This document shows, one piece after another, positions 1-64,000 of a stretch of DNA of 64,000 bases; position 1 is the stretch's first letter; the number at the start of each line of letters is the position of its first letter. Source of the DNA: Lepidurus packardi (lineage: Eukaryota > Arthropoda > Branchiopoda > Notostraca > Triopsidae); the NCBI GenBank assembly GCA_023053545.1, contig JAKZAN010000005.1, forward strand, positions 6,386,001 through 6,450,000, in the 5' to 3' direction. The notes beneath the pieces were generated by a model that searched no databases, was not told where the DNA came from, and was given only the letters and a program-made list of their open reading frames with translations. A program made the translations under genes and the position numbers.

Positions 1-1973
1 ATTGTTTAGTATCAACCTCTATCCTTCCTCTTTTGGTAAATACATCCAACTTCTTGTACCAAAACCAGGACTGGAAAAGGTTAACCTGTTTCCATGCAGA
101 CGATACAAACTGGAATACGGTTATATTAAGCGGAAGCTACCTTCTTCTTGTGGTATCATGAATAATTCAACTAAACTACTAAGAACAAAAAAGAGCCGAC
201 GTAAACCACAAAAGAGCGTATAATCCGTCTACTGGAGAGTTGTTGAAACTTGACGACTAGCTCTAGATGAAACATCATTGAATATCCATCACACCTTGCC
301 GTATGTGTATATAGGCAAAAGGGGAGCCAAAGGTTGCAACAACTGTTATCCTGTGACGACAATAGGAGACCCTTAATCCGACACAATTGCCTTTTGATCG
401 ACTCCCGTGGGTGACAAAAGAGAGGGTTAAGACCTATATAGGACTAGAACGAGAGAAATATGGAGGGCGAGTGCAGAACTAAGGCACACAGATTGTCCAC
501 AAAGTTCCATACGGTATACTTTGAGCATAAGAGATACTGTGCTCGTAGAGTGTGCGGATTTTTCGATGGGGTATTTAGTGTGGGGGTGAACGTGAAAGAT
601 CCGGCATGGACACGGGAGCGTCAAAGAAGAATTCGAGGGGTGCGTAAAGGCATAGCGTTTCTAGTGGCATAAGTAAGAGCGTACAGGGACCTTAGAAGAC
701 CCCCCATCAGACGAGCCACGCCTCCCCACATGTCATGGTGGGCGCAGCAACTTGTCATGAATCACAAATTAGGGCTTGATTGAATCCTCTACATTCATAT
801 CAATATTCCCTTCCCTGCATCGCAAGTCACTTCGAACATCAAAATAAAGGAGCCCCGGAAGCGAGGCGGTATTTACTTTATTTAAGGCAAAATGAAAAGA
901 GGAAAAAAAAGTTGGGAGGCACTTTGCAATTCTTTGAAACTGTTTTTTAGATTGTTCTTTGTCTAATATGCGAAACAAAAAGTGTTTGAAAGACGAAAAA
1001 TAAAGATGCAAGAGATTCGGAGAAGAGGTAAAGTTCTACGGTTGCTATGGCAACTGTGTCTAGGGATTCTTGGCTGGCTGCTACTATTGATTGCCCTAGC
1101 TCTTTGCAAGACCTCCCATGTGTGGTTATTTTGCCTCTTCATTCCTCAACTCAACTCCTCCCCTTCCCTCTTACTATCATCACCTCTTTGGCAAGTTCCA
1201 AGCACCTTACAGTTTTCTGGTTAATACTTAAAAAATAGTTCGAATTAATCTCTCCAAAATCCACAAGCTAAAATTTCAATAAACAGATATCCAAAAACAC
1301 TCCAGTTTTTAACAAAATGACAGCTCGTTCTAGACTAAAAATAAAAACACTTTTAAGGTAAACCAATGACACATAGTGAACGAAGCATGCACGTTATCAT
1401 ACCAGACTGTATGTAATAAATACGAAAGATTCCCAAATTTTAACAAACAAAAAAGAGCGCAAAATGTATAAAGGATCAGGAAAGTGAAATGAGGAGGGGA
1501 AAGGGGAGGTTTCACTCTGACTTGGTGGCTTCTATCAGCAAAGCTATCAAAAAACCCATCTCGATCGCCCTGCGGCGAATCAAGGGAGAAACAGCAAAAA
1601 ATTTGCCCACAGATTGACCATTCAATCTACTTTTTCAAAAACCTCTCTGGCTCGTCTCGTCCCAAATTGTTTTTCTACCGAGTCATCTTGAACAAGAAAA
1701 ACTCGCGCCTGGATAACCTATCGCTCAGACCCTTTATCTGCCTATCTAATTTCTTGAGCAAACACAAAAGTTATAGAAGCACCTGTTCAAACCCATACAA
1801 CCATACTCAAACTGACAGCCTTGCTATTGCACCCGTGTCGCATTTTACGCCCTTCCTTTTAGTGCGATACTTGCGTAACCATATTAGTGACAAAAGGAAG
1901 TTGCAGGATTTTTCAGGAAATTTTTCCAGAGAGAATAATCGCGGTTAAACTTAGTTTACAAAAGTTTGAAGTC
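1..1973. other. No recognisable gene; left edge and upstream region of the MCFD2-like gene
   Basis: I see no recognisable coding region here. The short open frames (for example 460-672 on the plus strand) have no similarity that I recognise and no convincing splice context. The right end must hold the promoter and 5' UTR of the MCFD2-like gene, but no clear TATA or initiator element stands out. Confidence 0.5.
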
Positions 1974-2694
1974 ATGATGTTTTGGTGGACGGTCCTGATA
2001 ATTTCCCTGATAAGCAGTATTGAGTCTCATGGCGGGCATGGATACGGATCTCACTCTCATATGCCTAAGCATAACAAGCACGAGCATTACAAGCCTGTTT
2101 TACCAGAAGCTGACGAAGCCAACAACAAGGTCCCCGCCTATGCTTTACTCAAGGACAAAAAACTTCTTCAAGATGCCGAGTACATCTCTTAACACATTAG
2201 CTTGAATGATCATACGTATTTCTTTCAACTAATCATTGATGATTTAGGCACATTCGGGAAGATCTTGGCGACATTATGCCCGGAGTCGACCTATCCAAAA
2301 TGGGCGAAGAAGAATTGGAATTCCACTACTTTAAATTGCATGATTATGACGGGAACAACAAACTAGACGGGCTTGAAATTATGTCGGCCATTACGCACAT
2401 TTTACCCAGTATCGAGAGCGAATTAGGTGACGAAACAGAGCAAGCTGACCCGGAAGCTTATAGACGCCGACGCGTGGCGGCGCAAGAACGCAGGCTACGG
2501 GAAATCAACTTCCAATTTGCCCGTAAAATCGCGGAACTTTTAAGCAAAAGTTTTTTTTAAAAAATCGTTTATTTCTCTTAATTTTAGCTATGATTGACCG
2601 GCTGCTCCAGGATGACGATCAAGATAACGACGGATATTTGAATTATGCCGAATTTAGCCTCAGTAAACGCAACGGAGCCCGTATCCAAACTTGA
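1974..2694 (+). CDS. MCFD2: MCFD2-like secreted EF-hand protein (3 exons, 195 aa)
   Basis: Exons are 1974-2179, 2248-2522 and 2588-2694, with GT-AG introns of 68 and 65 bp and a total of 588 nt. Residues 1-18 form a signal peptide, followed by a His/Gly-rich stretch. Two EF-hand loops are visible: D101-x-D103-x-N105 ending at E112, and D171-x-D173-x-D175-G ending at E182. This fits multiple coagulation factor deficiency protein 2, a calcium-dependent luminal partner of the ERGIC-53/LMAN1 cargo receptor in ER-to-Golgi transport. That role is known for the family and inferred here. The protein is longer than the roughly 146-aa human one because of the His-rich leader and a charged, Arg/Glu-rich insert (about residues 122-160) between the EF-hands. 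ATG 1974 is followed directly by a second ATG at 1977. The gene converges on RIOX1. Confidence 0.85.
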
Positions 2695-2772
2695 ACCCAA
2701 AATGTACTTGCCTCTATTAATACAAGAGTTGATTTGCCACAAAAAAAGTGTAGGAGAGGCGAAACCATTTTG

Positions 2773-4915
2773 TCAATCGAACCCCTCCAAAGGCTCCTTG
2801 GTCATAATTAACCCTCGATCCCACAACTCGTGCGCCACCTGCATCTACAAACGCAAAACCCATCATCCATGGGCTTTTCATGTAAAACACAAAACACTTA
2901 CCGATTCCATAAGGTCCAAGGACAAACTTTCCAGTCTGATGTAGTTTGGGTAGTGTTCTACCAATTCTTCGATCATTAAAGCTTGTTCCGGAGAAATTTC
3001 AAAGTACAGCGGTTCTTCCCCTAACCCATGATATTCGCGAGAATTAGCAGCGCTAAAATAGACACGAACTTCGTCTTCTTCCAGCACAAGCCTAATAAAA
3101 ATACTGTTTTATCAAGTGATCTATGCAAAAAACAAAATAAAAATCAAGTCTTACCTTAGGATATTTGCTCGTAAAAGACGAATACGTGTGTCTGGTTGAA
3201 GTTCAACATGATTAACAACGTCCCCATCTTCCCAGAATTCCCCTCCCTTTAACACAGTCCTCACTTTTTCATCTACACAAAGACAACATAAACCACAAGC
3301 ATTATTCTTCACAAAAATTAAATTAGCTTAAACTTTAGAATTACCGCTCGAAAGGACTGGAGGCAGTACGTCATGCATGAATTTCTTCCCCAACTGGTCC
3401 ACGGCACCATCTAGGGGTAGAAATTGGCACAACCTTTTAACCAAGCTATGCACTTTTCTTTCAAACTCCATCCGAAATAGGTTTGGTCTGCCAGACAATC
3501 AAGAATAAAGAAAAGTCATGCATTTTTGCAAATACTGTACTAAAACTTACATAGCTGTGGAAGCTTCTTGATCATTGGCTACACCCATGTGGTTCAAGTA
3601 ATGAAGCGGTAAACCTTTACGATAATCCACGTCTTCAGTTATAGCTGTTTGCAAAGCAGCAGGTACCGCCTAAGGATACAAGAAAAACCACTGTTAAGCT
3701 GTTAATAATGTCATAGTAATGTCAAGTATAAATCATAGAGGTTACTAATTCCAGCAAGTCGGCCCAAGACGTTTTCTGGTAAGTGGAAACGGTAATGTGT
3801 AAAGAATGGACGTCCTCGATGCTGTGAGCTTGATGGATGACTCCTCGAGGGAAATATAAAATATCGCCAGCTTCCAAAACCACGTCATAAATTGGCTCAC
3901 CAATATCCTCTGGATTAAAGTTTGGACTGGAAAAGCGTGGCAGCACTTCTTCATCCGTTCTAAGCGTTAAAAAAAAGTGAGGAGATTTAAGTTTTAGCTG
4001 GAGCAATAAAGAAACGTCTGATTTCTTTTGCGATACAGACCTTGGGTTGTAAAGCCGCCAACGTTTTCGACCTTCCAACTGAATGACGAATGCTTCAATG
4101 TCATCATAATGAGGCGCAAAACCTTGGGTGCCAGGAGGTGTCAAATACCTTGACGAATAAGATAAAACTTATGTAATTAAAAGCGAAAGGCACGGCATTA
4201 GGGAACTTACACGTTGGCCCCAACAAAGCAACCGAAGTATTCTTGAAGCATTGCCAATAGCTTCCATACGGGTGCGTGAAACGTTTGAGGATTTAAGAAA
4301 CGTACAGAACAACCTTGCGAGTAATAGTCCCAAACAACTCCTGAAAAAGCGCGGCCAGGTGGATTATGAGTTTCACGCTTGCCATCTTTGTAGGACGTAA
4401 CATCAATATTCTTCGAAAACAGAACGTTGTTCTAAATAAAGAGAACACTCAAGTATTATAAAATGTAGAGAATTTAACGAACTGAAGTTTACGTTGAGCA
4501 AGATTTTTTGAATATCTTGTGTTGAAAGCAAATCTGCGAAAAAAGACGGTTTGTTCTTGACAACATGGGTGTACGTCTTCTCCCAAACATCTCTAACAAT
4601 ACAAGACAATAGTTATAATTAAACAAATAAAAGTAAGGATTTCCAGGTTTACGTGAAGAATGAGGATGTAGATAATGGTGCAAGAAGCCATTCCAAAGTA
4701 AGTTTACCCTCTTGTTTACTGTCTTGTACCGAATGGGCAGCTTTCAGATTAAGGATTCTCCTGTGGTCTGCAGATTTGGTCCGCCAGCGTTCTTGCATGT
4801 AATATTTAGTGCTAAGAAACTTCCGCTTCACGCGCAGCTTTTTCTTTTGAGAAGACGATTTTCCATTCGCTAATTTACTACTCGAAGCGGAAGACGTTGA
4901 CAGTGGGGATGACAT
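2773..4915 (-). CDS. RIOX1: RIOX1/NO66 JmjC ribosomal oxygenase (10 exons, 515 aa)
   Basis: Exons from 5' to 3' are 4915-4653, 4592-4493, 4431-4211, 4148-4041, 3959-3746, 3669-3551, 3487-3345, 3272-3155, 3091-2902 and 2844-2773. All introns are GT-AG and short, and the total is 1548 nt. The JmjC cupin carries the iron-binding set H208-x-D210 (in the HYDD motif) and H273, with the same 65-residue spacing as human NO66. The C-terminal winged-helix part ends in a typical (E)LWDRGLI motif. NO66 proteins are Fe(II)/2-oxoglutarate oxygenases that hydroxylate a histidine of ribosomal protein L8; histone demethylase activity has also been reported. The N-terminus is Ser/Lys-rich and probably acts in nucleolar targeting. 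I chose the ATG at 4915; an in-frame upstream ATG at 4969 would add 18 residues. Confidence 0.9.
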
Positions 4916-4984
4916 GCTCCAACCTCCAATGTAAATAAAGTAACACGCAGCAAATTGCAAATCTGTCATAACAAGCGTGTAAAG

Positions 4985-5090
4985 TTAATCAAATTTCAGC
5001 TGAACAAAATGTAGGTTTAATTTGTTCAACTAAAGTAGGTTTAAGTAAAGTTAGTTAGTTCAACTAAATTTAGGTTTAATTTAAAATAAA
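4985..5090. repeat. AT-rich tandem repeat, about 28-36 bp units
   Basis: The phrase TAGGTTTAA, together with TTCAACTAAA, recurs three times in about 100 bp just upstream of RIOX1 (near 5010, 5037 and 5071). The copies are imperfect. It lies in the probable promoter or 5' UTR side of RIOX1. Confidence 0.6.
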
Positions 5091-8000
5091 ATATAAGAAC
5101 TCACTTTATTTTTATTCTAAATTGGTACTAGTCTTTGGAGTTTGCACTAAATATTTTTAAACTTCACATGCTATAAACGTCCCACGTGTTCAGAACCCGC
5201 CATCCTGAATAAACACGAGAATCTAAAAGCAAATGCTGCCATCTGTGAAGAGCGGCGGCGGAAACTTCCATGATTTTTTACCATTCCAAACTCCGAAGAA
5301 ATAAAAACGACTTAAAATGCTGAAAAACGACTTTGAAATGCTGACCCTTCTTAAACATTCCTAGTAAATGACCATACATTAAGCCTCTGCTTGGAAAATA
5401 TTGTAAAACTTCGAAAATGTCTTTCAATACATATACAGTGTATTTTTAACTGTTTGAGGTTGATACTGCGTATTACTATAAGAACTACACGTTTAAAAAA
5501 GACTTCACAAGAAAAAACTTTGCTATCTTAAAGTCATAACTAATTAATTCAGAATACGCAAATTGCGAGGCTAAGATTTGGGAAGTACCAATTACTTTCT
5601 TGTCTACCCTTTATTTCCCAGCGAACCCTTTAACACTCTTTTGAAGAGGGTTGGGTTGACTTGTCATTCACAATGACTGGACTGATTGGGCTGTAATGAA
5701 ACGCTCATTATTCCATCATGCTTGACTGGATCAGAGGTGTGTGTCTGCACGTTTGGCATGGTCGAAGGTGTTAAAAAGCCATAATGGCGTATTCACCCAC
5801 GAGGACCAAGGATGAAGAGATATCTAATATACGCCACCTGCATATAGCCTGGCCTCCACTAACATTAACTTTGCATATGATGGACATTATCAGATACCGG
5901 TATCGCTTATAAGCTTACGTCTCCCTTCTTTTTGTCTTCTTCTCATCCTTGCTTGGCTACGAGTACTCTAGTAGGAGTAAAGCCCCATTTACCCGTGTAA
6001 CCACCCTCTTTATAATAAACCCACCTTACAAGAGAAAATAAATAAAAGAATTCCTTTCTATAACAAGCGAACGTGAAGCAAACCCTAATTTAATAGGCAG
6101 CCATTACAAATTTTCAAGTGTCTGCTTCTTTCGGGATGTCAATATTAAAAACGTCCGGGGTCCAGACCTATCCTCGTGATCAGACTTACAAGACCAGAAA
6201 AAAGCTCGCGTTTTTTCTGGACGCCATCGGGCAACAATAAGAAACAAGCGAAAAAAAAAAGACGACAGGAAAAGCGCGAGTGGCTTTGTCAGCTCTTTGT
6301 CAAGCCAATAACAATCAGGCTTCTTATTTGAATAGCTTGTGCGGATGACAGGGCTAGAATGCTGATATTCCAATCAACATCTTACTTTCCCATCAGGCCA
6401 CGGCTAAAGAATGAAGCGAAAAATGTCTGCGTCATTCTTACCTTTCTGCTGCCAATTATTCACCACTAATTTGCTACCTATGTGGGAGGCTCGAAATCTC
6501 TTCACTTTTAAAAACGTGTCTTAACATGACTTATCTTGTACTTGTCACTGTATAGTTGATGATTAAACGAAATCCTATAGCTCACATTAAGTCTTTTAAT
6601 TTTTACTCTATGCTTTGTGGCCTTTGCCTTAACGAACGAAGAGAAAAAAAACCCGACAGAACGATGGAAAAATAAATAAAAAAGGTGGCTAGTACCCGCA
6701 TTCCGGTAATTTTATGCTGATTCATGTTCACTCCGCAAGTTCTTTATGTCCCTGGTTGCCACTTCAATAACCAGCCAAATTTACATTTAAATAAAAAACG
6801 AAACTCTCGTATTAGGAATTTTTCATTGAAAAATTACATAAGGAAAAAAAAAGAAAGCTGGTGGGAAATTGTTGAAGAAACAGGCAGCGAGTTTTGTACA
6901 ATTTTAGCACGACGAATGATGAAACCAAATCTCGATTCTGGAGCGAGAGATTTTCTCGCTAGAATGCAAATTTTGGTAAGGGGATGGCACAATAAGGCAT
7001 TGAAATTGCGCTAACAATGCTAGGGAGGGTAAGTTGAGGTGTTAATGGACTGTCTCCATTGGTTGGAATGAATGAAAAGCGTTGCCCAATCCGGATGACA
7101 TGCATGGCCGATGAAGTTGCTACTTCACATATCGACCGTGTGTGCTGCTGTTGCTGCAGGCCCCGTGCATATTCCACTCACGTTGCCTTTGCCTGCAGTT
7201 GGGATCCACTCCAACAGTCGTAAAAAACCCCTTACCAAAACCTTTCCACAAGTCTGTACGAATTTAAAATGTTTGAGTACAACTGTCCCTATGATTCCAA
7301 TTTATCTTAACAAGATGTTAAAAATTGAATTCCCAACTTCTATTCCCCACTCGCGGCTGCCCTTTCCTTTACGGGCCCAGGAGAATGTACCCATCTCAGG
7401 TGTCCAGTACCAAGGCAACGCCTCGAAAATAAGCTCCAATATGCCCTGCTGGTGTGAAAAACAGAGTTCAATAGACTTGAATGTTGGGAGGTCTTTATAA
7501 TGCACTTACTCGGTTAAAAAGCTGCCAAGATGCTATCCGACCTGCAGGTTCTCTTTGCCCCCCCACCCTCCCATCAAAACCTTCCTCGTACCTCGCATGG
7601 GTTTTCTCCATTGCTCGTCAGCACCTCAATCGCATCTTTAAATCTGACAAATCAGACGCTCAAGATACTTGTTCCATACATAAATACAATATGTGAGTAA
7701 AAAATCACCTCCATAGGAAAAAAATATAGAGATACAAAAATATATATATTTAATACATTTTTTTTTTGTTAAAGCCTTACAAATAGGACAAGGCTGGATC
7801 CCTAACGCTATGAGCTGCAACAACGGTAAACAGCTAAGAAGTCCGAAGATGTTTATTTATCACATTTCAGTAATTGGAACATCGTGTGCAGTAGACGTCT
7901 TTTTTACCAATACTACTGAATACATAGGACTCTACAATACGATGAGAAATATCTTTAATAGTATATAGTACCACAAAAAATGAGACAGGGAAAAAAAGAT

Positions 8001-11000
8001 AACCGAAAGAAGTAGGGAATTGTGTAGTAACGTTTTGCTCAGGGAAGACCAGAGGACCAATCAGCACGGTAATAGGCCAAACACGCCCGTCAAGTCCGTG
8101 ACATGCGGACTTTACCCATCAGGACAATCATTTCATTTACTCGTCGTCCCCAACTTGCCTCTCCCACCAATTCTTTCCCATTTTTTCTTCCTACATGGCT
8201 AAAGCGCTGCCATTTCCAATACAATGTTTTACAATATACGCAGAAAAGAAGGAAACCATGTTTAGTATCTTTCCCTAGAATGATTACAGCTCATCCACAA
8301 CTAAAATATCGAAAAACGATGTAAGGAACTTTTAGAAAAGGCGTTTTACATAGCACAGGATTGAAAACTCGTAAACTTTGATTCAGAAGTGGTTGCGCAA
8401 TTTAATGCCGTCTATTGCCACTACGAGATTTGTTAGGGAAAGAACTTTAGTCAAAAAGCTATCAGGGAAGTGGTGTGCACCAGCGAAGCAGAAGTTTCTT
8501 GCACATCAGGGGAGAAGAGTCTCATTAAGATTTCCAATCTGTCACCATTGCAAGAACTTTCTTTTGTCTTCCCGGTTCGTTCCACACACAAAAGAGGATT
8601 ACTGCTGAAGCTCCTCACACTTCTTCACGGGTTTTAAAATACACGCTGTTGGGTATTACCATGATATAAGTCCATCAGCATCCCTTTGACAATAGGTTGG
8701 CTGACGGACTGGGAAGAGCTGCTTCTCACGTAATCATTGACTGGCGATATACCGTCAAGTCCCTAGAACAAATCTGGAAACGACAAAGAAAGCCTGCGTA
8801 CGAACAAAGCGTATGTGTAACCATCGCCATCTTATGCTTCATTTTCTCTTTTAGTCAGCTGAAAAGCAAAACATGAAACTGCCATCCGATGAGCTTTAAT
8901 TACGGCTTACGCCCATGTCCTAACAGCTCCTTTTCGCTTTTGCTAAGCTTCCAGCTTCCTGATTTTGCTGAATAGGTGGAAATTTGACTTCGGAACGCGC
9001 ACAAGTCCCATTTGGAGATTGAAAGGGTTTCAAACTAAGATCAAGTTGAGTTTCGTAAGCAGTGCAGCCAGATAAACTTAATTTTCGATGCCAAACGGTA
9101 AACTGCGGTGCTAAACTTGTAGGGAAACTGTGTGGGTAGAAGCTCGTTAACCTTCCCCGGTAATTGAGTTTGTCCAAGTTGCAATGGGAACATGCACTCT
9201 GCAATCTCGATTGCTGCCTCCCAATTCTCTCTGTCTCTCTCTCTCTTCCTCTTCTAAATCCAATAGCACAGCTTTCAAGTCCAAAGTGGTTGTTCCCTCT
9301 TGGTTGGGCGTTTGAATGTCGGGAAACTCAAGGAAAAAACACGGAAAATCTCCCGACCTTTAGTCACAACAATGAAACCAAAACGTTTTCCCAAGAACTC
9401 GAGATTGGTGGACTTTACACTATACAAGTTAAACAACGTAGTCGCCATATAATTTAACTCAACAACGAATTAAGGTTTCCATAGTTTACTTTTGGGCTGT
9501 CCGGAACGAAGAAGATGAAGCGAGTTCTACTTTTGATGCAAAAATCACTTCGATAATTAAAACTAGTTTGCGTTCACACCTCGACGACTGAGCCAACAAT
9601 GAAAATCTACGTCCGTATCCAACCTGTAAAGATGTACATGTTCCAACCAAGGATAACAGGAGCGCCCCAGAATTGGTGGTACGTTTATATCGAGGATGTG
9701 GGTAACCGGAGGAAACTAATTACTCTTCAAATTTTCGTACTACGCGGGATCAGGTTCGGGTTCATTATGCCATGTGACGTTGTTTTATATCCAGGCGTGA
9801 AAGAGGCGTGGGCTTGGATGACAGAATGATAATTATTCCATCATTCCAATGGCATCCATTCCCCCCAGCTTAATGACTAACTCAACTCATAAGAAAAAGA
9901 AAAAAAATATCTTCCTAAAATTTTGGGAGGAATCTAGAGGCAAAAAGCAAGTTAGTGATACGCAAAAGGGATAAAAACATATTAATGTATACAACGCCAA
10001 ACTTCGGGATTTCAAAAGTTCTCTTAGCTAGTTATCGTTATAGTGCAGAAAAATTTCCCAGGGCTTCTTTCAGAGATTGGCTCGACAGCCTAGTCTTCAC
10101 GTTTGAAATACTCGTCGACTGCCACAAGAATCCTAACTAAACTAATTTGCACGTTCCCGCTTTTGTATCTCCCGACTCAATTTTCTGGGTTTTATTATCA
10201 GCTTCCAACGGATAACAAGGGGAAGTATCCAGCAAAACTAGGATCATCATCAAGTTAATTGTCGTCGCTTCCCCAAAACGTGCCAAACTAGCTAAGCTTC
10301 CGTCGCGCTCTTCCTTCCTCCAGACACTCCGCGGGAAAGTCTCAACAAAACCTAAAATCTCGCAACACGCCGAATACAAGCTCGTGTTTTTGCTTCCGGT
10401 TCCCGGAAATGCTCTTTACCCAGCGAGAAACTTGTCAAATGGGCAGAGATCTCCTCAAGATTCGACCTTGCAATGGCCCTTATGGGAAAGCAAAAGTGCC
10501 AAAACCAACACAACTAGACGCAAAAATGTGTGCCGTTTTCTCCGTGCCCCCAAGTTCGTTACCGCTGTTGCTCTTCGCCGAGTAAATAGTATCAATATTG
10601 ACTTCCCGTGCATGCAGAATAGCGGCCGACGAGATTGACAAGACCGGGGTCAAAAGTTTCTGTCAAACACACGCTCCGACAGATTCCGTTCCTTCGGGTA
10701 AATAGTAATCTGGCGTCAGCGAGCAGCGAGCAAGAAATAGATAACAATAAAAAAGGGAGCCAAAAGGACCAGATTCAAGACATCACACGTTACACATGCC
10801 CTGACACTGATTGGCACTTGGCTTTCAAACTTTGCTAGTTACCATTTGCTCCATGACACTTTTTTAGTCTTTTCTAATGCCAACAATGTTTAAAATAACC
10901 TCTCAACATATATCAAACAAAGCAAGCGATGTTCGCTTTGGACTTAAAGTGGATAGCGAATCACTCAAACCAAACAACGCCCAAAATTTTTAATAATACA

Positions 11001-11765
11001 AATATATTCGGAAGGTAACCACGTTAAGTTACCCTTTTTAACTGAAGTCCAACTCTACGAAAGGTTGCAAGAGTTGCAACGACTAGAGAGCCCACAGCAG
11101 CTGTTACATGTCCAGTAAGTTAGCATAAGCCAAGTTTTTCCTGCTCTTCCGTTTTCCGGCCTGGGCCTGTGCACATCCAGTGACAACAATTAGGATGGAA
11201 CGGAGGGTAAATACAACCTAAACGCCAGCCCAATGATCCAGAGTATACGTTAAATCCGTCCTTGCTTTAAGATCAAGACTTAACCAACGAGTAGTTGTAA
11301 CCCTTTGCTAAGCCGCTAAAAACGAACAATTACATTCAAGTTTCAACTTCCACCTTCAAGGTGGTCCAAAAGTTGGGGCTGCAGGTGTGAAACGGTAGAA
11401 AGTTTCAAAAAGTCCCTATTGTTATCATCGCTTACGGGCCTTGTGAAGATCTTTCAAGAACGTTCTATAGCTGTAGCAACGTGGTAAGAGCACATACAGA
11501 GACATTGGTTTAGTTAACGACGACAACCGCGGGTAAGTGGGGATGTGTGGGACAGAAGACACAACTGGGAGTTCCATCATGTTTCATTTTGAAAGATAAG
11601 TAGTCGTTACTTTAATGGGCCCTGCCACACAGCCGAAAAGTGGCACTTGTTCATAATTTGCTGCATGTAAAACACTTACAACCGTCCGTTTGACGTTAAA
11701 TCGAACGTTTTTAAGGCGACTCCTCCCTGCTATACCCAGCGCCTGTGCGCCAAAACTTGCAAGAA

Positions 11766-11792
11766 TTTTTTTTTTTTTTTTTTTTTTTTTTT
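11766..11792. repeat. Poly(T) run, 27 bases
   Basis: There is an uninterrupted run of 27 T. It could be a microsatellite or the reversed poly(A) tail of an old retroposed transcript lying to the right on the minus strand. I did not identify such a transcript. Confidence 0.8.
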
Positions 11793-14700
11793 GCAATAAA
11801 GACAATCTAGGTTCTCTACAAGATAAGGAATCCGAGAAACTTTTTAATTTTGAAATTTTTAGGTAAAGGGAGCAAAGCAATTTTATTCGGCGAACGTTTT
11901 CTGCAACGGTTTTTCCCTGTTAATGGAAAAAACCCTCGATTTCTGAAAAACGAAGTCGAAGCGGTTTCTGGGAAGTCTTGCCAACTTTGCAAGCTACTAT
12001 AGGATTGAAAATAAAAATAAAATGCAGTGCAATCTTCTGGGAATGCAATGAGGAACTGCAATAAAAGAAAAAGGACGATAAATGAGGCTGTGGGCGGAGG
12101 AGTTCCTTTTCTGAATTCCGGAATAGTAGTGCTGGTTTTGGGGAATTTGTTTGGACAAGATCAAGTTACGTCTTCCTAGTGAGTTTTGACTATAAGATAG
12201 CTTGTCTTTTGCGCGGTTGTTGATGTTCATTTCCCAAACTATTCAGGATCTGACTACAAAAGCACAAATGAATTGGCCCATTTATGAAGCATCCTTTAGT
12301 AATATGACATCTTTACCGCCTCCTTCTTCTCTTTTAGCCATGTTTCTGTATAGGCCATAACCGTTTTTGCTCATATTTAGGTCAGCACAACGTTCCGAAG
12401 GGGCTGTCGGAAAATCTCAGAGATTCAAGACAGATGTTTTGGGAAGCGGTACTAAGATTGGAAGTTTCTCTGGGACAAAACACTGCAATCAAAGTTAAGT
12501 TTTAGTGTATGAGTCTATGACTGCCGGCACTGAGTGCTAATGGTTATCCTTTGGTCTTTTGGCGAGTATTAGTAATAAGAGCGTCTACTCCAGAAATGCC
12601 ATCAGCAGAAGCAGGTACTTTGGGTTTTTGTTGGTGTTCTATAAGTAAACGAAAGGCTGTCAAATGCCACCGGTGTCCATGGATGGTCGAAGGGTAATAG
12701 GTGTGGGAAACCTGGTGACATATTAAGGGGACAGCAGCAGCAGAAGACTTGCGGTACCTCGTTAATAGAAGGCGGAGGATCTTGACAGCACAAGAAAGGA
12801 GAGGCTTTTAAGCCTATTAGAATGGGGACAGAGCATTCAACCTTGTCTCCGAACCCCAAAGCTATCATCATGTACCTTGTCTCTCATTATTAAGAGATGG
12901 GCATCTGAATAGAAAGTCCACATTACCAGTAGAGAGATGACATGTTTGGACTAACCCAGATTGCTGTTTCCGATGACTCTCGCGCCCTATAGGTACAGTG
13001 CATTCTCGTCCTTACATACGAAAAATCTCACGCACTTTTCTTCAAATCACAGTAATAAATTCCGATCAACACTTAAACATAAATACATTGCAGGTTCAAT
13101 TTCTACAACTTTATGAAATAGCGACACTAAATTCAACGCATTCTAACCTTTTCTTCAATTAGGCACCTACCTATAACACCTTAAAAACTGAAATTCTCAA
13201 AGGTTTCCGAAAAAAATGGGGAAAAGGCTCAATCAATGATTTAAGCCGTTAATTTGAAAATACTCAAGTTGAAAATAATTGGTTTAAATAACCGGTTTGC
13301 TCAAATAATAATATTAGTAAAAGGAGCCGCACCTTCTAATGGTAATTAAATATAGTACTCTAAAAAATTCCCGCAATTTAAGCTGAAATAATGGAAATAA
13401 TTAATTCATATGAATGTGAATTATAAGAAAATAAAAAATAAAATTACACGAAAATAAAGGCATAAAAAGTAAGCAATAATTAAATCAAGTAACAAAAAGT
13501 CTTACCAAATGGCTTGAGACCATTTGGGCATATTTTTTGCGCCAATTTAGCATAAGGCAAAGTGTTTAAAAAAAAAAACTCTTACAAAAAACTACGTGAT
13601 GTAGCCACGACAGCGGATCAGATTTGGCAGCATGGCCGCCGAAACACAATAGCCTGCGCATTATTGGTCAAGTCCCTAAATTGCTTCCTACTCGGAAATC
13701 CAAGTTGGGCCAATAGCGCAGGAAAGGTGCGCGGCCACGCAATACAAGCGCAGCAGTAGTTTTCCTTATCCTCGTTCTCCCCTCTCTCTCTCTTTCACAC
13801 TCAAACATAGCAGCCCGAGCTTGAAATTCCATTGTTGTCCTCAGCAATAGCCCAAGACTAAGGCAAGCTGATTGTCTTAAAATATGTACAAAATGAATAC
13901 ACCTTGAACGTATTACTCTATCAAGTTTTCCAAGCTGGTATATAAATTGCGAATGACGTCACCAGAGGGAGGCAATACTAGTCTTCGCAAAAATTTCCAT
14001 TCTCAATAGTAGGGACTTGCCAAATATTCGAAGGTGATATTAAAGAAAAAAAAGGCCAATGAAGTGTATATAAGTAGTAAAAGAGAAGATCGGGAGGAGC
14101 TGGAAGGAACCGTGATTGATATGAAAGCTCGAGGAGTTGTGCATCCTGGCTGAGGAAACCAATTCTGGGATTGGCTAGTGAGGTACTTGGGGAGGACCGT
14201 ATTTGGCAGCTGAGGCTATTGTTGTTGACTCTTTCTCGACAGTGGCTAATTCTAGTCCCGGGCTTCTGTGTGTGTATGTGTGTGCGGTGACTAGCTGCCT
14301 TTCGTCACTACCACGCTGATGATCTGCTCATCGCAGCGACCGGAAAGGCAAAGGAAAGTAAGAGCTGTGCGGGACTTAAGCTGTGTATGGCGAGTGCGAC
14401 TGTGTGATTCGGGTTGCAGACGAGCATCAATCAGTAACAAAAAGAAAGGAGTACCGGCCAGTTCCCAAAAATTTGCATGGCCATCACTGCAGTTCAAGAT
14501 CTTCCGTCGCGGAGTTTCAACCACAAGACTCCTTCGCGAGTATAATAGCTTCCGAAGTGTTTCAAAGTGGCCTGAACAGGAAACAGGGGAAAAAAAAATC
14601 CTCAAAAAAGCCCACAATTAGTTACCAATCCATTACCTCAAAGTTTTTTTAATACACATAAACGTATTGTGAAGAATTACACATTAGTGACAGTGCAACC

Positions 14701-16006
14701 AAAAAATTCCCTTAAACACTCCCAAATAATTTTTTTTTCAAGACAAAACCCAGAACGTTTTCTTAATAGGAAAACTTACAAGTGACTAGAGTGCAAAAGT
14801 TTATTTAACACAAGTTTAAGTTTAAGGAGATAATTTTTAGTGAGGAAAAATTTCTGGTCAAAGCTTTATGATATCCTGAAGAATTTCTGGAAACAACCAA
14901 CTACCAAGAACATTTCTTAACTAAAAAAGAAAACTTCTTCAGGCCGTTTCTCCGCCCGATAAGTGGGCTCTCCAACAACACTTCAGCTCGCTTTTGGTCC
15001 AACGTTAGAATCGCAAGGTAAGCTGTCCCGAAAGATACAAATCCCTGAAGAAAAGTTGTCTTTCGTTCAGATAACCGCTCCACACGTCTGTATCGATTAG
15101 CTCACCTTTTCTCGCCAGCCAAATTAGGCGGCAATTTTTTTAAATAAAACTTCTCAAACCTTTAAAACCCCTAGTTTCTATTGCACGGTTGGAGGATAAT
15201 CGACTGTGCTCAAATTCAAATTCCCAAATGGCCAATTAATAATGAAAACAAACTTTATCAAATTATTTTCAAAAACGAGTTGTAAGTTATTGGCAGTCCC
15301 AAGGCGCCTGTTCTTCTTTGTGTTGAGGGCTTCAAAAATGAATGTATATACAGGGCTGCGTCGGGCGATGCAGCGGCGTCGCAGACGTCGTTATCCGCGT
15401 CACATCATAAGGACGCTCCTGTCAAATCAGTTTGACACGCTCAGTCTTTAGCTTACTTTTTGGCTCTATAGTTTCAAAATTTTCTCACCAAAAGTGCCAT
15501 AACCGCTTAACCCTTTCGAACATTCTCATACGCACTTAGCAAACGGTGCTTTCAGTGATTCTGTGTGCCATCTCTGAATTGATCTAAAGGAAAATTCTTC
15601 TATTCAATGCACAGTAGAAACGGCCTTCCAAAGCATTTCTATAGTTTCCCAAATACACAGAAAAAAAGGTTAATGGGGCAATTCTGGTTAATTGCTAGTG
15701 AGGCCTAAGTGTGAAGTAGCGGATGAAATTTCATCTTCTTACACCATGGACGTCATTTGATACCTCTGTCATTTGTCTTTCTTTCTATATAGAGGGAAAG
15801 GGAACGTTTTAGAAGCTGGACTGGCTTTGCTTGGTGCTGTTGATGGCCGAGATTATTGCATCTAGGCCACTATGCAGAGTCTAAGATGAAAAACTGCTAG
15901 TGCTATATAGGATCAACAAAAGGGAACTTCCCAAAACGTCGTCTCCATAATTTCAAAAGAAATTCCCCGGCCACAACACCCTAGACTGAGTATACTGCTA
16001 GCTGTG

Positions 16007-16036
16007 TATAAAACGCTAGTGGTGTGAAAATCGTCA
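16007..16036 (+). promoter_or_regulatory. Candidate core promoter of Vsx (TATA box plus initiator)
   Basis: TATAAAA lies at 16007-16013. A TCATAC initiator-like sequence follows, with its A at 16036, 29 bp downstream, which is the usual TATA-to-start distance. This would give a 5' UTR of about 86 nt before the ATG at 16122. It is supported only by spacing and motif. Further 5' exons upstream are not excluded. Confidence 0.4.
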
Positions 16037-16121
16037 TACTCAAGCTGAAAAAAAACGAACGGAGAAAACTAAAGAAGAAAAGGGAAGTTTTTGTTCTGAC
16101 CGCGTGGGATATTTTCATTAA

Positions 16122-19100
16122 ATGTTGAATACCATGAATTTACTTCAACATCCTGCTGCAGCGGACCGGAATCCTTTGCACCATGCTGCAGCCGCAGCCG
16201 CCTCACCTGCAGGTTTGCTGGGTGGATTATCCGCCGCGGGATTTTTTGCAGCTTCCTCCAACGCTGCTGCAGCGGCGGCGGCAGCTTCGACATTTCCCCA
16301 ACGGTCCCCTTTCGCCATCCAAGAATTGCTGGGCCTCAACCATCCTTCTATTTCAAACAACAACGATTCAGTTTCGTCGTCGCCCTTTGTAGCACATTAT
16401 AACCACCATCATCGTCATCACCATGCTGCGGCCGCCGCGTCAATAGCTTCATCTTCCTTGATGCATCTCTCACATCGTTCGAATTCTGTCTCCGCGGCTC
16501 CAAGTAGCAATGGGAGCGGAGGAAATGCTACTAACAGTATCAGCAACGGGACAAGTAGTAATAGTACCTCCACCACACCTTCAAGTATGCGCTTGGAAGA
16601 CCACACCAATACCCTGCCCCATCATCATCACCATCATCACCATCACAGAAATCTGCATTTGCAACAGCAAGCTCAAGCTCTATCAGCTCTAACGGCTGCC
16701 GCCGCAGCTTCCTACGGGGCACCCCGGTCCTACTTAGGTATGTTTTTCAGTATGTGAAACTTCTATTATTTGGTTTAAACTACTCAATACCCTTCTTAAT
16801 TCTAAGCGAGTAAATATTAGCCTATTTAAGACCCTGCTCAAGCACTCTATAGTGTTCGTAAACTATTTGTTCGCCTAATAACCAAATAATGCCAGCAGTC
16901 CACAAATAACCCACAATACTAAACTTTGAAAGCTGTTTTTTTAAATAATTTATAATTGTTAGTTGTATGTAATATAGATATACACAATGATCAAACGACA
17001 CCAAATAGTCGACACAGAAAACAAGGAATTAAAAATTAAATCATACGATTCCACTTAAAAAAATATAATAATAACAGGTTTGTAAGAACTGTAAGCTGAT
17101 CCTGTCAAGCTTCCAAGGTTGTTCGCAAACGTTTAACAGCTCGGGCTTAGAAAACAGGAAAGTTGTGGGCTTTTGCACTGGAATGTGATCTCAATAACGG
17201 TTATTATCAATTGATCCATTATCGTTAGTTTCTTTTAACAAAAACATGCAATCAATGAAAGGTTAAGATAGACGACTATTCATCGTTTGAGGTCTTTTCC
17301 ATTCCGCGCAATAGGAGAGCCCGGAGTGTTTTTAATCGGATAATAAAACCCTAAAAATATGTACAAACTTATTTTTCTAAGTCGAAAATTCTTTCATGAT
17401 TCAATCCTCATTTCATCCTAATAATTGTCGCTGCTAATTTTCGTATTTTCTTAATATCCGACACGGAGATTGTGAGCCTATGCTAATTTGCACATTGGAA
17501 GTAGTAACATTGCGCTAGGTAGGTTCCCAGGATCTTGCCAATTGTACCCTTCGTTTTGAATACAATGACATCACACAACCATTTTGAGCGAGTAAAGCAG
17601 CGATGTAGTTGTCCACCTCCAAGTTTTGGGCCCCAAAGCCATGCTGTTAAACAAGAAAACGGGAAAATGAGTCGTCAACTCACAAAACCTAAAAACGAAT
17701 GTAATTTAGCTCCTTGCAAGCCCCTTTACAAGGCAAACAGTACACATAATTGCTCCTAATTACTATAATTGCGTATTTCTATCACACCATCATTCTTTGC
17801 ACAGGCATGACAAACACAAGTAAAGTGACAAAATCAGGCTATAAGCCCAGTTGGGGGCTGCAACCAAAATTAATAAATTAACTACCAAATAAAGAGCAAC
17901 GCACGTCAAATGTGTCAGAAATACCTAGCGAAGAAAAACTACTTAGTTAAAAATAAAAAAAATAAAGTAAAGAAAAGGAAACAAAACTGTTTGATAGAAA
18001 TTAGCTAATGTGGTTCATATATATTAAACATTAAACTTTTCGTCGATATTAAGTCGTAACTAAACGTTTGTTTGCTAATGAAAATCGTCATTTTTCTTAA
18101 TTAATTTCATTGGATTCGATTTAGGCCATGGTCATGGTGGCAGTCATGCTGGATCACAAGCTCAAGCGCAAGCTGCCGCGTCTTGTTTCGCCGCAGCCGC
18201 TGCGATGGCCGCAGATCCACTTAATCCGGCAGGACGCATGTATTTTAGCCCGGCTTTTTTACACCCTGCTCATCAGCCATCAGCGTTAGGCGTCGGCGGC
18301 GCCGTCACGGCCACGTCTATGGCGTCCGCAGCAGCAGGCGTCTTCGGCCTCGAATCTGCTATGCGAGCTGGAGCCAACGATGTTAACAATACAGGTAAAA
18401 AAAAATCAAATAAAAAAATCTATGACTACAATGCGCTATTCTAAACTATCTGAACTCAAAACCGTTTTTGCGCTGAGCTGAATATCCCCAAAAGTTTAGC
18501 TGTTGTAACCCCGAGTCAAGTTCAGTATAGTGCAACAATCACAGCAATTTGAGCCTGCCGAGCCTTTGTGGCGACCTGTATAGGTCACCTCTGAGGGGAA
18601 AGTTATGGCCTTAACTTCTCGCGAAGGAAAAAGGTGGAGCCGGAAATGCGTTGTCATAACAAGCAAATTTCCCGTACCACGCCACAACAATGTGTTTGTC
18701 ACTTTTAGTATAAGCCTCTTTTATATACATTCACCGTGTACTCATGTCCTGTTTTGTGGGGGTTACGGAAGCAAAAGCGAGGGTGTCCACACGGTCCGAA
18801 AAGAAGAGAGCATATGGGCGGAGCCTGGAGGGTTTTCTGAGTTTTCTTGCCATCAAAAGGAAATACGAAGCCTGTTGCGGACAAAATATTGGGACATCTC
18901 TATTCTAAACCAAATAACTTACACCCCAGGTCTTTAAAAGTTAGCTTTTCAAAGAAAATTTTCAAATTAGGGAGAGCTTTTTCGCATTTCGGGTTCCAGC
19001 ACCTGCGTTTTTCATTCCGCGGCCAGGTCAAGGGGTCACACCGGACGGTAAGTCCGACGACTCCTTTTCAATTGGTTTCAAGCTTAAAATTAAGTGGTTG

Positions 19101-22100
19101 AAGTGACCCATGAAAAGAGTGAGCGGAGGTGCGAATAGAAGGATTGTCTGCAAGAGACCACCATGTGGGTCTTTGCATTTAAGGGCGTTAAAGGGTAAAT
19201 CGGCGGTCAGGATGGAATCTTTTGCGGCAAACCTTAAACTAGGGCGAAAGAAAACTGAGCGAGAGAGAGAGAGAGATCGCTCTAAATGCGTTAGCAAGAT
19301 TACGGGATACAAGTCCGAAAGTCCAAATCAAGATTAACTAGATATGGCAATGGTGTCCGGCCTACTGCAGGAGCAATTTGGAAATTGTAATGGTTCTGTC
19401 ATCTGAGGAGGACAGTTGCTCCATGGGCGGGCTAGAGAACGTTTAATCTAGGGCCAGAAGGACCTTTTATGGACCGTCTTTATTGAAGCACGTGGCTGTG
19501 TCCATCTCCAATTTACCCCAGTTTAATAGAGGGCATCGACAACGAGGCTGTTTGGCCCCAAAACTCAATCAATTGTCTAACACCTAAAAGCATTGCTGCC
19601 CCCTTTCTTCCAAAACATTCCTTATTTCGCCAACAGAAAACGCCTCCAACCACAAAGCTTGACAATGCCAAATAGCGGGCTCCACTGACTGTACTGGTGC
19701 AATATTTGTGGCACTCGGTGTGTGTTCAAAGTGTGTAAGCATATACATGTTTGACACACAGAGTGCAAAAAATATTGCCCCAGTGCAGCCAGTGGAACGC
19801 GGTATAAGCTTCCAAAAATGTTCGTTAGCGTTGTTAAACCGAAAAACGTTCGCTTGCAACTTCACTGCAAGCTTATAAGCGGACTCGTTACTCTAAAAAC
19901 TTCGCCAAGCGGGTGACTTTGGAAGTTTTGCTGTAAAACTTCGAAGCTTTTCTGGGAAACACGCGTTTGGCCCGGAAATGTTCGATTTTCCCCGCTGGAC
20001 GCGGTTTATTCCCCGCCTTATCTTACGGCTGGCAATTTTGCATGGAAATTGAATAGCAAGGAGCCAAGAAAACTTACGGACAATAAGAAGGGAACAGCAG
20101 AACCCCATATACGTTCGCCTCGGTTTATATTCTTCTTTCATAATAGCGGTCACTAAGGACGACCGTGGTTCCCCCGTATGATGGGTGCGAACACGGAACA
20201 CCTGCATAGGACAAGGGGAAAGGACATTTTCATTTTATAAAAAGGACTTTGTGTTTAAGGGGTCTGTCCAGCAGCCAAAGATGACGATGACAAGGGACAT
20301 CATCAGCAGGGACAAGTACAAGAAGGCCATCATAGCTTTTGCTTAGGACGACCATCAAATTGCTAATATTTTCGACACGTCACTAAAGGCAACAAGGTTT
20401 CTCATCTCACTTGACATTGGCAAAATAACATTTCAGACTCACAAGCTCCTTATGCATAACAATTGGCACTTGGAAAAGCTCATACCCAAAGTTTTTTTCT
20501 TCCTTTTCCTGTTTCCTAATCCAACCACAGCCACTTTAGCACGTATAAGTCTTGGAAACATAATCGTCTTTTTCCCCTCCCAAGACTCCTTCTCACAACT
20601 TGGAGTCCTACAATTCTACAGACAGAGCCTAGCCATTTATATTATTTTCTGAGAAAAAAAAAAACACTTTGACATTTTACTTCGCAGACCACCGAAAACT
20701 AACTTTCCTACAAAAATAAAACTGGCAGCTCAAAAAGACCCTTTACTTTTTTTAATAGAAGGAAAAGGCAATTCAATAATCGCATAGTTCAAAAATAATA
20801 AAAAAAAGCGGAATTTGAGTCACGCGGCCGAGAATTGACTTTTGGGGGGCGCGAGTTAGTGGACCTAATACTCTAAATGAGAAAGTGGGGTGATTTGGCA
20901 TTTACCAAGGTACCAAAATGGACTGACATTAGGTTGATTGTCATCCTCCGGTATGCCAGTTATGAGGCAATAAACCTTCATGGAACCATAGAGGGGGACC
21001 TTACGATGTCCCTATGAGCTTCATCTTCCAACAACGGGTATAATTCCCGCCAAATCACACAATAGCCGGGACTACTACTAAATTTAATAAGGTGAAAGGA
21101 AAAATTTTTGTGGAGAGCTCGCAAATTGAAGGGCATGTCTTTTTTCTTGAAAAAAAATCGGTAATGCTTATAGCTCAATTGGCACCCAAAAAAAGGATAT
21201 AATCTTTCTTTCGTTTTTATTGGGGAAAAAAATAAATTATGTTTCTTGTCCGTGTGGTTTTGACGCCGGGATGCTAATCTGCAACATGAGGAAGTAAGGC
21301 ACTTGCAATAATGGTGTGCCGCTGTGCCTATCTGTTCTTTATTGAATAGAGGCATCTTGTGTTAAGAAGATTAAGTCGGGAGAGAGACTTGTATTGCCTT
21401 CTACCATTGCTTATTAAAAGGGAGCTTCCCTTTCAGAGCGTTGCGAGCCTAAGCACAGAGCGTGCTATGAATACATCGTCCCTGGTGTGAAAGTCCCTAT
21501 AGCTTGCTTTATAGATTACCCTTTTGCACTACAAGCCGTGAATAGGGCTACAAGCTTAGAGAGAGAGAGAGAGATGGTGAGGGTGGGTTGGGATCAAATT
21601 AATTTGGAGACACATGTACAGCCCCGAAAAGCGTCCAAAGATGACGATAGTGGGAGAGCACAGCGAGCTAATCGGCATGACAAGATGAGAAAATGGGAAA
21701 ACTAGGTCGTTTAGGTCTAAGGAGATTCGCTGAAGCAATTCCTAAGAGACCTTGACGACACTAGAACAAGGACGCAAAAAGCCGAAACATACGTTACATG
21801 CTATCAACATAGTGAATTGTCACGTCTAGAGTAACAACGATTGCCAACCTGGGGGGAATGAAATGTTTAACCTCGTGAATTAGACATTTGTTTGCCATAA
21901 TTACGATACACCCATTTCAGGTTACTTACAGAGTATGTTCCTTTTGTTCTACATAAATACTGCTAATCCACTAAATATCTTATTTTGTGACAGTTTCTTA
22001 TATATCTACCATCACTGTAATGCGCACATCCAGCCACGCTAAATATTATGCTAGGTTGAATCATATTTAAGTGGCGCCATCAGTGGCAACCTGGCAAGTG

Positions 22101-25100
22101 ACACTTTCAGGCAGTTTGCGACTTCTAATTGACTTCATCTATTCTAAATCTAGTGCACTGATTTTCAAAAATGTTTAAAAACATTTTCCCAAATCGTACC
22201 AAATCGTAGAAAATTCTAAAATCTAGAGCTTAGACTAGTTCGTTTTAAAATCCTAAGATTGTTGAATCTACTCGTTTATTTCTTTACGGCTTGCTAACTC
22301 ATTAACTGATTCCCGATATAAATCAATTTATGTAGCTCATTTTGATAAAACAGTGTAACATAGTCTTTAGCATCCAAACATTTCAAACAATATCTGGGAG
22401 ATTTCAAGCTCCAGATTTTAGAATTTCCTACGACCTTTCTTCTAAAGCCGGCGCGCCCTCTTCCGTACTATAAGACAGAAACAGGCCGTAGACCTCATAA
22501 ACCTAGAAAAATTATTTTTCTTAATTATTGATTACTAACATTGATAACTTAGTGATCTGTCGTGGTCTAAGATGACTGAAATTTAACGCTAAAACTAAGA
22601 ATAAAGTTCAAGATGAAACTTTTCGCTCCGATTTCTCCCAAAAAGTTGGATCGAACTTAGTTCGAAGCCTATCGAGTTAAATGAAGCAAAATTGTCGAAA
22701 TTTTGTCACCAAGAGTAAAGAGTAGAGACTACCTAGGTCATCGGCTTACACGACGAAAAGTAATTATGCTTGCAAAATGGGGTTTCTGCCATTTTGGTCT
22801 TCTTTTTTGGCACGTCGGGTGACGGTTAGGGAAGCTATACGATTCTTAAAAAAAAACGTTGTCCCGAGTTTAATTTGCGGTTTCTTGGGCAAGCTGATGA
22901 GCAACAAAACAAGCCACTCACTGTGCTCCATCACCTGCCTAGTCTGCTATAGCATGGAGAAGCCTTGTTCTCTGAAAGTTTGGGTTTCGTCTTTCTCGTA
23001 CGGCTTCTCATCAGTCCGAATTGTCATTCGTGTTAATTAGTGGCTTAATTACAAACCTTTTTCCTTGGCTTTGCACCCTCACACTTCATCCCCAAAAAGC
23101 AAACGCGACGCGGCCCAAAGTCAATAGCTTACGCTACGACAACTTCACTATCTTCCTCTTGCCAACTAAATTACTAAGTTTACATATCCTACGTGCTTTA
23201 GCGTCTGCCTAGTTTCTAATTAATCATTTTTTCCACACAAGGATTGGACAACCAAGATTGCGGGAAAGGCGACGAAAATTCCGCGAGTCGCAAGAAAAAG
23301 AAAAAACGGCGTCATAGGTATGTGAAAAGGCCTTCTCCCCACCATTCCCAACGATTTTTTTAAAAAAAAACTTACGGTATCTTTTCAATTAGTAGAACGA
23401 TTTTCTCCAGTTACCAGCTGGAAGAATTGGAGAAAGCATTCAAAGAAGCACATTACCCTGACGTCTACGCCCGTGAAATGCTTTCTCTCAAGACGGACCT
23501 TCCCGAAGATCGAATCCAGGTAAACTTTTTTTTTTCAAAAATCCATCGCCACTAGGATCAAATTCTTTTCCAAACTACAAATAAGAGTTAGTTTCACCTT
23601 GGCATCAAAAAGCCCCTTAGAAGAAAAAAAAAATAGACAGGAAGAGGCGTGCATACTAAGCCCCAAACCAGCGAACATAACAACTATATGCTGATGCTCG
23701 TCCCGTAGTAATTACCTTGTACCTTTGACGATTTCAAAGGCGAAATTATGATAGGCGGAAAGGGAAATGATACAGCATTTTCTAAACCCGTAGTCAAAAC
23801 TTAAATTAATACGTTTGATATGAATGCGATTACTATACGTTAGTTTTTAGGCCAATTTAAATGAATTAGGAAAGTCTCCTGAAAAGCATTAAGAAAGAAG
23901 ATCGGGGACCGATTTTGTCCATCTTGTCCCGCAATCTTTGTTCGAAGAGCTATTAAGGGGTTTAACATGGCTTTGTAACTCATCAATTGTCGGGAGAAGG
24001 AGGGAGACGATAATGGCATTAAGCTTCCAGTAAGTCTCCAGGCTACAAGGACCACGCGATCCAAGTCTGCGATAATACAATTATGTGGACAGTTGCCGGC
24101 AAGAAGCAGACAACTCATCCGTCAGACCAGAAGCTCTCATCCTATGCCTTTCGCAACAATCGGACATGGCCAGGGGAGGGAAAACCAAGACTGTACTAAA
24201 ACATTAGAGCATGCAGCCATTACCGTTTACGCCATCATACAACGCAGGTCAATATTAAAAAAAGAATAGGGATAGGCTACTAGCTTCCAAGAAACTACGT
24301 AACTCGCAGTGATTTTCTAAAACAAAAAATCGTTTAAAAATAATCTAACATAGTAAATTAGCCTTAAAGAAACCCCCTTCTGAGAAAGAATTGTTAGGTT
24401 AGTTGAGGGTTAGTTTTATCTTTCTAGGATGAACGGTTCTCGCGATATCTGCAAATACAGCTTCTCCTAGCCGTAGGCGCCAATGACGTCACGATGAAGG
24501 CGTGGCCTGACGGCAGAGGGAGTTAAGAACGTTTCGCTCGTTCGTGAGTTCTTTGTGGACCGAAAACGTTGAGCGCGCGCGGTATTGTTCAACGTGGTTT
24601 TTCTAGTAGATTTCGGATTCCAAGTAAATAGAAAACATCCCAAGCAACCTCGAGCAGATTACAACATATAGTACAATACCATGCAACCAGGACATTTGCT
24701 TCACGCCAAGTCAGGTTCCCGGACGATCTCAGGCAAAAATTTGCCGGTGAGGAAATACAGACTATAATATTACAGAAACTTTAATACCATTAGGAAAAAA
24801 TATCTCTGCTTAGTACTACAACCTATAGGGCTTTCCCCAAGCATCCGGAGTGGTTTAATAAGCTGCTTGCACACAAAGATAAGGAGCTATAAAGCCACCA
24901 CGAAAATCTCATAGATAATAATTCCCTTTTCTTTTCTGCTTCACCAACCTCTCGAGATAATCGCTTCTCAGAGGATTGCAGTCTACTATTCTCTGGCACT
25001 ACTTGGTCTGTCTGAGTCAAGTCCCTCTTTTCCAGGTATCCGCACACAAACGTTTACGAGTGGCTCTTATTGGTAATAAAACCGGGGATTAATCAGTCCC

Positions 25101-28100
25101 TGAGCAGGCCTATCAATCGACCCTTCCCAAATTCTACAGCACAAGCAAGTCTGTCCACTCTAACGTCAGCTCAGTTACCCTCCGTGTACCATCCCCCTAT
25201 GGCGCTATTGACTAGCAAATTGGGATATATAGTTTAAAGCAAAGGATATACATTTCCCTAATTTAATTCCCAATTCGTCACGTGACCTGTTTGGTGTTAA
25301 ACGCTTCATTGCTTCGCACCGATTGCGATTCGTTCCGCCTCGTGGCCAGGCCATAAAATTCCGTGTTATAAAAAGGGAGGGGGGAGCAGATATCTAAGTT
25401 GCTCATTAATCTTAATTAAGTGTCAACGCGCGGGAACCAAAAGTAAAGCTTTTTCGCTTAGGAGCCTATACTTTTGGTGTTCCTAGCCATTAACTTCGCA
25501 TAACATAAGAACTGAACCAGCACAAAACAGCCACCGAAGGTTTAAGAGGGCTAGAATTGAATTAGATAGAACCCAAGCTCCGCAAATTCAATTCCCCAAA
25601 ACGTTTCTTGTCTCGTGTGATCCTCGGTTTGAGTCAGAGCGCGAGCTAATTCTCGTCGTTTTCCTTAATTCGCTTACTTCTGCTCCATGTTAAAAGCATC
25701 AGGCGCACTTAGCTTTATCAAATTACCAGAGCTGAAACCCCGAATCCAAACCGAGCTAGGAAGAAAAACCAAATTAGAGAGAGAATATCCGAGCGATCCT
25801 CTTCTCTTCCTTGAATTCGAAAGACAATCTGTAAGTGCCAAAATCTCGCCAAAGCAACCCCTCCCCCTTATCCCCGACCCGATTTTTACTAAAAAGAAAA
25901 CAAGAAAAATCTATACCATCTTGGCCCACTGCTTGATTAAAGGGAAACAGAGAGACAAAGAATCTTAAAAATTTGGTTGAATATCTACCAAGCCCCGCCC
26001 ACTTCGGCACGGAAGCTCTAAGCAGCACTTGATAGACAAAAAAATGTAGGATTCTCCCCGTTTTTTCTTTTCTTATTTTTTTCGCCCTTTCTGAAGCTGA
26101 GCCCATAGCATACGCATCACAACAGAAAAGAAGGGGTTGGTTTTGGAGGGTGTTAAAGAGGCTGCAGATTTCGGGTGCCAGGATCTGCTGGGTTTCACAT
26201 TCAGCTTTTTGGTTTCAGGTGGACTTGTCTCCTTCTCGGGTTTCAACACACCCTCAGTGCTTCATAACCCACTCGTACTTTTTGTTGTCTTTTGTCTTGC
26301 GTGTCATGTTAGGTTTTGCACGCTTATTATGCTCCACGCACTGAGTCTCCATTCATTCACACCTCCGAAAATTGATAACTAATTTTCTAATTCCCTTATT
26401 CCCCCACCCACACACTTCTTGCATGAACTTCTATAGTTGAGAAAATATTTCGTCTGGAATCTCTCGCCGGATAGTCGCGCTCCAAATTACAAGAATAGAA
26501 AATGAAGTGCAAAGGGGAGGGGGGGGGGGGAGGGAGGAGGGTGTTCAAAAACCAAAAGGTAATCGATACAGATAAGGGGTGTATATGTACTATGTCTGGC
26601 TATGTGTTAAGAGTAGTATATGCCTCTGTGTGAACTCCACATCCGTACGACACGACTCGGATTTCCTCACGACTTGCTTCCTGACCACTAATTGCTACAC
26701 AATTAACTCTTAGGACTCAGCAGGGCGTCCCCTCCTGCTCGCCATCGTTAACAAAAAAATAACAGTCGAAAGGGCAGGGTCAATGTACACTATTAGCTTT
26801 TCAGCAGCTTTGCTTGCTTTTTGCTTTCTGCTGCTCTTTCAGTACATGAAAAGGAGCCTCCCCAACAAAGAAATGTTGATAAAAAGGCGCCAAAAATTGT
26901 ACCAAAAATCCTACACACCCTTAACGTAAAGCAATTAAATATCAAGAATTTGTACTTCATAGATAATTTTTTCATAGATCGTGAATAAGGAGGAAACTTC
27001 ATATCAACCCTAAAAATCTCACCCCGCATGGGAACAAGGGTTCAAGTGTATATTAACAAGCATGCTTGGACGGGTTCACACCTCGGCATAATGAGGTTGA
27101 CTTCCTCTATCGAGGCAACCCACACCATAACCCCTATTCTGTGTTACAGGAAAGGGGAGCGAGCCCTTCGCACCATCTATACATAGAGAGCATTTGGGGA
27201 TAGTTTTATGTATGTATTTGCCACGCGACATATCACAAGGGGACGAGAAGAAGAAGGAAAAAAAAAGATCCCTAACTGCTCTCAAATCTCGCAGCCAACC
27301 AAAAAGTTTCACGGGGATTTTGCTCCACTCATTATAGGGTCGCTCGGAAGGGTTCGGGGCTTAGATACCGAACAACACCGGCTTTTGGATCGTGTAATGA
27401 GCGCAAATAGGAGATTTTCTATGACTGGGCACGTCAGCGCGCGACCTCGAGCGGATTACTTGTCCGCTATGATTAAAAGTGTCCGACACCATACATGCTG
27501 TTAGCTTTAGCTTGCTTCATGACCACAGTATATATCAAAACTATCCACCCATACAAATAAAGTTAAACGAACACTGTTGCTCTAGCTGTAGTGCTTAGAA
27601 CAGCTTTTGTTTTAATGTTCCTCGATGTACCGTTCCCGAGATATTCGAGAAAAATATTGACAATGTACTCCGTAGTAGCCGCTGGCAGTGGCACGTACGT
27701 CAGTACGTGGCCCGCAGTGAGTAGCCTTGGGCGCCCTAATCTTGAAACGGTCATACTTCTCTTGTTTTTGGTCACAGAAAGATCTGTTCCGTGTTATTAG
27801 GCTCGTAATGTTAAGCAGAATCTGAACTGGTTCTGAATCCGAATGTTTCTTTAGTGATACTATTATGTCGATTGATCGCGCGTGTGTTAAGGTTGGCGTA
27901 ACGTTTCCCTGTTCCTGTTTAATATTACTAACCTAAACGTGTGGTAAACCTTCGATAGCTAGTAAAAGTCGAGTTACTGGAAGGACTTGACATGAAATAA
28001 ATCGTCCAGACGATAAACGCAATTTCTTTATTTTCTTTTGTTACTGCATAGGTTTGGTTTCAGAACCGTCGTGCCAAATGGCGTAAAACGGAGAAATGTT

Positions 28101-29008
28101 GGGGTCGAAGTACCATTATGGCCGAATATGGCCTCTATGGAGCCATGGTTCGCCACTCCCTTCCCTTGCCAGACACGATTGTCAAATCAGCCAAAGAAAA
28201 CGAATGCGTCGCTCCATGGCTGCTAGGTAAGTGACCTGTCTCTAACCTTTCGGCGATAGCCATATCTTTGACCTAACTCCCTCCCTGCCTGCGCAATGTG
28301 ACTCTAAACCCAAATCAAGTGTCAGGCGATGGGATAGAAATATTTAAAATAGACAATCGTTTGTTTCCTGCCGTTGTAGGCATGCATCGGAAGTCCATCG
28401 AAGCCGCTCATCAACTCACCAGTGGTGACGAGAGCAATAAAGACGATGAAGACGAAGATGAAAGCCTTCATCGACAGCAGACGTCTTCGCACCATAAGAT
28501 AGCTCCTTCTTCAGAGCAGCAATCGGCTTCTTCAGCTCCGGTCGAATCCAACAACTCGCCAGATCACTCCCTAACACCCACACTCCGCAGCGCCCCCCTC
28601 AGCACCAGTGCCACCGACGACACCAGTGCCCTTAACCTGTTCAGCTACAGCTTCAACCCCGATATACAACACTTGCAACATCGAGCAGACGATTTCCGAT
28701 CTCACAGTATTGCTGCACTACGAGCCAAAGCGTTAGAACACAACGCTCGACTACATTCCTTGCAGCAAAACGAGAAAGATGGCGATGGCCGTGACAGCGC
28801 CACCTCTTCCGAATCTTCCGTTTATGAATCTACCAAATCTACTCCCAACCAAGTACCGCACTCCCCAGGTCCAACTAGTACTCTCCACGCTCAAGCTTAC
28901 GTTTCACATAAAACACTAACCAGCAACGATTTCACATACAACGCAACACTTTTCAAATCAGAACTGCACCCTAATCTTACCCTTGGCAAACCTGAGCCAT
29001 CCAACTAA
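16122..29008 (+). CDS. Vsx: Visual system homeobox protein, Vsx/Chx10 class (6 exons, 629 aa)
   Basis: Exons are 16122-16737, 18125-18394, 23242-23317, 23396-23519, 28052-28226 and 28380-29008, totalling 1890 nt with phases consistent throughout. In order, the protein has Ala-rich tracts, an octapeptide/eh1-like motif FAIQELLGL (64-72), poly-His tracts (nine His coded near 16619-16645), a Lys/Arg patch, a homeodomain at about 317-376 with Q50 and WFQNRR, then the CVC domain ([17 protein letters not shown] and onward, about 378-433) and an acidic, Ser-rich tail. The homeodomain plus CVC combination identifies a Prd-like CVC gene of the Vsx1/Vsx2 group, a DNA-binding regulator of retinal and visual interneuron fate in animals. 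Introns split the homeodomain after R5 (RHR/TIF) and before V47 (Q/VWFQ). The long introns (1.4, 4.8 and 4.5 kb) contrast with the short introns of the neighbouring genes and may hold enhancers. Confidence 0.95.
16738..18124 (+). other. Vsx intron 1
   Basis: GT (16738) to AG (18124) intron of 1387 bp, AT-rich. I see no coding or RNA gene in it. Confidence 0.8.
18395..23241 (+). other. Vsx intron 2 (4.8 kb)
   Basis: GT-AG intron. It holds GA microsatellites at about 19261-19275 and 21559-21573 and a strong imperfect hairpin at 19681-19796, listed separately. The open frames in it look like noise. No nested gene was recognised. Confidence 0.75.
19681..19796. ncRNA. Imperfect long hairpin (possible pre-miRNA or small foldback)
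   Basis: Two arms of about 44 nt (19681-19724 and 19755-19796) pair with about 8 mismatches or wobbles. They include GCAATATTT/AATATTGC and GCACTC/GAGTGC blocks, and a short extra stem leaves a terminal loop of about 19-28 nt. Stem length, mismatch density and loop size resemble a microRNA precursor. It sits in Vsx intron 2, sense to the gene if read on the plus strand. I do not recognise the arms as a known miRNA. A degenerate foldback transposon is an equal alternative. Confidence 0.35.
23520..28051 (+). other. Vsx intron 4 (4.5 kb, inside the homeodomain)
   Basis: GT-AG intron interrupting the homeodomain between Q46 and V47, a position often seen in Prd-like genes. It contains a G-rich tract (26514-26541, listed separately). 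Overlapping open frames on both strands near 25690-26110 have no recognisable similarity. Confidence 0.75.
26514..26541 (+). repeat. G-rich tract, G-quadruplex capable
   Basis: A nearly pure G tract on the plus strand holds a 13-G run (26519-26531 area) flanked by GGGG, GGG and GGG groups. It satisfies the four-G-run rule for a quadruplex on the transcribed Vsx sense strand in intron 4. Confidence 0.6.
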
Positions 29009-29396
29009 GCTTCCTACCCTTTCGTCACCGTACTTCGGGTAACGTTTCAACTTCCGATTTTCGTTCTGTAACCAGTGCTTTGCTGTACAAACCACCGAGA
29101 AATCGCTCGCCCACGCCTGCATAGGCTGGTGACCTAAAGTACCCACTGAGCGACAGGATGACGTCATTATATCGGACATTAAGTTTTCGCACTTCTCTGG
29201 CGAGTAGCGAGTATTTTGAACTTGCCAAACGCTTACCCTTCTTGGGATGTCTGCTATATCTGACCTCCAGACCATTTAACCCTAAAGATCGCCAGGAACC
29301 ACTGCAAACCTACGCCAATTTCCTTTAAAACTCTCGTATCGGGTTGTGCATCTACGGCAAGAAGCGTTCAAACCAAAGTTGTTTCGTTTTTGCAAT

Positions 29397-29736
29397 ATTA
29401 AAGTTACCACTCGCAACTGTCTAAGTGACTTTTATTCTCTATCTTCTTCTTCACGAACGTTTATGTGCACTCTCAAACAATGCATCTATGACAACAAATT
29501 ACTGACCTTAGGGATTAAAAAAACGATATGGTGCTTTATAATTTATGTTCTGTAAAAAATATTTATATTGTGTTATGCGCCCCTTTGTAATCTCTAGAAA
29601 TTTTCCCCCCATAGCATGGAAAAGCCTCCTTTGCGGAAAAGTCTCAGTCTCTCAGTGTTAATATTTAATTAGAGGGAAGCTAAATGAAAAAGAAAAAAAA
29701 AGATTCGGCGTTATTAAACTTGTACATGGTAATAAA
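29397..29736 (+). promoter_or_regulatory. Candidate Vsx polyadenylation signals
   Basis: ATTAAA at 29397-29402 and AATAAA at 29731-29736 are the first standard poly(A) signals that I noticed after the Vsx stop at 29008. They imply 3' UTRs of roughly 0.4 or 0.75 kb. No further support is available from sequence alone. Confidence 0.3.
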
Positions 29737-32700
29737 TTTGTCTGTGTTTTGGACCTACACGGTTCTGCATTTACCCATGCAGCTGGATAAGGTGCATGCA
29801 TAAGCAAACTCCCATCACTCACTCATTACTCCTGAGCAGGGAGAACAAGAAGACAAGGAGAAAACAAAACAGAAGAAGCTAGGGAAAACTTCCACCTTAA
29901 TAACAGTATGATATATACCGTTAATGGAAGCGTGCGGCAGGCGTCCTAAGAGGTTTTCACGTGTCGCTCCGCCCCTTGTAGCGCTCGTTGTGCATGACGA
30001 ATGAAATCAAGTCAGGATTGTGACGTCAGAACCCTGCGGGCGCGTCCAAGAAGAAACGCCTTTGTCGCCACCCCGTCACTTCGCATCCAACAATGCATTC
30101 TATCAAAACTTTTTTCTTTTTCCTCGCTTCCTATTTCCATAACACAGTTTTGCCGCGTTCCTCACCGCACCACATTGGATGCTCTCTATAAGAAGCTTAA
30201 CGACGTACGAACGCCAAAGTGAGTCCTGGCGCTGCTGTTGCTACACGGTTGGATGGCTTTCCCCAGTCCTAATTTTCCTTCTTGGTAAGTGTTATAAGCC
30301 AAGTAATGCCTGTCCATAAATTTCAAACTTTGTTTGTTCGTAACTGGTGCAAGTCGTTCCTTTGTAAGACTTATTAGTATTCGTCATTTCAAAGCGGCGG
30401 ATGACTTAATTTCCTCAGCTAGAGTGTAAAAAGCAAATGGCCACTTTGGCAAGGGTAGTCTACAGTAGCAACCCCAGGCGTTCAGGCAGTTTAGGTTGCT
30501 TTTTCGTTCTTCCAAACAGAGCTAAAACGGCGTAAGAGAGCTCCTGAAGTGAGTCTTAATACCATCAATCCACCTATCAAACACCATTCGTTCTGACTTC
30601 CACTTAAATCTTGACAGGATTCATCTCAGTACTTACTACAGTCACTTCGATTTCCTTTTTTGAACTTGGAAGTCTTATATTAGGAAAATAAATAACAAAT
30701 TTTGCGTTGACTTCCATTGGCCTACCTGTTAATTTTCGCGTCTATTAGATCTTTGTAATTCTCGAACGAGAAAGTACGTGACGTACATTATAAATGTACA
30801 TAGCAAATTAGTCATGAAACCTGCGTTGGAAACACAAAGATAATTGTTCATTTCACTATTATTTTAAGCTGATGATCATTCTACGTTCGAACTAACAACC
30901 AATAATAATAAAGCCTCTAAATCATTAGTAAAAAATTCAGAATATCAAGGATTATTCTTGTAAACTGTGACGGTAAAAGGCGTATCATGGAATTTGTATA
31001 ATATTCGATTCATGTTGATAAATACAAAATATTAAAAAGAATAACAACTCATTACAATAGACGAATCGAATCTTTGAAAAGACACTAGACTAATCCAAGA
31101 TGTCAACCAATTACTTTCCGATATCTATAATGAACATCTCATGAGTCAACTACAAACTCAACTATAGACTAGAACTAGACAAATTAAACTCAACTAAACT
31201 CAACTAGAAACTTGGTTATAGTCTTGGAAATCTCACGCCAATTCGTAGTCAACGACAGTTGGGTTTACAAATGCACAAAATCCGCATAAAACAAGTTACG
31301 ACTCTCTTTACCTTGCTACCGTCTCGAAAACGATTTGATGTACTGTACAGTTGTACCGACGATTTCAAGGTATACTTACACCGATAAGTTATGAGAGTTA
31401 TGAGGCCATCACTGAGGTCAGTTTTACGAGCATGAGTATTAAACCAGCCATAAACGGCAAAAGAGAAAAAAAAGAGGGCTACCGAGGGTTACTACTTGTG
31501 TCGTGATTTGTGACCGATATCATCGCCAAAGGGTATCATCAGAACCCTAAAAATCAGGGTAACTTGCCAGTAAAAAAGAATAAATAAAAAGGAGCATTTG
31601 CCTAGAAAAACTATTCGGTAGCCATAAGAAAACCGACATGAATATCTAATGAAGGTAACTCTTGCCTTCGTTCCCCTTCTTCGCCTCCAAGATTGCCAAA
31701 AGGGCCTCCCAGGCCTTTTACAAGTACCCTGCTCCGTGACAGTGACAAAAAGCCCCTATCATGACCAACTTAGCGGCGGCAATGGAAACCTAACAGGCTT
31801 CTTCAACTCGTTTTCCGAAGAGAGAAGAGGATAAAAGAAGAAACAAACGACCAACCATTAACTATAGTAGAAACCGATGACGTCACTAGTACCAAGCTGC
31901 ATAGGACAATACCATATCTTCTTTTCAATTGGGCACGTTAAAAACCATTGCCACGAATACTACCCGCAAATTATTACCTACCGTCACTCAAAGCTTCTCT
32001 TACATAGAATACGCCTAAGACAGAAACCCAGCCTGATATTATCTGTAAGACAATATGACAGTAGGACAATATTGCCTTAATGGGCGTATTATCTGACGAA
32101 TCCAAGTTTAGGAAGCGACAATATTTTTCTAGAACTTATTAAGCGAAATCAGATACGTCAAAGACTGAAGGGCATAACAAACTTCTAAAACTGAGTAATC
32201 CGTTTTCCTTAAGTGTCTGGGTTATCGCTTTTGCTGAAATAAACTCTAAACACAATAATCAGTCCAAAGCTGTCACAAGTTTCATTGCGTAATATACGAA
32301 CGAAAATACTAGTGGATTGTCGCATTTCTGGAATTTTGTTGCCAAATTACCGTAGGGTGACTTAGATTTAAAAAAAATATGTAAACGTATGGAGAAAACT
32401 TATTTGATCGTAAAATCAATTGCGTAGTTTATATAGGGACGGCGTGGCGGTGGATAAATACAATATGGTACAACCTGGCGCACATGAAATGGTTGAACAT
32501 GAATAAGAATGGACCAAGGCGTTCTAAAAACAGCTTTTTTAGAACTACAGAATCAAGTGCTGCCCTCTAAAGGGCCAATGCGAGTGGTTAATTGTTGCCC
32601 GCTAAATGGCAAAAAAATGCGAATGGTTAGGAAGTCATGGCTTTGGCAATGGCAAAAATTTTGGGCGAGGCGCGGAAATCATGGGAAATTTTTTTTCTTT

Positions 32701-35700
32701 TTTGGTACGCATTAGTGTCAATACGGACGGATCCAGCAAGATTATCCTTTCTTTTTACAAAGGATACACAATGACCATTGATGACAAGTTTTCTTTTCTT
32801 CTGTAAAGGGAATCATTTATACATGTTAGACGACCGCTATTTGACGGTAGACACGGTGTCGACGAATTGTTGGTTCGGTGACGGAGGCGCAGTGGACGGT
32901 GCTGGGACTTGCGTTGAGCAAGCTGTCTGCCCTGCAGCCCACAATAAAAGAAAAGTTGGAAATTTGAATCCAGTTAAGATAGGTAGTATGCCTCAAACTA
33001 CTTGAACATCATGCCGTTTTAATCATCAATTAAACTGTTTTTTTTTTTACTTGGATACTTTTACGTTTTAAGGCATTTGGGTTGCAGCACAACAACCATC
33101 TAGTAGCAGTAAAGCGAACTACAGCACACGTACACATCATGCCTCCCGCACCTGGATTATCGAAGAGTAGTGAACTCAAGAATTATGACGTTCTTCTCAT
33201 AATAAGAATGTACGATTATTTGAAGTCTTTATTTGTAATTTTTTATGAGCTACTGAAGTAATTTTCTGGACGATGTGCCACTTGCCACGGAATTTACCAA
33301 TTTTACCCTATGTCATAATCCAAAGGCCCGCTAGGTAGTAGCAGCTTTTGGATAAAAGCCCTGATTTTGTTTTAATTCCGGGAAATTTGATTCTGGTCGT
33401 TAAAGTCGGGCTATTAATTAAACTGAAAATATAGTACCAGCTGCAAGAAAATTGGCGCGAGTGCCAAAGAATGTGCCCTTCGCGGCAAATCCATCACAAT
33501 CGAAAATTGAAACCACTGCATTCTTCTTTTCACATGCTTAATTAATGGGGTGCTATGCAGCCAGTGCTTGTCAACAACCAGAGGAAATTTTCTAACTGAC
33601 ATTGTATTAGCTTTTAGCACATTGTTTCTCTAAATGCCGGGCATAGCAACAAAACTAATTTGCCAAAACTTGCCAAAACTGGAACCATGCTAACTAGGGC
33701 TTTTACCCTTTTCACTGTCTAAAGGCTCGTACCCTTCGTTTTGTATGCGTTCCTTGAACTTGAGGTAATTACGCTTCCGGTCAAAGTGTTTCACCTGATG
33801 ACATCATGCGTTCAGCCCCCAGAGGGGGAAAAATCAATATATTAGAGATAGCGGTTTTCACCGAACACTTGTAAATTAGCTAATTTAAGCCAACATATAA
33901 AGCCCTTCGCTTGAACAAATAAACTAAACGAAAACTATAGAAAAGAGACCGAAAAGGGGGGCCCCCGGCCGTAAATAGGTTTCTCTGTCGAGGAACTTGG
34001 CAGCCTGTTCTCTAAACATTAAAAACGATACATTTTACCTTCATGACAGCTGTCGCATGTTATGTTTATCTTCACTGCCATTTTTTCTTCTTTTTAATGG
34101 TTTTTAAGTCCTATTTTTGGACCAACAGGATGCGCGAAGACAGCCACCTTGGCAATCGAGGCCACCGGGTGGCAACTCAGCCAAACTGGGGCCCCCCAAA
34201 GTTGGTACACATTCTTCGGCAAATTTAATCAAACAGAAAACAAAGAAAAGAAAACGTCCTTGTTTAATTAACTAACCCTTTTTCGGTCTGAAAGGCTTCG
34301 CTTCTCTACCCTAAGTTTAAGTACACAAAACATTAAAAAGTTAAAATTACCCATTGCGCAGGACAGGCAGTTTCGTATAATTTACGCAGCTCGACGCATT
34401 TCTCGTTCTGCTCACCACTCTTATCCAAACACTCCCAATAACGATCCCGAGCATCCCAACACCGTTGACGGTCCGCTTTGCTTGGAAAGGACATCTTTTG
34501 AGTACGTAAGTTGGCAAATATGTCCTTTTTCAGCCCCCAAGAATAATTTAGGAATCACCGAAGGGAGCCGCAAAGACGAAATAAATTGATATATGACCCA
34601 AAACAATTTCTTCCGATGCAATTCACTTCAGCATGTTTTCTGGTTCATACAAGAATAACAAATAAAATCGTTTAACAAAGTAAATCAACGAAATTTAATT
34701 TAACAAAATCATAACCTTAATAAACAATAATCATAATTAACAATAATCTTTAATAAACAATAGTCATAACCTAGGAAGCTAGTTTTAATTAAGACTTACA
34801 AGCTCCTGTTTGTGCAATAAATAAAACAAGCCGAAAATAACAAAATGGTACGGGTTAAAGCTAGGCTTGACAAGTTAGTAGCGTTCCCTGTGAACCTTAT
34901 AACGTACGCAACTGTTCTAATACATCTGCTAGACCCTGTGTCGAAGAAAAGACAGATTGAATGTTTTGACAAGAGCACTGACGTCAACTATTAACGTTAA
35001 CACGCGTGGGACACAGAATGTCAGCACCACCGGAGTTCGATTGATTAAAACACGTTTTTCTTGCCCTGGTGCTTACCTTCAGACGTTTTTAACCCATCGT
35101 AAGACAATGTTCGAAAACTACGTAACCAATTTATAACACTTAAAGCTATCGTTAACAAGCTAAAGCTATCTGAACACTTTAGTACTCAAAATTATAGAAA
35201 AGAAAACTATTCCGAAACAAACATTATGCTTTACAGGATTATCTTTACAATGCTCGGTTCGCAAGTTATTAGTAATCGAACCATTCACAACGTCATTGTT
35301 GCACACAGATACACAACCCATACCTTGCACACTGGTAGGAGTGTAAACAAACCAGGTTCTCAATCAACTCACGACGCGGCTATTCTTCGAATGTGTCAAA
35401 CTGAAAGCTTTTATAATAGAATTATCAACCACAAACAAAAAAAAAATCCAAAAATGTCGAAAATCCAATATACCAGAGTTTAAACCTAAAAATTTATATA
35501 GTAGCATACATAGCTTCTCAATAATGAATTACTTTAAGTAATCCTTCTAATACCACCGTTTGTCGAAAAGCAATAAGACGAAATAAAAGAAAATCGATAA
35601 TACACACTGGTAAAAATGGGCAAGATTTTTATTACTAAGCAGCAGGAGCCTAGATTTAATACCGTGTCTAGTTTATTTTCTTCCAGACCCAACGCCTCTT

Positions 35701-38237
35701 CTCACCAACAAAGAGCCTCTCCACTAGCGAAGAACACAGGACCGAGATTTTCTACGCTAACGCTTCTAAAATTAAACGTGAACCGGGTCCAGCACGAAAG
35801 CTTCCTTTCGCGGGACTGTGCTCCGTCTTTCATTGACTTGAACTTTTCATTGAGGTGGCCCGTGTTATAAATAGCTACATGTGTAAACTGTAAACGCCAC
35901 AAGACTGGTGGGTAGCGAGAACTAGCGCTGAAGAGGTAGTATATAGCCCCGAAATTGTGGCCTGCTTTATGGGGCCAAAATCCTGTAAGCAATGGAACTG
36001 GGCACCTTCCTCTTGTCATACTCTATGACAAGTCCTCGCACGTGTGCAAAATTTGTTGCTTGCATTCCCGTTCTGCACCTTCAAAGCATTCCTATCATCG
36101 CTTTTAAGGACCCAAAGTTATGTGCATGTGCAGTGCTATAAATTCTGTCTATTTTGCCTTCGCATCCTTCAGAACGACACAGCATTCAGCAAACATTCCT
36201 CTCTTTCCATGCTAAACCCACGTTATTTTTCTTTTGGCACCTTTGGGAGACTATTTTCAGACAATTCTTGCGTAACACCCAGCTTATTTTCAGCCTATAG
36301 GTCACTAACATTGCTGAGCTGTTTGGCCCCGATACAAGTTGCACGTCAATGAAGCAATCAAAGTCTTGTTAACATTCAGACTAATGCAAATAAAAACTTT
36401 CCCCCACATTGGTGTTGCGGCCAAGTTTGGCTGAGCTTCATCAAGACCTCCCAACTGGATGCGATATTAAGGCCAAAACTTGACACTGGACGCATTCTCA
36501 TGCTCAAAATAAGTTCAACAAGTTGCTATAGCCGCTTTTACGCCAAACGCACGAGTTAATTTTAGCTTCCGGCCAGCTGCTAAAACGAAGAAATGGTTCT
36601 AATGCTCATGAACTTGGTTCCCAAGATAAAACTTATGGGAACCGAGAAAGCAGACAAGCGCGAAAAATAGAGGTTTCAGAGGTGGGAGGATGGCTCTGTC
36701 AGCTTGAAAGTCATAAGTTTGGGAGCCAACGAGACTAAAACGAGCATCACAGTTCTTCTCTAATGACAACTATTTCCGTCGTGAACACGGCACAGGTATT
36801 GAGTCGTGGGGAAAAAAACAAGCGCTAAATGCATCAAGAGAGTAAATTTAGGTTTGGGGTTTTTGGCCACAGCAGTTTCGTACCACATCCAAGCATCTCA
36901 GCAGACCAGACTACCCACCAAGACAAGAGAATTTTTGCAAAGCTTAAAATAGAACGGCAATATGCGAAAAAAAGGTTACTGAGAAATAAACAACAAAACC
37001 AAATTAAAAATATACTCCGCTTGGTGAGTAACACTACTGCAAACTGCAACCAAAATGAGCTTCCTGACAACTAAATGGGGGCACAAAAACGCTACTCCGC
37101 CCAGTTTCAGACCATTAAAACCAAACGAATTCAAAAACTTTAGTAAAATATTATGGTTTTAAGGTGGTTTGGACTAGTGATTGGAAGAATTTCCTGTACT
37201 TGTAATAATAAAGGGCAGTTTGTGCGCCACCAATAATCGTCAGTCAACCCATGCTGGTGATTTACCTATACAAGATAATATTATATCCCTTTTACGCTTT
37301 CTAATTTATGTATATTTTCGTCAGTTTACTGATAAATTAATAACTCCTATTCGTACCTTGGGATTTTGATGTTAAACGTGCACCTCCAAGTCAAATGTCA
37401 AAATAAACGTAGACGTAGGGCAAGTATAGGGTCTTAAATAGACAGTAGTATAATAACGCGTGGAAATAATGGCTTAACCCCAGACCTACAAACAGACAAA
37501 AAGATTAGCTACATGTGTGAATAAATAGCACAAACACAATTAAAGAATAAACGAAGCAAGTATGCAAACATTAGACCTAAGGGAATTTAGGGCCGTGTCT
37601 AGGGTGCACTAAATATGTTAGGAATAAGAGTTTTAACGAGTAATTCAGGTCAAATTAAGAATGCTATTTATTACCGTTTTGACTGCACTGTTTTGTTATT
37701 TAGTAGTTTTTTGCCGTACGTCAGGAAGCGCGGGAGCTGGTTTGTTTTATACAACAGCCGCTTCATTAGCACAAGGTGAGTTTGGCAGCACTATGCAGGG
37801 GCTCTTTTCTCAAGTTTAAAAATGCGCCCTATCGAAGAACACGGCGTTCATTCTTGCCCATTTTAGTGTCAAAAATTCTAAAACACTAACAATTCCTAAG
37901 ATTCAAAGTAAGTTGCTGATAGTTGGTTTTTCGTATAATGTACCATTCCTTTCATCTCTAAAGCAAAATGACTCTGAATTCTTCACATTTGGCATTACGT
38001 ACGTCCAGCTTTCCATTCTTACTAAGCTTAATAAACTTTCCCGCCTTTTCTTCCCACGATGCACGGGTTCTGGTTCCGTACCTCTTAGACTGTTGTAACC
38101 AAATAAGAAATACGCGGCAATAAGCCCAAATTAGTGTTTCCTCGGCGTAATCTACAAGACAAGACCAAAACAAGAACTGTTTTTATTGTTAATGAATAGC
38201 TGTGACCTAGCTTTTGAACATTTGAAAACGGTATTTC
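29737..38237. other. 8.5-kb gene-poor region between Vsx and the mucin-like cluster
   Basis: No recognisable exon was found. The region is AT-rich, with short direct repeats at about 34690-34770 (copies of TTAATAAACAATA with CATAA) and CTCAACTA-type repeats at about 31140-31210. One ATG-initiated frame at 30001-30222 (73 codons) runs into a GTGAGT that could be a donor, but no partner exon or similarity was found. Overlapping frames on both strands at 35616-36019 also have no recognisable similarity. Confidence 0.45.
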
Positions 38238-38243
38238 TTTATT
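38238..38243 (-). promoter_or_regulatory. Candidate poly(A) signal for the 38450-41389 gene
   Basis: AATAAA on the minus strand, about 207 nt beyond the stop codon at 38450. Confidence 0.3.
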
Positions 38244-38449
38244 ACTCTTGCCGAAGGACAACTTCCTTGATTATTGGTTCAATTTGCTCAAGCTAAATAT
38301 GTTCATATTTTTTTATCGCGCAATGAGAAAAATAATAATGTATCCTTTATGGGTTGTGTCAAAGTCATGTATATTGTATCTGAAATGTGAGTGAGATGAA
38401 GGATGTAATGCTTTTTAAAATAATTTAGCAACATATGAGAACCGAATTC

Positions 38450-41389
38450 TTATACAACGATATTTAACATTCTGGCATGAATCTGACGTTCGTAGGCTGC
38501 GAGGAAATGCAGACATTTTTTCACAAAACCCATTCCGGACAACTTAGGATCGGGCTCCCATTTGTCAACCAGAGCTTTCGCTTCCTCATCTGCTTCTGGA
38601 ACGATAGCAGAACAATTGAGTGACAAATGGTCATTATTTAAACTAATGAAGTTAGAATATTGCTGCAGAATAGATTTTAAGTCTTCTTCCTTGGGTTCGA
38701 TTAAGCTGTCATCGGTGTTACTTCGTTTTTTCCTCCCAAAGAAAGGTAACGCCATAGCTACCGTAGGTAGCATACTTAGCCCCAAAGCCATTAACGTATT
38801 TCTTCCGCTATTCCTGTTGCCGGAAATATTGGGAAGAACCGTGGCTTTTGCAACGGGAGTCCTTTTGGTGGTTGTAGGGGCTCTAGAGGAGGGTACGCTA
38901 AAGATACTGGACGGAGAAGCTGCTGGGAAGGCGTCAAGGAAGAAATCCGGCAAAACCGCCTCCAGATGCGGACTTCCGAATCCCACGACTGGCAACGAAG
39001 GTTTATATGACGTATTATTGTTACTAGGTACAAAATGCGGGCCTTTCTTATTGCCGTTCTGACCATGCTGTCCTGGTTTATTTTTCTTAGGGTCTGTGTT
39101 CGTGACCTTGATCACACCTTCGTAGTTATGGTTACCTACACCTCCGTACAAACGTGTTGTATGCGCTTCTGGTCGAGGCGTCCAGAACGTGGGGAGCCAA
39201 GGACGGTACGTAGTAGTGGTATAGGGACGATGTGTACTTTGGTAGTACGCAGCAGAAGTTGGTTTTTGAGTCAGTGAGCTTAGCAACTGAGGGTTCTTGT
39301 AGGTCAGCATTTCTAGGACTTCCGGTGGAGCGTCGGACACGTGCATTGTGTCGCCATCTGTGAGATCCATACCTTGGAACATGGAAATGGGTACTTTCTG
39401 CTGACCCATGAGTGTCAATTGCCCTCCAATGTAATTCCAAATGTTCACAATGACGTAAGGTCTGTCATCATTGTTTGCATTCGGTTTGTGCGGGAAAGAA
39501 GGCCCTCGGGCAGGTTTTGTATCGATTAAGTACACTAAAGTAGGAGGTGTGGTTGTTAGAGGTTTGACAGTAGACGCCAACGGGGGTTTCTTGTAATAAT
39601 TGTACAGTGGGTTAAGGGGCGTCGCCGGCTTTTGGAGATTTTCCATATAAAGGTCGTGCTCCATAACTTGGATACTCGTCTGAGGTCGTTCGTGGTACTT
39701 TTGCCTTGGAGGTAATTTTGCAATAGGGGTGATAGTTGTGGTAGTGGTACTAAAGTACTGGGGAGGGCGTGGATATCGAGCTGGGAATTTGGGTTTGGCC
39801 GCTAAAGGTGCAAGAGTCTTAGACGTGGTAGTAGAGTCGGGGTAGTCGTTGTAGTCTTCGAAAGGTGGTTGAGGGGATGGACTATCGCCATAGTCGTAGG
39901 GATTGTCGTCCAAGTCAGAGTTGGCAGGATTTTGGAATTGGTACCCTGGCTTGGGTACCCACCAGAGGTTCCCACCGTCTGCCACATCATTGCCCATAAC
40001 GGTCTTTTGCTTAGAAACTTCAGTAATAGAAGACGTTCGCTTTCTGTCCAAGGGACTAGCGTACGTAGCAGTAGTGATCGTCTTGTCAGGCGTGTACATG
40101 GGTTTACTTGAAGCGGGTACGGAGGTTACGTATTTCGTCGAAGATGAAGCTGCTGCTGTTCCGGATTCTATCCAGTAATCTATTTGGGAAGTTGTGGTTT
40201 GTTGCGCCGCTGCAGTCGGGAAGACAATTGATCGGCTAGTAGTCATGTACGTGGACCCGTAGTCTGTCTTGGGTTTGGTGGCGAGTAAAGTTGGCGTTGG
40301 CGTGGTTGTAGGGGGAGTCTTAGTCTCGTACTTAGTCCAGTCTTCAAATTGGGTACTTTTGGCTGGCGGCGTTGTCGTACGCCAAGTGGTGCGAGTTACA
40401 GTGTCATGTTTAGTCCAGGGATCCTTTTCTAAAATGGTAGTATGTAGCGGTGACGCTGACGTCATGGGTACAGTTATATTCTTGGACCAATAATTCGTTC
40501 CTGGCTGTACAATGGTGGAACTAGTCTTGTAGGAGCTGGTAGAGTAGTATTGATATGGAGCGATGGTATGGGCGGGGGTCGTCTTAATGGGCAAGTTGTT
40601 AAACTCTGCAGCGGGTGTGGTCGTTGATTTAGCTTTACTGACCCCGTAACCGTTACTTGCTTTAACCCAGTGAACGGTGGTTTCGCTGGGTGTACTGGCT
40701 AGCCCTGTGACCCGCTTTTCTGCTTTTATTCCGCTAACAGGTGGATCACGGGATTGTAGGGGTTTCCAGATCGACGCCACAGGTAAGGGCGTGGGCCAGC
40801 TTAAGGTAGTACTTTCGGGAACATGGGTCGTGGTCTGCCAAACGGGCGCCGGAGGGCGTTTTCTTAACCAGGGGCGTTTGGCAGAAGTACTGTTATGGGG
40901 CTCGATTATTAGTCGTGTGATGTTTGTATTCCCGATCGTTTGCACAAAGTAAGAAGAACCAGGAACTTCTTTGATCTTGACTGATCTTTGCGGTATTCCG
41001 TCATCTATTATCTTTGGTCTGGGTACCCTTTCAACTATGGCCATTCCGCCAGAAATCAAATTCCCTTGCTTGGGTGAAATAGTCTTAAAATCCCCTTTAT
41101 TATTTTGGCTCGATGTCTCCGGGAAGTCTTCCGATATTACAGGGAAGATCTTGTGCTGGTCAGGGAAGGTATCGTCGCCATAGTTTTCATAATCTGCTGT
41201 AACTGATTGCGAAACTTCGGTTGCGGAAACTTCGGGGTTAGGAAGACTCGAGTTTTGCGTCACTAAATACTCCAAGAAGTCACTAAGGTCCCAAACTTGA
41301 TCTTGTGAGTCGGAACTAGAAGATAAATCCAGTGTGCTCATTAAAACGCTAATTAGCACCACACTAATAATCTCCTTGATTCGTTTCAT
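38450..41389 (-). CDS. Large Thr/Pro/Ser-rich secreted mucin-like protein with C-terminal hydrophobic-plus-furin-site module (979 aa)
   Basis: A single open frame with its ATG at 41387-41389 begins with a signal peptide (KRIKEIISVVLISVLMST, then Ser-rich). Most of the protein is low-complexity Thr, Pro, Ser, Tyr and Trp sequence with many TTT/TTP runs, as expected for an O-glycosylated extracellular protein. Near the C-terminus a hydrophobic segment (about 865-884) is followed by RKKR-S (886-890), a consensus furin site. An 89-residue tail with two Cys follows. The frame also extends upstream of 41389 without another clear ATG and signal. I do not recognise a known family. The neighbouring genes (42197-44156 and 44908-48843) share the same signal, low-complexity, hydrophobic and polybasic plan, which argues for a related cluster. 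Long antisense open frames inside it are a codon-bias effect. Confidence 0.75.
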   Translation of the reverse strand: MKRIKEIISVVLISVLMSTLDLSSSSDSQDQVWDLSDFLEYLVTQNSSLPNPEVSATEVSQSVTADYENYGDDTFPDQHKIFPVISEDFPETSSQNNKGDFKTISPKQGNLISGGMAIVERVPRPKIIDDGIPQRSVKIKEVPGSSYFVQTIGNTNITRLIIEPHNSTSAKRPWLRKRPPAPVWQTTTHVPESTTLSWPTPLPVASIWKPLQSRDPPVSGIKAEKRVTGLASTPSETTVHWVKASNGYGVSKAKSTTTPAAEFNNLPIKTTPAHTIAPYQYYSTSSYKTSSTIVQPGTNYWSKNITVPMTSASPLHTTILEKDPWTKHDTVTRTTWRTTTPPAKSTQFEDWTKYETKTPPTTTPTPTLLATKPKTDYGSTYMTTSRSIVFPTAAAQQTTTSQIDYWIESGTAAASSSTKYVTSVPASSKPMYTPDKTITTATYASPLDRKRTSSITEVSKQKTVMGNDVADGGNLWWVPKPGYQFQNPANSDLDDNPYDYGDSPSPQPPFEDYNDYPDSTTTSKTLAPLAAKPKFPARYPRPPQYFSTTTTTITPIAKLPPRQKYHERPQTSIQVMEHDLYMENLQKPATPLNPLYNYYKKPPLASTVKPLTTTPPTLVYLIDTKPARGPSFPHKPNANNDDRPYVIVNIWNYIGGQLTLMGQQKVPISMFQGMDLTDGDTMHVSDAPPEVLEMLTYKNPQLLSSLTQKPTSAAYYQSTHRPYTTTTYRPWLPTFWTPRPEAHTTRLYGGVGNHNYEGVIKVTNTDPKKNKPGQHGQNGNKKGPHFVPSNNNTSYKPSLPVVGFGSPHLEAVLPDFFLDAFPAASPSSIFSVPSSRAPTTTKRTPVAKATVLPNISGNRNSGRNTLMALGLSMLPTVAMALPFFGRKKRSNTDDSLIEPKEEDLKSILQQYSNFISLNNDHLSLNCSAIVPEADEEAKALVDKWEPDPKLSGMGFVKKCLHFLAAYERQIHARMLNIVV

Positions 41390-42196
41390 TGTCTCGGTTT
41401 TCCACTTCTCACAAAATTCTTCAGAAAAACAAATTATTATTAATTTCGACTTGTGGTTTGGTGTGGTTGTCAAACATTGTACCACAAGTCTGGTTTTTTA
41501 CACTAATGGAGACTAAAATTAGCGTTAATTAGGGTAGGTTTCAGAACCACAAGTATTTTTTAAATCCGAAACCCTCTCTTGACGTCTAGAGTAGTAGACT
41601 GATCGTCTGTCCACTAGCTGTATAACTGGCTTTTTCCACCTGGTTCGTTTAACTTTAAAAAGGGACGAACGAAAAAGGACGTCGTATAACGTAACGCTTT
41701 GTTGACTGTTCTGGCCCGGGTACCAAGTCAGTTGCGCGACCACTTTGCCGTGAAGTGACCGGGCGCAGTAGCTACCTTAGTATAACATAAGAAAAAAAGA
41801 AGACTAAAGAATGGCAGGCCATCGAACTTCCAAGTGCTTGTCGACCAATTTTCAGAAGTAACGGACAACCAGATGCTATTAGGCACTTTGTTAACTTTTC
41901 CACAATGTGACAGCGTCATTGCCCATGACTTTCCAACGGCGTGAAACCGTGTGTTAGCAAGACGCGACAAAAGACACCACTCCTAATGTGGTTATGTGGG
42001 AATCATTCCCAGACCCTTGCAGTGAACTTAACGGTGCTTTGCGAGTTCAGAATTCAAGTTGTATTAAAACATACTTTTAATCTCTATTTACATGCTCTTT
42101 GTTTTATTTACTATCCCACCGTTTATCCAGCAGGCAATTTGTCAAACTAAATGTTCAGTTTTGAAGAAGAAGAAAGGCAAGACATGAAACGTCTTT
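41390..42196. other. Intergenic region in the mucin-like cluster
   Basis: This 0.8-kb stretch should hold the promoter of the downstream gene (38450-41389) and the 3' UTR of the upstream gene (42197-44156). I see no coding sequence and no clear TATA element. Confidence 0.5.
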
Positions 42197-44156
42197 TCAA
42201 GTGGCTAGTTTCTGACATCTTGTAGAAGAGAATGTTTCGTCTTCAATTAGACAGCTGAGGATTGAGGCAATGTCTTCCCAGGCTAATACCTGGTTGAGTT
42301 GACTTCCTACTCTTCGAATGAACGGTGAACTGCGCTTGAGACGACCTGGAGTGCTTAGGTCCGAGAAGGTCACAATTAGATAAAAAGGGATTACCATGGC
42401 TATGGGGGCCAGGACTAATTGAGAAACGCCTAAAGCGGCCAGGAAAGCAGTTATCATAGGGATTCCAACCATTATAGTGAGAAAGAGTTGTTGTTTAGCC
42501 TCCGGAGTTTGTTCTCGGAGGGCTCGAAAGAGGGTACCGAGTATCCCGGCCTTTTCTTCAAGAGAATTGAACGATAACATTAGACCTTTGTCGACAGGGT
42601 CGCTCTTGTCCATAATCTGGGGTAACAGAATTTTCTTGGGAGGAGATTCAGTTTGATAGTGGTCGTAGTGGCTTGGGGTTACGGGAGCGAGGTAATAAGG
42701 GTAGACGGGGTGATAGTACGGGTGCGGGGAGTACCATGTGCGGTTCCTTACAATGAATATGTCGTCAGGGATCTGTACTGCTGGGCGAAAAGGCTCATTT
42801 TCATTTATAGGTCTTTTTGTACTGGGGATTGGTGGTATCCGAATTGTAGTTGTATCTTTAGTTCTTGTTTCGGAGGGTACCTGGCCTCCTAAGCCTGCTG
42901 GAGATAACATAGAATTGCTGTCGGTAGTTAGCAGCGTGGCGAGTATTTGAGCGGACAGTTCAGCTGTGGTTTGCTTATCTGATTGATGTGATAACTTGTG
43001 CAAGATGATTGCCACGTTCTGGACTGCATTGGTGAGTTCTTGAAGTTCCGGAGTTAGTGTTACATGGTCCTGGTTGTAAACAGCATTATGATTCGATTCT
43101 GCAACTGGAAAGGGCAGTTTGGGGTGGTATCCGTAAACCTCGTCATTTCGATCGGCTACGGTGACATCATCCGGATGAGAACTAGATGGCGTTTGGAATG
43201 CATCGTGGTCTTCTAAAACGTATGTAAAGATGGCGTTAGAGTCGCTTACTAAGTTCAAATCGGTCATAAAATTAAAACGGTTTATGGATTGTTTGTTTTT
43301 GAGCTTAGAGAAGTGCATTATATATGTTAAGTTACGCCAGGGGGTTACCTGTTGGCATCTGACCTACGTCAGAGCTGGCTAGGTCAGGGGGGAGAAAGCA
43401 GGGAAAGAAAGGTAGTCGAGTACAGAGAGTTGAGCGAGAGCAAGCGAGAGAGTAGCAGTAGCAGAGTTGAAAGTAGCAGAGCCGTAGTTAAGCAAGTGAT
43501 ATTTAGATCCATATTATTCCAATCAAAAGTGTACGAGTGTTACGGGTTTTGTACACTAAATACAAGGAATATTCTGTCATTAACATATATATACAGCAAG
43601 TATATAGGCTTCTAAATTATCGAATCACATAGACTTGATGTTACTTACGAACTATTTGCTTTGATTTAATAAAAGATAGCTTACGAATGATCTGCGGAAG
43701 TGCTAGAGGGCATTGACTGGTCGAAGAATGGAGAAAAAGCCATTCTAGTGGGTGTATCGCGATTTTACTACTCATAGGTTTGCTTTCAATTAAGGGAGTT
43801 AATGCTTGGGTAGTAATTGAAGCAGAAGATGACACGAAGGACGTAATCGCACCTTTGATAGCCCTGGACGACTGAGTAAATCTGTCGAACATGTCTTTAG
43901 TTCCAGTTGATGTTGTTGACTCCAGATGCAAATCAGACCTTTCGACCAAAGTAGACAGGCCTAACGAATGTGACAATACAGATTGCTGTGACGGCGAATC
44001 TGCTAATAAAGGGTCAATTTGCAGTTTTTCATAAACGGGTCCATTCCTGGGGGATTGCGCCTCCCGGAAATGAATACTTGCTGGTAATGTTTCGGGTAAG
44101 TATACCAAGATGCGAAATACCACAGCAAAGTGAAATAATTTTAAGAAATTTGGCAT
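42197..44156 (-). CDS. Secreted/membrane protein of the mucin-like cluster (2 exons, 507 aa, proposed model)
   Basis: Exon 1 is 44156-43649 and carries an ATG and a signal peptide (LFHFAVVFRILVYLPETLPA). Exon 2 is 43212-42197. The donor reads C|GTAAGT and the acceptor TTTTAG|AA. The join is in phase and gives 1524 nt. An alternative donor at 43685 (C|GTAAGC) has the same phase and would remove 12 residues. If exon 2 were a separate gene starting at the ATG at 43318 it would lack a signal peptide, so I prefer the joined model. The C-terminal part has a long hydrophobic region (about 410-452, possibly two helices), then RLKR-S (460-464) and a 43-residue tail with two Cys. The EDIASIL stretch in the tail resembles EDLKSIL in the tail of the 38450-41389 gene. 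I recognise no known function. Confidence 0.6.
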
Positions 44157-44907
44157 CTCGAATGCATCTTTACCATGTATCTATACACCAGCTTAAAGTG
44201 TCACTTAAAAACAATAACAGCAAAGGATCGTGTAAATGGTAACTAGTAGCACAGTAAATCCTGGTTTAATCCAGGTCTTCATTTGTAGAGTGTCCAACTG
44301 TTTTCACGTGTACTGCCAGCCTGGTAAACTTTCCAACTAGCAAATACAGTTTTGTTCAGGTTAGAAAGTTTGTAGTAGGTGGTTTCCAGACAACTGCGCA
44401 TTGCGGTTATTTGACTTTTAACGACCGAAAATTTTTATTTCCGAACATCTTCGCTTTCAAATGATTTTTTTGCTTGGCTGCCAAGTAACACGCCCCTAAC
44501 GGCAGCCTGGCTTAAGCATTGCTTCACGCTCAAGTACCATCACTTCCTCTTTCTTTCCTTGCTGCTTGCTTCCCATTGAAGGTTTTGACAAGTCACTTTT
44601 TTATGCTTCGCTTACGATCAAGCTGTAATTTCTGACCTGCTTTATATTAAATAGCAAAACTAAAAGTAGATATTTAAAAAAGGATGTATCCGGTTCCAAA
44701 TTCACGAGTTTCACTGAAAAAGTTTGCGTAACTATCAGCTAGTAAGATACTAGGTCAATGGAGGAATAAATATATCAATTCATATATTCTGTGGAAAATA
44801 AGATCAGAATTACCGGAACGTTTCCTCCCGCTTCCCGTAAATACAACGATTGAAAAGCTGATATGTACACGATCAATTAGAAATAAGTTAAGTGTTAAGC
44901 GAAAAGT
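44157..44907. other. Intergenic region in the mucin-like cluster
   Basis: This 0.75-kb stretch lies between two minus-strand genes. No coding sequence was seen. It should contain the promoter of the 42197-44156 gene and the 3' end of the 44908-48843 gene. Confidence 0.5.
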
Positions 44908-47900
44908 CTAGTGTCGAGGCTTCCAGCGGTTCATTTGGCGCTGACGTCTATCGTAAAGTTTGTAGTACACGGGCTCCTTCTCATAATCAGTATCGGGGTT
45001 TTGATAGTAATTGGCGAAATTGTACTGATTAGACCCGGCCCAGTCATTGTCGTAGGACCCCGCGGAGTACCCATTCTTCTTTTTGTACGCTTGCGAGTTA
45101 CGGCGGCGCTTCTTGCTGAGTAAAAAGGGTAGCCAGAAGGGTGCTAGGGCAGCAGCGCCGTAGGCCACTGCCGCCACTGCGAACCCTGTGGCGGGGAGCG
45201 CCGCGTTACTTAAAGTAGTATACAGTGAAGGCGCGGAAGAGGAAGAGGAGGAGGAGGAAGAACCGGCATTAATGGAGATGGAGGCACCAACGGGATATAT
45301 ACTGGCTACTTGGGATTGCGCGGGGTTATTGGCTTGGAAGTTGAGAATATTAGCCAAGGGTGAAATGGATAGTGTCAGGGGAGAGGGAGTTTGCTCAGCT
45401 AAGAATCCAACGAAGGTTCCGCTACCCGAAGCGGTCGCTTGAGTGTTGGCTTCCACAACAATTGCGCTGAGATCAGGCTTCTTTTGATTATTGAAAGCAC
45501 TAAGCCCTGGGATAATAAATTGTGGGGCGATAGTAGAGGTCGCTGCTTCTACCACGGTCTGAGAGCTTGCTGAGCTAGACGGTGCTTCTTCTGCTAGAAC
45601 CGCTTCAAATTGGGGGACAAATTCATCGAGATTGGTAGGCTTATTATAGGTAGGTTGGGTCCCCACGTCGTTTTCGAACGAATAGTCTTCATTTTGTAAG
45701 TAAAGGTACTCAACACTGTCTCCGCCAGTATTAGGTTCGAGATTGAAAGAGAAATTGGGTCTGGTGTTGAAACTATCGAAAGGAACATCAATGGTATCGG
45801 TCGCGGAGTTCACTAAATGTAAACCGCTGCCACTGAGAGTTGTGCTATACGGGGGGGAAGTTAAAGGAGGTTTGTAGGTAGTTACAGGTTTGTCGATTGT
45901 TGTACTCTTGTCAGCAGTCGTAGGTTTGTCGGTCGTTGTACTTCTGGCTGTAGTTGTAGGTTTGGCGGTTGTTGTTCTGTTGTCGGTTGTCATAGGTTTG
46001 TCAGTAGTCGTAGGTTTGTCAGTAGTCAAAGGTTGGTCAGTAGTTATAGGTTTGCTGGTAGTTTTAGGTATATCGGTTGAGCTTGAACCTATGTCATTCT
46101 CAGAGCTCTGACCCTGTGAGATTTGGTTCAGCAAGTCGTAATAACTGGAATATAAAGTCGAGTTCTCGGCAAGGTCTACCGGTGTTGTACTCATAGGTAT
46201 GTCGGTCGTAGTGGCGCTGTGGGTGTACTTCAGGGTCAGCAAACTGGCTGAAGAAGGGAACAGTGGCGTGGCTGGTCGAGTTTGCTGACTACTGGGTGGG
46301 ATTGGAGTACTATCGGCCCTGTAGATTATGTTTGAAAGCTGTTGGTTGGCCTGCAGCACATCGGACACCAAGGAGGAGCCGGTCAGCGTTCCTAGAGCAG
46401 CTCCGCCAGTGACAGGCATGGAAGTACTCATACTAGTGGTACTACTAGGCGAAGTCGAAGGCCTAATTGTTGTTCTAGTAGTGGGAATATTCCGTAAAGT
46501 CGTACTTGAAGGCGCGGGGCTTGAAGTACTGGGAGAAGTGGACAGAAGAGCCGAAGTTGATGTTGAAATGGTAGAGAACTCTACGCCAGAGACTACAGTA
46601 GCCGGATCTGGGACAGCAGAATAAGAAGACCCGGTGCCCACCCACTGTGGAGCTGGTGTTGTGTACCTGTTAGTCAAGTTAGTCCGGATGGGGAGGGGGC
46701 TAAAGAAGTTTTGGATCGTAATCAAACTTGACGACGGACGGGGTGTTGAGCCAGTCTGCATAGGGTTAAAGGAACTGCTTGAGTTGCGCTGTAAGAAATA
46801 TATGTTAACCTGTCCAGGATTAGTTAAGTCAGTACTGTATGGCGTCGTAGTCGGAAGAGGGCGACGGGAGCTCGAAGGTCGAGTTCTGGTCGTTTTGGGA
46901 GGCAAGGTATTGGGGATTTCATTGGGATTGATAGAATATTTATCGGGCACGGGCTTACGGGTAACTGGAGGGTCCGTATACAGAACATACGGTCGTGTCC
47001 AAGGTTCTTCTGTGGTCGATTCTAGTGTTGTTATAAGCGGGTTATCTTTGCGAATTGGTGGAGAAAAGTTGCTTATCGTGTTGACATTATTAACGGAAAA
47101 GGTGGTTCGGATGATGGAGTTTGCGATGAAGGGCTTAACAGTATAGTTTTCGATGGGGCTGTTAGTAAGTGCGCTGGAAAATGTTTGTCTCAAAAATGGG
47201 AACGCGGTTACAGGTTCTGCGGCAAATACTGTGTCCGTTGTTATGACTGGCCGACTTGAGCTAGTGGTTAGGGTTGATTCGCCAGTTTGAGGAGAGGTAG
47301 TAGTGCCACTATTCGCGGCACTTAACAAGGCTGAACCGATCGGTTGCCCTACTGCTGCTGGAAACGAGGCAGGCGTAACGGAGCTATTGAGGGCGACAGA
47401 AGGCGTGTTGAGAACGAACACCTCGTTTTCCAAATCGGAAGAGCCATCCACAAATTTACTTAAAGTCGATTGCACGAAACTGGCTACCAAATCCAGGTCG
47501 CCAGAATTTGACACGGGAAGAACGTGGAATGAATTGGATGACGACTTGGTAGTCGACTTTAAGTTAGAATTTTCGACAACAAAATTACCGCCTGCTGGTC
47601 TAGTATTGAAAACGGAATCAAAATCGTTAGTCGTTGACTTTTCGCTGAAACCTACAGTCGTCCTGCCAGTAAACTGCTCCGGGATCGACTCTGGTACAAA
47701 CGGGCTGCTAGGTCGAGAAGTAGTAGTAGTAGGAGACGTAGTTGTGGTAAAAGTCGAAGATGTAGTAGTTCTAGTAGAAGACGAAGCCGAAGGAAGGGGT
47801 CTTACAGTGAACCGTTGAGGTCGCCCTGTAAGGAACTGCGTATTGTTTGCATTCGGTGCTCGCCACTCGTTGAGTCGATCGTTGAGTTGCTGTCTGGTTC

Positions 47901-48843
47901 CGCTAGAGTATTTCTGACCTGACAGTAATGCCAACCACGGATTGGCGTCGCTCGATGCTGCGTTCTGAGGCGAGCGACCTGTTGCTTCAAACAAGGGTAC
48001 GTTGGGAACCATCTTTTGGATCGAGTCCGAGAAATACTCACCCGTTTCTTCCGTCGAACGTTTTCTCCGGCGACCCGCTAAAGCCAATAAAGCTGGTATC
48101 CATTGTGGTCCGTACATGAAAGCAGCTCCGATAGTCGGGATAGCAGAGAAACTAATCGCTTTCATTGCATTGGACATGGTTCTTTTGGTAGTAGTGATGG
48201 GCAGTTCTGAGGTTGCGGTAGTTACCCCGCTGCCAGGATCGACCGTCGTGGGGATTGCGGTCCGCTTCAACGGTGCCGTGGAGGTAATAACAGATTCTTG
48301 GGACGGTGCCGTGGTGGCTTGGAACAGGTTGTGCGGTGTATCTTCAGGGTTTTTGGTGTTTGAGTTCAAGTTCGGAAGAGAGTACTGTCCATTGAGACTA
48401 CCATCATAATAACTGTGGAAAATGCTAACGTCACCGACAGCATCTGACGCATCTGCTGCTAACTTGCTTGGTCTAGACGGAGTACGATTGATGATCCCCA
48501 AGCTACCCGTCATGTGAATCGTGTGCTGTTTTTCATGGTCCGGAGAGTTAATCAAGTGGATCACCATTTTCTTTCGTCCAGGACCCACGTTCCCATTTTC
48601 CATCGCTGATGCATGATCTTGATCTGACTTATCACGGTAATTGGGTACAGTAATGTCTTCCGTTTTGTCCCTATTTGGGATGTCCTCGATTGGTAAGGGG
48701 TAGACTAAAGATGGTAAGAATAATTGCAACAAATTAGAAAACAAAACGACAAAAGAAAATAAGAAACTGATAGTAGGTGAAGTGACACAAAAGCTTTAAA
48801 ATCCCCTAAAACCAGGTTAATTTTACTTTAAAATCATCTCCAT
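44908..48843 (-). CDS. Giant Ser/Thr-rich mucin-like protein with two hydrophobic-plus-polybasic segments (2 exons, 1291 aa)
   Basis: The main exon is 48766-44908. Its open frame lacks a good ATG at the start, and TTTCTTATTTTC at its start is preceded by a convincing acceptor (CTACTATCAG). A 17-nt first exon (48843-48827, ATG) with donor AA|GTAAAA joins in phase across a 60-bp intron, giving MEMILN followed by a hydrophobic signal sequence. A second possible first exon (ATGGCCAA|GTAACA) lies further upstream. The body is Ser/Thr/Pro-rich with a ten-copy hexapeptide TTDKPx array. A hydrophobic segment (about 209-237) ends in RRRKR-S (238-243), and a second near the C-terminus (about 1195-1222) ends in KKRRR, followed by a 63-residue Tyr/Asn/Arg-rich tail. 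The two segments match the plan of the neighbouring genes. The family is unrecognised; a glycosylated extracellular or matrix role is inferred from composition. Confidence 0.7.
45867..46049 (-). repeat. 18-bp coding minisatellite (hexapeptide TTDKPx, about 10 copies)
   Basis: Within the 1291-aa mucin-like gene, consecutive hexapeptides of the form TTDKPT, TTDKPM, TTAKPT, TTDKPT and TIDKPV follow each other for about 183 bp. The copies are diverged but in register. This is a typical mucin PTS repeat and a candidate for length polymorphism. Confidence 0.8.
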
Positions 48844-49059
48844 ATTTGTATACAAACGTATACCTTAATAAAAACAAACGCCAACGACTTTCACCAAATT
48901 ACGCATGTTACTTGGCCATTAATGTCAGCTCAGAAGGCAGTTGTACTCGCAAACGTTGCTGTCGTACAAAATCACTGCATACATTGTTAGAAATACTTGT
49001 CTTATTAACAGATTTATATTTTCCAGATGAAAGACTTTTTTGAAATGCATATATTGAAG

Positions 49060-49407
49060 TTATAATTTGCGGGGTTTTTGTGTCATATCAACCGCTCGAG
49101 AATGCATAATAGTGTTACTTAGAGCGAGACTGGGCCGTAACGGCCCGTTCGACGGCGCTGAGTTGTCGTGTCGGTACCTAGCTTCTTGGCTATGCTCGGT
49201 TTGCATTACCAAACTCCCTGAACCTTCAACTTCGCCGTTACCTTTAAGTAAGCAAACAAGTAAAGTCAAACACCGTAAGTGTGTCACGTTCCATCCTTTA
49301 ATCCTTTTAATCGTACCTATTGTCTGCTCACTGGTAAACGGTGCAGCATGATTGAGGTTAATAGTTCCACATAGCAGCCATATCATCGCTCCAATAGCGA
49401 ACCGCAT
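49060..49407 (-). CDS. Small secreted protein (2 exons, 90 aa), unrecognised
   Basis: Exon 1 is 49407-49317 and exon 2 is 49241-49060. The intron is 75 bp with a G|GTACGA donor and a TTACTTAAAG acceptor. The 5' end codes a clear signal peptide (MRFAIGAMIWLLCGTINLNHAA) with likely cleavage after HAA. The mature part of about 65 residues is hydrophilic and has no Cys. I do not recognise the family; a peptide precursor or a small matrix protein are both possible. The intron length is a multiple of three and contains no in-frame stop, so the unspliced RNA would code a 115-aa variant. The gene lies just upstream of the mucin-like cluster, on the same strand. Confidence 0.55.
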   Translation of the reverse strand: MRFAIGAMIWLLCGTINLNHAAPFTSEQTIGTIKRIKGWNVTHLRCLTLLVCLLKGNGEVEGSGSLVMQTEHSQEARYRHDNSAPSNGPLRPSLALSNTIMHSRAVDMTQKPRKL

Positions 49408-52400
49408 TGTCGCAGTTTATTTCACCTGTGAAAGGTGGAGCTATATTAGTATCACGCTTGCTGAACTCGTTCAACTAAAAAAAAAGGAACGATAAACGCA
49501 CTTAACCATTTAAAAAATGTAAAAGGAATCGAAGAAGACGAAGAAAAAAATTTAGGGTATATTGGCCATGAAGTCCACGTGGAAATCCTAAGCTATTTCT
49601 AACGGAAAAGGAAGAATACCCTCTGCTGCAAACGCTTTTTGTATTGACCCTTAAAATAAAAATTTATAAATAAAGGAAAATATGCTGTGCTGTGATAAAC
49701 ACGGAAAGCACGAGTTCCAAAAATTCCCTGTCCGGTTGACCGTGTCATGGCCAGCTGCTCGACCGTCATTATCGCTTTATGCTGAGCCATCCTTCCATGA
49801 CAATTGAAGATGACAGAACTATTATTTGTGTACTTTTAGGATGCATCATTAAATAGCCTGCCCCAAAATTTAGGTCAATATTACTTTTACTCGTGCATAT
49901 AGAAAAGAGACGTGGCCCGTACCCCCGAAAATCTCGTAGTCGGAGCCAAACGTGTTTTTGCCAAATTGACTTAACTTTTATAAGCAAAACTGGTAAGCGC
50001 GCCAATGCTTAACTTGTTAAGCTGACTGGCCACAGACAGTTTAAGCTAAATGAAGTAGCGACAGATCTCCCATAAGGATGAAATGGAAATAAAGAAAAAG
50101 TCCCATGCAATCTGTGGTATTGATTGATCGGAATTTGAACAGGAATGGAATGTAAGACAAATTATTTCAATGGTTTCTGGATTTTTTTTCGCATATGTGG
50201 AGTTAATCATGTTAGAAATATCTCGGATAGTTCTTATATGTGTGGATGACGTTGCCGCGTCATTTCCCACGTTTTTTAAACACATATTTGTCCCATTTTT
50301 TTGTTTAGAAATTCTTTCCGCGTACTCCAGATTCCCTTCTTTACATTTTCCCATTTTTTATTGCTTTTCTAGACACGCTTCAGAATTTTTTATATTGCTT
50401 TTTTTTGCAATCATTACTAGTTTTCCCTATTGGTCATTTCGATCTAGTTATTCCACTTAACCAGGTTCCGCGATTTCTTTAAAACTTTAATAGGATCCCA
50501 AAAGAATCCAAAAAAAAGTTCAAGTTTAATTTTTCGGTCAGTTAATTACATACTCGGGAGATATTTTAACTGTTAGTTATCAGATTATAGAATTACGAAG
50601 AACGATCAGGGACCAGTGCATTTTCACTTTATCTTTCATTTTAACATGCAAAAGCCTACCCCAAATTCCATAAAAGGAAAATGACCTAAAGTCAACTTGT
50701 GGAAGTGGGCGCAGGTTACAAGAACAAAGTTAGAATATGGAACTTTGCAAGAAGCTAAAACTTTTAATAACAATAAAAATAATAATAAGAAACGAAATTT
50801 CTCACTAATTTTTGGGTAAATTAAAAATCCGAGTTCACGTTTCCGTACTGGAGTCTATCCAGAACGGTACGACACTGCACGGCACGGGTCTGTAGGATAA
50901 TAAGTCTCTCCACTAAAAGCACCACAATCTGGTTTCGGTGCACTTGTGCAGGTGAATGCACGAATACGTTACCTGTCGCTTTGATAGACGAAGAAAGGCT
51001 CTGGCGAACAGCAGCGACCAGCAAAAATCCAGGAAGCTATGAAACTTAACCAACGAGCAACTGAGGAGGTATCCTGAGAACTCTCCCGTTGCTTCTTCTG
51101 CTTCTACTTTTAGACCTGCACCTGCCTTGCTTGGTTGAACACCCGCGAAAAAGCTCACACTTTTCTTCTTGTCTTTTAGGTATCTACCTTCAGGTGTCTG
51201 AAGGCCGTTCTGATTTGTTCGTGCCGGTCAGACCTTATAGGCCTATAAAGTTTGGAGGGTATAGGTCGAAAAGATGAGGCAAAAGTTTAAACTCAAACGA
51301 GTTTGGAAACTCATTACCCATAATTTTCCCCGGGCAGCTGAAATTATTGCGTGCAAGATTTGACAGGCCTATTTCACCAGCAGCCATAACGGCAGTTTTG
51401 TCCGTAACCAGTGTCCATATGCTTTTTAACATCTTGTACTGAAAGAAGTTATAAATTATTACTAACAGGGAACCAAAAAACGGTATAGAGCCATCGAGAC
51501 CTGTTTTTCATAATTTAACCAGCGTAGGCAACTGACCTTTTTTCCTTTTATTAGCGAAGTAAACAAGAATTTTGTAACGATTTAATCATTACTAGGTAAA
51601 AGAAAAATCTCGTATTTAACGAACGAGATCTGGTTAGCTTAGATTCATTTAGGATATGGGGAGGTCAGGCGGGTCCACAGCATTCTTTTTTTTGTGCTAC
51701 TTGAGATCTTAGGGTGCAGTCATCCGTGACAAGCAGATTAGGTTATAGTGTCTTCGCTCGCCATTTTTTGATCCTCCATTTGCGTATCTTCATTATACAG
51801 GATTGCTTGGTTATACTTGCACGTTTTTTTGTACAGGATTTTTTTAAAGCTGTCTTCCTGTCAACCTGGCAGTCAAATCGGAACCGTTAGGATGCGTCAT
51901 TTCTGTCCGACAATTTATTTACAAGGTTAGGACTAGGTCGTTAACGAAGGACCGTTTCGAGAAGCATCTGTCGTTTTCATCCCTAACCTGGGCCACAGCC
52001 ACAGACCTGAGTGACAGTGTATATCTCTTCAGTCTGCCCTTTAAATGGTATATGAAAAAAAAAATTAAACTATTTTTTTTTATTTTCAGGCAAAGCGGAT
52101 GTGTACTTAACTCGTTCTCGCTGTAATCTGTTAGCTCAAATAAAAAGAATGGTATGTCACAGAAAGGATAGATCATTCTCCTCTTTAAAGGGAAAATCGT
52201 GAAGTTTTAACCCAAACATGTGTTTAGTTAAGCACTGCAAAAAAGTTTCTTGTTTTATTGTTGTACATTCTCACCGAGCATAAACACATGTCTTTTCGGT
52301 GGTTTGGGCCACTAATTTGCATGCACTGACCACTTGCAGTCTTGTTCCGGTCATCGCCACCGCGTTGAAGCTTGCCTAAAATTTTAGCTTCGGTTTTTCG

Positions 52401-52424
52401 TATCCCAAAATGTTAAGAAATTAT
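49408..52424. other. 3-kb region without recognised genes
   Basis: I see no supported coding exon. The open frames here (for example 50046-50460 on both strands) are AT-rich noise. The left edge holds the 5' side of the 90-aa secreted protein gene. The right edge is where sequence shared with the second ALDH6A1 copy begins, at about 52425. Confidence 0.5.
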
Positions 52425-54920
52425 AGGAAATTAAATAATAATAACGAGTTCAAGTAAAATAGTTGGTGTACTAAAACAACGAGAGAGCTGCGAACTGCAA
52501 CTGATTAACAAATTGGTCATGCCAAATCGTGGAGCCAATTCTCATAGCATGAGTGAATATTGAATACGTCTTTTTTAGACTTAAAATACTTTTTATTGTT
52601 CACTAAATATTAACCATCCGTACCCATAAGCCAACAAGTATACGTGAAAAAAAAATGCATTGAGTTTTTGGCCAAATTTTTACTTTGTTTTAAATGGGGT
52701 GAAAGTAGGGGGGGGGGGGAATCTGGCTAATTAATTGTTTATTTGTACTACTTGCTCACCAACCAACTTGCGAGGGAAAACCGGGTCAGGAAAACCGCTA
52801 CAAAATTCTTTCACGATTTTGCGTAGGGAAGTGTGTATACATCAGATCCGTTTTGAATAGGGATTGCTCACCAGGGTTTGTAGATGAAGGAAACGGAAGG
52901 AAACTGTAGTTTTACTGCATTGTGGGCATAGCCACTGCAGCTTTGGTATGAGTTACGTCACTTTCGCGCCAAGCTTGAGTGACAGTTTTTAGCTGGGTGT
53001 AGAAATTGATGCCAGCTTTGCCATAAAAGTTGGTGTCCCCCAAAAACGAACCACGGGATCCCGTAAAGGAAAACATGGGCAATGGGACAGGGATGGGAAC
53101 ATTAATTCCGACCTAATTTGCACACCAAAAGGAGACGATTTATTAGCATAAAAAACGAAAACTAGAAAGCATGAAAATTTCTGGCAGAACAAATTAACTA
53201 CCTGTCCTACGTCAGCTTCTTGGGTGAATTTGCGAGCAGTAGCGCCGTTTGTGGTAAAAATAGCTGTGCCGTTTCCGTATTGATTAGCGTTGATTACTTG
53301 GATAGCTTCATCCAAGGTGTTGACTGACAAAATGACCAAAACTGGGCCGAAGATTTCCTCTTGGTAACACGTCATTTTAGGCTAGAAATTAACGTTTAAT
53401 TAGAGAAAAGTCTACAAATTGGATAAAATTGCTCAGTTACTGTGACATTCGCCAGAATAGTCGGACCCACGAAATTGCCGTTTTCATATTTGGGAACTTG
53501 AACGTTACGTCCATCGAGAAGGCATTTGGCACCTTGGTCAATTCCGGATTGAATCAAATCGCAGATCCGTTGTTTAGCTTCAGGGGAAATCACTGGACAG
53601 ATGTCCGTATCAGGCTCGTGTCCTAGGGACAGAGAACAGGTTTAATTATAATTCAGTTATTGATCGGTAAATTTTTATTGTATTTATTTTTACCTGCGCT
53701 CACTTTCAGTTTCTGGGCTCTGGCAACTAATTCGGGGATCCATTGATTGGCTTCGCCTACGAAAACAGCTGTGCTAAGAGCCATACATCTTTGCCCCGCG
53801 GCGCCAAAAGCGGCGCCCACTAATTGGTTTAAAGTGTTTTCCTTATTAGCATCAGGCATAATAACTCCATGGTTCTTTGCTCCCATATTGGACTGTACCC
53901 GCTTTCCACTTTTGGCTCCCCTTTCATAGATGTGTTTACCCTATTAAAAAATGAAAATATTATTTTGATTTAAATCTAGTTTCAATTGAGTTAGGAAGGA
54001 ATCTGCTCTGATTTTTTCTTAACAAGGAATTGATTTTCACAAAAGAAGACTTACAGCGCGGTCAGAGCCTACGAAGGAAATCGCTCTGATGTCGGGATGA
54101 TCGCAAATGAAATTGACCGAATCCTGTTGGCCGTGAATAACATTCACTACGCCATCCGGAACACCTGCTTCGCGTAGCATATCCACTAGCATCATGCAAG
54201 CACCAGGATCCCTTTCGGAGGGTTTCATGATAAAGGTATTGCCACAAACGATAGCCATAGGATACATCTAAAAAAAACATTGTTTATGTATTTTGTAATG
54301 CTTTTGTTTGTGCTTTTTTATTATTAATTTATTCTAGAATGTGTAGGAAAAGACATGAAAGCTGGCACTTACCCAAAGCGGGATCATAGCAGGGAAATTA
54401 AAAGGCGCTATTCCAGCGCACACACCTAAGGGAAGGCGGTAGGAGAACAAATCCATATCTTTGGCTATGTTCGGTAAACTTTCTCCCAAGGTTAGGCTTG
54501 TTACACTGCAGGCATGCTCAACCACCTCTAGAATAGTAATCTTCGTTAACTGTAATCGGCTCTAACTCCCAGTAGATGAATTTCAATTACGCAAGCCGCG
54601 AAGAACGTCCCCTTCGGCGTCGACCAAAGTTTTGCCTTGTTCTAATGTAATATTCTTTGCTATTTCTTTCTAAGATGCATCGTATAATAGAGAAGGAAAA
54701 TACTATGTTAGGTTTTATAGATACCATGTTGTTTCTGATGATGTGCTGGTATTTAAACATGACTTGCTGCCTGGTCAGTACAGATGTTTTGGACCAAGTT
54801 TTGTACGCTTCCTTTGCAGATGCCACAGCAGCTTCCATTTCCCCTTGAGTCGATTTGGGTACGCGTGTTACTACCTTTTGGCATGAAAGTAAAAATATTA
54901 TATGCATCAATACATTCTAG
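52425..54920 (-). repeat. Segmental duplication, copy 1 (ALDH6A1 exons 3-10 plus 3' flank)
   Basis: This block matches 61145-63655 through exons, introns and about 490 bp of 3' flank, in the same orientation. Exons are very similar, while introns and the 3' flank carry indels and substitutions. Homology fades about 30-45 bp upstream of the exon 3 acceptor. This copy continues into exons 1 and 2; the other does not. Confidence 0.85.
52738..52743 (-). promoter_or_regulatory. Candidate poly(A) signal of ALDH6A1 copy 1
   Basis: AATAAA on the minus strand, about 170 nt beyond the stop codon at 52912. Confidence 0.3.
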
Positions 54921-55222
54921 ATAGTAAATAATTTAAGAGAGAAAATACCTCATTCGTGGCAGGGTTGTGTAGGTCAATCCAGTCATTTGTTTTGGACTCT
55001 ACGAACTTATTGTCCAAAAAAAGCTTGGTGGTAGCTATCGAAGAATGCTTAGCTCGGATAACAGACTTCAACGGGATCATCTGCGGCTAAAAAAAATAGA
55101 TTATTCATTCTATGTAACCTATTTCCTTCAGGACATAACAAGGAAGATTTCAAGCCAAAGGATACCAATGTTAGATATAGATAACTTACCGTAGTGAGGG
55201 AGAATTTTAAAAGTAAAGCCAT
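52912..55222 (-). CDS. ALDH6A1: Methylmalonate-semialdehyde dehydrogenase, mitochondrial (10 exons, 525 aa)
   Basis: Exons are 55222-55190, 55086-54949, 54874-54725, 54669-54591, 54527-54373, 54267-54055, 53940-53694, 53622-53441, 53381-53202 and 53112-52912, totalling 1578 nt. The first 30 or so residues form a Lys/Arg/Ser-rich mitochondrial presequence. The ALDH fold shows the active-site Asn (PFNFP, N177), the cofactor-binding KPSER (200-204), the catalytic Cys in GQRCM (C308), the EEIFGPV motif and the family-specific [18 protein letters not shown] segment. The enzyme is CoA-dependent and converts methylmalonate and malonate semialdehydes to propionyl-CoA and acetyl-CoA in valine and pyrimidine breakdown. 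Length is close to the human protein (535 aa). The 11-codon first exon and second exon supply the targeting sequence. A truncated duplicate lies 8.7 kb upstream on the same strand. Confidence 0.95.
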
Positions 55223-55332
55223 TGTGAAAGTAAAGCTTCAGGAAAAAAGTCTGAACACTTTCAAGTCGTCAGTTTCTTCTTTCTTGTTTCTAATTGTAAT
55301 AAGCAGCCTGTCTGGTATCTAAACCGGGAAGC

Positions 55333-55425
55333 AAAGGGGATTCGTAAGTCACGGTTCGGAGGCAGGAATATGATTAAGAAGTGAACCGAAGAAATCTAAT
55401 TTTCCTCGTGAGTTCCCGTTTCCCA
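55333..55425 (+). repeat. 93-bp direct repeat, copy A
   Basis: Nearly identical to 56981-57073, with about 3 differences in 93 bp and the same orientation. It lies about 110 bp upstream of the ALDH6A1 start codon, so it may overlap the promoter or 5' UTR. Confidence 0.9.
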
Positions 55426-56579
55426 ATTTCTGCCCTGCCAATTTTTACCGTGACCTTTTCTTTCATACGCTCACTAGTAAATGCAGAAAACGTTACGAAG
55501 TCGTTGGAAGAGGGTATTGATGAAAAAAATCTTACACAACTTGCAAGAGGTTGAAATTCGAATGTTTTCAGCCCAAGTTGTCGTATACATTGCAGTTTAG
55601 AACTTACAATCACCATTATTTTGTTCTGCTTCAGATAAGGAGTAGTTTACGATTTTAGTAACATAAATTATAGGAAACGTGGTTCGAACGATTTCGACCA
55701 AGTTAGTGTGCTCGAAATGTAAAGAAGCTCTAAGGGACTCCAAATGCACTACTTCATCTGACTTAAGCTTTATTAAGGATAAATGGTGATGGTGGGCTTA
55801 CATATCCCCCTTCCAGCTTCGTAAAAATTTGTCAAATGGCGGAAAGATCCTTCAAATCAAGGACACAAAATGAATCCGTGTCGTGATTTGTCAACAAGCA
55901 TTCGTGGCACTTAAAATTCAAAGAATTCGGAACAAACTAACCAAAACAATATAATTCGAAGATCAGTAAAACTATACAGTTTTCTATCTTTTTTTTTCAA
56001 ATGGGTTCATGCTACGAATTAGCTTATAACAAAAAAAGGAATTATGTGGCCTGCAAGTCTCCCTAGCAAAAATTCAGAAAGTGCGCCTAGATTTGGCCTC
56101 AACAATGGCAGCTGAGTCTGAGCTAAGTCGCGTCATAGAGTAAAGGTAAGGGAACATGCAGCCCCTTCCTTATGGGCCTTTTACTACCACTTGTCGAAGC
56201 TCAAGCCTACTGAGAGGACAGGATGGTCATACGTATTTGCTCATGGCGGGAAATACAAAAAATGAGGGTCGAACGTAAATCGGTAGATGAATATATCGAT
56301 TTCCAAACAAATTCCACTAGGAATTGAAATTTTTCATACTATTAGTATTCACAATTATGGCCACGTTATACTTCAAGTAGTTGACCATTTTCCGTCGAAA
56401 GAGATAACTGGTGACATACCCCTATATCCTACGTGTACTGCAGACAAATATACACCTATGACTAATTTCTCTCACTAAACGTCTGCACACAATAATGAGG
56501 GTAAAGAGAAAAAGTTAACCAATGCTATGGAACATATAAGACTATACATATATAGAGTCTTTACCAAATTCGCTCCCTA

Positions 56580-56690
56580 GCGGCACGAATGGGCGAAATC
56601 CACCATTCTACGTACGTTTTCTACAAGGCGCTTTCCTTACTACGTAGAAAACGTACGTAAAATGTACGTGGATTACCCAGCGCGAGCCGC
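56580..56690. repeat. Imperfect palindrome / foldback with 15-bp perfect core
   Basis: ACGTACGTTTTCTAC at 56610-56624 is repeated inverted at 56644-56658, with a 19-nt loop. Weaker pairing continues outward (AATCCAC/GTGGATT, GCGGC/GCCGC) to arms of about 45 nt. An adjacent pair of GAGCG/CGCTC blocks with A/T runs (56688-56775) forms a second stem. It could be a foldback MITE or a structured RNA precursor. Confidence 0.65.
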
Positions 56691-56980
56691 TCTTTTTTTC
56701 GAACTTCGAGCGATTGGCTCGCAAAAATATGTGACGAGCAAAAGAGTGAGTGCGCTCGAAAAAAAAACGAGCGATCTGCAGCTCTGCCAACATCACCCAT
56801 CAACTATTCCCCGTTCTGGAACTAGTTGAGCAACTTTACAAGTGAACGATATTTAGCTTCCCGTCTAGCCTACTGTGTAAACCTTTATACTATGCCTTTA
56901 TAGTTTATACTTTACCCCTTATTATGTGTAATTTATAATAATAAGTGTAACCTTTCCCCAAAATGCATAGCTTGTTTCCC

Positions 56981-57073
56981 AAAGGGGTTTCGTAAGTCAC
57001 GGTTCGGAGGCAGGAATGTGATTAAGAAGTGAACCGAAGAAATCTAATTTTCGTCGTGAGTTCCCGTTTCCCA
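56981..57073 (+). repeat. 93-bp direct repeat, copy B
   Basis: Second copy of 55333-55425. It ends about 180 bp before the hAT insertion. Because only this short piece is shared, it may be a transposon fragment or a remnant of the duplication process. Confidence 0.9.
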
Positions 57074-57253
57074 CAAGGATGTTTCAAAACTGAGTAACTA
57101 TTCTAAACTTTAAATCTACTCAACTTCTCGATTTATTAGGAAAAAGTACCGATTTTTAAGGATTCCAGGTATTCTGAAAAGAACTTTCGCAACTTACATG
57201 CTACGCTAGATTAATATAGATGAATACCAGAAACCCATAACCACAGTACGTAT

Positions 57254-57261
57254 ATAACATC
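57254..57261 (+). repeat. hAT target-site duplication, left (ATAACATC)
   Basis: Identical 8-bp copies flank the element here and at 60033-60040. Eight bp is the standard duplication length for hAT transposons. Confidence 0.95.
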
Positions 57262-57480
57262 CAGGCTTGGGCAAAAGTCCAAAAAAAAGGACTTCGAGCA
57301 AGTCCAAATCTGTTTGAAATTATAAAAGGAATTGCAACTCCAAGTCCTAGCATTTTTTTTTCCGGTAGAACCAATTCCAGTTCCAAGTCCAACTCCCCTC
57401 CGCTCCGTCCCAGACAAGTCCAACTCAAGTCCAACTCCTGGCAAATGATTTGAGCAAGTCCGCAAGTCCCCTTACCGGAA
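57262..57480. repeat. hAT left subterminal AAGTCC repeat zone
   Basis: About nine copies of AAGTCC/GGACTT (often CAAGTCCAA) occur in 220 bp next to the left terminal repeat. A similar zone lies at the right end (59840-60032). Clustered subterminal hexamers are a known feature of hAT elements. Confidence 0.75.
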
Positions 57481-57555
57481 ATTTTACTGAAACGGTTAGA
57501 CACTTTCAAGAAAGTTGAAGCTTTCAAGCTTGAGCAAAGTCAAAAGTCGCAATAT

Positions 57556-59536
57556 TCACTGTACAAATTTTTGATTGCATCGCAAAAACATCAGATTTTC
57601 GAACACATCGGGAACAATTCTTGCTCGGTCAGGTCGCAGAATCTTACCCCCATAACTAAAGATTCGCTCTACTGGAGCTGAAGTTGCAGGGGTATGTAAG
57701 TGGTTAGATGCCAACTTCGCAAGCTTCGGAAACCTATTATTATGAGTTTTCCAAAAGCTGAATACATCAGAAGTTTTGGAGATACAAGGTTCAGATAAGT
57801 ACGCCTCGAGTTCGCTCGAAACAGGAATGGATAGGACTGAACACTGTGGATTTGTAAATAGGAGGCTATCGAGTTCAGACGAGTTCGTTTCTTCCAAACG
57901 AGGACGTTTAGAAGGTGGCGAATTCGTACGTTTTTCGACATGCACTGCAAGTTTCCCGACTATAGACTTACGAATGCTTTCCGCCTCTTCGCTGTTAATG
58001 CACCAACTACCTAACTTGAATCTAGGGTCAAGCGCTGTCGAGATTTTAAAGTAATCAAGCTTCTCATACAGGGAGAGTCTGCTGTCTACAGATGATTTGA
58101 GAACAGATAAGATTCTAGAGCAATGCAAGGCATCGAAAGCACCTAAAAACCGTTGCAAAGCTCTAACGAAAGGTAAAGCATAGCTAATGGTTGGGCAAGA
58201 GTCTGACTGAATTAAATCGGTTACTTCTTCGAATATTTTAAACAACTGAATGAACTCGTTTAAAAAATTTCGGTCGTCCAATGTAAGCCTGTTGTTCGGG
58301 ACACATTTATCGAGGTCTTTTGGATTTATCTTGAGAACTGACCGAATAGCCTTAATTTGGGAATTCCAACGCGTGCAGTTAAAGGACTGTGGGGTAAGTC
58401 TCAGTGCATGCAGGGCCTCACTGGTAGACAAGGATTGCTTGCTACGTCTGATGATGTTTGAGATTTTTAGAAAGACAGCTTGAAAATTTACACAACCCTT
58501 CAACCCGTCCCTGACTACCAATTGCAATGTATGGGCGAAACATCTAAGATGAACAATCTCAGAAGGTAGCTCACCGTCCATGTCGGCTGCAAAACTCTCC
58601 CGACTAAAAAAGTTAGTTAGCTCATCCTCCTGCTCTTCTTCCCGTTCAGAAAATTCTTGTAAGTCCTGATCATTCTCGACTAATTCCTGTACAGGCAACT
58701 GAACAGAAAAAGCCTTGACCATATTGGTAGCGTTGTCAGTTACAATAAAGGCTATATCTGATAAAGCTAACCCAAAAGAACTTAACAACAATTCCAGTTC
58801 GGAAATAATATTGGCTGCTGTATGCCTTACTGGGAAATGCTTGCAAGCTAAAGTGAAACTTTGTAACTTCCAATCTTTTAAAAAATGGCCTGTTACCCCT
58901 AAAAACCCTTGCATTTTGGGACTACTCCATAAATCCAAGGTTAAGCTAATTGGGGATGATCTTGAGTCCAGCAGATGTTTAATATTTTCCATTGCGAAAT
59001 TGACGTAATCGGGGATGATGTTGTGAGTTAGAGACTTCCGACTTGGCAGTTCAAACTTCGGGTCAAGAGCGGAAACAAAATCTCGAAAGTGCTCGTCGTC
59101 CGTGAGACTTAGTGGCAACATCTTCGAAGTGAGTAAAACTATGAGCTTCATCAACAGGGACTTCGCCCGAGTGCTTTTCGCCGGGTAAGAAACAGTAGCA
59201 TCACGCGCGGAGTTCGCGGGCAAAAAAAAAGTGGAGATATCCAAGGTGTCCGTGTTTGATGAAGTGGTGGGTTGCTGCTTTCCAGCGGAATACTCGCAGT
59301 GCTGAATAGGGTGCCTACGCTATTACAAATAGGAAGTTCTAGTCTCACGACTCACGCATGAAACACGTAATCAAATTATCTTACCTTGAGGTGTCTGACT
59401 TCGAGGGAAAGTTCGAAGTCGCTTTACGTAACGCAGTATGAACTGTGTTGCAGATGTTGCAGGTCACTTTAAAAGATTCGTCAGAAAAAGAATGGCCCTT
59501 TGCGAGGGAAAAATACTTATAAATAGTGGACTCCAT
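57556..59536 (-). CDS. hAT transposase with BED zinc finger (2 exons, 636 aa)
   Basis: Exon 1 is 59536-59385 and exon 2 is 59314-57556, with a GTAAGA donor, a GCGTAG acceptor and a 70-bp intron. The total is 1911 nt. A BED zinc finger is seen as C26-x2-C29 and H52-x3-H56, created across the splice junction. The RNase H-like domain shows the expected acidic residues at D178 (LDLWSS), D244 (VTDNATN) and E600 (APVERIFS), and the CFAHTLQL motif of the hAT insertion domain. The C-terminal dimerisation region (SFWKTHNNRFPKLAKLA and onward) is present. It would bind the element ends and catalyse cut-and-paste transposition. All the parts look intact, so it may be active. An alternative AG six bases upstream of the chosen acceptor breaks the frame. 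Confidence 0.9.
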
Positions 59537-59839
59537 TTCGCACAAAATTCTGATGTGGACTGAGAGCGGAGACTGATTGATTAGAACAACAACCTTACTG
59601 ACTGTATATTAAGCCTTCAGCTGAGCTTTCTTTTGGCACTATTCTTGGAAACCTAAAGAGCAAGCCCACAGTACGCTGCTTGCTTTTGCTTTTCCCCTAA
59701 CCCCTATTATTCCTTATGAGCACCTCTTATACCTTTACTCATTCTCTAAAAGAGAATGTAACCAGTGGCTAGTTGGCTACATAATACCACGAACTTTTTC
59801 CTAACGAAACTTTTCCTGGAAGGACTTTCTGTATTTCTC

Positions 59840-60032
59840 CCATAATCTAAGTCCCTTAGCGTCGAAGTCCAACTCCCTTCCAATTCCGGCCATAACAGTT
59901 CGCTTACAATCCAAGTGCAAGTTCAAATCACTAGAAAAAGGACTTGCCGGATTTGTTCAACTCCGAAATTTGCTAAAAAATGGACTTGATCCGGACTTAA
60001 GTCCAATTCAACTCCAAGTCCGCCCAAGCCTG
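59840..60032. repeat. hAT right subterminal AAGTCC repeat zone
   Basis: Several AAGTCC/GGACTT hexamers precede the right terminal repeat, in both orientations, mirroring the left end. Confidence 0.75.
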
Positions 60033-60040
60033 ATAACATC
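60033..60040 (+). repeat. hAT target-site duplication, right (ATAACATC)
   Basis: Exact copy of 57254-57261, directly abutting the right terminal repeat. Confidence 0.95.
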
Positions 60041-60045
60041 GTAGT

Positions 60046-61007
60046 TGCGAAGGCAGAAATGCACTGTATGTCTTTTTTCAAACGATAACTCCTGCCCCGT
60101 TATGGGTTTTTTGAGCTAGTCTGTCCATATATTCCAGTGATTGAATTTTTTTTATTTATTAACTGCAGTTGCCAAGTTCAATCACCACACGGCTTGAGAC
60201 TAGCGAAAGTTAATATATTTAGTTAAAATTAATAGGATCTAAACTTAGCTACCAAACGCCCTGTTTTGAAGGTGAACAAGCCTTTAAGACTTTCCGGTTT
60301 TACTGGTGGTTTACGGTCGTTGATTTTACAGAAGAACTGCGTCCCCCAGAGAATACTTGCATAGCGTCGGACTTATTCGATATTTTAGTAATTCAACTTT
60401 TTCCAATAACCCAATCTTGTCCGTTAATTTTTTTAGGATTTTGAAAGTTCCTTTGTTAGGTTCCTTTCATTAGAAATTGTCTGTTAGCATTTCATACGCC
60501 GTAAATACCTAAGTAGCACTGACGAAACAGGGCGTCTCTAGTTTCGAAGTTAGTTTCGGGAAAGTGGAATGCTCCAAAAGATATTAATTTTATTTTACAG
60601 TATGCTCTAAAGCCTCTTCCTATAAAACATAGCTACGAGGATTGCGAAAGCCTTCTGCAACATTACAATGGATTTTGTATTGAAACCTTTTCTAACATTG
60701 AGTTTGTCACAAGTTTGTTAAAATAAAGCCATTGTATTTTCATTTATATCGAAGTCTCGATAGAGACTTTGAGAAGATTGAATTTTGCCACTTTCCCTCT
60801 GGGTGCGAAGAGAAAAGCGACAGGATAAGAGATGCTGGAAGTTGGAAACTATAAGCAAGGATTGCACTTTTACAATCTAACTTTTATGGGCATAAATCTA
60901 CGGACCAATGAATTGTTTGGAATACTTGGACAGACTAGCTGAACCAACCATAACGGAGCAGGATATATCGTTTGGAAAAAGACATACAGTGCATTTCTGC
61001 CTCCGCA
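60046..61007. mobile_element. Element with about 90-bp terminal inverted repeats (962 bp, non-autonomous)
   Basis: 60046-60136 and 60918-61007 are inverted copies of each other with roughly 88% identity, starting TGCGRAGGCAGAAATGCACT. The interior has no open frame that I recognise, so it is probably a non-autonomous DNA transposon or foldback element. I could not find a clear target-site duplication, so the exact ends and superfamily are uncertain. Confidence 0.75.
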
Positions 61008-61067
61008 TCCTTTTGGATTTGGAAATGACATCTTTTCTGCTCATCTAAATCCATAAAATTATGGCAT

Positions 61068-61117
61068 CTTAATTGGCATTTAAACCTATCAAATTATGGG
61101 TTTAGATGCCAATTAAG
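61068..61117. repeat. 20-bp-arm palindrome
   Basis: CTTAATTGGCATTTAAACC (from 61068) is repeated inverted, with one or two mismatches, ending at 61117. The loop is about 10 nt. It lies between the 962-bp element and the duplicated ALDH6A1 3' flank. Confidence 0.75.
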
Positions 61118-61461
61118 TATAAGCATAATAAGGGATATATAGCATAAGGGAGATTAAATAATAATGAGTTCCAGTCAAATAGTTGGTTTAGTAAAACGAT
61201 TAAAGACAGCTGCGAGCTGCAACTGATTAACGAATTGGGGTTGACGAATCAATCAGGCAGCTAATTTGCTTAGGATAAGTGAATATTGATAAGTTTTTTT
61301 TAGACATAAAATACTTTTATTGTCGATTAAATATTTTCACCTGTATCCATAAGCTAACAAAGTACTTGAGGTGTACACCAAAAAAATCCATGGAATGTTT
61401 AAGACACCTTTTTACCTTAAGTTTTAAATGGGGTGAACGTAGGGGGGTAATGGGGATAATT

Positions 61462-61508
61462 GATTGAATAATTGATTGATTGAATAATTGATTGATAATT
61501 GATAATTG
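61462..61508. repeat. ATTGATTG-type simple repeat
   Basis: A run of TTGATTGAATAATTGATT-like units in the 3' flank of ALDH6A1 copy 2. It is absent from the matching place in copy 1. Confidence 0.7.
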
Positions 61509-61663
61509 AACCAACTTGCGAGGGAAAATTGGGTGACGAAATTTGCCACAAAATTCTTTCACGATTTTGCGTTGGGGAAGTGTGTATACAGCATGAGATC
61601 TGTTTTGAATAGGGATTGCTCACCATGGTTTGTAGATGAAGGAAAAGGAAGGAAACTGTAGTT

Positions 61664-63619
61664 TTACTGCATTGTAGGCATGGCCACTGCAGCTTTGGTA
61701 TGAGTTACGTCACTTTCGCGCCAAGCTTGAGTGACAGTCTTTAGCTGGGTGTAGAAATTGATGCCAGCTTTGCCATTAAAGTTGGTGTCCCCCAAAAACG
61801 AACCACGGGATCCCGTAAAGGAGAACATGGGCAATGGAACAGGGATGGGAACATTAATTCCGACCTAATTTGCACACCAAAAGGAGAAGATTTATTAGCA
61901 TAAAAAACGAAAACTAGAAAGCATGAAAATTTCTGGCAGAACAAATTACTTACCATTCCTACGTCAGCTTCTTGGGTGAATTTGCGAGCAGTAGCGCCGT
62001 TTGTGGTAAAAATAGCTGTGCCGTTTCCGTATTGATTAGCGTTGATTACTTGGATAGCTTCATCCAAGGTGTTGACTGACAAAATGAGCAAAACTGGGCC
62101 AAAGATTTCCTCTTGGTAACACGTCATTTTAGGCTAGAAATTAACGTTTAATTAGAGAAAAGTCTACAAATTGGACAAAATTGCTCAGAGTTACTGTGAC
62201 ATTTGCCAAAATAGTCGGACCCACGAAATTGCCGTTTTCATATTTGGGAACTTGAATGTTACGTCCATCGAGAAGGCATTTGGCACCTTGGTCAATTCCA
62301 GATTGAATCAAATCGCAGATCCGTTGTTTAGCTTCAGGGGAAATCACTGGACAGATGTCCGTATCAGACTCGTGTCCTAGAGACAGAGAACGGGTTGGTT
62401 TAATTTTAATTTTGTTTAGTGATCTGTAATTTCTTTTATTTGATTTATTTTTTACCTGCGCCCACTTTCAACTTCTGGGCTCTGGCAACTAATTCGGGGA
62501 TCCATTGATTGGCTTCGCCTACGAAAACAGCTGTGGTAAGGGCCATACATTTCTGCCCAGCGCTACCAAAAGCGGCGCCCACTAACTGCTTTAAAGTGTT
62601 TTCCTTATTAGCATCAGGCATAATAACTCCATGGTTCTTTGCTCCTATATTGGCTTGCACCCGCTTTCCATTCTTGGCTCCCCTTTCATAAATGTGCTTG
62701 CCCTATTAAAAAAAATCCATTTTCATTTAAGTTCTGAAATGAATGTGCTCCTATTTTTTGTTAACAAAGGATTGATTTTCACAGAAGACGACTTACAGGG
62801 CGGTCAGATCCTACGAAGGAAATCGCTCTGATGTCGGGATGATCGCAAATGAAATTGGCTGCATCGCGTTCGCCGTGAATAACATTCACTACGCCAGCCG
62901 GAACACCTGCTTCTTCTAGCAAATCCACTAGCATCATGCAAGCACCAGGATCTCTTTTAGAGGTTTTCAGGACAAAGGTATTGCCACAAACGATAGCAAT
63001 AGGAAACATCTAAAAAAAATCATAGTTCATGTATTTTGTTATGCTAGCTTTTGCACTACTTTTCGTTATTCATTTATTATCGGTTGTCTAGAAAAAAAGC
63101 GCGAAAGCACTTACCCAAAGCGGGATCATAGCAGGGAAATTAAAAGGCACTATTCCAGCGCACACACCTAAGGGAAGGCGGTAGGAGAACAAATCCATAT
63201 CTTTGGCTATGTTCGGTAAACTTTCTCCCATGGTTAGGCTTGTTACACTGCAGGCATGCTCAACCAGCTCTAGAATAGTAATCTTCGTTAACCATAATCG
63301 GCTCTAACTCCCAATAGATGAATTTTAATTACGCAAGCCGCGAAGAACCTCCCATTCGGCGTCGACCAAAGTTTTGCCTTGCTCTAATGTAATACTCTTA
63401 ACTATTTCTTTCTAAAAAAGCAGAGCTAGACTAGAGAAGGAAAATACTACATTTAGGTTTTATAGATACCATGCTGTTTCTGATGATGTGCTGGTATTTA
63501 AACATGACTTGCTGCCTGGTCAGTACAGACGCTTTGGACCAGGTTTTGAACGCTTCCTTTGCAGAAGCCACAGCAGCTTCCATTTCCCCTTGGGTTGACT
63601 TCGGCACGCGTGTTACTAC
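61664..63619 (-). CDS. ALDH6A1-like second copy, exons 3-10 only (5' end missing in window)
   Basis: Exons are 63619-63470, 63411-63333, 63269-63115, 63009-62797, 62702-62456, 62376-62195, 62133-61954 and 61864-61664. Each has exactly the length of its copy 1 counterpart and every splice site is kept, so the frame is open through all eight exons. Exons 1 and 2 (presequence and first residues) are not seen before the window ends. The catalytic Cys (GQKCM) and Asn (PFNFP) remain, but the cofactor-site KPSER of copy 1 is KTSKR here, and the usually invariant Q in DVGQ is M. It may be a 5'-truncated pseudogene that decays slowly, a gene with a new first exon beyond 64000, or a source of hybrid transcripts with copy 1. 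Confidence 0.75.
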
Positions 63620-63689
63620 CTTTTGGGATGAAAGTCAAAATATTCTATGTATCTTTAGCACAGTCCTACATTCTGTTTTTTTTTTTTCA

Positions 63690-64000
63690 TTTATAATTTA
63701 ACAAGCCGTGCCAAACACGACCCAGATGGAAACGCTTTTCGTCTGGAAAGTAGACACGGAAAAAAGAATCAATAAGGTTCTCTAAAAGGATCTTCTCAAA
63801 CTGACTGATGAAGACTTGACTGCTGCCGAAGTACCCACACGATATGCAAGCAATCATCCTGAAATCCCTTTGAAAATTCATTGGCCCAACAGTCGGTTGC
63901 CTGTTCAATGCTTACCTTAACTAGGAATATCACCAAAAGCATGGAAAACAGCGAAAGTTATCTCTCTACCCAAACATGGAAAGCAGATCTATATGCAACT
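63690..64000 (+). mobile_element. Degenerate non-LTR (LINE) reverse transcriptase fragment
   Basis: The plus strand codes pieces typical of the segment before the first RT motifs of LINEs: PEIPLKI, then FIGPTVGCLFNAYLN, then PKAWKTAKVISLPKHGK in a different frame. At least two frameshifts and stop codons separate them. The element runs off the right edge. It lies where the homology with ALDH6A1 copy 1 ends. Confidence 0.65.

Follow-up and report, generated by a model that had tools for sequence, protein, structure and literature searches.

Three neighbouring minus-strand genes of Lepidurus packardi raise the question of whether short hydrophobic segments that run into polybasic sites form a module common to the encoded proteins, and what such a module could do. 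The genes lie in a 64,000-nucleotide stretch of contig JAKZAN010000005.1 (the window), in which a first-pass annotation had described three consecutive, large, mucin-like genes. Their succession on the minus strand is borne out by open frames of 1015, 388 (with a 179-codon frame upstream) and 1295 codons, counted from stop to stop; the genes are named A, B and C here. The description as large and mucin-like may fit A and C, where Thr, Ser and Pro together make up 32% and 37% of the spliced models, but not B, which at 495 aa and 27% is neither. Gene B spans 42197-44156 and gene C, coding for 1295 aa, spans 44908-49407, each being modelled with two exons. The start of gene A (ATG at 41389) was chosen by us, and the signal peptides of all three genes were judged by hydropathy and by eye. 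The models and a repeat array are as follows:

38450..41389, minus strand: coding region of gene A including the stop, 979 aa, single exon (open frame); read from this frame, a signal-peptide-like start, a Thr/Ser/Pro-rich body, the hydrophobic module and a 90-aa tail
43685..44156, minus strand: exon 1 of gene B with a signal-peptide-like start, MPNFLKLFHFAVVFRILVYLPETLPAS (open frame; donor GTAAGC from 43684; putative splice)
42197..43212, minus strand: exon 2 of gene B with the stop (acceptor before 43212; putative splice)
49317..49407, minus strand: exon 1 of gene C with a signal-peptide-like start, MRFAIGAMIWLLCGTINLNHAAPF (putative splice; beyond the interval of the first-pass annotation)
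44908..48704, minus strand: exon 2 of gene C with the stop (open frame; putative splice)
45868..46054, minus strand: short repeat array in gene C of the Thr-Thr-Asp-Lys-Pro type, with periods of 18, 36 and 72 bases

The signal peptide of gene C had been placed from 48795 in the first-pass annotation, but this sequence is most likely intron, with a long pyrimidine tract ending in TTTAG preceding 48704. The upstream exon at 49407-49317 would connect in frame to the exon at 48704, and the signal peptide is probably located there. Further splice sites in frame were seen at both genes, namely an acceptor before 43248 for exon 2 of gene B and a donor from 49241 for exon 1 of gene C. The whole model of gene C carries ten N-glycosylation sequons in its 1295 aa. 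Rfam and tRNA scans across the window gave no matches.

A scan of the spliced models for RX(R/K)R or four basic residues found four basic clusters (two in C and a single one in each of A and B), which define the following modules:

38723..38794, minus strand: module of gene A, LMALGLSMLPTVAMALPFF-G-RKKR, then S
42332..42487, minus strand: module of gene B, two hydrophobic segments, DLSTPG-RLKR, then S
48058..48156, minus strand: internal module of gene C (C1), ISFSAIPTIGAAFMYGPQWIPALLALA-G-RRRKR, then S
45100..45204, minus strand: terminal module of gene C (C2), AALPATGFAVAAVAYGAAALAPFWLPFLL-S-KKRRR, then N

As the first-pass annotation had reported, hydrophobic segments end at the polybasic sites: all four clusters start immediately after a window of 19 residues that counts as hydrophobic (KD mean of at least 1.2), and the zone behind such windows makes up 1.5% of A, 8.9% of B and 3.0% of C. 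The cut-off of 1.2 was chosen after the C1 segment was seen to score only 1.28, and with a stricter cut-off this segment is lost. Three of the four sites (A, B and C1) read G-R-x-(x)-K-R-S and match RX(K/R)R-S, with Gly ahead of the basic run, Arg at P4 and P1, and Ser at P1'. Proprotein convertases are established to cut at sites with Arg at P4 and P1, and the three sites would, as judged from their residues, be good furin-type sites.

Ordinary membrane proteins, too, usually carry basic residues after a hydrophobic segment, where they act as the stop-transfer signal. A, B and C could be type I membrane glycoproteins, with the segment as a membrane helix, the basic cluster as a cytosolic stop-transfer signal and the tail as a short cytosolic domain; this alternative is a real contender, if a doubtful one, and would make the three proteins unremarkable orphan membrane glycoproteins. 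It suits A and C2 well: near the C-terminus, a hydrophobic stretch is followed immediately by a basic cluster and a short tail, and 19-residue KD means of 1.83 and 1.69 could belong to membrane helices. Judged by hydropathy, a segment that spans the membrane is conceivable in A, B and C2. Insertion sums on a simple scale were -0.81 for the first segment of B, which favours this topology and suggests a fair membrane helix, +2.89 for A, +3.21 for C2 and +6.56 for C1. However, the cores contain two (A) or three (B, C1 and C2) Pro residues, which is unusual in membrane helices. With two Pro inside its best 19 residues and the highest insertion sum, C1 looks like a poor membrane helix, and Pro content and insertion sums would argue against its spanning the membrane, less so in A and C2. 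Moreover, about 950 Thr/Ser/Pro-rich residues with nine N-glycosylation sequons separate the C1 site from the second module; such a stretch is expected outside the cell, whereas a type I topology makes it cytosolic. The two hydrophobic segments of B would, if both span, put its basic site outside as well, and the Cys residues in the tails and the Ser at P1' of three sites are left unexplained. Since three of the four sites match RX(K/R)R-S and the long stretch with its sequons lies behind C1, convertase cleavage directly behind the hydrophobic segment appears plausible.

Whether the module is shared was addressed by comparing the hydrophobic cores in six pairs, within borders set by us, against shuffles that keep segment composition. 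Three pairs scored above the shuffles, which equalled them in 6 (A-B), 14 (A-C1) and 29 (C1-C2) of 5000 cases; A-C2 (4444/5000), B-C1 (3585/5000) and B-C2 (1427/5000) lacked similarity. All four cores fit the proline pattern [LI]P[TAM]x[AGT]...[LI]P[FA][FYL], which was derived from these same cores and therefore describes rather than tests them; shuffled cores fit it in 8, 20, 15 and 44 of 20000 cases. Followed by a basic run, the pattern occurred in only four places, all of them modules of A, B or C, among the 303,846 residues of a six-frame reading of 144 kb and five short loci. The C1 module as a genome query (E<=10) recovered neither C2 nor A, which puts the likeness at the edge of detection. 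Taken together, a hydrophobic module common to A, B and C is suggested with moderate confidence. Unrelated neighbours, in which secreted disordered orphans converged in composition and mixed membrane and convertase features, would account for the three core pairs without similarity, for tails that do not align (see below) and for the lack of a Pfam or NCBIfam family joining A, B and C. We consider this unlikely, given that the other three core pairs beat shuffles of preserved segment composition and that the genes are adjacent, on one strand, and share the proline pattern, even if this was drawn after the fact.

Behind the terminal basic sites lie three tails:

38453..38722, minus strand: tail of gene A, 90 aa, with Cys 926 and 959, the only two of the protein
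42200..42331, minus strand: tail of gene B, 44 aa, with Cys 478 and 490
44911..45099, minus strand: tail of gene C, 63 aa, Tyr- and Asn-rich by eye, without Cys

The two Cys reported earlier for two of the tails are present in A and B. Cys is scarce in all three proteins (2 in A, 3 in B and 1 in C), with 2/2 of those in A and 2/3 of those in B located in the tail, a position that fits a disulphide formed outside the cell. By contrast, the ED(L/I)xSIL likeness proposed in the first-pass annotation is at chance level: it is the A-B match, whose score was equalled in 384 of 2000 shuffles. The remaining five tail pairs were equalled in 567 to 1865 of 2000, so the tails do not align beyond composition (384 to 1865 of 2000), an outcome that the same annotation had named as speaking against its proposal. 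The tail of A is predicted to be helical at low confidence (AlphaFold from a single sequence, mean pLDDT 50.0), and the single-sequence models (mean pLDDT 50.0 and 54.8) were judged too poor for a fold search. Precursors resembling those of peptide hormones, in which Gly plus a basic run would signal amidation and cleavage, or the Cys-bearing tails would be the active peptides, would match A and C1, where Gly immediately precedes an uninterrupted series of basic residues, and B, where a 44-aa tail with two Cys follows RLKR. The great size of the bodies, the small number of sites (one or two in each protein), hydrophobic ends unlike the amidated peptides known, and the lack of a family match in Pfam make this very improbable.

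Relatives were sought in several databases, with searches that are weak for segments of this kind. The four stop-to-stop frames matched no Pfam family at E<=1, and four module/tail queries gave one chance-level Pfam match (TPR_TTI1_C, E 0.17). Neither set of queries matched a ZP domain or the Pfam model DUF1676, which corresponds to the Osiris family, and the Pfam search found no chitin-binding Cys-rich domain as in peritrophic-matrix mucins, in keeping with the few Cys. NCBIfam, a database built for prokaryotes, gave no match, and PDB sequences gave none that was usable (best E 0.92 for module plus tail of A and 0.48 for those of B; none for C2). For second copies in the genome (E<=10), the queries were confined to six pieces, namely module plus tail of A and of B, C2 plus tail, the C1 module, the middle of A and the N-terminal part of C; each recovered its own place and no close copy, and since the C1 search missed C2 and A, these searches speak solely against close copies. 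Five extra rows (E 0.0166, with two internal stops, 0.568, 1, 0.287 and 1.39) were judged chance after inspection of the loci. A 501-base DNA piece of A matched only itself in the genome. A DNA pattern for P-F-x-G-R-x-x-R occurred at 8 genome places, compared with 7 for the reversed control, and only gene A had it in a frame of more than 150 codons; at the other places the longest frame had 124. The frame of A against viral contigs (1/8 scans) gave no confirmed relative. Among the literature matches listed, no title or abstract opening named an arthropod module of this sort, although this does not prove that none has been published; one source merely applied a furin-site predictor and has no bearing on A, B and C (PMC3886914).

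The explanation that we put forward, tentatively and at somewhat less than an even chance, is that all three proteins are made as precursors of extracellular or matrix proteins and are cut by a furin-like enzyme, releasing bodies that each end in a hydrophobic patch. The proteins would enter the secretory pathway, and all would carry the same short module once or twice, with a hydrophobic segment that contains proline leading into a strongly basic site. Within this pathway, a furin-like proprotein convertase would cut behind the basic site, at GRKKR/S in A, GRLKR/S in B, and GRRRKR/S and possibly KKRRR/N in C. The hydrophobic segment would then be the C-terminal end of each fragment N-terminal to a cut, and, thus exposed, could act as a patch through which a glycoprotein coat outside the cell, probably on an epithelial surface, is anchored or assembled. 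The C-terminal tails of A and B, which both contain a Cys pair, would be released or remain attached. A bolder version, which we regard as improbable, sees the module as a portable cassette of proline-bearing hydrophobic patch and convertase site in a lineage-restricted cluster, with bodies and tails diverged beyond recognition, in which the cut hydrophobic C-terminus (possibly amidated in A and C1) drives assembly or anchoring of the coat. If the proposed explanation is right, fast-evolving matrix proteins would follow a simple rule, in which a short cassette that is cut to expose a hydrophobic end stays recognisable amid the turnover of bodies and tails. It would then be possible to group orphan matrix genes by cassette instead of by their low-complexity bodies.

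The overall design of the three proteins is ordinary, and they may serve in a surface coating. Type I transmembrane mucins likewise have a signal peptide, a Thr/Ser/Pro-rich ectodomain, a hydrophobic segment and basic residues; unlike these, C has a second, internal hydrophobic-plus-basic module, and Pro lies inside the segments. DPY-6 of C. elegans is described as a large, mucin-like, secreted pre-cuticle protein that acts as a matrix scaffold and has a Cys-bearing C-terminal domain (a Cys cradle), and can be set beside A, B and C by description; the passages considered mention furin for collagens and not for DPY-6 (PMC13225626). In Drosophila, the ZP-domain proteins Piopio and Qsm, which are apical matrix precursors, probably have a furin site close to their transmembrane segment (PMC12456955). 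The three proteins resemble them in a candidate furin-type site next to a hydrophobic segment and differ in that no ZP domain was found in A, B or C. A precedent for the proposed cleavage comes from furrow collagens of C. elegans (such as DPY-7 and DPY-8), external-matrix proteins in which a transmembrane segment stands directly before an RXXR furin site, changing RXXR to AXXA abolishes secretion, and the convertase BLI-4 is partly required (PMC13225626). These collagens differ in their type II orientation, in a site near the N-terminus and in their collagen bodies (PMC13225626), whereas A, B and C combine a putative signal peptide with Thr/Ser/Pro-rich bodies (in A and C) and a module that is C-terminal or internal.

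The genes A, B and C, three neighbours on the minus strand, encode orphan proteins, secreted or membrane-bound, and as a cluster are of modest interest. They are not three mucins, although the first-pass annotation had called all of them mucin-like, and they have no tail (the protein stretch C-terminal to a basic site) in common; a common hydrophobic-plus-basic module, with putative cleavage, is partly supported. The contig, JAKZAN010000005.1, alone accounts for 13.5 Mb of an assembly of 108.6 Mb in 344 contigs. Features of the window are as follows.

3725-4168, minus strand: frame with a JmjC_2 domain (Pfam E 1.3e-29), presumably of the ribosomal-oxygenase type
16122-16754 and 18082-18441: Ala-rich frames
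28277-29005, plus strand: OAR motif (Pfam E 8.2e-08) in a frame that for this reason probably belongs to a paired-like homeobox gene
38450-41389, minus strand: gene A
42197-44156, minus strand: gene B
44908-49407, minus strand: gene C
57559-59319, minus strand: frame of 587 codons matching the dimerisation region of hAT transposases (Pfam E 5.5e-17)

The hAT frame sits between two aldehyde dehydrogenase copies, an exon of which is contained in each half of a direct duplication (52840-54908 and 61592-63653, spaced at about 8.75 kb and matching in six blocks at 89-97% identity).

Four minus-strand open frames, of 1015, 388, 1295 and 179 codons from stop to stop, are read as three genes. Gene A is a single exon encoding 979 aa, while the splices of B and C are predicted from sequence alone. 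The model for gene B has one intron from 43684, with exon 2 starting at 43212 (giving a product of 495 aa) or 43248. Gene C would begin with a signal-peptide-like exon, 49407-49317, or to 49242 via a second donor, with an in-frame junction to 48704; with this junction, the hydrophobic start previously placed at 48795 would fall within the intron, as its pyrimidine tract.

Searched for RX(R/K)R or four basic residues, the three models show four basic clusters: A and B have a single one each, and C has two (internal module C1, 48058..48156; terminal module C2, 45100..45204). As previously proposed, hydrophobic segments end at these polybasic sites: all four clusters start just behind a hydrophobic window, within a short zone that makes up 1.5% of A, 8.9% of B and 3.0% of C at a hydropathy cut-off of 1.2, chosen after the internal segment of C was seen to peak at only 1.28. 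A stricter cut-off gave ten such combinations in frames of at least 60 aa across the window and 80 kb of flank, three in A, B and C (C1 escaped detection); the other seven are in frames 61 to 113 aa long. Six frames in the window and flanks reach at least 300 aa (1295, 1015, 587 and 388 in the window, 1459 and 399 in the flanks), and the three with the combination are those of A, B and C. Three sites read GRKKR-S, GRLKR-S and GRRRKR-S and thereby conform to the convertase rule, with Ser as the next residue; the fourth is SKKRRR-N.

Shuffle counts for the six module pairs (plain: module plus tail, of 2000; within-segment: upstream part plus core, then also basic and downstream parts, each of 5000)
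A-B: 0; 6; 38
A-C1: 6; 14; 181
A-C2: 474; 4444; 2111
B-C1: 1003; 3585; 2752
B-C2: 207; 1427; 1889
C1-C2: 1; 29; 30

Plain shuffles disregard the hydrophobic stretch present on both sides, which within-segment shuffling retains. Since six pairs were compared and segment borders were set by the analyst, the evidence that module likeness goes beyond composition is moderate for A-B, A-C1 and C1-C2; within-segment shuffles gave none for A-C2, B-C1 and B-C2. The pattern [LI]P[TAM]x[AGT]...[LI]P[FA][FYL], when followed by a basic run, has four occurrences, always in A, B or C, in 303,846 six-frame residues (the window, eight flank loci and five search loci), a description rather than an independent test, as it was derived from the four cores themselves. 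Similarity had also been claimed for the tails; with the score of even the best of six tail pairs equalled in 384 of 2000 shuffles, they do not align beyond composition, an outcome that the first-pass annotation had itself named as refuting its proposal. The Cys noted in the tails are there (the only two of A and two of the three of B). Single-sequence structure models were helical, with low confidence (mean pLDDT 50.0 and 54.8).

Pfam gave no family for the four frames (E<=1) and one chance-level match for four module/tail queries (E<=10); NCBIfam gave no family and the PDB sequence search no usable match. Parts of A, B and C found no close second copy in the same genome, and a DNA pattern search of the genome gave a count not above control, gene A being the only match within a long frame. 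As the genome search with C1 retrieved neither C2 nor A, distant members elsewhere would escape such searches. At contig positions 3974277-3977558 there are two long frames rich in Thr and Pro that contain internal repeats; the shorter has a Cys-bearing start resembling a chitin-binding domain by eye.

In proteins with a signal peptide, basic residues behind a hydrophobic helix normally act as the stop-transfer signal of a membrane anchor, a plan to which gene A and the C-terminal end of C conform. The internal module C1 departs from it: about 950 residues with nine N-glycosylation sequons separate C1 from the next module, and with two Pro in the best 19 residues its segment makes a poor helix. 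In gene B, which has two hydrophobic segments, the basic site would return outside if both span the membrane. Insertion sums, on a scale usable for ranking only, were +6.56 for C1, +3.21 for C2, +2.89 for A and -0.81 for B. Alternatively, the basic sites would be lumenal convertase sites, cut directly behind the hydrophobic segment; if all four modules are treated alike, this is the more economical reading, which we favor tentatively and at slightly less than even confidence, plain membrane anchors being only somewhat less probable. C. elegans furrow collagens provide a tested case in which matrix proteins are released by such a cut just after a membrane segment, in an orientation opposite to that of A, B and C (PMC13225626).
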